A DNA stretch of 64,000 nt from Lunularia cruciata (lineage: Eukaryota; Streptophyta; Marchantiopsida; Lunulariales; Lunulariaceae): contig OX419756.1 in NCBI GenBank assembly GCA_948567375.1, forward strand, positions 62,510,333 through 62,574,332. Direction: 5' to 3'. The notes beneath the pieces were generated by a model. That model was not told the DNA's origin. It searched no databases and worked only from the letters and a program-made list of their open reading frames with translations. The translations under genes were made by a program, and so were the position numbers. Below, in pieces: positions 1-64,000 of this stretch. The number at the start of each line of letters is the position of its first letter. Position 1 is the first letter of the stretch.

Positions 1-283
1 TTTTATAAGAATATTTATTTTTTTTGCTAATTGCATGGACATATAATTCTCAAAACAACTAAAATCTACCAAAATTCTACAACCACAATCTAATATCATA
101 GATTGCAAGAGAATCAAACTTTCAATCCCATTGGAACAAATCAAGTTCTTTGTAAGTGACTTAATATCTCCTATTGGGATTCTTTGTTTCCATGATCATT
201 ATGCTCCATAAACTCCATTTGGGTTACTTGTTGGGGTTTTCTATTTTAGAGTGAATGTTCAAAAATGTGATGTTCCATTTGCT
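1..283 (-). pseudogene. Ty3/gypsy protease/gag fragment, family B-like (antisense)
   Basis: Read on the minus strand this matches the protease and late-gag stretch of the family-B element at about 35,750-36,030, and almost the same stretch recurs at 63,754-64,000. It is cut at the window edge and joins a copia LTR near position 284. No intact ORF remains. It is identified through the two better copies in this window rather than by its own motifs. Confidence 0.55.
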
Positions 284-1560
284 GGAGACATCAAATTGGA
301 TTGAAAGAACAATGAAATACAAAATTGACTATTCTATGAGCAAAAAGTCATTCATCAATCTAGTAAGGAGCAACATGCATAGAAATTACACAAGTTTTAT
401 GTGGTTAGGCCAACATCCACCCATGTCTACAATTGCATAGGATTTTATTCATTCAAGAAATGTCAAAAAAATCTCAATTGACTATAGACACTACATTATT
501 TATATATTGTAATACTATGAGAACAAGAGAACTATTCAAGAGAGATACATGAAAGAAAACACAGATTTCACACTCAATCCTTTGATGCCCAAAGGAGCAC
601 CTTCTCTTATAGCCAAGGAGGATCTACTCCAAGGAAGCTCCACCATAGGATTAGATACATGGATAGATGACCTGTCAGCAAGCTCCACCCTTAGATTACT
701 TGCTTGGATGGGTGACAGGTCGGTCTTGGTTCCATCTGGTTGGTCAAATAGGCTTTCACTGGAGGGAATTTTTTTAGGGAATCTTCCTGTAGGAATCTTA
801 AAATCACGTAGGTGAGGTACCATTGGAAAGCTCTCGGTTAGGAAAGCTCATGGTAGGGAAGCCCAGATTTTCCTTTGTTTGGGGGAGGGGAATTTACACA
901 TTTTTGAGGCATAATCCATCTGTTTAGGCCTCCAAGATTGCCTTTGAAGTTTTCAAGTCTATTTTGGCTTCTGCCCTATTAGTAGAGTGCTCTTTTGGTG
1001 ATACTTCTATCTGATCCACATTCTCCATCATGTGTAACATCTTTCTAGATGTCACCACCCCAAGTTTCACCTCTAGATCCTATGCCTAGCTATTGATTCT
1101 AAAGTTTCCAAACATGTTTTGGTTTATGGCCTATTAGTAGAAGTACTCTTTTGGTGATACCTCTAGCTTATCTACTTAATCCATCATTTATAACATCCTT
1201 CCAAATGTTACCAAACCAAATCTTTAGATCATCTATCTAGCTATTGTATTACATATATACTTGGATTTGTCATCCCTTATCTAGTTTTGGAATGTGTGGT
1301 GCAAATTGATCCCATATATAAACCTAGATTGTATGGTACCAATTGATACATATCACCTTCCCATAGGTTCCATTCCTGCAAAAGCCATTCCCACAATAGA
1401 ATCATGTAGTCACATAGTAGAATCCCATAAGAGCCATTCTCACAACCATCCTTATAGCTTCAATAGCCAATCCCGTATGTCCCAGAACCAATCTTATAGA
1501 TCACATAGGGCACATTTGTCTTGAAATTCATGTGGATGTAACTTTTTCTAGAAATCCATT
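284..1560 (-). mobile_element. Ty1/copia LTR (family C), split by a solo gypsy LTR
   Basis: Positions 284-507 resemble the copia LTR start at 16,577-16,960: the same ATCAAATTGGATTG start, the same ATTCATCAATCTAG stretch and the same TTTATATA segment. After the 746-bp solo LTR the sequence resumes at 1,254 with CATCCCTTATCTAGTTTTGG, also shared with 16,995. It continues with the stretch that forms the arm of the fold-back at 18,091 (TGGTACCAATTGATACAT). Antisense copia pol follows, so this is the 3' LTR of a minus-strand element. The right limit near 1,560 is approximate. Confidence 0.6.
508..1253 (-). mobile_element. Solo LTR of family A chromovirus, TSD TATAT
   Basis: This is the reverse complement of the family-A LTR at 20,825-21,575 and has nearly the same length (746 versus 751 bp). 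It begins TGTAATACTATG and ends ATTGTATTACA on the plus strand. It is flanked by TATAT on both sides (503-507 and 1,254-1,258), a 5-bp target duplication. No internal element sequence remains, so it is a solo LTR from LTR-LTR recombination. The short ORFs inside it on both strands are not genes. Confidence 0.88.
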
Positions 1561-1789
1561 TTCTATGATCTTTGTACTTATGGGACTTCCTTGAGAAGAT
1601 GCTTCTAATGAGATAAAGTATGTCTCATTTGAATTTGTATTCATAAAAAATAATCCCAATGTGAATTAGTTTTTATATACTCCCATAAATTGAATCTTGT
1701 TATTTGAAGATGTATCCCATACTTACTCATCTACACTTTCCTAGAAGATCTATTTTGTATTGACTCTTTAAATTTCTTGTAGGATACTT

Positions 1790-3784
1790 TTCCAATATAG
1801 CATTTCTATAATTAATCAAACTCCACACAAAATAATCTCCCACACCTAATGTATATGATTATTCTAATCAATGAACTTTGAAGTCTAATTGCAACTATGC
1901 ATTTCTTGAGCTTCTCAGTTGTGACTACCTTGGTAAAAATTTCTACAAGATTGCTTACTCCCACAATGTTTACCAAAGGTAGTACTCTATCATCTACCAA
2001 TTCATCAATGAACTAATACCTTAATTGAATATGCTTTATCCTAACATGAACATGGGATTCTTTGCAAGATTGATAATACTTTGGCTGTCACTATGGAAAA
2101 TTTTGTAGCTCTACCATAGAGATTTTCAACCAGATCATCTCCTTGCTAGCTTTTGAGGTGGCCATGTACTCAAATTTTGTGGTAGAAAGAGCAACACTCT
2201 TTTGCAATCAAAACATCCAACCAATGGTAGTACCACTCAAGGTAAACACATACCATGAAGTTCTCTTTCTACTATCAAAGTCACCTCCCAAATCTGCATC
2301 ACTGAAGCCTAGTAGAATAGCATATTTTTGCTCTAAGAAAATTACTTATCAAAGGAACCTTTCAAGTAGCATAATAGCCATTTTATTGCTTCTTGAGTTT
2401 GACATGAATCTATTTACAATTCCCACTATATGAGCAATGTCTAGTCTAGTGCATACCATTTCATACATCAAACTACCAATTGTCAATGCATCAGGTACTC
2501 TACTTATGTACTCTTTATCTACATCAATTCTTGGTGATTGCTCCTTAGAGAGTTTGAAGTGAGTTCCCAAGGGGAGTGGTTCAAATTGTATCATTTATAA
2601 ACCAAATTTGTCCATCAACTTCTTGATGTATTTCTCTTGTGATAACTTTAAAGTACCTACAAACATTTTATTTGCTAATCCTCATTTCAAATATATGTTG
2701 TGAAGGACATAGGTCTTTCATTTCAAATTCATTAAACAGTTGGCACCTTATCTAGTTGATTTCCCTCATATGGATCCAACAACCATAAAGCATCAAGATA
2801 AAGCAACAAGATGATGTATGAATCAACAAATGACTTAATTTAGCAACAATGATCCATTCTTCAACTAGTGTAACATTATTGGCCATATAGCTAAACAATT
2901 CCAAGTACCACTCTAGAGGAGATTGTTTCAAAACATAGAGATGCCTTTTCAGATTGAAAACAATATCCCCTTTCTTAGTGATTTTAAACCCCTCCTCAAT
3001 TGTGCCATATGGACATCCTTCTCAAGGTCTCCATATAGAAATTTTGTTGTTATTAAATCTTGCTACTTAAGATGCTATCCTCTATAGTCATAAGACCTAA
3101 GACTAATTTGATGATAGTCATCTTAACTAAGGGAGAGAAAATTTCATATAGTCTATACCCTTGGTTTACAAAAGGTATAGAAAGGCCTTGTTGAAAACCT
3201 TGTGCCATAAGTTTAGCGTTGTACCACTTGCTTCCATCATGTTCTTCTTTATCATGTACACCCATTTTTATGTAATGCTTTCTTTCCCTCTAGTAGCTTG
3301 GTCAATGACCAAGTCTCCTCTTTCTCTAAGGATGACATCTCTTCCTTCATTGCAAGCTCTCATTTCAAGAGAGAGTCCTCCTTTCTCATTGCCTCTAAGA
3401 AGCACTTAGGTTCAACAGTTTTTGTCTGGAGTAAGTTATACATGGATGGGGAATACCTCTCTCGTTGTCCCTATAATCTAGAAGAACTCCTCAAATCAGT
3501 TATAGGTATGATTGGATCTGGTATAATATCTATAGTTTCTACAAAACTCCTATTTCCTATACATCAATTCTGTAGAATGTCTTCCAACACTACTTCTTCT
3601 TGGTATCCTTCTTGTTCACCTATAACCCAGAACATGATCTAAGCTTATCTTGTACACAACATTGTCATCATGGAAAATGCCATCTCTACTTCTAAGCACT
3701 TTTTTGTCATCTTCATTACAAAGACCATAACCCATGTTTTTGATCCATATCCAATGAAGAAATGGAAGGATGCCCATTCCAAGT
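1790..3784 (-). pseudogene. Ty1/copia pol remnant (integrase C-terminus, RT, RNase H)
   Basis: Minus-strand fragments appear in pol order from right to left. At 3,616-3,784 there is the post-integrase region with GYGLCNEDDKKVLRSRD. At 3,053-3,265 there is the start of copia RT, with KEEHDGSKWYNAKLMAQGF and EIFSPLVKMTIIKLVLGL. At 2,349-2,594 there is RNase H with IGSLMYEMVCTRLDIAH. At 1,812-2,000 there is the C-terminus with FTKVVTTEKLKKCIVAIRLQ. It is riddled with stops and frameshifts. It is closely related to the plus-strand copia copy at 29,704-31,737. Confidence 0.8.
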
Positions 3785-4700
3785 TTAATTGATTGTAGTA
3801 CATTGGAGCTTAGACCAATGCTCACCAAATAGGATAATGAGGAGAAGGATTTTGTAGTAGCCTATGCTAGTTGGTCCAAAGAATTCAGAAGATGCCAAGA
3901 ATAATTCATATGATGGATAGTGTTTGGCAATAATGTGAGAAGTAGAAAAAATTTAGTATTACTTGTTTGGGAACCCTTTCACTCTCATCATTGATGATCA
4001 ACCATTCAAGTGGTTGATGGAGTCTAATAAGTTTTCAAGGAAGCTTGGAGAATAGGTTGTGATTTGACAGGAGTATGATTTCACAATCAACATAGACTTG
4101 GAGTGGTGAAATATCATGTAGATGTTTGAGTAGAAACCCACGAACCATCTAATATGAATAAACATGAGCCTGGTTAGATGAATGAGGAGATGGTGCTGAG
4201 TTGATATGCATTTGCCTGTTTGTGTATATTGAACAGGGCTTTGGTGGTATCTCTGTCAATACAAACAAGAGGAGTTATTGAGCCTTTGATCCAAACAATG
4301 GAGATATTGGTACGAGTCAACAAGATATTCATGATGATTGGCTATGGGCGGGTGTCTCAATTAGTGCCAAGAAGAAAGACCATGTTCTAAAACAAGCAAA
4401 GTAGTTTAGATTGGAGTGTATATCTTGTTGTGGATCAAAGGGTAATGGTTTGCAAGTAGTACTCTCTATCTCCAATATTACATCTTGTATGAGATGCTCA
4501 TGAGGAGCTAAAAAATTTTGAAGTCAAGAGGACATATAGCTTATTTCAAAGTCATGATTGGGGGAACGGCATGCAAACTAATGTATAGTACTTTTTTGCT
4601 AAATATATGGTTTGTGACCAAGTAAGACCATTATTCAAGGCTCTTATGCCACAATTACACCCATTACCTACCATGGGGTTGGGTTATTTTGTCAATCCAC
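3785..4700 (+). pseudogene. Family M fragment: RNase H to integrase zinc domain
   Basis: Aligns by eye with M1 43,130-44,060. It has the RNase H stretch equivalent to EEKEFVVAYAS (3,840-3,870), the copy of DHQPLKWLMES near 3,995-4,030, and the integrase zinc domain, with VCDQ near 4,610 and a counterpart of CGCCACAGTTACACCCATTA near 4,650. It is degenerate throughout. It directly abuts the antisense copia remnant on its left. This is one of at least six family M pieces in the window. Confidence 0.75.
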
Positions 4701-7134
4701 CTTCATAATATAAGTACATATTCTTTTTGTCCAATTTCATAGAGTAATGAGAGATCAAGAAAGTTTTTAAGGCTAGAACACAAGAATGTGCCATTTTTCA
4801 TTGATGTAGAAGGTGGATGGAACACAAGAGGATGAAATATGACATACAAAAATACCATAGCTCTTCACACACCTATAGATCACAAGGAAAATCATTGTCG
4901 TGGTTGTGATTCTTGTGGTTGTGTTCCTCTTGGGTTTGATATTTGTCATAATGATTGTGATCCTGTGATCATGATTTCTTAGCGGTGATGACCTTGATGT
5001 TCATGAATGTAAAATTTCATATGGACATTTTTGGCCCAAAGCACCCTAATGATTACAAGTTGAAAGTACAACTTGAGCTCCAGATTTTGGTAAGAACAAG
5101 AAAATTGAAAGAGATATTTTGTGAGAATAATACTATTAACTTTCAATTGTTTAGGAATTTATTTAAGTTAGATGAGATGGTAGATGTGATGCCATCTTTC
5201 AACCTTGCATCCTCTCCCAATACTTACCTCCAATGTGATTTCATCCCTGATTAGGGCTTGGGATACCAACTATCAAGAATTGGGATGAATTTTGCCAAGC
5301 ATCAAATGCTTCATTGTACAAATTCTAAAGCCAATTTCATAACAAAAATGTTAGATAAAGTTTCTCTGTTTGCACTCTTTGAGGTTCCATCACCCAAGGG
5401 CTAATATTTGATTCCTCAAGTTGAGAGAAATCCGGTCTTCTTCAAACTACCACTCTTGCCATTGTGAGAAATAAACTCTACTACTCTGGAGGTTTTCATA
5501 CTGCCAAGGTCAGAAACTCTCTCAATTAACTACAAGCTCTTCTTGAACTCCCTCCAAAATACTGCAAAAGTGAATTGGTGATTTCTCTCATTCAACCCAT
5601 CACCAATTTGAAGTCACACCTCTGCCTTGCAATGTCATTCAATCAATCTTCCATCTACATTCTCACCTGAGATTCTTTGAGCAATTACGATATTTGAATG
5701 AATATATCCTTATGGTGGTAGTCTTTGCATTCCCAAGAAAGTACAATATTCAATACTTTCTTTGGCTAAAGACCATCTTTCCTTCCTTTAGAATGATACC
5801 CGTCCTTCTGAATGGTACACTTTCTTCCAAAATAACATACGGTATTCCAAAAGAGTGACAATACAAACCTTTAGAATAACCATGATAATAATTATTTGGA
5901 TTATGCACCTTCTTCCAAAACACTTATAGATGCTTAAATTCATCCTATCTGTCTACATGGCTTCTTAGGACTTATTTATAAAAAATGAAAGAATAAGGAC
6001 CTTCTTTTCAAATCATGGGTACCATAGAAATTATAGATTAATATTTATTAGCTATTCATCCAATTTAAGAATCAAATAGATAGAAAAGATAGTTAAATAA
6101 AATATATGCTTCTTCATAAATATTTTTTGCATAAATTTTCACACTTTTTAGTAATCATTTTTATAAAATATATCATACCACCAGATTAAATTTATACTCA
6201 ATGTTAATGAGATTTGATAAACTAGATTAATCATGAGATATAATATATCTTTAATAATTGATACTAAAGAAATTCATCTCCAATTTATCATGGTCCTCTT
6301 AGAATATATCTTTTGAAATAAGCAATGTAATAGGATAGGTTCTAACACCAAGAATCAATCCATCTTTCTCTAGTTTAGGTTGAGATAGCCGTGAGTGATC
6401 TTATGGCTCAATTATACCCACATAATCCAAATGTTTCTATTTTTGCACCATGTGTTAGCTTAATTTTTCTTGCACTCTTGAGTCTATTTCTCAACATTTA
6501 GCAATCTTACAAAAGAAAGTCCCATTTGGGATTTGGACTAAACCCTTCTAATCACATGAGTTCTATAAATGGTGCAATGTGATAGTCTTTGTTTAGGAGG
6601 TATGTGAATTGGAGTCCAAACTACCATCCACTCGGATGTTTTAGGTTGACTTGAAGAGGAAACTATAAAAGAGCCCAAGAAGTCTAACTAGAAACAGTGT
6701 ATGGAATTGTAGGAAGCTAGAGCTATACTCTTAATCCAAATTCAGATGGCTCAAGTTCAACAAAAGACGAGTTATGACAAGCAATTGCCAAAGTAAAAAA
6801 TGGCTATACTTCAACAAAGTAGATTGTTTTATGCTCTTTGATTCCATTTGGTACAAGAGAGCGAAGAAGAGTTTTTATCAAATTATTTTGATATTTATAT
6901 TGTAGGGAAGGAGAATAGTAATCACAATTATAGTATGAAAGAGGTAAGAGATAGACACCTTCACAGAACCAAGTATAAGATTTGAAACATAAGTGATAAT
7001 ACTTCACTCTAAAAAAGCATGTGAAACCAAAGCCCATTTTGAAGCCTATGACTTAAGATTCCTTTATCTAAAAGTTATAACTAAAAAGTAAAGATTCTAT
7101 TGAAATATTTGATATGGTAATTTTGGAGATTATA
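4701..7134. other. No recognisable gene; decayed repeats
   Basis: No ORF here has family features. Positions about 5,050-5,180 repeat the lead unit seen at 7,290 and 58,080 (AGATTTTGGTAAGAACA then TTTAAGTTAGATGAGATG). Positions 5,260-5,800 hold unrecognised sequence with a TACCAACT stretch. Positions about 6,060-6,330 are very AT-rich. Near 6,730-6,800 a plus-strand reading AQVQQKTSYDKQLPK resembles the region after a gypsy integrase, but it is too short to assign. Confidence 0.4.
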
Positions 7135-7289
7135 AAAAGAAGAGCTTAGGAGGGGGAAGAAATCCACATGTATCACTTTTATACAAATCCATCACCTAGT
7201 CGGCTTCTCAGTTTATGTACCAAGGTAAGAGATCTTCGTACATAGAGTGAGTGAGTAGAAGGAGGCAGTGCAACGTATTCGCTTCAAAG

Positions 7290-8660
7290 TAAATAAATTA
7301 TTACTTTGTTTTATAGATTGTTCAAGAATTTATGTAAGGTAGATGAGACGCACATTTCTGTCCGGTCTGTCTCTGCCAGCAACCACAGAAATCATGATTA
7401 AGATCCCAAAATATGCAAAGTCTCACAAGCACGCCTACCGGTACTGCTGTTTCGAAGCTCTATATACTGCGTGGTCAAAGCTAGCAACCACTATCCCCTT
7501 ACCACACGATTGTTCCGAGGCTAGGGGATATCATACTAGTTAATATCAATGCCCTTAACACATTCATCGCAAAATCATTTCGAAATCAAGTACCAAAGTT
7601 GATTGTATCTATCCACTGAAATGCATTTCCATGGATCTCATCTAATTACATTTCCATAGAATCTTATGTGGGCTTTGTTGTTTCCTAACTGCAGCTAATA
7701 ATTCTGCAACCCTGTTCCCCAACTTTGAGCTCTATGGTCTCGTCCATTCTGTAGTCTATCATGCCATATTGCTTGGTCCACTCTAGGACCTGTCTATTCC
7801 GCTCTGGACACTCCAGGTCCAGCCCCGTGAGCTCTTATGTGATTATTTCCCGCGATCTACACAATGAGACGTTCTGTTCTTTGTTCTCTATGGAACCAGA
7901 ACTCATTTATATCAATCTTCACATTCGAAAATGTTAATCGTCCAAAAGAATAAAAGCAAAATAAACCCTAACGTCTCATTTCCGTAATCTTATAACTAAG
8001 GAACACAAATAGAATTGATAACCAAAGGTCAGTACACATCATACTGAATAAGTATTTAAAATACTAAAAAGATTAATCACACCCTATCTTTTTTTAGAAT
8101 TATTATGACTTTCATTCTAGATAACAATTAGACCAAACTTGAATACAACCAAAACAAAATAAAATCAACCGTTCATAGATTTCGTATATGTCTAGCTATA
8201 TTCAGTTCTCTTGTTTGGGCTTTCCATAACAGTCCTCTAATGGGCTTTTATCACACAACTTCCTTTGATATCTGAGTACAGTATTAGCAGAATCCAGAAT
8301 CTCTCGACAGTATATGGTGATGTCCGTACACTCCTTACAAGTCGAAAGTACCCCCTTGCGCTCTAGATTCCGGTAAGCAAAGAATGAATCGAAGGAATGT
8401 TCCTAAATCTATAATTCGAATAAGGAATAACACTACGGAATTCGAATTTTAGTGTTCAGAACTTTCAAGGTAAACGAGATGCACATTCCTGCTTGGAGTC
8501 TAGCAATCATAGACATGATTTAGTTCCAAAAAACATTGAAAGTCTCTCAAGCACGCCGACTGGTAAGGGAATGGTAGTGCTGCTTCGAAGCTACATATAC
8601 TGCTGCATGATCACCGTTAGCAACCAGTTTGTCCTTCATCATACTTTGAGTGACGATTGT
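7290..8660 (+). repeat. Two tandem lead units upstream of the proline-rich gene
   Basis: A roughly 250-350 bp unit occurs at 7,290-7,530 and again at 8,330-8,660. The shared parts are AAGGTA-GATGAGACGCACAT, then AGCAA-CA-AGAAATCATGATT, AAAGTCTC-CAAGCACGCC, and GCTTCGAAGCT-ATATACTGC. The second unit leads directly into the proline-rich ORF, so it may hold its promoter or 5' exon. ORFs in the two units (66 and 106 codons) do not agree in frame or sequence, so I do not call them proteins. The 7,560-8,300 spacer has no recognisable gene. Confidence 0.6.
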
Positions 8661-8697
8661 AGACGCAGGACTTGCAGAAATCGGGACTCTTGCCAAC

Positions 8698-9174
8698 ATG
8701 GGAAACACGAATCACTTCACTACTGGCTCGTTCATGGTTTTGGTATGTTGCGTGTGCATCGGAGGAATGCTGTTGCCCACAGCAATCGCATCCCGTGTTC
8801 GCATGGCGGATAATCCATCAGCACCACCACCAGCCTCGCACAGTTCCGATCCTGATTTCCATCTACCCCGTTTACCCACACTGCCCCCTCTACCCAATAC
8901 CTTTCCTGGATCGAATCCGCCTTCTGCGCACCCTTCCCCATCTTCCAGGTCCAATCCTGTTTCCCCCACACTGCCCCCGCTACCTAATATCGTTCAGCTT
9001 CCGAGTCTACCTCCTTTCCGTCTAACTTCTATCCCTTCCGTCCCACTCCCCCCTCATCCACCTCCTTCTCCCAGAGCTACACATTCCCCTCCTCCTCCAC
9101 ACAATGCGTCTCCTGCTCGATCTCCGGAATCTCATGATCATTCTGCCAGGGCTCCCAGTTCTCATAGCGGGTGA
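8698..9174 (+). CDS. Small secreted proline-rich protein, copy A
   Basis: ATG at 8,698 opens a 158-residue ORF. Residues 1-12 are polar. Residues about 13-30 (FMVLVCCVCIGGMLLPTA) are a strong hydrophobic core followed by small residues, as in a signal peptide. The mature part is about one-quarter proline, with repeats such as LPPLPN, PLPPHPPPSP and HSPPPPH, and ends in a His/Ser-rich tail (HDHSARAPSSHSG). This suggests a secreted cell-wall or apoplastic proline-rich protein; no catalytic or named family motif is visible. Copy B at 59,626 is about 94% identical in protein. A conserved reading frame (residues ETLLTILQRFLL) overlaps and follows the stop in both copies but lacks an ATG, so it might be a further exon. 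The function is unknown to me. Confidence 0.55.
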   Translation: MGNTNHFTTGSFMVLVCCVCIGGMLLPTAIASRVRMADNPSAPPPASHSSDPDFHLPRLPTLPPLPNTFPGSNPPSAHPSPSSRSNPVSPTLPPLPNIVQLPSLPPFRLTSIPSVPLPPHPPPSPRATHSPPPPHNASPARSPESHDHSARAPSSHSG

Positions 9175-9609
9175 TCGTCCGTCAAGCTGAGACATCAGAG
9201 ACTCTGCTGACAATTCTGCAACGGTTCCTACTGAACACCGGGGATGATCATCAGCCGTCTCATATTTGTAGATTTACTGATGCGGACGCCTTATTGCTTC
9301 ACTCATCCGCACAATGGTTGACTTTCTTAGAAGAGCTTCCTGCTCTCGCGGTTGGTTTACAGATGCAAAGTTTACAAGTCCGAATTTAAGTTTTCGTTTG
9401 AGTGCTGTGATGGTGGCTACAAGAGCTTGGATCCGTCTGCAGATTTGCCTCTCTATGAGTTTCGGCTCGCCGACTAACACTGGCACCAACCGCGTGGATG
9501 AACTGAGGTAGCAATGCCCTCAGTGCTTAAGAGTACACCGAAATTCGAAATGAAATAAGCGCTAAGCACATGACTCTAGGATGAGCCAAGATAGGTAGCT
9601 GCAGAAAGC

Positions 9610-10245
9610 TATGCGGTAGAATCCTGGGTTCATAGGTCGCAGCATGCGTAACTATTCGTTGAAATAAGTTTGCTCAAAATGCTGCTCCTCGGTACACCGG
9701 GGAACACTTCGGTTCTGTCATTAAGAAGCGTGGTGATGTCTTTCGGAACTGGAATAAAGTTTACTATGCCCGAACTATCTTTCCTTTCCTTTCTGAGATC
9801 TGGATGGGTTGACCTTATGAGATATTAAAGAGAAAATAAAGCAACGATTGCATGAGACTTCAAGAAATATCACGTTTTTCAATTGTACTTCTTACAGCGT
9901 CTAGGTTCAGAGACCTACTCTTAGAATCCTGTGCTCATAGGTCGCATGCGTAACCATTTGTTGAAATAAGTTTGCTCAAACGGGTGCCTTAATGAATGCT
10001 ACCGAGGAGCACTTCGGTTCTGTCACTAAGAAGCGTGGAATACCGCTCATGTGATGTATTTCATAATTGGACTAAAGTTCACTCTGCCCGAATTATCTTT
10101 CCTTTTCTTTTAAGATCTGGATGGTTTGACCTTTTGAGATATATGAGATGTTATAGAAAAAATGAAAGCAACAATTGCGTGAGATCCTTCAAGAGAAATT
10201 TCATTCCCCAAATGTACTTGTACTTCTCACAGCGTCTAGAAAGTA
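9610..10245 (+). repeat. Two-unit tandem repeat (~310 bp) downstream of the proline-rich gene
   Basis: Units at about 9,610-9,905 and 9,918-10,245 share TCATAGGTCGCA, GTTGAAATAAGTTTGCTCAAA, CACTTCGGTTCTGTCA-TAAGAAGCGTG, GAGATCTGGATG-GTTGACCTT and CTTCTCACAGCGTCTAG-type stretches. The same pair exists in copy B (60,560-61,205), so the tandem duplication predates the segmental duplication. Short ORFs in it are not conserved. It could be a duplicated 3' region of the gene. Confidence 0.7.
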
Positions 10246-10351
10246 AACTTGTCCAGACCATGCGACCTCGAACTATGTAATTTGCAAGTCCTGAACAAAG
10301 ATCGTCTGGTTTAGACTAACCTGAGCGTTATTGATTGGAGTTCTCCACTGG

Positions 10352-12990
10352 ACACAATGTGCGTATCACTAGTTGACTTTATTGTGAGATGCAAAATTCT
10401 ACTCCTTTGATAATGATCAGCGAGCTCAAGGAAAGTTAAGTACAAATCTCTCCTGCAAATTGACTTGTACTATAAATCGCTCTCAACCTACGCGTGTTGG
10501 CAAACTGTAGAGCAACCGCTCCTTCACAGGGGATGAGAGTGCGGCTATTAATTATACATCATCGTGGTTTCTCATTGTACTCGCAGCTAGTCACTCGCAG
10601 CTGGTGCTGGGTGTCTCTCGAGTGTGCCAGGATGGGGTTGCTGGGTGGCATTGTTGGGTAAAGTTTTTTAATTTGGAAGTCCACGTGACCAAGAATTATT
10701 CGGTTTTCTGGGTTAGAGATTCAAATTGTTGCTATTAAGTATTCAAAGTTTACGGTGAGAGATACATTAGTTGTTAACATTATATTCTATTTCTTGTATG
10801 AAATATTCAAATTCTGGGTAAAAGATGCATTAATCATCCAAAAAATATTCCATTTCTCGTGTGAAATATAGTGAGTTAGTTGTCATCAGCTGTGATAATT
10901 TTGAATTTCAAGATGTTGATGTGACAAATGGGATTCGTTGTGACAAATGGGTCTGTTAACAAACTGGGATCTGCTATGTTGTATGACAATGACCCATTGA
11001 TGGGATTTGCTCTATTGTGTGCGTCAAAATGGGACAATGGCCTGACCGCTTTGATGTTCTGTGTGTGATAGTGAGGGTGAAGGCTCACCTTGGAGAGATA
11101 TCCAAGTTTAGAGGGAAATGTGTCTCCTTACATCTATACATTTTGTACAAGGGTAAAGCAAAGAGACATTTGTTCATTTGCAAAGATGTAGATTGAGGAG
11201 ATTTGAAATTCAGGAGAGAACAGGTGAAAAATTGCAGCAGTGATAGAGAGGAAGCAAGAGAAGAGAGAGAGAGAGGAAAAAACAGTAATAGAGAGCAAAA
11301 AAAGATTGCAAGTATTGCAGATTATGAGAAGGTGGGATATGTCCAACATGGAGGATTTTCATGAGCAAGAATAGCTATTCAAATTTCACTCTATTGCAGA
11401 TTACATAACTTCTATCAAGTGCGGGTGATTAGGCAAAAATCAGGTCAGAAAATTGGTGGAATCAATTTGAGAGATGGATCTTGATGTACTTGGATTGAAA
11501 GTGTGCCTTGGAATGCAATATTTGTGTCCAGATGTGATTATTTCTACATCTTTCATTGATTTCATTGTCTAGTAATAATTTAATTCAATTTGACTAAGTA
11601 AATAGTCTATGGAAGCAAATTTCACTCCCCAACCTACATGCAAACCCCACGATCTGTCAAATCCCTAACATGTATATGGGACGTACAGATCTTAGGGATT
11701 TGGCATATTTTGTGCAATGAACCAAACCCTTGCTTGTATCTTCTTGTTGTAGCCAACATCTTGTTGATGTTTATGACTCCCAACAAAACCTTGAGCAAAT
11801 CCCCATCAAACTCAATCTACAAGGCAAAACCTTCAACAGACCACTTCACGTATCCAATTTTGCAAATGAACCATTTCTAGGTACACTATCTAGGTTGAGC
11901 AAACTCCTATCCTATGCTAGTAATCCCTAACAACTTGAGCAAATCCATATGGATTTGTCAACAAACCCTTGATCTCTCTAGCAAACCCCTTTTATGTGAA
12001 CAAAGCCCTGTTCTACACTAGCACATCTATTGCCTCCATGAGAAAACACTTGTTTGAGCAAACTCCATACCTTTGCAAGCAAACTTGCCAGCTTGTGCAA
12101 GTGGACTCTAGCCCTTTTGAGAAAACCTCTTCTGTGTTTAATTGGTTTTGATTTTTGATCTTTTTCCTATCTTTGTTTATAAATTTAGTTTTTTCACACC
12201 GTTTTTTTGCACATGGGATGAGGACACATACAATTAGTGTTAGTGGGAGACCATTCCCATTGATTTTGGGGGTATCTAAGAGGAATGTTCTTTGTAAAGT
12301 GTGAGTACACAAAGGAGGAAATATATTTCTTAGCATTGGATGAAGGATTGGTTTCCTATGCAAGATTGGATAGCCAAGAGATATTTTGCTTGTGAATGTG
12401 TTTCTTCATCAAAGAGACCCTCTTTCAAGAATCACAAGATTTGAGCAAATTTTGAGTGAGATATGGTCACTTGAAGTAGAGGGTCAGTTCATACCCAAGT
12501 GCACAAACAAGAGGATTTTGAGAATTCTATTACTATTTTTTATGATCTATTATAAGTGGAGTTGGATAGTAGACAAAATTTTAGTTGTGATGACATCAAG
12601 AAATGTCATGTTTGAGCAATCATAAATCTAATCTGCCAATTAAAGTTGGAATACTAGAAATCAAGGTTGTAAAAGAACAAGGAGATAAATAAGAGAACGG
12701 AAGACTGGATTGAAAGGTCACATTGAGACTTGTCACATTGGGACTATTGAATGAAGGAAACTCCAAATGCCTAGCATGAGCTTTGGCTTTGGTATTTAAA
12801 GGGAACATACAAGGCTCTTGGGAACCTTCATGAGCAGCCTTCTTAGAGTGCAAGCTAAGCTTACCAAAACATTCTTATAAATCTTGGCTAATTTTGCCTA
12901 TTTGCTACTTTGTCGGTCTCAACTAACTCATCTGTAATCTCCATATTGTAACACCTTTGGAGCTGTGCATTCAAGGAAGGGTAATATGCA
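10352..12990. other. 2.6-kb insertion specific to copy A; no recognisable gene
   Basis: This stretch has no counterpart in copy B, where the flanks meet at about 61,330. It holds AT-rich sequence, a CTCACTGT-type purine-rich tract near 11,230-11,290, and several short ORFs without family features. A short family-B LTR lies near its right end (12,668-12,953). The left two kilobases are unidentified. Whether it is an insertion in A or a deletion in B cannot be told from these two copies. Confidence 0.5.
12668..12953 (-). mobile_element. Short family-B LTR (286 bp), probably solo
   Basis: Matches the 426-bp family-B LTR at 19,422-19,847 in start (TGTAAAAGAACAAGG), in middle (CATACAAGGCTCTTG, GTGCAAGCTAAGCT) and in end (CTCCATATTGTAACA), but lacks about 140 bp of the interior. 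A similarly short copy in the opposite orientation lies at 15,428-15,711, so this may be a distinct short LTR form. No clear target duplication is seen. Confidence 0.7.
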
Positions 12991-14284
12991 TCTTTGTAGT
13001 AGAAGTTTTTAGAGTGAAAGAGAGTATGATGTGAAGTGAACCATCAACTTCAAAATTAATTTGGAAGCTATCTGTTGTGAATGTGATCTTTAGTTTTCCC
13101 TTTTCCATAGTGTGCCATAGGCTAACATTACACTCTTTTAGGAGTGGTTTCTGCCCAAGAGGTTAAACAAAAAACAATAAATGAATTGTAGCTTAGTGAT
13201 TCTCTTCATATTTGGTCACTTGGATATTTGAAGGAACTGCATTTCCTTACCAACTTTAGTAGTATTGGTTTGACAACAAGTCACCATAATTCAATATTGA
13301 CAATATTTATCATGTGCTTCAAAAACTGAAAATAATCTTAAAATCATATATTGATAATGTTAATTCAATCTAGAAATCTAATTTAGAAGATTGAAAATAT
13401 ACATTCAAATAAGTAGATTTCCATAATATTTTTTTTATTAAAAATAAAAGAAAATATTATTTGATATATTGAAATGAGGAAATTAGTAATATTAAAGTTT
13501 GCTGTAAAAGACATAGAAATCACACACTAGAAAATATAGATGATCAAATCAACATTGGTTTAATTTTGTTATTAAAAAATAATTATGATTATGCATTAAT
13601 ATTTTAGAAAGTGTGAATATGGGATGAAGATTCATTTTATATTTATAATTTTTGCACAAATGATATTAAATGCAAGCATTGAAAAAAATAAATATCAATA
13701 AAGATGAAAATACAAAATATTTTAGGTCAATATTTATTTATTCTAGAGAATAAATTATTTTCCACTACTAATATAAAAAAATTTAAAATTTTTAACATTA
13801 TAATCCAAAATTTTAAAGTAATACTATATTCAATATAAGTCAGCATGGAACAAATCATCATGTGACATATCAATAGACAAAACAGTCTTCTTATTTGATA
13901 TGTTAAGGAAAGTCCAAGAATTTGAATATACATCTCATTGTAAAAATAATTGATTATTATTCATGGTAGCCAAAACTCAACAAAGTAAGAGAGTGCTTTT
14001 CTTGATAGCCTATGGAGATTGACAAAAACAAAGGTTCACATTATACAACTCTAGAAGATTGTTTACAATTATTCAAGAAGGTAAATGTTGTAATCAAAAT
14101 CAAAATATCTTTGTCATTGTCTCTCCAAAACACCAATGGTCTAGAGTGGCACCAAGGCATAACATCACCTACATCTAGCATTTTAGTTTAAGAATGGTTA
14201 GATATGTGTTTCTCTTGGGTGTTCTCCTATCTTTGGAATATTACATGAGCAAGCATTGATTCAAAGTAGGAGTCAAGACTTTTT

Positions 14285-14890
14285 TTGAGCTTGGTTTGGT
14301 GGAGATCTCACATGGAGAGTATGCTTCAGCCATAATGAAGCCATCCAAGAAGGATATGCATGGCAATTACATAGATAGGCAAATGTATGCGGATTACTAT
14401 CATATCAACCAATAGATTAGTATTGATTGATGTGTCATGCTTACATCAAAACAGATCTTTGATGCAATTGGATATGAAAAGGTCTTCAATACATTGGATC
14501 TTGAAATAGGATATCATCGATTGCCAGTCAAGAAGGAAAACAACTCCAAGACAATATCTTTGGCTATTGATCTTCACAAGATGGATGTACTGTATTAGTG
14601 GCAATTCTTATTATGTGGGTGGAAGAATGCATTTGTTGAGTTCCAAATAAGTAGGAAAAAATTGTAGTAAGATTGAGTCTGCTCAATGTTATATTGATGA
14701 CATGTTGGTCTATACTACGACCATGGAAGAGCATGAAAGACATTAGTTGGAAGTGTTTGAGAGATTGAGCTCTCATGGACTCAAATTACATCATATGAAG
14801 TGAAGATTCTTCCAAGAGTAGGTTGATTATTTCAGTCACACTATCTATCGTAGCTGACTTGGTGCTCAAAGGACCAAGGTGGAGATTATT
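14285..14890 (+). pseudogene. Family M reverse transcriptase fragment
   Basis: Starts at a counterpart of GTTTGGTGGAGAT (also at 34,775 in M4) and runs through the RT palm. The catalytic box reads Y-I-D-D at 14,690-14,701 (CYIDDMLVY), followed by EEHERH and GLKLHHMK. Premature stops are frequent. This is the region deleted from M1, so together with 34,775-34,975 and 49,002-49,500 it shows that family M originally had a gypsy-type RT. It may belong to the same element as M2, which resumes in RNase H at 18,338. Confidence 0.8.
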
Positions 14891-15427
14891 GCATATTGTT
14901 GTGAAATGGACTGCTTAATCATTGTAAAACCAATTTGATCAGGTTTTTATATGGTCTTTCTAAATTTCTATAGTCCATATTATGGTGAGACCTTTGAGTT
15001 GAAATTCCCCTTTGGCCCAGAAGAGTTCTTCCTGAAGGAGAAAATTTGCATAGACCTTTGTGGTGATACAAACCTCCATGGTTGCAGATCTTTGTGAAGG
15101 ACATATCAATACTTACATGTGCAAATGAGGTTTTCTTTACCTCATTGGAGCTATCTTCTCAAGGGCTTTCCATAGAAATAAGAATTTTCGTGTTTAGAGC
15201 TCTATAATAAAAGTTATGACCATCTAAATACAGATTAAGGTTGGAAACTATTGGGATGACACCATGACACCTTTGGCCTAGAACAAACCTTTGGGTAAGA
15301 AACACCATAGTGCACATTTTGGGATCGACATATCCATGTTTATAGGTCCAAATTGAGAATGATTTTTTTTTTTGGAAGTGTCTTGTCAAGGGCTCCATTG
15401 ACATAAAAAACATGGCATCTAGAGCTA
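14891..15427. other. Unassigned repeat-like sequence
   Basis: No coding features. Contains a partly repeated phrase, CTTCTCAAGGGCTTTCCATAGA near 15,152 and CTTGTCAAGGGCTCCATTGAC near 15,384. A third copy is near 17,910, so it is probably a decayed LTR or leader of an element I cannot name. Confidence 0.35.
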
Positions 15428-15711
15428 TGTAACCAAGTTTCTAAAAGGAAGCTTCTAGAAGCTTCTAACTAGCTTAGCTTGCATGCTAAGTAGGTGGTTC
15501 CTAGAAAAGCTTCTTGAGAAGCTTCCCGGTTTTTTCGCTTGCACTCCAAGAAAGCACTCAAGGAAGCTTCTTGAGAAGCTTTTAAAGAGCCTTGTATGCT
15601 CTTTATATATATCAAAGCAAGCTCATGCTAGGCACCCAAAGTTTCACACACTCAAGTATCCCAAGTGATCTTCCATTCTCCTATTGCTCTCCTTGATCTT
15701 GGTCTTTTTCA
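15428..15711 (+). mobile_element. Short family-B LTR (284 bp), plus orientation
   Basis: This is the reverse complement of the family-B LTR, running TGTAACC to GGTCTTTTTCA. It includes the characteristic AAGCTTCTTGAGAAGCTT inverted phrases and the GAGCCTTGTATGCTCTTTATA promoter-like stretch. It is nearly the same length as the 286-bp copy at 12,668. No target duplication is visible. It separates the unassigned block from a copia gag remnant. Confidence 0.7.
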
Positions 15712-16558
15712 TGCATCCTCTAGTTCTATTGCTATGTTTAATGAGTTCTCCTCCTTCTTTGGAATTTTAAAATGATTCTTGAACTGACCAAGATTATTGC
15801 AATTCCAACACATAATTACTTTACATACTCCCTTGCAACCTGTTGATTCACTTCTCTTCCAATGCATAATTTCTTTACATTCTTCCTTGCAACCGTTGAT
15901 TTTCTTCTCTTCCTTGACTATGAACTCATGGAAGCTTTTTCCTTGTACTCTCAACAAATAGTACCACATTTTAAAATTCTGAAGAATGTGTTTATAGATA
16001 TCTTTATTGAGAATCAAGTCTCATATACTTTCAAACTTGAGATCACTTGATCCTAATAAATTATTCATTATTGTGGCTATTTCTTGCTGACTATCAGATA
16101 ATGAAGATAATAGCAGAAATGCTTAAACTTCATCATCAAAATTGATCTTCATAGATTGGATTCTTGAAGTGATTGACTTGAAATAATTCAAGTAATCTTG
16201 AATTGATGCACCTTCTTTCATCCTTATGTTGATTAATTATCAAATCAAGTATATCTTGTTTAAGGCTAAAGGTCTCTTATACATATTTTATAATGTCTTA
16301 ATCAACCCATGAGTGGTCTTCTCATGGACAAGGTTGTATGCACATTTCTTGCCAATTTCAATCTGACCATGCCCAAGGCTTATCAATCTAGAAGCTCCCA
16401 ATCAATTTTTTCCATCTTTTTTGGCTTTTCTACCTTAAGAGGTAGGTGTAGCCTCTTCTTATATTCTCAATTTTTATCTTCCAAAAATCCTTACCATTGA
16501 ACACATCAATTTTGACTTTTCTATCTTCTACCATCTTTCTCCTTGCTCTCCAAAACCA
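15712..16558 (-). pseudogene. Ty1/copia gag remnant
   Basis: Read on the minus strand from about 16,550 to 15,712. A CCHC-type zinc knuckle is visible as CWNCNNLGQFKNHF (15,709-16,017 ORF), with the His and last Cys altered. It is followed by IPKKEENSLNIA, typical of copia gag C-termini. The upstream gag part is broken by stops. It lies directly next to a minus-strand primer-binding site and LTR, so the order LTR-PBS-gag is intact on the minus strand. Confidence 0.7.
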
Positions 16559-16559
16559 A

Positions 16560-16571
16560 TGCTCAAATACC
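16560..16571 (-). promoter_or_regulatory. Degenerate tRNA-Met primer-binding site of the copia element
   Basis: Plus-strand GCTCAAATACCA is a two-mismatch form of GCTCTGATACCA, the complement of the initiator tRNA-Met 3' end used by many plant LTR elements. It lies five bases from the LTR start at 16,577 (TGTGAGAAATC) and follows the gag side, as expected for a minus-strand 5' PBS. Confidence 0.7.
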
Positions 16572-16576
16572 ACTTG

Positions 16577-17144
16577 TTGTGAGAAATCAAATTGGATTGA
16601 GAGAACAATTAATAAAATTTTAGCTATTCTATGAGCAAAAAATCATTCATCAATCTAGTAAGGAGAAGCATGCATAGAATTTACACAAATTTCACTTTAG
16701 CATCTTCTACCATTGTTCCACACTCTCTCTCCAAAACAAACACTCTAATATCACTTGTTCTCATAAATCAAATTGGATTGAGAGAACAATGAAATACAAG
16801 TCTAGCTATTCTATGAGAAAAAAATCATTCATCAATCTAGGAAGGAGAAGCATGCATAGAAATTGCATAAATTTCATGGGGTTTGGCCAACATCTGCTTT
16901 TGTCCATAAATGCATAGGATTTCATTCATTAAAGAAGTGTGAAAAATCTCAACTAAACACCAATTCTACAATATTTATATACACTTGCACTTGTCATCCC
17001 TTATCTAGTTTTGGAATGTGTGGTGCCAATCAATCAATTGGTGGTGCAAGACCAATTGGCACCACACATTCCCAAACTAGATAAGGGATGGCAAGTGCAA
17101 GTGTATATAAATATCGTAGAGTTGGTGTTTAGTTGAGATTTTTC
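16577..17144 (-). mobile_element. Rearranged Ty1/copia LTR (family C)
   Basis: Begins TGTGAGAAATCAAATTGG next to the PBS. The first about 130 bp are duplicated in tandem (16,577-16,700 and 16,765-16,880), each with ATTCATCAATCTAG and GAAGCATGCATAGAA. The unit is shared with 284-507. The outer part is turned back on itself to form the 16,941-17,144 fold-back. The far end of the LTR is therefore not recognisable as a normal terminus. Confidence 0.65.
16941..17144. repeat. 204-bp near-perfect palindrome (90-bp arms)
   Basis: Left arm 16,941-17,030 and right arm 17,055-17,144 are reverse complements with four mismatches in 90; the 24-base loop is at 17,031-17,054. The arm sequence is copia LTR, including a TTTATATA stretch, and matches the single-copy form near 480-507 and 1,254-1,300. 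If transcribed it would give a long hairpin RNA. Confidence 0.92.
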
Positions 17145-17800
17145 TTAGCTTCAAGTCACCTAGATAGAGTGGCAAAACTATGGTGGCAATTCTAGGCAGA
17201 GCAAACTCAATGAAAATTTTTTGCTCAAATTTTAACATGAGAAGACTTTAAGAGTGTGGTCATTGGGCAAATCCAAGCTATGAAGGATGAATGTGCTATG
17301 GGAGATCAACTGGTAGAATTGATAGATCAATTCAATGAGAACTTACATTTCTTAATTCCAAGACACCATGATGTTGATTCCAAACATACAAGAAGGTGAA
17401 GCTTTGGATTGGTTTGTGAGAGGTTCAAAATTAGCAACAAATTGGATACAACCATGTGCAAACCTAAACATCTCAAAGAACCCATGCAAATGAGTCCTTT
17501 GTTATTATAAATTGGTCTTGACCTAGACCTTCACAAAACTTGTAAGCACACCAAGCATGTATTGATGAGCCAACACCAATGGAGATTGATGCAATAGAGA
17601 CCAATAGAGACCATTTGGCATGGCAACCAAGAATGGTTATGATAAAATGTTGGTTGCTTTTATTGTTGTCAATGTGTGTTAAGTGTGGAGTCTGATTAAT
17701 TATGGAAATGCTCTAAAAACAAATATCCTACATGAATTTTGAAGAGTCAATACAAGACAAATCTTTGATAGGACTGTAGAAGTGTAAGCACGGGATAGAT
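17145..17800 (+). pseudogene. Ty3/gypsy gag remnant
   Basis: Very decayed. The clearest mark is PTPMEIDAIET near 17,565-17,600, a phrase typical of plant gypsy gag just before the zinc knuckle. Its family-B counterpart PKPMEIDAI is read on the minus strand near 36,115-36,145. No continuous frame survives. Positions 17,800-18,090 contain no recognisable gene, only the CTTCTCAAGGGCTTTCCATAGA repeat phrase. Confidence 0.5.
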
Positions 17801-18090
17801 CTTCAAATTACAAGATTCAATATATGGAAGTGCACAAAAAGATAGTTCAGATCATGGCTGATTTCTCTATGAATACAAATGTATATGAGATATGCCTTAT
17901 CTTGTTGGAAATGTCTTCTCAAGGGCTTTCCATAGACATCAAGATCATAGAAAAGATCTTGAAATTTGGGATAATATCTTAGGGGATTGCAGGAGCTGTA
18001 GGATTGCATGTGGGATCAGCTATGGGACTTGCAATGGCTCCCATGGGATTCTACTATGGGGTATCAAGATTCCACTATGAAAATAGCTCT

Positions 18091-18337
18091 TGTGGAAATG
18101 TATCCTATGGGAAGTTGTGGGAATGGTCCCACTTGCAAAACTTTGTGAGGTGACATGTATCAATTGGTACCAAACAATCTATGCAAGATGCAAGACCAAT
18201 TGGAATGGAACAAACAATCTATGCAAGATGCATCAAACAATTGCATGTATCAGTTTGGTACCAATTGATACATGTCACCTCACAAAGTTTTGCAAGTGGG
18301 ACCATTCCCACAGCTTCCTATAGGATACATTTCCACA
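18091..18337. repeat. 247-bp fold-back (85-bp arms, 77-bp loop)
   Basis: Left arm 18,091-18,175 and right arm 18,253-18,337 are reverse complements with two mismatches in 85. The loop contains the phrase AATCTATGCAAGATGCA twice. The arm carries TGGTACCAATTGATACAT, also in the copia LTR at 1,336-1,360. The right arm ends exactly where family M sequence (M2) begins. Confidence 0.92.
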
Positions 18338-19421
18338 TGATGAGGGGAAGGAGTTTGTGGTGGCCTATGCTAGTCGCTCCAACAATTCAGTGGACGCAAA
18401 GTACAGTTCATATGAGGGAGAGTGCTTTGCAACAATATGGGCAATAGCACATCTCCAATGTTACCTATTTGGTAACCCTTCACTCTCATCATTGATCATC
18501 AGCCACTGAAGTGGTTGATGGACTTTGACAAGCTTTCAAGGAAGCTTGCACGATGGGCTTTGATTTTACAAGAGTATGATTTCATGGTTATTCACAAACC
18601 TAGAGTGGTGACCATGATACAAATGGGTTGAGTAGAAACCACCCATGTCCTAGGCAGTAAGATCAGACCCAAGCATGTTGGCATGGTGAGACAGATGAGG
18701 AGATGATGCTAGGTTGGCATGCATCTACCTTTCTTTGTGATATTTTTGAGGCTTTGTTGGTATCTCTCTCATTGCATACAGTAGGAGTTATTGAGGTCAC
18801 AGATCCAAAGAGTGGAGATAGTGATATAGTTCAACAAGACATTTATGATGATGTCTTAGTGGTAGACTATCTTTGCACTAGTGTTGTGGGTAGCACAGTT
18901 GGGGCCAAGGAGAGAGACAATGTTCTTTAGCAAGCTATGCAGTTCAGACTGGAGGGCATACACCTTCTTTGTGTATGGGAGGATGGTAGAGTGAGAGTAG
19001 TACCACTTCCATCTCAGAGGCCATATTTGGTTTGTCATGCTCATGAGGAGCTAGGACATTTTGGAGTAAAGCATACATATATCTTGCTCTATTGTCATTA
19101 TTGGTGGCACGGTATGTAGACCAATGTATAATATTTTGTTGTGAGATGTGTGGTTTGTGACCAAGTTAGAGCATCATGTAATGCTCCTACACCACAATGA
19201 CACCCATTACCTATCATGGGGTTGGGATATTGCTAGAATTTGGACTTTGCTGGATCTTTATCATTGATTCTAAGACATCATTGATATGTTTTGGTGATGG
19301 TGGAGCACTTTTCCAAGTGGATTGAGTTTGAGTGGCACTTCTTGGAGAGTCTAGTGAAGGGATAACTTACCTGTTCTTGGATTGAGTTCTTAGTCATTTT
19401 GGTGCACTAGTTGAGATTTTG
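18338..19421 (+). pseudogene. M2 RNase H and integrase N-terminal half
   Basis: RNase H is recognisable as VVAYASRSNNS (18,358), YSSYEGECFATIWAIAHL and DHQPLKWLMDF. The integrase zinc domain follows: CHAHEELGHFGVKHTY (19,037) and CVVCDQVRA (about 19,150), then WNLDFAGSL with the first catalytic Asp (about 19,240). Stops occur at positions where other copies have CAG or CAA (for example TAG near 19,117). M2 has CAG at 19,014, where M1 has a stop. Confidence 0.8.
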
Positions 19422-19847
19422 TGTAAAAGACCGTGACCAAGGAGAGAAATAGGAGAATGGAAGCTCACATTGGGACACTTGAATGAGGGAAAACTCTAAA
19501 TGCCTAGCATGAGCTTCAGCTCTTGTATTTATAGGGATCATACAAGGCTCTTGAGAAGCTTCTTAAGAAGCTTCCTTACCCCGCTTTCTTGGAGTGCAAG
19601 CAAAGTTAATTGGGAAGCTTCTCATGAAGCTTCCTTCTAGAAGTCTCTTACTTGGCATGCAAGCTAAGCTAGTAGGAACCTTCTAGAAGTTTCCTTCTAG
19701 TAGCTACTTACTTGAGGTGCAAGCTAAGCTAGCCGGGAAGCCTCCCAAGAAGCTTCTTAGATACTTTTGGAATATTCTAAGCTAATTTGTCTTATTTTCT
19801 ACTTTGTTAGCACTACTAACTTTGACACTAAAATCTATATTGTTACA
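19422..19847 (-). repeat. Family B 3' LTR
   Basis: 426 bp, plus-strand ends TGTAAAAGACC and ATTGTTACA. It is nearly the same as the partner at 27,602. It contains repeated AGAAGCTTC / GAAGCTTCTT inverted phrases and CATACAAGGCTCTTGAGAAG. The adjacent plus-strand TATTCTCCCACCA (19,848-19,860) is the reverse complement of a polypurine tract, which confirms this as the 3' LTR. Confidence 0.9.
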
Positions 19848-19859
19848 TATTCTCCCACC

Positions 19860-20824
19860 ACTAGTTGGTGACGTCCTTTCCACCATTGAAGCTTCAAACT
19901 CCTAGATGGCCATTCATGCATTCTGGAGTTGAGAAAGAGGTTCCCATGTGGCATCATGAAGGAGGTACCCTTTCCAAAGGACCTTGTATTCCGTATGTTG
20001 TTGGCATCCTCGTTGAATGTGGCAACGTGAAAGGTATGATTAACTTTGTTCTCCTCATGATCATTGATAGGGATGGGAGGAGGAGGAGGAGATTAGACAC
20101 AAGAAGAAAAAGAAGATGGGTTAGGAACAAAGGGTTTCAACTTGGAAATGTGAAAGATAGGGTGGATACGCATATGACAAGGTAAGGCAAGTTGATAAGC
20201 AATACGAGAGATGATTTGGGTGACCTCAAAGGGTCCTATCCAATTAGGGGCAAGTTTACAAACTAGGGTATCAAGTGGGAGGGGTAGGTTATTAGAGGAT
20301 AACATGACTTTATCACCAACTTCAAAGGTGAGATCATGATGATCGTGGTCCGCATAATGTTTTTGACAATTTTGAGCAACAAGGAGGTGAGATTTGGCTT
20401 GTTGGAGAGATTGAGATATAGTGGTCAATAAGGTTGAAGTATGAGGGACCTCAGATGGAGTAGTAGAAAGAAGAGAATCAACAACAAGCGGATCTTGGCC
20501 AAAATTGAGAAGGAAGGAAGAAAATCCGGTGCTTGCATGTTTGGAATTATTGTAGGCAATTTTTGCAACTGTAAGATATTCATCCCAATTGGTATAGTGT
20601 ACATTGACAAAGACATGCAACATATCCTCCAAGTTACAATTTGCACGTTTGGTTTGTCCATCAATTTGAGGATGATAGGCCGTGGACAAAGCAAGCTTGG
20701 TGCTGTGTATTTGGAAGAGTGCTTGCCAAAACTTCCATGAATCATGGATCATGGTCGGAGATGAGTACATGTGGCATCCCATGATACTTGAAAACATTGT
20801 TGAAGTAGATTTGTGCTAAGGTTG
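19860..20824 (-). pseudogene. Family B integrase C-terminal half plus chromodomain
   Basis: The 20,093-20,797 minus-strand ORF (about 234 codons) carries the integrase catalytic Glu region (AYHPQIDGQTKRANCNLED), NWDEYLTVAKIAYNNSKHAS, the GPY-like part (LAPNWIGPFEVTQIISRIAY) and HPIFHISKLKPF. Further left, in another frame, a chromodomain is readable as EYKVLWKGYLLHDATWEPL (about 19,920-19,990). The family-A element cuts the integrase at 20,824, so the zinc domain and first two catalytic Asp residues are missing. Confidence 0.85.
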
Positions 20825-21575
20825 TGTAATACCAAGAGCTAGCCATATGATCTAGATGTGAAATTTGGTTTGGTAACATCTAAAATGATGTTATACCTGA
20901 TGGTCAAAATAGATAAAATAGAAGTATCACCAAAAGAGTACTTCTACTAAAAAGGCAGAAACCGAAATAGACTTGAGAACCTTAGCTAGACATATGATTT
21001 AAAGGTGACAACTAGACATATGATTTAAAGGTGAGAATTGGTTTGGTAACATCTGGAAGGATGTTACACATGATGGACTAAATAGATCAGAAAGAGGTTT
21101 CACCAAAAAGGGACTTCTACTAAGAGAGGAGGAATTGAAATATGCCTGAAATCTTTGAAGGCAATTTTGGAGGCCTAAACGGATGAATTAGGCCTCAAAA
21201 ATATCTCCCCCCCAATGGAGGAAAGGTTGGCCTTTCTCTCCCCCCAACTTTGTCTTGTTGAGAGCTTTCCAATGGTACCTTACTCATGTGATTCTGAGAT
21301 TCTTACAAGAAGATTCCCTAAAAGATTCCCTCTGGTCAAAGCTTGTTTGACCAACTAGATAGGACCTAGACCAGACATGTCACCCATCCAAGTAAGTAAT
21401 CCAAGGGTGGAGCTTGCTGACATGTCACCTATCTGTGTCCCTAATCCTATGGTGGAGCTTCCTTGGATGAGATCCTCTTTGTCTATATAATAAAGAGAAG
21501 GAGCTCCCTTGGGGCATCGAATGTTGGAGTGTGCAATTTGTGTTTTCTCTCTTCTCTTGTCCTCGGAGCATTACA
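20825..21575 (+). repeat. Family A 5' LTR
   Basis: 751 bp, TGTAATACCAAG to GAGCATTACA. A TATATAATAAAGAGAAG stretch at about 21,483 is a likely promoter or poly(A) signal region about 90 bp before the end. A 150-bp phrase (GGTTTGGTAACATCT, then CACCAAAA, then ACTTCTACTA) is present twice inside the LTR (about 20,868 and 21,042). The LTR is shared with solo copies at 508-1,253 and 50,482-51,231. Confidence 0.93.
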
Positions 21576-21576
21576 A

Positions 21577-21588
21577 TGGTATCAGAGC
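21577..21588 (+). promoter_or_regulatory. tRNA-iMet primer-binding site
   Basis: TGGTATCAGAGC, the exact complement of the plant initiator tRNA-Met 3' end, one base after the 5' LTR. It starts minus-strand DNA synthesis. Confidence 0.95.
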
Positions 21589-21715
21589 GAGTGTTCTAGT
21601 CCAATAGAGTGGATCACCCCTCTTGGAATAACATGAACTACTGAAACTGAATAATTTGAGGTGGAGAACATAGAAGAATTGCTAAACTTAGGAAGGAATT
21701 TAGAGAGCGGATGGG

Positions 21716-22150
21716 ATGGATGCGCCGGGAGGACAATTTCTTGCACCTAGCTTTCCATTCTCAAATCCATTCCACATCAAGGTTATGTACATCCAGCATG
21801 AGCAAATGAGGGTATCACTAGTTTATCACTTTGGTGCGGAATTCATGGTCAGAGTGATGAACTCACTGAACCCGGTGATTCTATCTGTGGTGATATATGA
21901 CAGAGAGTGGGATTTGAAAATCTACATTCTATTATGATAATATGGATATGAATGTCCCAAATCCTCTCCCTATCAACACTCAAGTAGAAATCCGTTATGT
22001 AGTGAGGCCGAAAGTGATGTTTAGAGATTTTGTGGTTAGGAATTTTGGTGAGGAGTATTATCAACAAGTGATAGCTTTTGAGGTCCCAATGGTAGTTCCG
22101 ATAGTTCGTGCGCCTTCTAGAGTGATTATATTGACTCTGTATTGAAGAAG
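21716..22150 (+). pseudogene. Upstream ORF between PBS and gag, unknown function
   Basis: An ATG at 21,716 opens 73 codons (start MDAPGGQFLAPSFPF). After one frameshift near 21,935 the reading goes on for about 65 more codons (MDMNVPNPLPINTQVEIRYV, then FRDFVVRNFGEEYYQQVIAF). It is too long and too protein-like to be a plain leader but matches no gag domain I know. It could be an extra pre-gag ORF of this family or a captured fragment. Confidence 0.4.
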
Positions 22151-22178
22151 ACATTAGCAATTGAGTGTTGTAGGAACC

Positions 22179-23200
22179 ATGGATCCGCAGTTGCAAGAGC
22201 TGGTGCAAGGAATGAAAGGGATGTTGAATGAATTTTGAGAGATTAAGATGACCATGGAGACATTACAAAGTCAAGTGTAGATCCTCAAGAACAATCAAGC
22301 CATGCAAGAAGAAGAGCCATCTCAAAACCCAATACCTACGATTGAAGTACTTGGAGAGGCACCCATGCCTACAAACTCTATCAACAATGAGGCCACATTG
22401 CTACTCCGGATGAAGAAGATCTGCAACATCGAGCCTTACAAGGGGCAGCGTACAATGGGAGTAGTGGAAAATTGGATCTTGAGAATGAATCAATATTTCT
22501 GATTGTTCTCAACAGAGATCATAGAGCATGCTGCAGGCGTGTTTGCATGTAGGTACTTGACCAATAAAGCACTCACATGGTATGATACTTGGGAATGATC
22601 CATGCTAGCAGAGAGAAGGGAGGTCACATGGACAACAATGCAAGGACTGCTAAAGAATTTCCAATCGGTGGATTCTGTGCAGATGGCTCAAACTTGACTA
22701 TGGAGATTGAGACAGAAGAATAGCATACAAGAGTATATGGAGGCATTTTTGGATCTACAAGTTGCAATTACTGACATGAGTCCAGTAGAGTCTCTCAACA
22801 ATTTCAAACGAGGGTTGAAAGAGCGGATTTGCCAAGAAGTCATGGTGCAAAATCCTCGCACGGTATTTGAAGCCATTGCTTGTACGCAAAGAATAGCAGG
22901 AGCATTAGGTGGAGGTGAAGGAGTAGTTCTAGCTCAACATTATCGAGCAAAAATGCCACAGATGGGTGGACCAATGCCAATGAAATTGGGTAATCTTTGA
23001 TTCCAGGATCGAGGAGCACGACCGCTTCAAGAGGAGCGGGGACGGGTAGAAGAACAAAGAGATGGAGTCCCACAAGGAGAAGGGACTTGAGGAGAACAAA
23101 GCAATTGTTACAATTGTGGCTGTATTGGGCACATATCTACCAATTGTTGCACTCGTTTCCCTAGAGGCCCTTGGCCTTCATACACAGGCGATCTTTGAAC
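22179..23200 (+). pseudogene. Family A gag (capsid and zinc knuckle)
   Basis: ATG at 22,179 (MDPQLQELVQGMKGMLNEF). Capsid signatures include WILRMNQYF (22,470-22,502), LTNKALTWYDTWE, and the region near 22,707-23,000 with QEYMEAFLDLQVAI and FKRGLKERICQEV. A CCHC knuckle CYNCGCIGHISTNC lies at about 23,107-23,148. At least five stops interrupt it (TGA near 22,237, TAG near 22,278, TGA near 22,500). The product would be the nucleic-acid-binding structural protein. Confidence 0.85.
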
Positions 23201-23279
23201 AACATGGAGAGGCACATTGAAGAGGAGGAGGTGGAAATCACTTTGGAAAACAAAGATCACTAGTAAAGGTACCTTGCGG

Positions 23280-23720
23280 CCTTACTGGCTCAATAAGGAA
23301 GCAAAGAAGCAAGGGAAGGAAGAATAATAATGCGCAAAGATCCGAAAAGGCAACCTCACAATTGATTGTTGTGAATGGAATCCTAGAAGGTAATCAAGTG
23401 AGAGTATTAATAGATCCGGGAACAACAAAGAATTTCTTGTCTTGCTCTGTTGCAATAAGATTGGGAATGGATCTAGAGAGAGATGGAAGTGAAGAAGTAG
23501 AGTTACCAAATGGGCAAATAGAGAGGATTGAATCATTACCTAGATGGGTAACACTCTCTGTAGGAGAATATCAAGAAGCAATTGAGTGGCGAGTGATATA
23601 GTTAGCTTGTTATGATGCAATTTTAGGCATGCCATGGATGGAGCAGTACAACCCTATGGTGGATTGGAGGAAGGAAGTAGTGAGAACCCACCAATGGTCA
23701 ATCATTGGGGTTTAAGAAAA
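23280..23720 (+). pseudogene. Family A aspartic protease
   Basis: The active-site motif reads VLIDPGTTKNFLS (about 23,405-23,445), so the usual D-S/T-G is D-P-G, likely inactivating. The flap side and the second conserved motif YDAILGMPWM (about 23,610-23,640) are present. It ends before a small tandem duplication (GAGTTGTCTTCT twice, 23,858-23,903). It would process the Gag-Pol polyprotein. Confidence 0.85.
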
Positions 23721-23929
23721 ATCACAGAGGCATAAACTGCCTCTATATGTCGTAGGGACGGCAATTGTCCCAATAGATGTTTTATGGGTCTAATAAGAGA
23801 AGTCCAGAATGCACAACTTGATGGACAAATTCCTGAGAAATTGAAGGATGTGGTGAATGAGTTGTCTTCTTGAGAAAGACACCTCCTGAGTTGTCTTCTC
23901 AGGGAAGACATCTCCTTGTAATGCCCCAT

Positions 23930-25170
23930 ATTGCCTATCACCTCATGAGTTGGAGGAGTGTAAGACTCAAATTGAGGAGATGTTGCAAAAAGTGTTCATC
24001 CAACCTAGCATATCACCATATGGGGCCCCTATCTTGTTTGTGAAGAAAAAAGATGGTACAATACGCATGTGCATTGACTATCGAGGTCTCAATTAGCAAA
24101 CGGTGAAGAACAAATACCTCTTACCTCACATGGATGACCTGTTTGATCAACTCCATGGAGCAAGATACTTCACCAAACTGGACTTGCGAAGTGGTTACAA
24201 TCAAATCCGAATTGCAGAGGAGGATGTGTACAAAACTGCCTTTCAAACCAAGTATGGCCACTTTGAGTATCTTGTGATGCCTTTTGGCCTCAACAATGCA
24301 CCTGCCACTTTCATGTGTCTAATGAATGACATATTTCGTCCATACTTAGATAAGTCTGTTATTTTCTTCTTGGATGATATCTTAGTATATAGTAGCACGA
24401 TGACAGAACACAAACAACATCTACAAGAGGTCTTCTTGATTCCAAGATAGAATCAATTGTATGCAAAAATCTCAAAGTGTGAGTTTGGCAAGTCTGAAGT
24501 AGACTACTTAGGGCATAGAGTAACTGCAGAGTGCATTCAAGTATTGACAGATAAAATAGAGGTCATTCAAAAATGGAGTGCCCCCAAAGATCAGACTCAA
24601 CTTAAGAGCTTCTTGGGGTTGACGGGATTCTATTGTAGATTTGTCAAGGACTTCTCCAAGGTTGCACAACCTTTAATGGCACTACTTGGCAAGGGGAAGA
24701 AGTGGACATGGGGAACTGCACAAGAGTTGGCCTTTCAAGAATTGAAGGCCGCTTTGCTACATGCACCAATCTTGAAGTGGTATGACCCAAAACGTCCAGT
24801 CAAGTTGGCTATAGATGCATCAGGCATAGCAATAGGAGCAGTACTACAACAAGAGTGGCATGATGGATGGCATCCAATTGCATATTTCTCTTGAAAGTTG
24901 TTACCGGCGGAGCGCAACTACCACACCATAGAATGAGAAGAGCTGGTCATTGTTCTAGCAACCAAGCATTGGAAGCACTACTTGGGCAAGAAGGCATTTG
25001 TAGTAAAGACAGACCACAAACCTCTAGTCTACCTCAAGATGCAGAAGGATCTATCTCGTTGCCAAATTTGGTGGGCAAAGTGGCAATAATGCTTCAACAT
25101 GACAATCACCTATGTGGAAGGTAAGAAGCAACTTGCAGATGCATTCACCCGCATGCCAATGGCCAACAAC
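23930..25170 (+). pseudogene. Family A reverse transcriptase and RNase H
   Basis: RT starts near 23,930 with SYGAP-type [17 protein letters not shown] and MCIDYRGLN, then [24 protein letters not shown] and the catalytic F-L-D-D box (FFLDDILVY, about 24,364-24,390). The connection and thumb follow (EVDYLGHRV, LKSFLGLTGFYCRFV). RNase H follows with LAIDASGIAIGAVL, TDHKPLVYL and a putative final Asp in QLADAFTRMP (25,129). Stops are at about 24,095 (TAG), 24,448 (TAG), 24,892 and 24,937 (TGA). Confidence 0.93.
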
Positions 25171-26640
25171 TTGGTGGCAGAGGTTAAGATTAACCCTGAA
25201 TTCTGGCAAAAGATTTTGGTTGCTACAAAAACTAATCCACAGACTGTAGAAGCACAATCATCCAAAGGTGTCACCAACACCCAAGGACTCACCTTTTGGG
25301 ATGGCAGATTATGGATCCCAAATGTCCCAAAATTACGCACCACCATTCTAGCAGAATGTCATGATTCGGCCATGACAGCTCATGTTGGAGTGGACAAGAC
25401 CTTGGATGCAATCAAGCACCATTACTATTGGCCCAAGATGAGCAAGGACGTGATGGACTATGTGCGTAGCTGCCTACTTTGTCAACAAAACAAAGCTTCT
25501 AATCAAGCTCTTGTAGAGCTCCTTCAACCTCTCCCCACTCCTACCCAATGTTGGGAACAAGTGAGTATGGACCTAGTCTGTGAATTACCCAAGACCACCT
25601 CAGGGTTTGACTCCATTGTGGTCTTTGTGGACCGGCTTAGCAAAATGATTCATGTACACCCTACCACCAAAGAAATGACCGCTCCACAACTAGCTCAATT
25701 ATACTTAGATGCAGTCTTTGCTCACCATGGCTTGTCTAGAGTACTCATCACCGATAGAGGCACCCAATTCACCGGTTTGTTTTGGCAAACGCTCTTTGGT
25801 TTCTTTGAAACCAAGTTGGCCATGTCCATAGCTTACCGCCCACAAACAAATGGCCAAATAGAGCGGTCTAATTGCACGATTGAAGACATGTTACGCAGCT
25901 TTACCTTAGAAGAGCAAGAGAGGTGGGACACCCTACTCCCATTGATGGAATTTGCTTACAACAATTCAGTGAATGCCTCCACCCAGGTCACTTCATTCTT
26001 CCTCATATATGGTGAGCATCCCTTCACACCTTCTAGCTTGATGAAGATCCGTCTAGTGGCTACCAAGGTTGATACAATCAACACATTTGTTTCTAAAATC
26101 CAACAAGGTGTGGAGAGCGCCAAGCACAGATTACAAATTGCACAAAATCAATAGAAGCAGTATGCAGATGCACACCGTAGGCACAAGGAGTTCAATGTTG
26201 GGGATCAAGGTTGGCTATTGACAACCAACCTCACATTAGTTGGACCTCGTAAGCTCAGACCTCATTTTATTGGGCCTTTCTCAATTCTTTGTTGCATCGG
26301 CGCTATGGCTTATCACCTTGAGCTACCACCACACATGAAGATCCATCCAATGTTCCATGTCTCCCTACTATGCAGATATGCTCCCCGATCAGGCCAGGGT
26401 CATTCTACACAAGACATTCGACCTTGTCCGACACTCATTGATGGCACAGAGGAATGTGAAGTGGAGCGGATTCTCCAAAAACATATGCATGGTACTCACT
26501 ATCCGTGGGTGGACTATCTAGTACAATGGAAAGGTTACCCCCTCTATGAAGCCACTTGGGAGCCCGCTGCCAATTTGGCACATGCACCTATGTTGGTGCA
26601 AGCATTTGAGCAACAATTGCACAACAAGGACGTTGCGTCT
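25171..26640 (+). pseudogene. Family A integrase with chromodomain
   Basis: One open stretch from 25,099 to 26,154 covers the zinc domain (HDSAMTAHVGVDKTL, CLLCQQNK). It also covers the catalytic core: Asp in SMDLVCELP, Asp in LITDRGTQF, Glu in NGQIERSNC. After one TAG (26,152) the C-terminus continues with GPFSILCCIGAMAYHLELP, HPMFHVSLL and a chromodomain (ECEVERILQKHMHG, YLVQWKGYP, ATWEPAANL, about 26,453-26,610). The aromatic cage residues appear kept. The chromodomain is thought to direct integration to marked chromatin in this group. Confidence 0.93.
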
Positions 26641-26641
26641 T

Positions 26642-26656
26642 AAAAGGAGGGAGGTT
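26642..26656 (+). promoter_or_regulatory. Polypurine tract of family A
   Basis: AAAAGGAGGGAGGTT immediately before the 3' LTR TGTAATACC. It is the plus-strand primer site for reverse transcription and supports the LTR boundary at 26,657. Confidence 0.9.
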
Positions 26657-27165
26657 TGTAATACCAAGAGCTAGCCATATGATCTAGATGTGAAATTTGG
26701 TTTGGTAACATCTAGAATGATGTTTTACATGATGGTCAAAATAGATAAGATAGAAGTATCACCAAAAGAGTACTGCTACTAATAGGCCTATTTTGGTTTC
26801 CAAAATAGGCCTGAGAAACCAAAATAGGCATGAGAACCTTAGAACCAAGACCTAGACATATGATTTAAAGGTGAGAATTGGTTTGGTAACATCTGGAAGG
26901 ATGTTACACATGATGGACTAAATACATCAGAATCACCAAAAGGGGACTTCTACTAATAGAGCAAGAATCAAAATATGCCTGAAATCTTTGAAGGCAATTT
27001 TGGAGGCCTAAACGGATGAATTAGGCCTTGAAAATGTGCAAAACCCTCCCAACTGAGGAAAGGCTGGCCTCGCTCTCCCTGTAGCTTTGTCTTGTCAAGA
27101 GCTTTCCAATGGTACCTTACTCATGTGATTCTGAGATTCCTATAGGAAGATTCCCTAAAAGATTC
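26657..27165 (+). repeat. Family A 3' LTR, truncated
   Basis: The first about 509 bp of the LTR are present, ending inside CCTAAAAGATTC, where the 5' LTR continues CCTCTGG but here TTGCC follows. The new sequence is family-B gag (compare 36,668). The shared bases AGATTC at the join suggest a microhomology deletion that removed both the LTR end and the middle of the host family-B element. Confidence 0.9.
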
Positions 27166-27601
27166 TTGCCTTCAAACACCTTGGGTTTGGAAATTGAATG
27201 TGATCTTCTCCATCTCAAACTGGTGCTCTCTCTTTATGTTCTTGTTGTTACTGCTCTCATTCATCCAACAATGGAGTAAGGTGCTCAATTTGTTGCTCCA
27301 TCGCAAGGATAACATCTGGTATTGCCACCATAACTACTACTCTATCCCATTACTCTCAATTTATCTAATTGATTAACATATAGATGCAACATATCCACCG
27401 GTCTCCGTAAGTTACAATCGGACGTATCAAGGGTTCCTCAAACAGGTTGATCATATGCAAAAAATCTTGCCCAAAGCACGAGGTGATGAATTGAGTAAAT
27501 GATGCTTGGGTAATATCTAGACATGAAAATCCTAATAGTTTGGCAGAAGTGGATTTGGTGGTCCATAAATTCCATCGATCCCGTTCTTACTCTAATACCA
27601 A
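27166..27601 (-). pseudogene. Family B gag start and degenerate PBS
   Basis: Matches the family-B gag start at 36,668-36,970, where the minus strand reads MLDEQDQQRQEQIERAPIW. Here the frame is broken. Plus-strand CTCTAATACCA at 27,590-27,600 is a degenerate complement of the tRNA-Met PBS, one base from the LTR start at 27,602. The leader between gag and PBS has no coding features. Confidence 0.75.
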
Positions 27602-28027
27602 TGTTAAAGACCATGACCAAGGAGAGAAATAAGAGAATGGAAGTTCACATTGGGACACTTGAATGAGTGAAAACTCCCAATGCCTAGCATGAGCTTTGGC
27701 TCTTGTTTTTATAAGGATCATACAAGGCTCTTGAAAAGCATCTCAGGAAGCTTATCTGAGCCACTTTCTTGGAGGGCAAGTCAAGTAAATTGTGAAGCTT
27801 CTCAAGAAGCTTCCTTCTAAAAGTCACTTACTTGGCATGTAAGCTAAGCTAGTTGGAACCTTCTAGAAGTTTCCTTCTAGAAGCTACTTACTTGAGTTGC
27901 AAGCTAAGGTAGTCAAGAAGCTTCCCAACAAGCTTCCTAGATACTTTTGGAATATTCCAGGCTAATTTATCTTATTTGCTACTTCATTAGCCCTACTAAC
28001 TTTATTGCTAAACTCCATATTGTTACA
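27602..28027 (-). repeat. Family B 5' LTR
   Basis: 426 bp, the partner of 19,422-19,847. It is followed on the plus strand by the TSD TTTTG and then family M integrase. By eye the two LTRs differ at about one base in ten, which points to an old insertion. Confidence 0.9.
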
Positions 28028-28905
28028 TTTTGGCTGATCAAGGTATAGAGTTCTTGGGGGAGAGGTCTTGTGTGGTTGATTGATCATTGTACTACTTCTC
28101 GAGATCACCCTAAGGCAGATGGCTTAGCAAAGAGAGTGGTTCAAACAATGAAGAGAGGATTGCAAAAGTATGGTTTGTAGAGAGCCCACTTGGGAGATTG
28201 GGATCTCTAGTTACCTTGGTTGGCCATGGGCTATCGGTTTAGTCGGCAAGCCTCCTTAGCATCCTTCTCTCCTTACTTTCTACTCTAGATTTTACCTACA
28301 ACCATTTGTCAAGATGCTATTGTAGTGTTGGACTTAGATAATCCTGATGTATGGATGAGCACATGTTCTCAATAGGCAGAAATCTTTCAAAGAGCGATGT
28401 AGATGGCCTTTGAGAACTTGGCAATTGCTCAACATAAGGATACCTTATGTTATGATACCATTTGACAAGGAGGTTATAGACCCTCGATACATCAATTTCA
28501 TCCAAGTGACTATGTATATCTATAACAAACAGCCCTGACAACACTTGATGTTTCTATAAGCTGCACTATCTTCAGAATGCAGGAGGTTTTGCCATCTGAA
28601 GTCTTTGTGTTGGAAGGACATGATGGTGATGTTTGGAAGGATCATGTTTGCAATTGTGTGCCATGCCACCTACCAAACATTGATGGTACTATGGATCCAA
28701 GCTTGGCATTTATATGTGCAAGCTTGCGGTGTATGTTATTTGGCTCTTCTAGTGGAGCTGCTACTATGTTAGTGAGTGATAACTGTTCAAGAGGATGGCA
28801 TATGGCATGTATGTTTCCTCCCCTCATGGTGGTTCCTCAAGGACAATGATTATATGCTAGATGTACTTGACCTATAGCTAGTTTTTCTTAATATGGTATA
28901 GATTG
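28028..28905 (+). pseudogene. M2 integrase second half and degenerate PHD finger
   Basis: The integrase resumes with DQGIEFLGE-like sequence, KADGLAKRVVQTMKRGLQKY (catalytic Glu position read as Lys) and RFSRQASLASFSPYF. From 28,577 an ORF gives LPSEVFVLEGHDGDVWKDHV, CVPCHLPNIDGTMDPSLAF and a PHD remnant. Several zinc ligands are altered (CMLF for CMLC, SDNC for CDSC); GWHMAC is kept. The Gln-Trp before the last Cys pair reads CAA TGA. Confidence 0.85.
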
Positions 28906-29039
28906 CAGACAAGCAACTAACAATGGGGCTCGATAGCACCTGGCCTCTTGATCTTTTGCCCACCATAAGGTATACCATATACTTGGAGCAGATTGCTATC
29001 TAGTGTTAGAGGGGCCTAACCGCCAACTAAGGGAATGAT

Positions 29040-29703
29040 TGTGGTACTTTATAGTCCATGTATGACTTATGTGTGAGTTGTGCTTTTAAAGTGTGTGATG
29101 TTGACTATGATGTATGTTGTGTAGCAATGTGTATACGCGCAACAACTATCATGCCATTTGTAGCTTCACATCTCGATTGCTCGGACATTGGAATAGTAGT
29201 GATAGTAGTTAGAGGTATTTTGGTTGTTACTCATAGATACTTTCCAATGGTCTGATTTTGTGTTTTAGGTACTAATTGCATAATGGGGCCCCCTATCACT
29301 TGCATCATTTGCACCGTCAGGTGTGCTATCAGCAGGACCATTGGTGTGAGACCTAGGTTGAAGTTAGGAGTATGACCTGGGAGTGCGACCTAGGAGTGCA
29401 GTTCTAGAGAGCTCACTTCTCTATTGTTGAGCCTTTGAGTTCCTGGCTAGAGTGGATAGAAAGTTGGCAACCGTCACATGGAGTCTCTTAGCTAGAGGGG
29501 GTGTGGCTTGATTGTAATTAGGGCCTAGTTGTTGGCATATTATTGAGTGAGAGATCAAGTACTGATCTGATTGAGTATGATTTGAGTTGTGTAATTGAAC
29601 TGATATTGTGGTACTTTAGAGTCCATGTATGACTTACATGTGAGTTGTGCTTTTATAGTGTGTGATGTTGACAGTGAAGTATGTTGTGTAGTGATGCGTA
29701 TAC
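29040..29703 (+). repeat. M2 right terminus: repeat blocks B1-A2-B2
   Basis: B1 (29,040-29,146) starts TGTGGTACTTTA. A2 (29,147-29,605) matches the A1 block at the left end of M1 (GCCATTTGTAG, CACCATTTGCACCGTC, CCAGAGAGCTCACTTCTCT). B2 (29,606-29,703) repeats B1 and ends GTATAC, at the same place where the right ends of M1 and M3 stop. The joined copia sequence begins directly after. See the finding on split direct repeats. Confidence 0.8.
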
Positions 29704-31737
29704 AAAAAACAAAGACTACAAGAGGATCAAAGCAAGAAAGCTAAAGTTAATGCATATAGATGTGAATAGCCCAACTCCAATTGAGTCACTTGGAGGATCT
29801 CACTACTACATCATCTTTACAGTTGATGCTACTAAGAAGGTATGGGTTTAATTTTTGAAAAATAGATGTATTTAGTGTTTTTAAGCAATGGATATTTGAG
29901 GTTGAAAACCAATCAGGTTTAAAAATCAAGTGCTTGAAATCTGATAATCATGGAGAGTATAGTAGTAATGAGTTTAGAGAGTACTATGTAGGGGATGGGA
30001 CCATAATGATCAAAACTGTCCCTAAGACACCACAAAAAAAAGATATGATGAATGCTTGAATAGAACTCTCAATGAGAGAGCTAGATGCATGAGACAACAA
30101 ACAAGGTTGCCAAAAGTATTTTGGGCAAATACAGTCAACACAACTGCATACTTCATCAATGAAAGACCCTTTGCCCCTTTGGCATTCAAGATCCTTGAGG
30201 AGGAATTGTCAAGATAGAAGGTGAATCTCTTGCACTTAAGAACCTTTGGTTATATCCCATATGCAAAGATTCTAGATAGTAATAGGAACAAGCTTGATTA
30301 AAAATCAAAGAAATATTTCTTCATTGGATATGGATTAGAAAACATGGGTTATTGTCTTTGGAATGAAGATGATTGAAAAGTGCTCAGAAGTAGAGATTGA
30401 ATTTTCCATGACAATGTTGTGTACAAGATAAGCTTGGATCATGTTTTGAGGTCATAGAAAAAAAAACATCAAGAAGAAATAGTGTTAGAAGACATTTTAG
30501 AGAATAATGTTTTAGGAAATAGGAGTTTAGTAGAAACTAGAGATATCATACCAGATCCAATCAAACCCTTAACTGATTTGAGGAGATCTACAAGATTGTA
30601 TGAATTGGTAGAGAGGTATTCTCCATCCATGTATTACATACTACAAAAAGAAATGGTGAACCTAAGTGCTACTTAGAGGCAATATAAAAGGATGACTCAT
30701 TGTAGTGAGAGCTTGGAATGAAGGAAGAGATGTCATCCTTAGAGAAGAATGAGACTTGGTCATTGACCAAGCTACTAGAGGGAAAGAAAGTATTGCATAA
30801 CAAATGGGTGTACAAGTCAAAGAAGAACAGGATGGAAGCAAGCAGTACAAGGCCAGACTTATGGCAAAAGGTTTCTAACAAAGCCAATCTATACCTTTGG
30901 TAAACCAAAGGTAAAGAATATAATGAGATTTTCTCTCCCGTAGTTAAGATGAATACTATCATATTAGTCTTAAGTCTTGTGACTACAAAGGATTTACATC
31001 TAGAATAGCAAGTTGTAAAAACAACATTTCTACATGGAGATCTTGAGGAGGATGTCTATATGACACAACTTGAGGAAGGGTCATTTCAAATCACTAAGAA
31101 AGGGGATGTTGTTTGCAATTTGAAAAAGAGTCTCTATGGTTTGAAACAAGCTCTTGTATATTGGTAGTTGAAAGTCAATGGCTATATGACCAACAATGGT
31201 TACACCATATGCAAAATGGATCATTGCTGCTATATTAAGTCATTTGTTGATTCATACATCATCTTGCTACTTGATGTTGGTGATATATGGTTGTTGGACC
31301 CAACACAAGGGAAATCAACTAGCTTAAGTATCAATTAACTGATATATTTGAGATGAAAGACCTAGGTCCTTCACAACATATACATGGAATGAGGATTCAA
31401 AAAATACAAATTTGCATGTGTTTTTAGGTTATCTTAAGAGAAATACATCAAGAAGTTGATGGAAAAATTTGGTTTATAAAATGATACAATTTGAACCACT
31501 CCCTTGGGAAGTCACTTTCATGTTGGTACTTGAAGTGACATTAGTGACATGAAGTGACACTTTAGGCCGGTGCCTGAAGTAAACATTGTTGGAGTTAACA
31601 ATCTTGTACATATTTTTACCGAGGTAGTCATAATTGAGAAGCTCAAGCAATGCATAGTTGCAATAAGACTTCAAAGTCCATTGATTTGAGAAGTCATATA
31701 CTGCCATATACAAGCCATATACAAGAAGCCATATACA
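29704..31737 (+). pseudogene. Ty1/copia pol remnant (integrase and RT)
   Basis: Integrase core: HIDVNSPTPIESLGGSHYYI and FTVDATKK (about 29,750-29,840), LKSDNHGEY (29,938), then LNERARCM (30,070). The post-integrase region has IGYGLENMGYCLWNEDD (30,330). RT starts at 30,718 with MKEEMSSLEKNETWSLTKLL and KKVLHNKWVYKSKK. The palm is present in part, but near 31,500 the sequence jumps to the C-terminal end of RNase H. It is bounded by M2 on the left and M4 on the right and has no LTRs. Same family as 1,790-3,784. Confidence 0.85.
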
Positions 31738-34700
31738 AACTATGGCTACTTGGATTGAGCAATTGGAACAAAGATTGGCTAGTATGGCCATTGCTCAAAT
31801 GAGATCAGATTTGGGTGTTGAGGCTTCCACCTCATATATTGGTGATAGGGATGCTTTGGACTTCATGTGCGGAGCAACACGGGTGGATGTATCTGTAGCA
31901 ATAACTAGGATTGTAATTTGTGCTCCAAAGCCTAGAGGAGCATTAGTAGAGTTGGACCCACAAAGAAGAGGAGTTGGGAGACAGGTCAGACATCCCCAGT
32001 CTTTCATGCTCTCTAAGGCATTGCAGATAACATCCATGGCTCTTAGACGTCCCAATGTAGGTGTGGTAGGTGGTGATGGGGTGCATGATAGACTATCTGC
32101 TAGTCAGCCACTTGCTACTACACAAATTGAGTCTAGTACAATGTTGGGGGTGGCTCAACTGATTATGTGTTGCCCTTTTTTTTCAACCAAGGACTTGTTT
32201 ACATTGGGAGTTGACCAATCCTAGTGTTCCAGTTGCCTGCCATGCTTTGTGAGTAGTATGTAGGGATGATATGGTCCCTACTACTAGAGCAAAGGTGATT
32301 GATAGTGGAGTTGACTTGGTTGAGGAGCATAGGATTTGCTCAACAACCAATGGTTTGTGGTATGTAGCAGCGGCCAGATTGGAAGAGTTGCCAACTAGAC
32401 GGACCTTTGAGAGAGCACGGTTCACACCTAGTATTGTCCTATTGGATAACCAAAGGAGGATTTTCTGTTTTGTAGGACTTTTAGGGAAGATCTATACACC
32501 ACAAAGAGTCTTATTAGACTTTGGTGCATAGCTCTTTATGTTGGGTTGTTGGTATAGGGTTATGGAAGACCGATGTGGAGAGGTATCCATTTCAGATCCA
32601 AACATCTATAGGAGGTGGTTTGACATATTACATCACATGTGAAGAGCTAGTTGTTCAAATTCAGCTTGGTCATTTGATTGATAGCTTGGTGGTGAGAGCT
32701 CAAGCTATTGCGACAATAGTTGAGTCATATGATGTGCTAGTCGGTGGAGCAGTGCTATACTCCATGGGTTTCAGTATTGACTATAGGAGGAGACAACTCC
32801 TATGGATCAGGTTAGCAATCTAGTGAGGGACAATTCTGTCGCCTACTAGTATGTTTTAATAGTGGTAGTCTTGGCTCACTATAATTCAAGACCATGGCAT
32901 CATCCATTTCAGCTTTCAATAGTTTTGTTACTTGGCCTGGTGAGTTATTGGAGGGGAATGCCCATGTAGAGGATACTTCAATACTAGAGGAGATCACTTG
33001 GATTGGGAGTATGAGCTGGATTGTTTCATCCACCTTGGATGTTCCTTTGTGGAGTTTAGAGGAGGCATTGCAGCAGCATGCATATCAGTTAGTGCAGTAG
33101 GCTTGGAGTGGAGCCTTTGTACCACTAGCAGACCAATGTCAGGATGAGCCTCTAGAGTCAATTACCTTGACACCTTTGGATACCACACTGATTGCTTGGC
33201 AGTATCCAATAGAGGGAGTATATCTATTGTAGTTGTTTGGTGGGATTAGCACTAGACTAGATGTGGTTCTACAGGCGGGTATACGAGTATAGAGGTACTT
33301 GTATGTGGAGAGAGATGAGATTGCTAGGCAAGTCTCACTCCATCATGTGGCACACCTGGCCTATTGTTATCTTGAGTTATTACCAATGTTAGCAATTAGG
33401 GGTAACCAGAAGGGCCTACCAATAGAGATTTCCTTATTGGAAGCGGATGATCTGGAGAGGCATGGGCCAATCCATTTGGTGATTTCTAGATGGCCATGTT
33501 AGGGACATATGCATGTTGGCCGTGGTTTGGGTCTTCAAGATCCTCATTTGGGTGTGTTTTGGGAGAGGTTACGGATACTTTGATATCTCCAAGTTTATCA
33601 GTCCGTTTTTCTAGCTTAAATGTTGGAGAACTTCTCTTTGATGGATGATTCTTGCACCTGGGTGGTGGTGTGTACACATCAGGTCCATTCTTGGATGTGA
33701 CTTTTTGTTTTGTTAAATAAAGCTAGAGTGGGATCACGGGCTCATCATCTTTGTCTTTGGTGGACTAACCTCTTACCCAAAGAGGTTCTACTGCGTGCAT
33801 ATGATGGGATTGAACGACTAGACCACATCATTATTGATGACATCTTGGATGTTGTGCGTCAATCTCAAATAGTGGTAGTGGTTGATAGATCACCTATGGC
33901 AATGATGAACCTAGTTGGATAGCCTAGAGGTGCTTTTACCACACTTATGAGTTTCCCAAGCTCTCATGCTTCTAAAGAGGGAGGTCTTGGACTAGTTTGG
34001 GACTCACAATTACAACAGTTGGTGGAGTCTAATGCCAATGAGAGAGAGCAAGCAATGGATTTTCACACAAGTATTAGCACTAATCTAGTAGTGCCCAAGG
34101 TATCCAAGCATTAGGTGTTAGGTCAAGCTATGGAACTAAATTGTTTGACCTAGATTGTGAGCCTTGGCTTGGTAGAGTAGCGTAGGATGTGCTTGATATA
34201 CATCACCACTTGGACACTTGTTAGCCTTGTGCCTATTGAGGCAATCTAGGCACATGCTGGGGGCGATGGACCAAGTAGACATAGGACACAAGCAGTAGCT
34301 ACTAGGGAGAATGGTCTACTTGGAGTCCACTTAGGTGAGCGTGGGCTACTTGGATTACACCCTTGGTCTATTGGGATGCTATTAGAGGATGTGTGGAGCT
34401 TGCAGCCATAGTGGAGGGAGATCTTCACACAAAGGTTGGGACTTCTAGTGGTTGGGAGCATGACACTTTTGCTTCCAAGGGTCCAGTGTAGCAACTAGTT
34501 AGTAAGTCTTCCACTCCTACAATAGTTATAGAGGATACTTGGGAGCCAGATCTTGGACCCAAGCTTACAAGAGAATAAAGATAAAGAGTTTGGAGGTTCT
34601 TGAGGAGCTACATGAGTTGTTTTGCCTTTAGTATAAAGGAATTGGGTACTCTAAAAGGACATGGTATTTGGATTCAGCTTACTACCAATACACCAATTTT

Positions 34701-34980
34701 CCAATGTCCTTATTGATATAGTGATATGGAGAGGACATTGATTTAGAGTAGAGTTGGAGTAGAGACCTTTTTGAGGCTAGTTTGGTGGAGATTTCATATA
34801 GAGAGTATGCATCAACAATAGTGATGCCAGCCAAGAAGGATATGCATAGCAACTACACAAATAGGCAAATGTGTGGAGATTACCATCATATTAACCGATA
34901 AATTAAGGTTGATTGGTATGCCATGCCTACACTGGAGGAAATCTTTGATGTGATTGAGCATCCTTCTTTGGAACAAATAG
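31738..34980 (+). pseudogene. Family M copy M4: gag linker, protease, methyltransferase, RT start
   Basis: Starts inside the post-knuckle linker (WIEQLEQRLASMAIAQ), colinear with M1 from 40,203. The linker and protease occupy 31,738-32,860. The active site is D-F-G-A followed by TAG at 32,529-32,531, the same stop position as M1. The methyltransferase follows from an ATG at 32,894. RT begins near 34,775 (GDYHHINRQIKVDWYAM). It breaks at about 34,980, where antisense family-B sequence starts. M3 at 49,002 resumes about 40 bp further along the RT, so M4 and M3 are likely one element. Confidence 0.9.
32894..34260 (+). pseudogene. Cytosine-5 DNA methyltransferase of M4
   Basis: Second copy of the captured methyltransferase. 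Motif I reads LFGGISTR (33,235-33,258), preceded by a TAG where M1 has GAG. The Asp/Glu region is YLYVERDEIARQV. Motif IV is LVISRWPC (Cys near 33,500) followed by TAG for Gln. Motif VI keeps the catalytic Glu: LENF at 33,623-33,634. Motif VIII is GSRAHHLCLWWTNLLP and motifs IX-X are EREQAMDF and VLGQAMELN. It has many stops and is clearly dead. Comparison with M1 allows the order and frame of the original domain to be inferred. Confidence 0.85.
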
Positions 34981-36974
34981 TACTGGTGCTCCCCAAGAAG
35001 AGGTACTATGTCATATGAAATCCTTCTCCAACAACTCTGTAAGTGTTGTTCACAACTCCTCCAACTCCTTTGGTGAGAGCCAATAGATTGGTCTACTCAT
35101 TGGAGTACTCCCTGGCAATAACTCTATCTTGAAGGGCATACCTCAATTGGAGGGTAATCCCTTTGGCAAATCATCTAGAAACACATCTGCAAACTCTTGA
35201 ACTATCCAATCAACCATTGCTTGATGAGGCTCTTGGCCCTCCTTAGATTGTTCTTGTGCAATCTGCTTGATCCACACCACAAATACAGACTTATCTTCCT
35301 TTAAAGCTTGCTCTATGGCTGCTTTACTAACAAAATTTGCTTCTAGGGACTCATCTCTCTTCCAAGCTTGCTCCATGGTTGCCTTCTTTGCAAACTTCCC
35401 ATTTTGGGACTCATCTCCCTTCCAGATTCACTCTATGGCTGACTTCTTGACAAATTTCTCATCTTGGGACTGACTATCTTTAGGTGTCTTACTCAAAGGT
35501 TCCAAACAACCTAATCAGAAATTCTTACCTTGGTGTTGTACTTGAATTTGTCATCGGGTCCAATCAAATTGAACATTGTGACGTTCAAGCCAAGGTAAAC
35601 CCAAAATGATATCATAATGTAGAGGTGCCACTACAAACCTCATACACTCCAAATAATCCTTCCCTATCTTGAAGGTAACAAGATGTGAGGTGCGGAAAAC
35701 AGAACCCTTTCTACCATCCGCCATCATCAAACTTCTACCAAACATTGGTTTGATAGGAATACCCAATTCCTTTGCTACTTGCATAGACATGCAATTCTAT
35801 GAACTTCCAGAATCAACCAAAATCCTACAACCCCAATTAGATATCATACCTTGCAAGTGAAGCAAACTTACATAAGTCAAGCCTTCAATACCATTGGAAC
35901 AAATCAAGCTCCTAGTAGGTGGGCCAAAATCTCCTACTAGGATTCCTTGTTTCCTTGATCATTTTGTTCCATAATCTCTATTTGGGCAACTTGTTTTGGT
36001 TGCCCATTCCTAAGAGGGCATTCAGTAATGCGATGTCCAATTTGGCAAAAATATAAACAATCTCTATTTTGTTGCAATCTTTCTCTATCCGCTATACCAA
36101 GTAGTCTCTATTTGATAGCATCAATCTCCATTGGTTTTGGTTCTTCCACTTGTGCATAGTGTACTGGTAGGCCTTGTGTAGATCAAGGGCAAGACCAAGT
36201 TGTTGCAACCAAGGAATTAAAGCGCTTAGCCAATTGCATGACCTTTTCTACATTTTGTGGTTCATGCATGGTCACCTCCAATTTGGTTTGGGACTTCAAT
36301 CCCTACACAAATTGATCCAAAACTTCACCTTCTTGTATATCTGAAATATGCATGATGATGTTCTGAAATTGTGTGATTTAGCTCTTTATTGAGCCAACTT
36401 GCTTCAACTCCGCCAATTTATCTTGTGTGGCACGGGTGGCATTTATGGTTTGAAAGCGATCCAATATTGCATCCTTGAACTCTACCCATGTCAAAATTGG
36501 TACAACAATCTGTCTTTCAACTTACTCCACTCAAAATTGCCACCAAAGTTTTGCCTCACCATCTAGTTGGCTAGAGGCCAAGAGAATCTATTTCCGTTCA
36601 TTTTGAAGATTGGTGGCTTCAAAGTAACATTTGTAGTCAAACACAAAATTCTCCTTGTGCCCGGAAGATTCTTGCCTTGAAACACCTTGGGTTTTGGAAA
36701 TTGAATGCAATCTTCTCCATCCCAAATTGGTGCTCTCTCTATTTGTTCTTGTCGTTGCTGATCTTGTTCATCCAGCAATTAAGTCAGGTGCTCAATTTGT
36801 TGCTGCATTGCAAGGATGAGGTCCGTTATTGCCGCCATAGCTATTACTCTATCCCACTACTCCCACTTTATCTAATTGATTAACATATAGATGCAACACA
36901 TCCACCGTTCCCCATAAGTTACAACCAGAGGTATCAAGGGTCCTCAGAGATGGTGATCATATGTAGAAAATCTT
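34981..36974 (-). pseudogene. Family B gag, protease and RT start (antisense)
   Basis: Right to left on the minus strand: gag start MLDEQDQQRQEQIERAPIW (36,563-36,778); gag body in broken frames; PKPMEIDAI near 36,130; a zinc knuckle CQIGHRITEC near 36,030; protease at 35,551-35,790 with LGIPIKPMFGRSL and YDIILGLPWLERH; linker with VQEFADVFLDDLPKGLP (35,143-35,376); then RT start with MSRPIYWLSPKELEEL near 35,060. The catalytic Asp part of the protease is near 35,800-35,870. It is cut at the left by M4 and at the right by M1. Confidence 0.85.
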
Positions 36975-37427
36975 CGTCACGCCATTTGTAGTTCCGCGTC
37001 TAGATGCTCGGACACTGGAGTTCCAGTGATAGTAGTTAGAGTTATTTCAGTAGTATCTCAGAGACTACTTTCCGACGGTCAGATTTGGTGTTCGGGGTAC
37101 TGACTTCACGGTAGGGCCCACCGTCACTTTGCACCATTTGCACCGTCGAGTGTGCCGTCAGCGGGACCGTTAGGGTTTCAGGGCTAGCTCGAGTCCAGGG
37201 GTATAGTTTCAAAGTGAGCTCCAGAGAGCTCACTTCTCTGATGTTGAGCCTTCGAGTTCCTAGCTATGGTGGACAGAGGCAGGCAAGCGTCACCTAGATT
37301 CTCTATGCTTGAGTGGGTGTGGCTTGACTGTAATCAGTGCCCAGTTGTTGGCAGTTTATAGAGTGACAGATCAAGTACTGATTTGAGTTGAGTTGAGTGG
37401 AGAATGTTAAGCAATCTGATTACATCA
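36975..37427 (+). repeat. M1 left terminal block A1
   Basis: 453 bp, from CGTCACGCCATTTG to CTGATTACATCA. It matches A2 of M3 (57,125-57,578) and A2 of M2 (29,147-29,605). It is not followed by block B, unlike A2; the leader GAGAAGTGAAGTCAGG comes next. The left edge directly adjoins the ATCTT duplication, so this is a true element end. Confidence 0.85.
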
Positions 37428-38640
37428 GAGAAGTGAAGTCAGGGGGAAATTGGGTGCAGGAACGTTGAGTGTTGGTGGTATCTCCAAGCTCGGTGGATCG
37501 TGGTAGCTCGATTCAAGTTCTGTGTTTCCCTAGTGTGTAGAAGCTCGTTCAGTTGATGCAGATTTGGCAGTTAGGCGGACGGTGTGCGGAAGCGCTGGCC
37601 AAATTTTGAGCAAAGAAGGAGCAATTTTTGAGCATTGTTGTGATTTTGAGCTCAGGAGGTGAAGGCAGGACCAATCTGCTGCGAGTTGGGCTCAGAAAGT
37701 GAAATTGAAGGTGGAGTTGGGAAGCTCTTCTCATGAAATTGTGATTTGGAAAAACCCGTTTTGTCAATTTGGCTCGAGTGGAAAGTTAGCGGGGGATTTG
37801 GCGGACATCCATCTTTAGGGTTTACGTCAGATTTTGGGCCAGAATTGGAGGAGTTTCGCTGTTTGGCCAGATTTGGAGAAGTTTTGCTAGTTTGGAGGAG
37901 TTTCATAGATTTGGAGAAGTTTCGCCAATTTTGGAGGAGGTTCAAAGTGGCAACAAGAAAGGCCTCATTTGGGCGTTTAGAGGCTTCAAGGCATAGGGCG
38001 AGAAGCTACGAAGGCCTAGAAGGGCCAGAAGGGCCAGCAAGCCAGGTTGCTGGCGTGAGACTAGCTAGTTTAAAGTAGATCTTGGTCATTGGTTGGCAAA
38101 ATCTGCCTTTCCTGCTAGATTGTGCGCAACAGGGTTTGACCCCTAGATCTCTTGTTCCTAGACTGGTGCCCTAGCCAACTAGTCCACCCTCACTTGTTGT
38201 CCTAGTGACTGCGCCACTGTTATCTATACACATGTAGCTTTGGCTAGGAGAGGCAGTTTGATCCCATTCTTGGTGATCTTGGTAGCTTAGGACTTAAAGA
38301 CGAACTACTCTTATGTCAAATGCCAAATGGTGGCAGAGTCAATCCCGTGTTGTGTTATGAGATGGAGGGTTTTTGTTTAGATTTCTTGTGATTGGATCCC
38401 CTCCATTCTCTGCTTCCTATTTGTGCACCACTTGTGTGAGGTGCCCTGACTTTTGACGTTGGTGCTCTGGTGTGCTCTCGGTGGTGAGGCTGGAGTGATG
38501 ACCAATCAGACTACCTTTGTTTCTCTTCGGTGAGGCAGGAAGTGATGACCTACAGACCGTGAGAGTGTGTGTTATGATGGCAACTTACAGGTTGCCCTTC
38601 CCCTAGTGTAGTTATCTCGGTTAGAGTTACATTAGTGGGT
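37428..38640 (+). other. M1 leader, about 1.2 kb, no clear ORF
   Basis: Lies between A1 and gag. No canonical tRNA-Met primer-binding site adjoins A1. The nearest TGGTATCTCC (37,474) and TGGTGGCAGAGTC (38,325) are weak. A repeated phrase TTTGGAGAAGTTT/TTTGGAGGAG occurs at 37,860-37,940. A tRNA-like segment lies at 38,128-38,205. A TAG at 38,647 closes the frame just before gag. Confidence 0.5.
38128..38205 (-). other. tRNA-like segment (A and B box) in M1 leader
   Basis: On the minus strand TGGACTAGTTGG (38,175-38,186) fits the A-box consensus and GGGTCAAACCCT (38,131-38,142) fits the B box, about 33 bases apart. It could be a tRNA relic, a SINE head, or part of an unusual primer site. A functional tRNA is unlikely because no clean acceptor stem is evident. 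Confidence 0.4.
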
Positions 38641-38649
38641 GGTGTCTAG

Positions 38650-39900
38650 TTGGTGTTGGCACGTGGTGGTGTTGGCACTTGGTGGGGCACTTGCGGTTGT
38701 GACTTGCGGTTGCAGTTGGTAGTTCGGGTTTGCTGTTGCAGTTACGTGGTCACAACGGAGTTCTTTGGAGATTCCAAAGGAGTTAGCCCTACAGTACGCA
38801 GTGGGTTTACTCGGAGTGGTGCTCGGTATCAGCCTGTATCTCAGGTCCCAGTGAGGGAGGAGATTGACTCTGAGTTGGAGTTCGACACAGGAGTTGATTC
38901 AGTTGAGAGTGCACTTGGTGTGTCCGCACCGTTGTTGTGGGACATGGATGAGATTTATGGGGCCTCCAAAGGCCCTAGGCATTACTCTGGTACAGTGGGT
39001 ACCATTGAGTTGGATGACTTCATCCAGGAGTTGGATAGTTGGTGTGATCTGCAACAGATGCGGAACCCGACTTTGTTCACACCCTTCATGGCATGGATGG
39101 GGTTATTTCAGCATCTGGAGGGTCCGCCGATGGATGATTACCATGAGTTTAGGAGAGCTCATTTGGAGGAGATTGAGTTATGGAGACAGTATTGGTCTCC
39201 ACACTATGTCTCCATCACTTCAGGCTCGGTGGCCAGGAGTAGATCAGTTGTACCCACGAGTTCTAGCTCGAGTAGTGTTGGTGGAGCTAGTGGAGGTGCA
39301 CTAGCTGGAGATAGTGCTACTACGAGTGGAGGTACCGCTGCAGGAGGTGGTGTGGTACCACATAGGAAGAAATTACATAGGAAGAAATCCACCATGGGGT
39401 TAAACCCCCATGGTGGATTTCTTCCTATGTTTGAGGCAAAACTACCAGGGAGTGCGGACTGACAAGCTGAGGAGCTTGTAGGAGCTCCAGCGGAAGGTTG
39501 GAAAGAGCCTACGCGAGGCATACACTCGCATGAGGCGGCTGATCAGTTTCACTCAGGGAGTTACTGAGGCCCAGGCAGTCCAGTTTTGGTATGGGATACT
39601 GGACAGGGAGTTGTGACGTAGAGTTCGTGATGCTACGTTGTTGCAGGCTACTTTGCCCACTTTGGCAGTAGTCTTTGGTTTGGCTGAGCGTATTGAGCTC
39701 AACATGGTGGAGGAGAGAGTGGTGACAGCTAGATTTGGTAGAGACATCTCATCCACGGTTGTGACTTCTTTCGAGTGCAGCAGATTGCACCACGCCCAGT
39801 TGGTTTTTGAGGACAAGGTGGACAGCCCAGATCCTATGGAGCGAGTGGAGGGCCTAGTGGAGTTAGACCCTTACCCTCATTTTCGGGTCAGCAGCAGCCA
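38650..39900 (+). pseudogene. M1 gag (capsid)
   Basis: The first frame (38,650-39,462, no ATG at its start; first Met in MDEIYGASKG at 38,943) has FIQELDSWCDLQQM, FMAWMGLFQHLEG and HLEEIELWRQYW, a retrotransposon capsid fold pattern. A Ser/Gly/Ala-rich linker follows. After the hairpin at 39,375-39,430 the reading moves to another frame: LREAYTRMRRLISFTQGV, AVQFWYGILDREL and LAERIELNMVEERVVTARF, the typical gag C-terminal part. Stops at 39,476 (TAG) and 39,613 (TGA) interrupt it. It would form the particle. Confidence 0.8.
39375..39430. repeat. Perfect 25-bp inverted repeat inside gag
   Basis: Arms 39,375-39,399 and 39,406-39,430 are exact reverse complements, with a 6-base loop TTAAAC. The first 14 bases of the arm (CATAGGAAGAAATT/C) also occur just upstream at 39,361. 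The hairpin coincides with the place where the gag frame changes, so it is probably a secondary insertion or templated duplication. Confidence 0.95.
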
Positions 39901-40868
39901 GTGAGTGGTGGTGTTGCTTGTTGGACTTGTGGTGGACCTCACCATAGGAGAGAGTATACTCAGGGCAGCAGACCTGATACCTCTGGTGCATCACAGCCAG
40001 CACAGAGGCAGCGTGAGCACTGCCACAGATTTGGTCACACTAGTGACCGGTGTTTCGACCTACACCCGGAGTTACGGAGTGGTAGGGCTGCTATGGCAAG
40101 TAGTAGAGGAGCTCCAGTTCATGGAGGACGAGGTGGTAGAGGTGGTGGTAGAGAATCTACACCTAGTAGGGGTGCAGTACCTACCCTTACTTCTGACACA
40201 GCTATGGCTACTCGGATTGAGCAGTTGGAGCAGAGATTGGCTAGTATGGCTGTTGCTAAGAGGAGATCAGATTTGGGTGCTGAGGCTTCCACCTCATATG
40301 CTGGTGATAGAGATGCTTTGGACTTCATGTGCGGAGCAGCACAGGTGGATGCATCTGCAGTAGTGACTAGGAGTGCAGTACGTGCTCCAGAGCCTAGAGG
40401 AGCATCAGTGGAGTTGGACCCACAGAGAGGAGAGGTTGGGAGACAGGTCAGACTTCCCCAGTCTTTCACCCTATCTGAGGCATTACAGACGACATCCATG
40501 GTTCCTAGACGTCCTAGTGAAGGTGTGGTAGGTGGTGATGGAGTACCTGATGGAGTACCTGCTGGTCAGCCACTTGCTACTACACAAACTGAGTCTAGCA
40601 TGATGTTGGGGGCGGCTCAGCTGATTATGCGGCATCCTTTATTTTCAGCCAGTGACATGTTTACATTGGGAGTTGACCCAGCTCCAATATTCCGATTGGC
40701 TGCCACGTTGTGTGAGAGTAGGGATGGTGCTGTTCCTACTACTAGAGCAGAAGTGGTTGTTAGTGGATCTGACTTGGTTGAGGAGCATGGGATCCGTTCA
40801 GCGACCAGTGGTTTGTGGCAGGCAGCAGCGGCTAGACAGGAGGAGTTGCCAACTAGACCGGCCTTTGA
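39901..40868 (+). pseudogene. M1 zinc knuckles and unusual linker
   Basis: Two knuckle-like motifs: CWTCGGPHHRREY (39,922-39,960, last Cys read as Tyr) and HCHRFGHTSDRCF (40,019-40,056, first Cys lost). An RGG-like stretch (VHGGRGGRGGGRES) follows. Then comes about 200 residues conserved in M4: MATRIEQLEQRLASMAVA (a short coiled coil), GDRDALDFMCGA, RGASVELDPQRG, VRLPQSFTLSEALQTTSM and AQLIMRHPLFS. I do not recognise this linker. It is open from 39,901 to 40,986. Confidence 0.75.
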
Positions 40869-41370
40869 GAGAGCGCGGTTTACACCTGGTGTTTTCCTAT
40901 TGGATAACCAGAGGGGGATTTTTTGTTTGGTGGGACCTTCAAGGAAGGTCTATACACCACAGAGAGTCTTGTTAGACTCTGGTGTGTAGCCCCTTATGTT
41001 GGGGAAGGCTACAGTTGTCGGTCTGGAGTTACGGAAGACCGATGTGGAGAGGTGTCCATTTCAGATCCAGACATCTCTTGGTGGTGGTTCGACACAGTAC
41101 ATCACACGTGGAGAGCTTGTTGTCCAGGTTCAGCCAGGTCATCCGACTGATAGCTCGGTGGTGAGAGCTCAAGCTATTGCGACGATAGCTGAGTCATATG
41201 ATGTGCTAGTTGGGGGAGCAGTGTTATACCCTATGGGTTTCAGCATTGACTATTGGGAGGAGACAGCCTCTTATAGACCTGGTTGGCAGTCTGGTGAGGG
41301 ACGGGTATATCGCCTACCAGTACGCTTTAGTAGTGGCAGTCTTGGCTCACTAGAGTCTGGGCCATGGTAG
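40869..41370 (+). pseudogene. M1 retropepsin-like protease
   Basis: Active site VLLDSGV (Asp at 40,975-40,977), immediately followed by TAG (40,987-40,989), then PLMLGKATVVGLELR. The hydrophobic-hydrophobic-Gly motif is YDVLVGGAVLYPMGFSIDYW (about 41,190-41,250). The C-terminus runs VYRLPVRFSSGSLGSL and ends at TAG 41,368-41,370. M4 has a stop at the same codon. The fold is typical of a gypsy protease; the LGG in place of LGM is unusual. Confidence 0.8.
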
Positions 41371-42768
41371 CATCAGTTTTGGCTTTCAGTGGTGCAGTTA
41401 CTTGGCCTGGTGACTTGTTGGAAAGGAATGCCCATGCAGAGGATACTCCAGTACCAGAGGAGATCACTTGACTTTGGAGTACGAGTGGGATTGTTCCATC
41501 CACCTTGGATGTTTCATTGTGGAGTTCAGAGGAGGCATTGCAGCAGCATGCAGATCAGTTGGTGCAGCAGGCTTGGAGTGGAGCCTTCCTACCATCAGGG
41601 GATGAGTGTGAGGATGAGCCTCCAGAGGCGATTGCCTTGACACCTCTAGATACCACACTTATTGCTTGGCAGTACCCAGTAGAGGGGATATGCCTATTGG
41701 AGTTGTTTGGTGGGATCAGCACCGGACTAGCTGCGGTGTTACAGGCGCGTATCCGAGTACAGAGGTACTTGTATGTAGAGAGAGATGAGACTGCTAGGCG
41801 AGTCTCTCTACATCATGTGGCACACTTGGCCTATCGGTATCCGGAGTTATTACCGATGTCAGCAGTCAGAGGTTACCAGAAGGCCTTACCAGGAGACATT
41901 TCCTTACTGGGGGCGCATGACCTAGAGAGACATGGGCCTGTTCACTTGGTGATTTCTGGATGGCCATGTCAGGGACATACACGTGCGGGCCGCGGTTTGG
42001 GTCTTCAGGATCCTCGTTCTGGTGTGTTTTGGGAGATGGTATTGATATTACGACATCTCCAGGTTCATCAGTCTGTTTCTCCAGCTTACCTTTTGAAGAA
42101 CGTTCCTTTGTTGGGTGATTCTCGCACTAGAGTGGTGGCAAGTACACATCAGGTCCATTCTTGGATGGGGCCTGTTGTTAGATGCAGCTAGAGTGGGATC
42201 ACGGGCTCATCGTCTTCGCCTTTGGTGGACAAACCTTTTACCCAGAGAGGTTCTACAGTGTAGTTATGATGGGATTCAGCGACTAGACCACATTCTTGTT
42301 GATGATATCTTGGATGCTGGGCGTCAGTCTCAGACAATGGTAGTGGCTGATAGGTCACCTATGGCAGTGGTGAACCTAGTTGGAGAGCCTAGAGCTGCAT
42401 TTCCTGCACTCATGAGTTTCCCAGGCTCTCATGCTTTTCGAGAGGGAGGACCTGGACTTGTTTGGGACTCACAGTTACAGCAGTTGGTGGAGCCCAATGT
42501 TGATGAGAGAGAGCGGGCGATGGGTTTTCACACCGGTATTACTGCTATTCCAATAGTGTCAGAGGCATCCAAGCGTCAGGTGTTAGGTCAGGCTATGGAC
42601 CTGAACTGTTTGACCTGGATTGTGAGCCTTGGTTTGGCCGAGCAGCGTAGGATGCGCTTGATAGGCATCACCACTCGCACACTTGTGAGCCCTGTGCCTA
42701 TCAAGACGATTCAAGCACATGCTGGGGGCGATGGACCGAGTGGACATGGTATTCTTGGGACACATTAG
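41364..42768 (+). pseudogene. M1 DNA (cytosine-5) methyltransferase domain
   Basis: The ATG at 41,364 (context GCCATGG) overlaps the protease stop and is in the -1 frame; M4 has ACCATGG at the same place. Motif order is canonical. Motif I, LLELFGGISTG (41,694-41,726), binds S-adenosylmethionine. Acidic motif II is YLYVERDETARRV. Motif IV, LVISGWPCQGH, has the nucleophile Cys at 41,967-41,969. The motif VI position reads LLKNVP, with Lys (42,096-42,098) in place of the catalytic Glu that M4 keeps. Motif VIII is GSRAHRLRLWWTNL (about 42,196). Motif IX/X is ERERAMGFHTG, then VLGQAMDLN (42,579). Motif VIII recalls DNMT3/DRM enzymes; PCQ recalls DNMT1/CMT. It is broken by TGA at 41,469 and a 5-base frameshift near 42,175. 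It would methylate DNA in the nucleus or in the element's particle. Confidence 0.9.
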
Positions 42769-43012
42769 TAGCTACTAGGGAGAGTGGTCTACTTGGAGTC
42801 CATCCAGGTGAGCGTGGGCTACTTGGATTACACACTTGGTCCACATGGGATGCAGCTAGAGGACGTGTGGAGCTTGCAGCCAGAGTGGAGGGAGTTTTTC
42901 ACACAGAGGTTGGGACCTCTAGTGGTCGGGAGCATGACACTATTGCTCCCAAGGGCCCTGTGTAGTAGCCAGTCAATACGTCTTCCACTCCTACTACAAT
43001 TACAAGGGATAC
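42769..43012 (+). other. Linker with internal deletion of the reverse transcriptase
   Basis: Colinear with M4 to GATACTTGGGAG (43,019), where M4 goes on to the RT. M1 instead continues GATGAGCAGGAGAGAGC, which is RNase H in M3 (49,536). TGGGGAGATGAG in M3 and ACTTGGGAGATGAG in M1 share TGGGAGA, so the RT was lost by a deletion at short homology. The remaining linker reads WSLQPEWREFFTQRLGPLV. Confidence 0.8.
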
Positions 43013-43830
43013 TTGGGAGATGAGCAGGAGAGAGCTTTTGTAAAGCTCAAGGAGAGGTTGACATCTGCTCCTATTTTGAGGAGACCAATCAGGGGACGAC
43101 CATTTCAGGTTCACACTGATTGGATTATGTTGGGGCTTGGAGCGGTGCTCACCCAACATGATGATGAGGAGAAGGAGTTTGTGGTGGCCTATGCTAGTCG
43201 CTCCAACAATTCAGCGGAGGCGAAGTATAGTTCATATGAGGGAGAGTGCTTGGCAGCAGTTTGGGCAGTAGCACATTTCCGATGTTACCTATTTGGTAAC
43301 CCCTTCACTCTCATCATTGATCATCAGCCGCTGAAGTGGTTGATGGAGTCCGACAAGCTTTTAGGGAAGCTTGCACGATGGGCTCTGATTTTACAGGAGT
43401 ATGATTTCATGGTTGTTCACAGACCTGGAGTGGTGAACCGTGATGTAGATGGGTTGAGTAGAAACCCATGTCCCAGCCAGCAGGATCAGACCGGAGCACG
43501 TTGGCATGGTGAGACAGATGAGGAGATGGTGCCAGGTTGGCATGCATCAGCCTTTCTGTGTATATTTGCAGAGACTTTGGTGGTATCTCTCTTAGCGCAT
43601 ACAATAGGAGTTATTGAGGTCACAGATCCAGAGAGTGAAGATATTGGTACAATTCAACGAGACATTTATGATGAAGTCTTAGTGATGGACTATCTTCGCA
43701 TTGGTGTTGTGGGAGGCACAGTTGGGGCCAAGGAGAGAGACCATGTTCTTCAGCAAGCCAGACGGTTCAGATTGGAGGGTAGACACCTTTTGCGTGTATG
43801 GGAGGATGGTAGAGTGCGAGTGGTACCACT
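43013..43830 (+). pseudogene. M1 RNase H and post-RNase H linker
   Basis: Open frame 43,013-43,840. It begins in the RT connection (RAFVKLKERLTSAPIL), followed by RNase H: FQVHTDWIMLGLGAVLTQ, EFVVAYASRSNNSAEAKYSS, YEGECLAAVWAVAHFRCYLF, IIDHQPLKWLMES and HRPGVVNRDVDGLSRNP. It degrades the RNA of RNA/DNA hybrids. The linker after it (WHASAFLCIFAETLVVSL to RVWEDGRVRVVPLPS) leads to the integrase. A TAG at 43,838 replaces CAG, which is still present in M2 at 19,014. Confidence 0.92.
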
Positions 43831-44560
43831 TCCATCATAGAGACCACAGTTGGTCCGTCATGCTCATGAGGAGCTAGGACATTTTGGAGTAAAGCGTACA
43901 TATAGCTTACTCCAGAGTCATTATTGGTGGCGCGGTATGTAGACCAAGGTACAGTAGTTTGTTGCCAGATGTGTGGTTTGTGACCGAGTTAGAGCATCAT
44001 TCAATGCTCCTACGCCACAGTTACACCCATTATCTATCATGGGATTGGGTTACCGTTGGAGTTTGGACTTTGCCGGACCTTTATCGCTGACTGTGAGACA
44101 TCATCGGTATGTTTTGGTGATGGTGGAGCACTTCTCCAAGTGGATTGAGTTGGTGGCACTTCCTGACAAGTCTAGTGAAGGGACAACTTACTCGTTCCTG
44201 GATTGAGTTCTTAGTCATTTTGGTGCACCAGCTGAGGTTTTGACTGATCAGGGTACAGAGTTCTTGGGAGAGTTTCAGGTCTTATGTGACAAGGCTTTGA
44301 TTGATCATCGTACTACATCCCGAGATCACCCTGAGGCAGATGGCTTAGCAGAGAGAGTGGTTCAGACGGTGAAGAGAGGATTGCGAAAGTATGGTTTGCA
44401 GAGAGGCCACTTGGGAGATTGGGATCTTCAGTTACCTTGGTTGGCCATGGGCTATCGGTTCAGCCGGCAAGCCTCCTTAGCATCCTTCTCTCCATAATTT
44501 CTACTCTATGGACGAGATCCAGATTTACCTGCAGCCATTCGTCGAGATGCTACTATAGTT
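43831..44560 (+). pseudogene. M1 DDE integrase
   Basis: Zinc domain HAHEELGHFGVKRTYSLL and CVVCDRV (43,971-43,991). The core has catalytic Asp in WSLDFAGPL (44,066-44,068), Asp in VLTDQGTEFLGEF (44,246-44,248) and Glu in EADGLAERVVQTVKRG (44,351-44,353). All three catalytic residues are kept. Stops at 43,938 (TAG), 43,953 (TAG) and 44,204 (TGA) break the frame, as does a small frameshift near 44,495 (FSPYFL). A DDE integrase agrees with the 5-bp TSD. Confidence 0.93.
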
Positions 44561-45110
44561 TTGGACTTGGAGGACCCCGATGTATGGATGAGCGCATGTT
44601 CTCAGCGGGCAGAGATCTTTTGGAGAGTGATGCCGATGGCTTTTGAGAACTTGGTGATTGCTCAGCATTGAGATACTTTACGCTATGCTACCATTCGAGG
44701 AGGAGGTTATACACCCTCAATCCGTTGATTTCATCTAGGCGACTATGTATATCTACAGCAGACAGCACCGACGACACTTGATGTTTCTACAGGCCGCACT
44801 ATCTTGAGAGTGCGTGAGGTATTGCCATCTGGAGTCCTTGTGTTAGAAGGACGTGATGGTGTTGTTTGGAAGGATCATGTGCGCAATTGTGCGCCATGCC
44901 ACCTTCCAAACATTGATGGTACTATGGACCCAAGCTTGGCACTTGTACGTGCAGGCTTGAGGTGTATGTTATGTGGCTCTCCTGGTGGAGCTTCTACTAT
45001 GTTAGTGTGTGATAGCTGTTCGAGAGGATGGCATATGGCATGTATGACTCCTCCCCTCACGGTGGTTCCTCAGGGATAGTGGTTATGTCCTAGATGTACT
45101 TGACCTGTAG
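44561..45110 (+). pseudogene. M1 integrase C-terminal region with PHD finger
   Basis: After the core: LDLEDPDVWMSACSQRA, then GDYVYLQQTAPTTLDVSTG and LPSGVLVLEGRDGVVWKDHV, in the place of the usual GPY/F module. A CxxCH element NCAPCHLPNIDG follows. Then comes a complete C4HC3 PHD finger: CMLC (44,963-44,974), CDSC (45,008-45,019), HMAC in RGWHMAC (about 45,031-45,042), WLCPRC (to 45,098). The Gln before Trp is TAG at 45,077-45,079. PHD fingers read histone tails, often unmodified or trimethylated H3K4. Here one takes the place of a chromodomain. Only C-to-T stops (for example 44,676, 44,727) break the frame. Confidence 0.92.
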
Positions 45111-45257
45111 CTAGTTCATTCTTTATATGGTATAGATTGCAGACAAGCGACTAACGATGGGGCTCCATAGCACCTGGCCTCCTGATCTTTGCCCATTAGA
45201 GGGTATACCATATACTTAGAGTAGATGGCTATCTGGAGTTAGAGGGACCTAACCGCT

Positions 45258-45376
45258 AGCTAGGGGGGCGATTGTGGCACTTTAGAGTCTATGTGTGACT
45301 TATGTGTGAGTTGTGCTTCTATAGTGTATGATGTTGACAGCAATGTATGTTGTGTAGCAATGTATATACGCATGAC
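45258..45376 (+). repeat. M1 G-rich tract and right terminal block B
   Basis: GCTAGGGGGGCGAT (45,259-45,272) looks like a polypurine tract and directly precedes TGTGGCACTTTAGAG (from 45,273). Block B runs about 104 bp and ends CGCATGAC at 45,376, next to the ATCTT duplication. Unlike M2 and M3, no A2-B2 follows, as expected if the two B copies recombined. Confidence 0.8.
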
Positions 45377-46277
45377 ATCTTGCTCAAAGTACAAGGTGAT
45401 GAATTGTGTGAAATGATGTTTAGGTAATATCTGGACATGACCCAATGGTTTGGCAGAAGTGGATTTGGTTGTCCATAAATTCCATCCATCCCATGTGTGC
45501 CAATGTAAAAGACCACAACCGAGAAGAGAAATAGGAGAATGGAAACTCACATTGGGACACTTGAATGAGGGAAAACTCCAAATGTCTAGCATGACTTTGG
45601 CTTTGGTATTTATAGGTAGCATACAAGGCCCTTGAGTAGCTTCTAAAGAAGCTTCCTTGAGCCACTTTCCTAGAGTGCAAGTCAAGTTAACTTGGAAGCT
45701 TCTCAAGAGCTTTTTTCTAGAAGCCGCTGTTGTCGGGAAAATAAACTACACATAGTATTGGTGCCATTTGGTGTGAATTTTTCATGTTAGAGAACTCAAG
45801 GGTTTATGCAATGGTGAAATTGGTAGTTGTTTTTTGTTCTTGTAGGCTCAAGGATTTTCTCTTGTGTTAAGGAAGGAAGGATTTTTCTTCAAGAAAGGAG
45901 AGGACCGATAGGAAGTTAAATTTTGGAGAAGAAGTATCGAGGGTTTTGTTGCTGGACAGAAAAGAGTTTGAAAGAGAGTTGTGAGAAAAAGGGAAGTTGC
46001 TAGGAAAAAAAAGAGTGTGAAAAAGAGTTGTGAGAAAAAGGAAAGTTCTAGACAGAAGAGAGGATTTGGGATCTGGATGAAGGGCTTTTTGGGACAAGAA
46101 GAGAGAGATACCGAGAAATAGGTTGGCTTGGAAAAGAGGTTGAATTCTAGAAGGGACAAGGGTGTTTTTGGAGGATCAATGAGAAAGAGAGGATTGAGAA
46201 GAAGAGCAAGGTTCAAGAAGGAAGGGTTTAGGGTTTAGGCTTTTTAGGAGAAAGAGGGCTAGAGGGATTTTTCAAGA

Positions 46278-47650
46278 TGCCTGAGGGCTGTGACAGGGCC
46301 AGAGGAGATGAAATTTAGGAGTTGAGTGAGAGTCTTGCAGTGCCAAAGGGGAATTTTTGAAATGCCTTAGGGTTGTGACAGAAGAAGAAAGTTTTTGGGA
46401 GTTGAGTGAGAGTCATGCAGGGCCAGAGAGGAATGTTCAAAATGCCTTAGGGCTGTGACAGGGGAACAAAGTTTTCAAGAGTTGATGAGAATCTTGCAGG
46501 GCTAGAGATGAATTTTCAAAATGCCTTAGGGCTATGACAGGAGAAGAAAGTTTTTGGGAGTTGAGTGAGAGACTTGCAGGGCCAGAGAGGAATTTTTGAA
46601 ATGCCTTAGGGCTGTGACAGGAGGAGAAAGTTTTCAAGAGTTGAGTGAGAGTCTTGTAGGGCCAGAGGGGAATTTTTGAAATGCCTTAGGGCTGTGACAG
46701 GAGAAGAAAGTTTTCAGGAGTTGAGTGAAAGTCATGCAGGGCCAGAGAGGAATTTTTGAAATGCCTTAGGGCTGTGACAGGAGAAGAAAGTTTTCAGGAG
46801 TTGAGTGAGAATCTTGCAAGGCCAGAGATGAATTTTCCAAGGGCTTAAGGGCTGTGACAGGGCAAGAGGAGATGAAATTTGGGAGTTGAGTGAGAGTCTT
46901 GCAGGGCCAGAGGGGAATTTTTGAAATGCCTTAGGGTTGTGATAGGAGAAGAAAGTTTTTGAGAGTTGAGTGAGAGTCATGCAGGGCCAAAGAGGAATTT
47001 TTGAAATGCCTTAGGGCTGTGACAAGAGAAGAAAGTTTTCAGGAGTTGAGTGAGAATCTTGCAGTGCCAGAGTTGAATTTTTGAAATGCCTTAGGGCTGT
47101 GACAAGAGAAGAAAGTTTTCAGGAGTTGAGTGAGAATCTCAAGGCCTGAGATGAATTTTCAAAATGCCTTAGGGTTGTAACAAGAGAAGAAAGTTTTTGG
47201 GAGTTGAGTGAGAGTCTTGCAAGGCCAGAGATGAATTTTCAAAATGCCTTAGGGCTGTGATAGGAGAAGAAAGTTTTCAAGAGTTGAGTGAGAATCTTGC
47301 AGGGCCAGGGAGGAATTTTGAAATGCCTTAGGGCTGTGATAGGAAAGGAAAAATGGAAATTTGAGTGAGAGTGATGCAGGCCAGGGAGGAATTTTGAAAT
47401 GCCTTAGGGCTGTGATAGGAAGGGGAAGTTGGAAAGTTGAGTGGGAGTGCTGCAGGCCAGGAAAATATTTTGAAATGCCTTAGGGCTGTGACAAGGACAG
47501 GAGATGATTTTGAAAGTTGAGTGAGAGTCCTGAGGGCTGAGGAATTTTTGACATGCCTTAGGGCTGTGACAGGGCCAAGAGAAGAAATTCAAAGGTTGAG
47601 TGAGAGTGTTGCAGGGCCGGAGGAAATTTTTGAGATGCCTTAGGGCTGTG
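46278..47650. repeat. ~80-bp tandem array, about 18 units
   Basis: The unit begins ATGCCTTAGGGCTGTGACAG, followed by GAGAAGAAAGTTTT, GAGTTGAGTGAGAGTCTTGC and AGGGCCAGAGAGGAATTTT. Starts of successive units are about 80 bp apart (46,360; 46,441; 46,521; 46,600; 46,680; and so on). Units diverge by 5-20%. Open frames on the minus strand (HSPKAFQKFLSGPA repeats) are by-products of the period and not evidence of a protein. Confidence 0.93.
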
Positions 47651-48072
47651 ATAGGAGGAGGGGAAATTTTGAGAGTGGAGGCCTATGGCTGTTGCAAGAG
47701 CACGATATTTTTGAGTTTTGCTTGGTCATTGATTTGAAACAGTGGAGAAGAGAAGGAGTTGAAATCTGCAGGAAGGACTGAACTAGGCGGGAGCAAGAGA
47801 AGAAATTTGAGAGTTTGACTTTGCCTTGCACAAGATAGGAGAGATTTTGAAGGTTGGCTTCCTTGAGCAGTAGCCAGTGACATGGGTAGATTTGTGTTAG
47901 GGTTGCTCTAGCTGGACAAGGAATGATTTTGAATATGGAAGGATGTTTATTGTGAGAATGTTGATAGGAGAGCAAATTTTGAATGAATAATGTTTGTTGT
48001 GAAGAGGTGGACATGAAATGAATTTTGAATGTAGAGGATGTGATGTTGAAAATGTAATAGTGAAGAATTCTC

Positions 48073-48231
48073 ATGAAGGAGAGACTGAGCAGAGTGAATG
48101 AGAGACTGGGCAGAGTAAATGAGAGACTAGACAAAGTGAATGAGAGATTGGACAAAGTGAATGAGCGATTGGACAGAGCAAATGAGAGACTGGACAAAGT
48201 GAATGAGAGACTGTTCAGAGTGAAGGAGTGA
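48073..48231 (+). other. Seven-heptad minisatellite with a 52-codon ORF
   Basis: ATG at 48,073 opens 52 codons to TGA at 48,229. A 21-bp repeat encodes the heptad NERLDKV about seven times (NERLGRV, NERLDKV, NERLDRA). In this frame the Leu and Val/Ala spacing would give a coiled coil. It is 21-bp in-register, but the surrounding sequence is non-coding, so a real product is doubtful. Confidence 0.4.
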
Positions 48232-49001
48232 GAGTCTCCAGGGCTTGGTCTGGACAGGAGTGAACTATTGAAGAGAGATTTTCAAAGGTTGCCTGGCCTT
48301 GGTTTGTGACAAAAGGAGAGAGAAAACTTTCAAAAGTGCTATTGAGCATGACACTGGCCAGATGAACAAATGGCACAGAGTATGCCTTGAAGAAGTGCAG
48401 GGTAGAGGAGAGAAAATTTTGCAGGAAAGCAAGGCCTTGAGAGTGCAGGGCAGAAAATGGGTTTCTTTGCAAGAGAATGAAGGACCTTGCAAGAGAGAGA
48501 AGGCTGGATAGGAAAGAAATTTCACAGGTCTAGTAGAGCTGAGATGATGGTGTGTTTGACTTGTGACTAGCGTCGTGGAAGCTCCATTTTAGGAGCTCTT
48601 AGTCCGTCTATATGAAAGGTTCAACTCAGTAGTCTGGCCTGGTTGAGCTGAATAGAATATTAGTTTTTGTTCATAAAAATTCCAGCCTCTCTTAGGAACC
48701 ATTAGGTCCCAAAATCATAGCTGAAACCGTGTGAGCTAGCCAGTTCTGTGAAGGCCAAGGACAAACTAAGCACAAGCAGCCAAGTGCCTGGTGCACTCTC
48801 GAGGCCAAACAAATTCCCCAACATTGCCTACTTGGCATGGAAGCTAAGCTAGTTAGAAGCTTCCAAAAGCTATATGCTTGGAGCGTAAGTTAACTAGTCA
48901 AGAAGCTTCCTAGATGCTTTTGGAATATTCTAGGCTAATTTGGCTTATTCTCTACTTTGTTAGCCTTACTAAGTACGTCGCTAAACTCCATATTGTTACG
49001 A

Positions 49002-49500
49002 GTTACAATATTATGAGTTGCCAATCAAGAACAAGGATAAGTCCAAGACAACATTTTGGGCTATTGATCCTCACAGCAAGGATGTGTTATATCAATGGAG
49101 GCTCTTACTATTTGGGTTAAAGAACACTCTTGCTAAGTTCTAGAGGGTCATGGACAGGATCCTAGCTAGATTGGATTTTGCTTGGTGCTATTTTGATGAC
49201 ATTTTGGTCTATAGCACTATTGTGGAGGAGCATGAGAGACAATTGTTGGAGGTGTTTGGGAGGTTGAGATATCGTGGACTCAAATTACATCTTAGGAAGT
49301 GTAGGTTCTTCATGAGTAGGTTGAGTTTTTCGGTCACACTATTTACCCTGGAGGACTTGGTGTTCAGCAAACCAAGGTTGAGGCTTTTGCACGTATTCCT
49401 TGACCTACAAAAGTGAGCAATATGTGAGCATTCCTTGGCTTGGCAAACTTCTATTGCTGCTATGTTAGATGATTTAGTGCCATTGCCAAGGCCTTGACAA
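49002..49500 (+). pseudogene. M3 reverse transcriptase (3' part)
   Basis: RT palm: SKDVLYQWRLLLFGLKNTLA, catalytic box Y-F-D-D at 49,189-49,200 (FDDILVYSTI), EEHERQLLEVFGRL, GLKLHLRKCRFF. It continues with LGLANFYCCYVRRF-type connection sequence (about 49,435). One TAG (49,141) and small frameshifts are present. It confirms the RT type missing from M1. Confidence 0.88.
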
Positions 49501-51631
49501 AGCTGACCAAGCTTACAAAAGAGTGGTGCTGGGGAGATGAGCAAGAGAGAGCTTTTGTAGAGCTCAAGGAGAGGTTGACATCTGCTCCTATTTTGAGGAG
49601 ACCAATAAGAGGACAATCATTTAAGGTTCACACTAATGAAGTATGTTGGGGCTTGTAGCAATGCTCACCTTGCATGATGATGAGGGGAAGGAGTTTTTGG
49701 TGGCCTATGCTAGTCCCTCAAACAATTCAGCAAAGATGAAGTATAGTTCATATGAGGGAGAGTGCTTGGTAGCAATTTGGGCAATAGCACATTTCCAATG
49801 TCACCTATTTGGTAACCCTTTTACTCTCATTACTGATCATCAGCCACTAAAGTGGTTGATGGAGTCCAACAAGCTTCCAATGAAGCTTGGACAATAGGCT
49901 TTGATTTTACGAGAGTATGATTTCATGATTATTCATGGATCTAGAGTGGTGAACGTGATACAAATGGGTTGAGTAAAAACCCATATCCCAACCAGCAGTA
50001 TTAGTCCAAAGCATGTTGGCATGGTGAGCCAAATGAGGAGATGGTGCCAAGTTGGCATGCAATTTTTCTCTATATATTTTTTGAGACTTTGGTGGTATCT
50101 CTCTTAGCGCATATAGGAGGAGTTATTGAGGTCACAAATCTAGAAAGTTAAGATATTGGTACAATTCAGCAAGACATTCATAATGATGTCTTAGTGATCA
50201 ACTATCTTTGCATTGGTGTTGTGGATGGCATAGTTGGGGCCAAGGAAAGAAACCATGTCCTTTAGCAAGCCATGCAATTTAGATTGGAGTGCAGACACCT
50301 TTTGTGTGTATGAGAGGATGGTAGAGAGTAGTACCACTTCCATCTCAAAGTCCACAATTGGTCCGTCATGCTCATGAGGAGCTAGGACATTTTGGAGTAA
50401 AGCGTGCATATATCTTACTCCATAGTCATTATTGATGGAACGGTATGCAAATCAATGTACAATAGTTTATTGCCAGATGTGTGTAATACCAATAGCTAGA
50501 CACATTATCTAGAGATGAATTTTTTTGGGAACATCTAGAAGTATGTTATACATGATGGACTAAGTAGATCATACAGAGGTATCACTTAAAGAGTACTTCT
50601 ACTAGTAGGCCAAAAACCGAAACATGCTTGAAGACTTTAAAATCAATAGCTAAACATATGATCTAGAGGTGAAACTTGGGGTGGTGACATCTAGAAGGAT
50701 TTTACACATGATGGAGAATGTAGAACAGATATAGGTATTACCAAAAGAGCACTTCTACTAATAGTGCAGAAACCAAAAATAGCCTAAACTTTAAAGCCAT
50801 TTTTGAGGGCCTAAACGGATGAATTAGGCCTCAAAAATGAAAAATTTTCCCTACAAAGAGAAAGAGGCTTGCCTTTCTCCCCTCCATAATTTGACTTTTT
50901 GAGATATTTCCAACAGTACCTTACCCATACAATTCTGAGCTTCTAACAAGAAGATTCCCTAAAGGATCCCTAAAGATTCCCTTTGGTCAAACCCATTTGG
51001 CCAACTAGTTAGGACAAGGACTGACATGTCACCCATCCAAACAACTAATCCAAGGATGGAGCTCACTGAAATGTCACTAATCCATGTATCTGATCCAAGG
51101 GTGGAGCTTCCTTTTAGGGGATCCTCTTTGTTATATAATAAAGAGAAGGTGCTCCTTTGGGGCATCAAAGGATTGAGTAGGAAATTGGTGTTTTCTCTCT
51201 TGAAGAGTTCTCTTGTTCTCTAAGTATTATAATGTGTAGTTTGTGACCAAGTTGGAGCATCATTTAATGCTCATATGCCATAGCTACACCCATTATCTAT
51301 CACGGGATTGGGTTACCGTTGGACTTTGGACTTTGTTGGACCTTTACCATTGACTATGAGACATCATCAATATGTTGTGGTGTGGTGGAGCACTTCTCCA
51401 AGTGGATTGAGTTGGTGGCACTTCTTGACAAGTCTAGTGAAGTGACAACTTACTTGTTCCTGGATCGGGTTCTCAGTCATTTTGCTGCACCAACTGAGGT
51501 TTTGATTGATTAGGGTACATAGCTCATGGGAGAGTTTCAGGTCTTGTGTGACAAAGCTTTGATTGATCATTGTACTACCTCTCAAGATCACCATGAGGCA
51601 GATGGCTTAGCAAAAAGAGTCATTCAGACGG
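49501..51631 (+). pseudogene. M3 RNase H and integrase, split by a solo LTR
   Basis: RNase H: ERAFVELKERLTSAPIL, VAYASPSNNSAKMKYSSYEG, ITDHQPLKWLMES (to about 49,900). The integrase zinc domain (HAHEELGHFGVKRAY near 50,370) runs to CQMC-like GCCAGATGTG at 50,481, where the solo LTR inserts. It resumes at 51,232 with VCDQVGASFNA-like sequence, LDFVGPLPL (Asp near 51,325) and LIDQGT with TAG for Gln (51,514). Element X cuts it at CATTCAGACGG (51,631). Confidence 0.85.
50482..51231 (+). mobile_element. Solo LTR of family A, TSD ATGTG
   Basis: 750 bp, TGTAATACCAATAG to AAGTATTATA, matching 20,825-21,575 throughout. ATGTG flanks both sides (50,477-50,481 and 51,232-51,236). Removing it rejoins the integrase CxxC region of M3. 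The terminal CA has become TA. Confidence 0.9.
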
Positions 51632-54600
51632 CGTCACATGGAATGTAAGCTCTCGAGATTGCACCAAGCACCTGGCTGCTTGTGCTTATGCTAGCTTGTT
51701 CATCATAGTCTCGGCACTGGTTATGTTTTCCAGCTTTGTGACAACAGCCTCTCTTGGCAGACTTTTTGCTGCTATTCTGTGCCTAATATTCCTGAGTTGT
51801 TGTTCTAGACTATTTCTCACTTTGACTTTCTTAGGTGGGTGTTGGATTTTTGCTGTAACGTCAGGTTTGGCCCAAGCACAGATTCATGGATTCAAGGACT
51901 AGTCCATAGGTCATAATTGACTCAACTCTAGAATTTTGTTCCATACTATGTTTGAATTTTGTAGCTTAGCTGAATATCATAGTGTTTATTCCATTCTTAT
52001 TATTTTTTTCTTAATTTTGTACACACACATTCAATAACAAGGAGAAATCACTTCCATCTACACTCCAAGTTTCAAATTCATAACTTTTCAGGACGATCAA
52101 GCAGATCTGACTGCATAACGTTTCATCTAAGCACACTGCCTAGTTGAGCATGTATAGAACACAAAGTCAGCCTGGTCTTACCTCCTATCCCTTACAGTCT
52201 TCAACTTTCTGCTTGTAGTCTCTGCCTGACATCTCCAAGTCTTCACTGTTCAACAGAATTCCTTTGGTTTCTCCCACTTGACATTGTGAGTCCATACGGT
52301 CTCCTCCTTGAGTATTTCTCTCTTCACACTCCAATTCTTGACCTCCCTTGATCTTTTCTTTACCTCCAAGAAACCACCTTTCTCCCTTCCTTTCGGTGGT
52401 CCAATACCCTCTCTGATTTTTCTGTTCCTTTCTTCTCTCTTCTCCTTGATGCCCTATCTGCCCTTCAATGGTCCAAAACCATTCTCTAATTTTTCTTTCC
52501 TTCTATTGTTGTACTCTGCTTTTGATTCCTCAATATGCCTTCTCTTGTTGTCTGATTTTCTTCTTCTCTTCTTTTGATACTATTCATGTACTTTTTCTTG
52601 AACTCTCTCCCTTCTTCACTCTATACTTCTTGTTTGCTCCCCTGCCTTGCTCTTGATTCTTTTCCTAACCTTCCATCACTTGAAGCTCCTCCAAAATCCC
52701 TCTTTCTTCTCCTGAAACATTTATTCTTCCAAACCCTCTGACACTTCCCGGATGCTTCCTGTAAAACCTTTGCCAACCTTCAAACTCCTTCCAAAAATCC
52801 TCAATGTCAAAATCTCATCGATTAAACATTTCTACTTCAAAACCTTTGTCACTCAAAGCTTCTCTCCAGCCTTTTTGGTCTCTCAAAATCATCCATTGCA
52901 AGAATCTCTGTCAAACTTTCATCTCCTTCTTGAAAATCCTTAACTATCCCAAGCTCTGATCCTGAAAAATATTTCCTCTTGCACAATCTCTCTATCACTT
53001 TTGGAAACTCCTCTCCAGCTTTACTGATTTTCCAAAAACTTCCTGCCAAAAACCTCTCTACTCAAAGTTCCTCTCCACATCCTACTGCTCTCCTGAAACA
53101 TCCCTTGCAAGAATTCTATCAAACCTTCAACTCCTTCCTGAAATCCTCATTGTCCCAAGCTCGTCTCTTGAAAACATTTCCTCTTTCACAATCCTTTTGT
53201 CACTTGTTGAGACTTATCTCCAACTTTCCTGATCTTCCAAAACATCTCCTGTCAAAATCTCTCCACTTGCAATTCCTCTCCACATCCTATTGATCTCTCA
53301 AAATCATCCCTTGCAAGAATCTATGTCAAACCTTCATCTCCTTCCTGAAAATCCTGAATTGTCCCAAGCTCATCTCCTAAAAAACATTTCTCCTCAAAAC
53401 CCCTGTCACTTCAAGCTTCTCTCCAGCCTTTCTAATCTCCCAGAACACCTCTTGCATTTCTCTCCACTTGAAGTTCCTCTCAAGGCCCTATTGATCTCTC
53501 AAAATTCATTTCCTGCCAAGAACCTCTCTGTCAACCTTCAACTTCTTTCCAAAATTCTCTTGCAAACATTTCTCCTCAAAACCCCTGTCACTTCACAAAA
53601 CTCCTCTCCAGCCCTACTGATCTTCCAAAAACTCCCTGTCAAGAACCTCTCCACTTGAAGTTCCTCTCAAAACCTTATTGATCTCTTGAAATCATTTCCT
53701 GCTAAGAATCTTTGTCAACATCAAACCCTCTTTCACTCAAAGCTTCTCTCCAGCCTTTCTAGTCTCCTGAAACACCTCTTGCATTTCTCTCCACTTGAAG
53801 TTCCTCTCAAGGGCCTATTGATCTCTCAAAATTCATTTCTTGCCAAAAATCTCTATCAACATCAAACCCTCTCTCACTCAAAGCTTCTCTCCAGCTTTAC
53901 TGATCTTCCAAAACATTTCCTGCTAGAATCTCTCCTCTCTCAGTTCCTCTCCACATCCTATTGATCTCTCAAAATCATTTCTTGCATTTCTCTCCTCTCA
54001 AAGTTCCTCTCAAAGCCCTATTGATCTCTCAAAATTCATTTCTTGCCAAGAGCCTTTTGTCAACCTTCAACTTCTTCCCAAAAATTCCTCACTGGTCTCT
54101 TGCAAACATTCTCCTCAAAACCCCTATCACTTCACAAAACTTCTCTCCAGCCCTATTGATCTTCCAAAAACTCCCTTTCAAGAACCTCTCCACTCAAAGT
54201 TCCTCTCAAAACCTTACTGATATCTCAAAATCATTTCCAGCCAAGAATCTCTAGCAACATCAAACCCTCTCTCACTCAAAGCTTCTCTCCAGCCTTTCTA
54301 GTCAACTCTTGCATTTCTCTCCACTTGATGTTTCTCTCAAGGCCCCATTGATCTCTCAAAATTCATTTCCTACCAAGAATCTCTGTCAACGTCAAACCCT
54401 CTCTCACTTGAAGCTTCTCTCTAGCTTTACTGATCTTCCAAAACATCTCCTGCTAGAATCTCTCCACTTGCAATTTGTCTCCACATCCTACTGATCTCTC
54501 AAAATCATTTCTTGCATTTCTCTCCTCTCAAAGTTCCTCTCAAGGCCCTATTGATCTCTCAAATTCATTTCTTGCCAAGAGCCTTTTTGTCAACCTTCAA

Positions 54601-56117
54601 CTTCTTCCCAAAAATTCCTCACTATTCTCTTGCAAACATTTCTCCTCAAAACCTCTGTCACTTCACAGAACTCCTCTCCAGCCCTACTGATCTTCCGAGA
54701 CTCCTCGTCAAGAACCTCTCCACTCAAAGTTCCTCTCAAAACCTTAATGATCTCTTGAAATCATTTCTTGCATTTCTCTCCACTCAAAGTTCCTCTCCAC
54801 ATCCTACTGATCTCTCAAAATCATCCCCTGCAAGAATCTATGTCAAACCTTCAACTCCTTCCTAACTCTTCTCTGTCCTCAAAACCCTTCCATGTCCTCT
54901 AAACCCTTCATGTAAGAAAAACCTTTGATCCTTCACACTCTTCCTGTTCTTGTCTGTCATCAAAAACCTTCCATATCTTCTTGTAAGAAAACCCTTCAAT
55001 CCTTACTCTTCTTGTTCTTCTTTGTCATAAAAACCTTTCCATGTCTTCCTATAAGAAAACCCCTTTGATCCTTCATACTCTTCCTACCTCTTTTATGCTA
55101 TCAAAACCCTTCCATGTCTTCCAGTAAGAAAAAACCTTTGATCCTTCCCACTCTTCTTGTTCTTCTCTGTCATCAAAACCCTTTCACGTCTTCTTGTAAG
55201 AAAGACCTTTGATCCTTCACACTCTTCCTGTTCTTCTTGGTCATCAAAACCCTTCCATGTCTTCTTGTAAGAAAAACCTTCAATCTTTCACACTCTTCTT
55301 GTTCTTCTTGTCATCAGAACCCTTCCATATCTTCTTGTCAAAAAACCCCTTGATCCTTACTCTTCTGAGTTCTTTCACTCCTGCCAGCTGGTTCCTTTAT
55401 CCCCTTTCTGTCTTGCAAGCAAGCCCTTCTAAATCCTCCCTAATTCTTTTTTCTGTCCTGTCCAGCAAGCAAGCCCTTCCAAAATCCTCCCTAAGTCTTT
55501 CCTCTGTCCTGTCCAGCAAGCAAGCCCTTCAAAAATCCTCCCTAAGTCCTTTTCTTTGTCTTGTCCAGCAAGCAAGCCCTTTGAAATCCTCCCTAAGTCT
55601 TTCCTATGTCCTGCCCAGCAAGCAAGCCCTTCAATCCTCCCTAATTCTTTTTTCTGTCCTGTCTAGCAAGCAAGCCTTTCCAAAATCCTCCCTAAGTCTT
55701 TCCTATGTCCTGTCCAGCAAGCAAGCCCTTTTAAATCCTCCCTAAGTCTTTTTCTCTTTCCTTTCATTAAACAACCCTCTCACCCTTTTCTTCTTCTTTT
55801 CTTATTACTCAACATAAGTTTTCCCACAAGTTAATTTGATTAAAAGCACCAAATAAAACTTCCAAGACTCTTTGGCTCAAGAAAAAGAAAATGTCCTAAC
55901 TAAAATAATCTCACATGCCTTATCAGTTCAAATGACACTCAAAGCATATTCTCAAGATTCTAGTACCATAAAGAAAGCCATGTTTTGGTGTATCACAAAA
56001 TTAAGCTCCAAGTGTCGAGTAACATAAAGAGACTCTTGAGCTAAGGTCTCATAGAAGGAAACTCTAGCTCTCACCAAATGGCATCAACAATAGCCATGAA
56101 CCTTTTTCTCAACGACA
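51632..56117 (-). mobile_element. Element X copy 2, inverted relative to copy 1
   Basis: It splits the M3 integrase between CATTCAGACGG and TGAAGAAAGG, with ACGG (51,628-51,631) and ATGG (56,118-56,121) as a possible 4-bp target duplication changed by one C-to-T. Its right end (reverse complement TGTCGTTGAG, then GCCATTTGGTGAG) matches the start of copy 1. Its left end (GCACCAAGCACCTGGCTGCT) matches the end of copy 1. The two copies share their ends but have different internal arrays. Apart from low-complexity frames there is no coding sequence. Confidence 0.7.
52840..55755. repeat. Three adjoining pyrimidine-rich tandem arrays
   Basis: Array 1 (about 52,840-54,870): degenerate units with CTCTCCAGCCCTACTGATC, TTCCTGCCAAGAACCTCT and AAGTTCCTCTCAAGGCCC. 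Array 2 (about 54,880-55,370): units of about 60 bp with CCTTCCATGTCTTCTTGTAA and TTGATCCTTCACACTCTTCC. Array 3 (about 55,405-55,755): seven units of about 50 bp with CCAGCAAGCAAGCCCTT and ATCCTCCCTAAGTCTTTCC. The 178-codon ORF at 55,209 arises from these repeats. Read on the minus strand the arrays are purine-rich, as in copy 1. Confidence 0.88.
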
Positions 56118-56870
56118 ATGGTGAAGAAAGGATTGCAAAAGTATGGTTTGCAGAGAGGCCACTTGGAGATTGGGATCTCTAGTTACCTTGGTTGGCCATG
56201 GGCTATCGTTCAGCCGGCAAGCCTCCTTAGCATCCTTCTCCCCTTAATTTCCACTCTGTGGACAAGATCCATATCTACCTGCAGCAATTTGTTGAGATGC
56301 TACGGTAGTTTTGGACTTGGATGATCCAAATGTATGAATAAGCATATGTTCTCAAAAGTAGAGATCTTTCAGAGAATGATGCCAATGGCCTTTGAGAACT
56401 TGGCAATTGCTCAGCATAGAGATACCTTATCCTATGCTACTATTTTATAAGGAGGTTATAGACCCTCAATACATTGATTAAATCCATCAGAGTATGTTTG
56501 TCTACAACAGACAACACCGACGACACTTGATATTTTTGCAGGCTGCATTATCTTGAGAGTGCATGAGATTTTGCCATCAGGAGTTCTTATGTTGGAACGA
56601 CGTGAAGTTGTTTGGAAGGATCATGTGCGCAATCGTGCACCATGCCACCTCGCAAACATTGATGGTACTATGGAACCAAGCTTGGCACTTGTACGTGCAG
56701 GCTTGAGGTGTATGTTATGTGGCTCTTTTTGGTGGAGCTGCTACTATGTTAGTGTGTGATAGTTTTTTTAGAGGATGGCATATGGCATGTATGACTCCTC
56801 CTCTCATGGTGATTCCTTAGAGATAGTGGCTATGTCCTAGATGTACTTGACGTATAGCTAGTTCATACTT
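56118..56870 (+). pseudogene. M3 integrase C-terminal part and degenerate PHD finger
   Basis: Resumes with VKKGLQKYGLQRGHLE and runs to the PSGVLMLERREVVWKDHVRN and RAPCHLANIDGTMEPSLALV stretch (from 56,553), then RCMLCGSF. One inserted base (56,727) shifts the frame inside the PHD finger. In the other frame GWHMAC-like sequence (GGCATATGGCATGTATG, 56,775) and the last Cys pair follow. The Gln before Trp is TAG, as in M1. Confidence 0.85.
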
Positions 56871-57019
56871 TATATGGTATAGATTGCAAATGGACAACTA
56901 ATGATGGGGCTCGATAGCACCCAGTCTCCTGATCTTTGCCCATCATAAGGTATACCATATATTTGGAGTAGATGGTTATCTAGAATAAGAGGGACCTAAC
57001 CACCAACTAGGGGTGCAAT

Positions 57020-57687
57020 TGTGGCACTTTAGAGTCTATGTATGACTTATGTGTGAGTTGTATCTAAATTATATGATGTTGACAGCGAGGTATGTTGTGT
57101 AGCAATGTATATATGCACAAAAACTGTCATGCAATTTGTAGTGTAGCATATAGATTACTTGGACACCAGAGCTATAGTGAGAGTAGTTAGAGGTATTTTA
57201 GCAATTACCTCATAGATTACTTTTTGACAGTTAGATTTTGTGTTCAGGGTATTGACTTCATGGCGGTGCCCACTGTCACTTGGCACCATTTGCACTGTTC
57301 GGTGTGCCATCAGCGAGACTGTTAGGATTTCAGACCTAGCTTGAGTCCAAGAGTATATTTACAAAGTGTAACTCAAAAGAGCTCACTTCTCCAATGTTGA
57401 GCCTTCGAGTTCCTGGCTATGGTGGTTGGAGGCCAATGAATATCACCTGGATTCTCTTAGCTAGAGCGGGTGTGGCTTGACTGTAATCAATGCCCAGTCG
57501 TTGACAGTTTATAGAGTGGCAAATCAAGTACTGATCTGTTGAGTTGATTCGAGTGGTGTAAACGACCTGATTACATCATCGTGGCACTTTAGAGTCTATG
57601 TATGACCTATGTGTGAGTTATGTGTCTATAGAGTATGATATTGTTGACAGCAATGTATGTTGTGTAACGATGAATATACCCACAACA
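57020..57687 (+). repeat. M3 right terminus: repeat blocks B1-A2-B2
   Basis: G-rich TAGGGGTGCAAT, then B1 (57,020-57,124, TGTGGCACTTTAGAG), A2 (57,125-57,578, TGTCATGCAATTTG to GATTACATCA), B2 (57,580-57,687, CGTGGCACTTTAGAG to CCACAACA). Copy B of the segmental duplication starts directly after. The architecture is the same as in M2. Confidence 0.85.
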
Positions 57688-57829
57688 ATGAGCTTAAGAG
57701 GAAGAAGAAATACATATGTATCAGTTTTATACAAATCTATCACCTAGTTGGCTTATCAATCTATGTACCAAGGCAAGAGAGCTTCATACATGGAGTGAGT
57801 GAGCAAGTAGAAGGAGGCAGTATCAGTGC

Positions 57830-59590
57830 AACGTATCTGCTTCAAAGTAGGTAAATTATTGTTTTGTTTTATAAATTGTTTAAGAATTTATTTAAGGTAG
57901 ATGAGATGCACATTCCTGTCCTGACGTTTGGCCGGTTGGGACTGTCATGTCTATTTTGGCTGCTTTGCACTCTTTTCCTTTCACACTTGTACAAGGGACA
58001 AACAAGTGCCGTCTCCCTTCGGGGTACTATTTATATATATCATTCATTCCTTGGGGTAATATATTATTCTCTAGGCTAATACGGTGAACTCAAGACAGTG
58101 ATTACAAGTCGAAAGTACAAACTTGCGGTCTAGATTTTGGTAAGAACATGAAAGTCTATTTTTTTTTTTGGTTGGGAATAACACTTCCGGATTTCACTTG
58201 TTTAAGAATTTATTTAAGGCAGATGAAACGCACATTCCTGTCCTGTCTGTCTCTGCCAGCAACCACAGAAATCATGATTAAGTTCCCTAAATATGCAAAG
58301 GCTCACAAGCACACCAACCGGTAGTGCTGCTTCGAAGCTCTATAGTGTGGTCAAAGCTAGCAACCAGTATCCCCTCACCATACTTTGCGTGACGATTGTT
58401 CCAAGGCCTACGGGATATCATACTAGTTAATATCAATGCCCTTAACACATTCATCGCAAAATCATTTCGAAATCAAGCACCAAAATTGATTGTACCTATC
58501 CACCATTGAAATGCATTTCCATAGATTCATCTAATTACATTTCTATAGAATTTTATGTGGGCTTTGTTGGTTCCTTAACTGCAGCTAGTAATTCTGCAGC
58601 CCTGTTCCTCAACTTTGAGCTCTATGGTCTCGTCCATTCTGTAGTCTATCCTGCCCTGTTGCTTGGTCCACTCTAGGACCTGTCTATTCCGCCTTGGACA
58701 CTCCAGGTCCAGTCCCATGAGCTCTTATGTGATTATTTCCCGTGATCCTCACTATGAGATGTTCTATTCTTTATTCTATATAGAACCAGAACTCATTTAT
58801 ATCACACTTCACATTTGAAAATATTAATTGTTCAAAAATAAAAGCAACATAAATCCTGATGTAATCTTGAAACTAAGAAACACAAATAAAATTTAAAACA
58901 AAGGATCGCGACACATCGTACGAAAAAACTATTTCAAATACTAAAAGAATCTAGCTACACCCTATCGTTTTATGGCTTTCATTCTAGATAACAATTAGAC
59001 CAAACTTGAATAAATCCAAACTAAGATAAATTCTTATATACTTTTATCCTATAGGCACCAAATGGACAGTGGAAATGGCCTCATGTCTCTCTTATCTCTC
59101 CTCGTTCCTCGTCGACGCTACGCTAATCTTTTGTATCAATCAACCGTTTATAGATTTCGTATATGTTTAGCTATATTCACTTGTCTTCTTCGGGCTTTCC
59201 ATTGACATTGACACAACTTCCTTTAATTTCTGACTACAGTATTAGCAGAATCCGGAATCCCTCTACTGTATATGGTGATGTCCGTACAGTCCGTACAAGT
59301 CGCAAGTACCGACTAGCGCTCTAGAAAAGAATGAATCGAATGAATGTTCCGAAAGAATAACACTACCGAATTCGAATTTCAGCGTTCAGAACTTTCAAGG
59401 TAAATGAGATGCACGTTCCTGCTTGGAGTCTAGCAATCATAGACATGATTTTGTTCCAAAAAAACATTAAAAGTCTCGCAAGCACGCCGACTGGTAAGGG
59501 AATGGTAGTGCTGCTCCGAAACTACATATACTGCATGATCGCCGTTAGCAACCAGTATCTCCTTCACCATACTTTGAGTGACGATTGTAG
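57830..59590 (+). repeat. Three lead units upstream of the copy B proline-rich gene
   Basis: Copies of the lead unit start near 57,860 (GAATTTATTTAAGGTAGATG), 58,080 (GATTACAAGTCGAAAGTAC to 58,410) and 59,280 (ACAAGTCGCAAGTACC to 59,590). Each has the phrase ATGA-ACGCACATTCCTG. The last leads into the gene. The spacer 58,420-59,260 matches 7,550-8,290 and has no ORF. Confidence 0.6.
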
Positions 59591-59625
59591 ACGCCGGACT
59601 TGCAGAAATCGGGACTACTGCCAAC

Positions 59626-60102
59626 ATGGGGAAGATGAATCACTTCACTGCTGGCTCGTTCATGGTTTTGGTATGTTGCATGTGCATCGGAGGAATGCTG
59701 TTGCCCACAGCAATGGCATCCCGCGTTCTCATGGCGGATAATCCATCAGCACCACCACCAGCCTCGCACAGTTCCGATCCTGATTTCCATCTACCCCGTT
59801 TCCCCACACTGCCCCCTCTACCCAATACCTTTCCTGGATCGAATCCGCCTTCTGCGCACCCTTCCCCATCTTCCAGGTCCAATACTGTTTCCCCCACACT
59901 GCCCCCGCTACCCAATATCGTTCAGCTTCCGAGTCTACCTCCTTTCCGTCTACCTTCTATCCCTTCCGTCCCACTCCCCCCCCATCCACCTCCTTCTCCT
60001 AGAGCTACACATTCCCCTCCTCCCCCACACAATGCGTCTCCTGCTCGGTCTCCGGAATCTCATGATCATTCTGCCAGGGCTCCCAGTTCTCATAGCGGGT
60101 GA
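59626..60102 (+). CDS. Small secreted proline-rich protein, copy B
   Basis: 158 residues from ATG 59,626, the same length and stop as copy A, with about nine substitutions. Signal-peptide core: FMVLVCCMCIGGMLLPTAM. The proline-rich mature region and the tail HDHSARAPSSHSG are unchanged. The differences lie mostly in the N-terminal 50 residues, while the proline-rich part is almost invariant. No frameshift in either copy suggests either selection or recent duplication. A 20-bp insertion (60,111-60,130) follows the stop. The function is unknown. Confidence 0.55.
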   Translation: MGKMNHFTAGSFMVLVCCMCIGGMLLPTAMASRVLMADNPSAPPPASHSSDPDFHLPRFPTLPPLPNTFPGSNPPSAHPSPSSRSNTVSPTLPPLPNIVQLPSLPPFRLPSIPSVPLPPHPPPSPRATHSPPPPHNASPARSPESHDHSARAPSSHSG

Positions 60103-60549
60103 TCGTCCGTAATGTGTATTGGGTCTGTCCAGCTGAGACTTCAGAGACTCTGCTGACAATTCTGCAACGGTTCCTACTGCACACCGGGGATGATCATCAG
60201 CCGTCTCATATTTGTAGATTTACTGATGCGGACGCCTTATTGCTTAACTCATCCGCACATTGGTTGAGTTTCTTAGAAGAGCTTCCTGCTCTCGCGGTTG
60301 GTTTACAGATGCAAAGTTTACAAGTCCGAATTTAAGCTTTCGTTTGAGTGCTGTGATGGTGGCTACAAGAGCTTGGATCCGTCTGCAGATTTGCCTTTCT
60401 ATGAGTTTCGGCTCGCCAACTAACACTGGCACCAACCCCGTGGATGAACTGAGGTAGCAATGCTCTCCGTGCTCAAGAGTACACCGAAATTCGAAATGAA
60501 ATAAGCGCTAAGCACATGACTCTAGGATGAGCCAAGATAGGTAGTTGCA

Positions 60550-61205
60550 GAAAGCTTTTCGGTAGAATCCTGTGTTCATCGCATGCGTAACTATTCGTTG
60601 AAATAAGTTTGCTCAAAATGCTGCTCCACGGTACACCGGCGAACACTTCGGTTCTGTCATTAAGAAGCGTGAATACCGCTTATGTGATGTCTCTCGGAAT
60701 TGGAATAAAGTTTACTATGCCCGAATTATCGCTCCTTTCCTTTCTGAGATCTGGATGGATTGCCCTTATGAGATATTAAAGAGATAATAAAGCAACAATT
60801 TCATGAAATCCTTCAAGAGATATTACGTTCCCCAATTGTACTTCTTACAGCATCTAGCTGCAGAAACCTACTCGTCGAATCCTGTGCTCATAGGTCGCAT
60901 GCGTAACTATTTGTTGAAATAAGTTTGCTTAAACGGGTGCCTAAATGAATGCTGCTCGTCGGTACACCGAGGAGCACTTCGGGTCTGTCACTAAGAAGCG
61001 TGGAATACCGCTCATGTGATGTCTTTCATAATTGGACTAAAGTTCACTCTGCTCGAATTATCTTTCCTTTCCTTATCTGGATGGTTTGACCTTTTGAGAT
61101 ATATGAGATGTTATAGGAAAATAAAAGCAACAATTGCATGAGATCCTTCAAGAGAAATTACATTCCCCAAATGTACTTGTACTTCTCACAGCGTCTAGAA
61201 AGTAA
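60550..61205 (+). repeat. Two-unit tandem repeat in copy B
   Basis: The counterpart of 9,610-10,245. Units start near 60,555 and 60,870 (GAATCCTGTG-TCATAGGTCGCATGCG). They end with CAGCATCTAG and CAGCGTCTAG. Confidence 0.7.
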
Positions 61206-62450
61206 ACTTGTCCAGACCATGCGACCTCGAACTCCGTAATTTGGAACTCCTGAACAAAGATCGTTCTGGTTTAGACTAACTTGATTAGTTGTTGATTAGC
61301 GTTATTGATTGGACTTCTCACTTGAAGGGTAGTTCGAGTCCTTGTAGTTAAAGTCTTTAGAGTGAAAGAGAGTTTGAAGTGAAGTGAACCATTACTTTCA
61401 AGATTAATATGGAGGTTATTTGTAGCGAATGTGATCTTTAGTTGTCCCTTTTCCATAGTGGGCCATAGGGTAACACTACACTCGTTTGGGAGGGTTTCTA
61501 CCAAGAGGTTAAAAAAAAATAAAAAATGAATTATAGCTTAGTGATTTCTCTTCACTTTTGGTCACTTTGATATGTGAAGGAAGGACCTGTTCTTGCCAAT
61601 TTACTAGTATTAGTGCAACAATAAGTCACAGTAATTCAATATTGACAATATTAATCATGTGCTTCAAAAACTGAAATTATCTTAAAATCATATATTCATA
61701 GTGTTGACTCAATATAGATAATATAGAAGATCAAAAATATACATTCAAATAGTAGATTACCATAAAAAAAATTTATTAAAAATAAAAGGAGAACAATATT
61801 TGATATATTTTAATGAGGGAATAAATAATGACTATTAAAATCTGATGTAAAAGACATAGACATTACACACTAGAAAATGCAGGTGATCAAATGAACATTG
61901 GTTTGATGTTGTTATTTGTTTAAAAATAACATTATAATTATGCACTAAAATTTTAGAATGAGTGAATATGGATGAAGATTGATTATATGCTTATAAAAAA
62001 TGTAAAAATAATATTATAATTAAGCATTGAAAAAATTCATGAATCATGGAATCAATCAAGCATTAAATATCAATAAAGATGAAAATATATAAAATTTAAG
62101 GTCAATATTGATACAAAAAATATTTATTTTTTTACAAAAAATTTAAAAAATTTCACTGCTAATTTAAATAAATTTAAATTTGTTTAATACTATATCAAAA
62201 AATTTAAATTAATACTGGAATCAATATAAGTCAACATGGAACAAATCATCATTTGACATATCAATATACGAAGCGATCTGCTAATTTGATATGTTAAGAA
62301 GAGTCCAAAAATTGAAATATACATCTTGTTGTCGAAATAATTGATTGTTATTCATGCTAGCCAAGCAACTCAACACAATAAGAGAGTGCTTTTTCTGATA
62401 GCCTATTGAGATTGACCAAAACAGAAGTTCATGTTATACAACTCCTTAGC

Positions 62451-63299
62451 GGGGATAAGCATGGATGGTCAAATATTGTATTCACTATTGTAATAAATTA
62501 TACTTGAATATATAATGTTTGTAATTTTTTCATTATTGACTATATAAATTGTTAGATTTTTACCTAAATATAAATACTATTTTACCTTAGTCACACTAAG
62601 ATTATGCTTGCTTAATAACCAATCAAATTTTCAGCTAGTTGTATGACTAAATATACAAATAATTACCTGTTCTTACATAAGTTGTAAAGTATAAGCTTTG
62701 TGTATGTTATAAGAATTTCAAGAAATAACTAAGTTGGATGAGCACATGAGGAAATATTTTACAGAGGTTAAAAAATATATAGGAAAAAAATTTGGAAAAT
62801 AGTAAAAGCCAAAATCTCCAATCATTATCCCAAATTTTTTTGACAAAATTTACCTAAGTTGGAGTGCATGTTGTTTTTGTTCAAATTGATCAAATATCCA
62901 CTTATATCAACAAATGACTAAGAAAATATAATAAAATAAAATTCACCCTACCTTCTTTGATACTTTCCATAAAGTCTTCATATCATGCAAAACCAAAAGT
63001 CTTTGTATTGGATGAACATAGAAATATGAATGTTTGGTTTAAATATTTAGTTCTTATAACTAAGAGTATCCACCATATCACCTTCCACCAATAATTATTC
63101 AGATTTGAGATGAAAGACATAGCAAAAAAGTATTTAGAGCAAGAATTTTTATTTTGTTGAGTTCTTGTTACCATAGGATAAAGAAAACAAAACTTCATCA
63201 AGAGGACTGGCAAAGACTGGCAAAGACTGGCAAAGAGAGGATGAGAACAAGCTATGTGTTAGTTTGTTCGAAGGCATACTCTTGAAAGTCATACCTTGA
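62451..63299. other. AT-rich sequence, possible copia RT trace
   Basis: No ORF with family support. Near 63,095-63,150 the plus strand reads FRFEMKDIAKKYLEQE, reminiscent of the copia RT phrase around FEMKDLG, but this is weak. A short tandem repeat GACTGGCAAA occurs three times at 63,206-63,236. Confidence 0.35.
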
Positions 63300-64000
63300 T
63301 CAAAAGGCTACCTTTTTGGATGATCATCTAGAACACATTTACAAATTCTTGAACTATTTGATCAACCACTATCTTTTTATCTTCATTCTTCCACAATAGG
63401 TTTGATCCATATTGTAAAAGTAAGAATATTTTCCGCTAAAGCTTGTTATATAGCTATTATATTGATACATTTGGGACAGATTATTCTTAGATGTCTTACT
63501 CAAAGGTGCCAAAAACATAATTGGTAATTTTTACCTTGGTGTGGTACTTGAATATATTGTTAAGTCCAACCAAATTGAACCTTATGATGTTCAAGCCAAG
63601 GAAGACCTAGATTGATTATAGTGTAAGGAGGTGACTATAAATCTCATGTACTCAAAATACTCCTTCCCAATCTTGAATGCAAAAGGTTGTGAGAGTTAGA
63701 GTGCAAAACCCTTTCTACCCTCTACCATTATCAATTTATTGCATAAAATTGGTTTTATAAGAATATTTAATTTTGTTGCTAATTTCACGGACATATAATT
63801 CTCAAAACTCCTAAAATCTGCCAAAATTCTACAACCACAACCTAATATCATACCTTGCAAGTGAATCAAACTTGCATATGTTGAGCTTTCAATCCCATTG
63901 GAACAAGTCAAGTTCTTTGTAAGTGACTCAATATCTCTTATTGTGATTCTTTGTTTCCATAATCATTATGCTTTGTAAACTCCATAAATGCTTACAGTTA
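63300..64000 (-). pseudogene. Family B protease and linker fragment (antisense)
   Basis: Colinear with 35,150-35,990 on the minus strand: the linker near 63,320-63,500, then the protease (KLNILIKPILCNKLIMVEGR, 63,696-63,911 ORF) and the start of the gag side. It contains a deletion relative to the other copy and continues beyond the window. The last about 250 bases match positions 1-240. Confidence 0.7.

Follow-up and report, generated by a model that had tools for sequence, protein, structure and literature searches.

A Ty3/Gypsy retrotransposon family with a cytosine-5 methyltransferase in its polyprotein, from a probable bryophyte genome

Known methyltransferase-bearing elements and the present one

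The closest described system to the element considered here is KnitGypsy-Dnmt3, from the charophyte Klebsormidium nitens. As presented in the main text of de Mendoza 2018 (PMC5890265), that element combines a Gypsy domain set with DIRS-like repeats (Fig. 4c legend) and with an unrearranged, Dnmt3-related methyltransferase (MTase), one which lies within the polyprotein and which is under purifying selection. Its copies are described there as silent and as CHG/CHH-methylated in this streptophyte, and the question of why a methylation-silenced parasite should carry its own methyltransferase is left open in the same text. Similar too are SymbioDIRS-Dnmt3 and SymbioLINE-Dnmt of Symbiodinium, i.e., retrotransposon MTases found in hundreds of copies and under purifying selection, with SymbioDIRS repeats ordered as A-coding-B-A-B (PMC5890265, main text). 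These Symbiodinium elements are described as using a tyrosine recombinase or instead a LINE endonuclease (same source), whereas the family treated here has a DDE integrase. An earlier note on this DNA had named this precedent, which, judging from that main text, is both real and very close. A literature search on bryophyte Gypsy or DNMT3 retrotransposons and on KnitGypsy, with subscription journals and preprints outside its scope, found PMC5890265 alone, so a land-plant report may exist; such elements are not mentioned in the part of PMC9033089 consulted.

By ‘window’ is meant here the whole 64,000-nucleotide stretch of DNA that was analysed, C2:62,510,333-62,574,332 of a genome whose 74 contigs total 565.8 Mb, eight of them, at 60-85 Mb each, making up 558 of 566 Mb. 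Within the window are M1 and M4, which are dead, decayed copies of a large Ty3/Gypsy family. The KnitGypsy-Dnmt3 plan, that is, Gypsy domains plus DIRS-like repeats plus an unrearranged MTase, is found here as well, as compared by description (PMC5890265, main text) rather than by sequence. This kind of element therefore is already known, since 2018 from a charophyte and now, probably, from a land plant. There are differences, however. In KnitGypsy-Dnmt3 the MTase is found in the Pol ORF, with the word ‘protease’ absent from the main text of PMC5890265, whereas here the MTase is found in the Gag-protease frame, ahead of a UAG stop; here, too, the host is probably a bryophyte and there are more than 4,000 MTase sites. 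PHD finger, 4-bp duplications, self-primer, and readthrough layout all go unmentioned for KnitGypsy-Dnmt3 in that main text. New relative to what is described there, that is, are readthrough layout, PHD finger, copy number, and probable bryophyte host.

The earlier note had spoken of a ‘seed-plant-like’ genome, a description which is not supported, given a DNMT3-like exon (L127), 41% identical to human DNMT3A over 112 aa by BLAST and preceded by cysteine-rich residues; the host, again, is probably a bryophyte. Angiosperms are not known to have DNMT3. Additional exons read as DRM (L128 and L131, with a motif order that by eye is rearranged) and as CMT (L129), these DRM and CMT labels being our own while the DNMT3 label rests on the BLAST match. 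Bryophyte sequences are placed with Dnmt3 in the main text of PMC5890265, and the portion of PMC9985172 consulted gives for Lunularia cruciata a 580-Mb assembly along with growth through Ty3/Gypsy bursts. A liverwort of this sort would suit the present host, although another non-flowering plant may do so as well.

Anatomy and abundance of the family

M1 (Table 1) is inserted in a repeat, an uninterrupted relative of which is seen at 27,150-27,850. In sister copies the first block begins TGTCACG..., with its first base altered in M1. M1 and the copy L027 share one insertion site, with the same flank and the same TCTT duplication, and the surrounding region therefore has been duplicated. The earlier note had located the MTase between protease and RNase H/integrase. 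The MTase does follow the protease, but its true neighbour on the other side is reverse transcriptase (RT), which is missing from M1 because of a 975-bp deletion: A near-identical duplicate, L002, situated on the same contig some 0.45 Mb upstream, retains that stretch. An RT-less MTase subfamily was considered, M1 and M4 both having seemed to lack RT, and rejected, as M4 retains the start of RT, L002 retains RT, and all ten copies fetched at length possess it. The same note's statement that M4 carries the same domain at the colinear place was borne out (31,740-34,545 versus 40,202-43,019), with 12 stops within the M4 MTase (33,008-34,330) and with TAG CAA CTA at 34,489, downstream of which the start of RT is still present.

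Table 1. Positions, within the window, of M1 features and of the older copy M4.
Feature	Position	Strand	Basis or remark
M4, older copy colinear with 40,202-43,019	31740..34545	+	82.5% identity to M1
4-bp target site duplication TCTT, left	36971..36974 (right copy 45378-45381)	.	sequence comparison of copies
5' terminal repeat block B, 448 nt, no block A next	36975..37422	+	TGTCACG... in sister copies
TCACTTCTCTGATG within B, candidate RNA 5' end	37230..37243	+	28 nt after TATAG box start; putative role
CATCAGAGAAGTGA adjoining B, candidate self-complementary primer binding site	37423..37436	+	9/10 long copies; putative role
Gag region with zinc-knuckle-like part, frames broken in M1	38650..40989	+	by eye and position
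Protease region, from LLDSGAQPLMLGKA in open copies	40990..41370	+	read by eye
C5 cytosine methyltransferase domain of M1	41,676-42,660	+	motifs I-X in canonical order; frameshift near 42,180
TAG stop between MTase and RT; M1 context TAG TAG CCA	42963..42965	+	conserved among copies
Junction of 975-bp deletion that removed RT; GGGAG short repeat at break	43015..43019	+	L001 vs L002, window vs L027
RNase H region	43020..43840	+	PF17917 2.5e-34
Integrase: H2C2, DDE core, C-terminal part; broken in M1	43838..44960	+	PF17921, PF00665 in L014, L010
PHD finger, polyprotein end	44963..45106	+	PF00628 7.2e-8; L014 9.7e-11
Polypurine-tract-like GGGGGGCGA	45263..45271	+	sequence; putative role
3' terminal repeat block A, alone in M1	45272..45377	+	comparison of 10 fetched copies

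The ten long copies, all taken from the 40 best and all on the plus strand, display one gene order: B, Gag, zinc-finger part, protease, MTase, UAG, RT, RNase H, integrase, PHD, and then A, usually followed by B-A (RT is shortened in L015). The Pfam matches found include RVT_1 (3e-32) and RNase H (1.4e-36) in L009, along with H2C2 (4.9e-19), rve (4.4e-13), and PHD (9.7e-11) in L014, while a Pfam search of the Gag and protease regions of M1 and sister copies gave no match. The protease-RT-RNaseH-integrase order of Ty3/Gypsy elements, with H2C2 and a DDE core, is present, the protease having been read by eye and the class having been assigned from this order rather than from an RT tree.

Used as a DNA query, the MTase matched at 40 of 40 scored places (from 6,238 first-look candidates), over 1,294-1,297 nt and at 91-100% identity. 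Genome-wide, a 30-base motif IV word with up to 3 mismatches identifies 4,102 MTase sites and an RT word identifies 4,859 places, with reversed controls yielding 0 in both cases. Given a full copy of about 9.95 kb (L009/L010), the family would make up at most about 41 Mb, or some 7% of the genome, were all copies complete, which is not the case. Out of 2,161 candidates in a genome scan with the methyltransferase profile PF00145, 123 were scored, and most of these cover profile positions 48-120, just as the element does. Members lacking an MTase were sought at six of the 4,859 RT sites, all on contig C1 and chosen for having no exact MTase 30-mer listed nearby, and none was found: All six have MTase upstream, at 90-95% identity, albeit in one (L137) as a 203-nt piece only. 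The MTase, that is, is present wherever the family was inspected, which upholds the earlier note's view of it as a family feature (40/40 scored places, 10/10 long copies colinear, 6/6 RT sites). Lack of a significant profile match, or copies without the domain at that position, would have counted against that view, and this check did not refute it.

The methyltransferase: identity, constraint, and source

By its motifs and matches, M1 encodes a cytosine-5 methyltransferase of the DNMT3/phage type. The earlier note had assigned 41,364-42,768 to this enzyme; an MTase is indeed there, but the domain proper occupies only about 41,676-42,660. It is spread over two frames, 41,472-42,191 and 42,097-42,768, with a frameshift between. 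The first of these frames scores 24.5 bits against PF00145 (Pfam profile search; cut-off 22), with two sister copies reaching 30.9 and 29.9 bits, and it matches TIGR00675 at 1.9e-6 but with 27.7 bits, below the curated cut-off of 100.65; phage MTase families are matched as well (phrog_116, 1.4e-12). The decayed M4 does not by itself reach the PF00145 cut-off, such that one of the two members of the M1/M4 pair passes, and the profile check as proposed for both thus succeeded for M1 and failed for M4. The motif VIII-X half of M1, taken alone, has no Pfam or NCBIfam match and, in the PDB, chance matches only, its one weak match being to a phage family of unknown function (0.0013).

A combined profile of M1 and M4 ranks DNMT3B and DNMT3A first among PDB sequences (2.1e-5). 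For the domain of L005, a sister copy that is intact, the match to DNMT3A has E=1.5e-11 (PDB sequence search), and scores with phage MTases reach 89 bits (3e-17). In the DNMT3A alignment motif VIII falls within the main block while IX/X form a weak second block. The match of the L005 domain to DRM2 is restricted to motifs I-IV (0.005), and DNMT1 and CMT are absent among the 54 PDB sequences listed for it at E up to 10. Motifs I, IV (PC), VI (ENV), VIII, and IX/X occur in this order in the open copy as aligned with reference enzymes. The motif order claimed for M1 by the earlier note thus was correct, but M1's domain is not intact, having the frameshift near 42,180 and, at motif VI, L-K-N-V where open copies have L-E-N-V. 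DRM enzymes have a motif X block before motif I, which is not seen in the element; its order being canonical, the element's enzyme therefore is not a DRM.

It might be supposed that this MTase-like signal is instead due to chance or to a chimeric assembly, particularly as the M1 Pfam score is barely above cut-off and that of M4 below. The same domain is found at the same place in all copies examined, however, with PF00145 matched, 40 of 40 scored places agreeing, and a sister copy matching DNMT3A at 1.5e-11 and a phage MTase at 3e-17. We thus regard a chance motif match as ruled out and see next to no likelihood in either form of this explanation. The presence of a C5-MTase inside a Ty3/Gypsy element, as the earlier note had claimed, accordingly stands, given the profile score, the motif order, and the DNMT3A match.

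The domain also appears to have been kept by selection. Across 16 copies, a set without the M1 group of three, M4, and two old copies, variants shared by at least two copies comprise 19 silent, 11 replacement, and 0 stop changes (random expectation 9.0, 18.9, and 2.1) versus 26, 47, and 6 among private variants (expectation 21.5, 49.2, and 8.3), for a Fisher p=0.005, with related copies sharing variants and such counts therefore not being independent events. In nine copies the shared variants number 13 silent and 5 replacement in the MTase and 12 silent, 3 replacement, and 2 stops in RT-RNaseH, each at p=0.004-0.005 against private variants. Shared silent and replacement counts are 14 and 9 in Gag, 6 and 4 in protease, 4 and 2 (plus 1 stop) in integrase-PHD, and 2 and 2 in the 198-nt linker following the MTase. 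Shared MTase variants thus apparently show purifying selection resembling that on RT. Not every branch, however, displays constraint on the MTase: Of the fixed MTase changes that separate the M1 group from the young copies, 5 are silent and 8 replacement, which is 0.73 of the random ratio, and for old versus young copies the ratios to random are 0.55 (M4), 0.70 (L030), and 1.23 (L029). These old-copy ratios blend in time spent as dead copies. Of 22 MTase regions, nine, the reference row among them, have an open frame and show no indels when compared with that row.

As to where the MTase came from, the element's first 135 residues score 75.5 bits with the top-scoring bacterial enzyme (L047) and 73.2 with that of phage Henu15, versus 42.4 with host DRM, 40.4 with human DNMT3A, and 35.4 with the host DNMT3 exon. 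In pairwise ranking among 88 rows, host DRM is 82nd, human DNMT3A 85th, and host DNMT3 88th, though these ranks are affected by reference rows having been collected by similarity to the element and to phage MTases. In a control, bacterial rows also gave the highest scores (97 bits to L110) for the host DNMT3 exon, although that gene is eukaryotic. Given that behaviour along with the biased choice of rows, the ranks therefore do not show a prokaryotic source. Among 12 enzymes compared locally, Gp27 of Morganella phage Henu15 is best (87.8 bits, 26% over 284 aa), and such phage or bacterial C5 MTases share with the element motif VIII, RxRxxWTN. They are free-standing, however, and in our scans at most 23-36% identical to it: A contig scan yielded 116 relatives out of 164 candidates, with 80 kept, at 23-36% identity. 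Four stretches of viral contigs matched the search pattern in one scan, none of them a relative, and plasmid scans yielded weak matches in 22 and 14 records.

A phylogeny of 29 hand-picked rows places the element on motifs I-IV beside phage Henu15 (98/90) and away from the DNMT3/DRM group when the tree is free, while forcing it together with DNMT3/DRM costs 7.4 log units, at a p-AU of 0.233. With the full domain and the same number of hand-picked rows the element sits on its own long branch, a DNMT3A clade having a p-AU of 0.373, and in an 88-row tree, from which seven of 80 prokaryote loci without a usable open frame had been dropped, it has no resolved placement. On motifs I-IV, in other words, the element groups with the phage when unconstrained, and a clade with DNMT3 is rejected neither there nor on the full domain. 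Of the earlier note's word ‘captured’, what stands is that the MTase is inside a Ty3/Gypsy family; a DNMT3-clade source and a phage or bacterial source are both compatible with the trees. DRM as source is made unlikely by motif order. Recent capture of the host DNMT3 is unlikely because the element and the host exon align over just 57 residues, at 33%.

Expression layout, terminal repeats, and possible role

In one of the ten long copies Gag, protease, and MTase form a single open frame of 1,428 aa that ends at UAG, and at two further genomic places an open frame of equal length surrounds the MTase; the upstream frame is interrupted somewhere in the other nine long copies. RT then resumes in the same frame after the UAG. 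All 21 distinct copies seen, M1 and M4 included, have this stop, and none has a sense codon there. UAG-CARYYA is a leaky stop context, as known from tobacco mosaic virus, and is found in 18 of the 21, the exceptions being M1, its duplicate L002, and an inverted copy in L010. After the stop these 18 read CAG CCA, CAG TCA, or CAG CTA or else, in the 18%-diverged M4, CAA CTA. Retention of stop and context points to the MTase probably being made at Gag level, with RT and integrase made through readthrough. Most ribosomes, that is, would halt at the UAG to give a Gag-protease-MTase precursor, and a minority would read through, thereby adding RT-RNaseH-integrase-PHD. Instead the UAG could be the natural end of a protein, with RT-integrase expressed separately, whether from an internal start or a spliced RNA. 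What is observed is, after all, solely a same-frame sense continuation. A frame identical on both sides, a stop that never is sense, and retained CARYYA nevertheless weigh against separate expression, which we consider somewhat unlikely.

Split direct repeats are carried by DIRS/Ngaro elements, in the order B-coding-A-B-A. Here B stands alone at the left end in all ten long copies and the right end is A-B-A in seven, A-B-A-B-A-B-A in one, and A alone in two, as in M1. Split repeats of DIRS type thus are seen in eight of ten copies, and identical LTRs at both ends in none; the two B blocks of one copy differ at 4-18 of about 448 sites (eight copies). Unlike DIRS/Ngaro elements, the family has a protease region, a DDE integrase, and, in all ten, ends of TGTCAC...GACA with 4-bp target duplications, and Pfam matches among the pieces scanned include no tyrosine recombinase. 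The repeat arrangement therefore is the DIRS order, with the coding region between B and A-B-A, on a DDE-integrase element. The A-NN-B junction inside the 3' repeat resembles, we infer, the joined ends of a circle. This junction word is absent from the 64-kb window at up to 3 mismatches, junctions in the window being older.

Tf1/sushi Gypsy elements are self-primed, and like them the family has, after the repeat, a 14-nt sequence complementary to a stretch downstream of a TATA-like box, 28 nt from where that box starts. Specifically, CATCAGAGAAGTGA, which adjoins B in nine of the ten long copies, is the exact complement of TCACTTCTCTGATG, which lies about 255 nt into B in all ten, the box in question being TATAG. 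That pairing suggests Tf1-like self-priming, an interpretation drawn from sequence; Tf1/sushi elements differ in that split repeats, MTase, and PHD finger are features of the present family.

What the MTase might be doing can be put as follows. The protease would free it inside the virus-like particle, where it would outnumber RT, and it would there methylate cytosines of new double-stranded cDNA ahead of integration. A copy might in this manner arrive already bearing the host's silent mark and so escape treatment as foreign DNA, while the PHD finger would read histone tails and direct insertion into chromatin that tolerates the copy. Host CG and CHG methylation would then maintain the mark, with old copies decaying by C-to-T change at CG and CHG. 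That cDNA self-methylates is a hypothesis found in the main text of de Mendoza 2018 (PMC5890265), to which the present family would add an expression layout able to place the MTase in the particle. A role in cDNA methylation is plausible by itself; readthrough layout, MTase in the particle, cDNA methylation before integration, and PHD-guided tolerated insertion, all jointly, make up a tentative proposal, nearly as apt to be right as wrong.

The substrate instead may be RNA or host DNA. Perhaps selection acts on something other than DNA catalysis, the domain being structural, RNA-binding, or RNA-methylating. DNMT2, for example, acts on tRNA (and is so named in PDB entries), and motif IV of the element, SGWPCQGH, is unusual in having Trp where reference enzymes carry Ser or Phe. 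The K. nitens Gypsy MTase, moreover, produced no methylation in yeast, a result its authors call inconclusive, while both SymbioDIRS-Dnmt3 domains assayed methylate CG de novo in yeast (PMC5890265, main text). This explanation has to contend with retention of the motif IV Cys, motif VI E-N-V, motif VIII, and the motif IX/X block in the aligned open copy, as well as with a 30-mer spanning motif IV that is identical in all ten long copies, and we find it distinctly unlikely. Similarly improbable, in our judgment, is the larger scenario in which a DIRS-repeat Gypsy lineage, extending from charophytes to bryophytes, would have obtained its MTase from a phage or bacterium rather than from a host DNMT3, would make it at Gag level via UAG readthrough, would pre-methylate cDNA in the particle, and would integrate a split-repeat, possibly circular cDNA by means of DDE integrase plus PHD reader, thereby coming to be among the most successful parasites of one land-plant genome. 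Within this plant genome the family offers thousands of copies, a complete colinear anatomy, an RT-like selection signal, and a specific expression layout, and cDNA methylation, readthrough, and split-repeat integration therefore are directly testable.

An enzyme acting in trans, upon host chromatin or the genome rather than upon cDNA, might disrupt host silencing or instead limit its own transposition by methylating genomic copies. Self-limitation is raised in the main text of PMC5890265, and both the high copy number and the heavy CG/CHG decay of copies would be in keeping with action in trans. Placement in the Gag-protease frame points rather to the particle, and the CHG decay needs no element enzyme, which leaves this a rather unlikely account as compared with cDNA methylation. 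CHG decay is a typical product of host CMT/MET enzymes. Plant hosts methylate silent elements at CG and CHG, and such host methylation could by itself account for the C>T pattern, which does not demonstrate activity of the element's enzyme. Across nine copies and 5.8 kb, private C>T changes per site per copy stand at 0.0186 for CG, 0.0173 for CHG, and 0.0031 for CHH, with 18 more C-to-T changes, in which it is the reference row that is derived, outside these rates; private T-to-C changes stand at 0.0009 per A/T site. This excess points to probable germline methylation of the copies in both the CG and the CHG context.

Duplication of the M1 region

M1, a decayed Ty3/Gypsy copy that carries a C5-methyltransferase, is accompanied by two duplicates upstream on the same contig (OX419756.1, here C2). 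The nearer of these, found ~0.45 Mb upstream at C2:62,104,391, is near-identical to M1, as seen upon comparison with 39,972-43,293 of the window. The other, ~0.65 Mb upstream at C2:61,902,397, is 98% alike in the same comparison and shares with M1 the same insertion site. M1 and these two duplicates, that is, are products of segmental duplication.

Terminal repeats and a candidate self-priming site

The terminal repeats of this family consist of two blocks, A and B. Split direct repeats, i.e., B at the 5' end and A-B-A at the 3' end, occur in this methyltransferase-Gypsy family together with a DDE integrase and 4-bp target duplications (36,975-45,377 as well as sister copies L009-L028 elsewhere in the genome). 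Among the copies read at this junction, three have GC as the dinucleotide separating the two blocks, and the tandem copy has AC. One sister copy, L015, has in addition a partial B block, located within its 5' leader (L015:3836-3949).

Directly after B in M1, positions 37,423-37,436 are an exact 14-nt complement of 37,230-37,243, the latter lying 28 nt beyond the start of a TATAG box. Such complementarity between post-B sequence and a post-TATAG site might permit self-primed reverse transcription.

Other copies and repeats in the window

Copies M3 and M5 are found in the window along with other repeats (see table). Nested insertions break up M5 at ~50,483-51,232 and ~51,631-56,120, and M3 is interrupted by ~8.6 kb of other sequence.

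Additional family copies and other repeats, by window position
Feature	Position	Description
M3, copy of M1 family	18,337-19,421 and 28,028-29,726	3' end is A-B-A
M5, copy of same or near family as M1	49,018-57,702	spans RT to 3' repeats
Tandem array, units ~80 bp	46,255-47,680	12 overlapping copies
Further tandem arrays	52,775-54,868 and 54,848-55,786	several period lengths
Separate repeat, two copies	8,163-10,353 and 59,138-61,314	~90% alike; open frames ~150-175 aa

PHD finger

Fused onto the integrase end of the M1 Gypsy polyprotein is a PHD finger (44,963-45,106).
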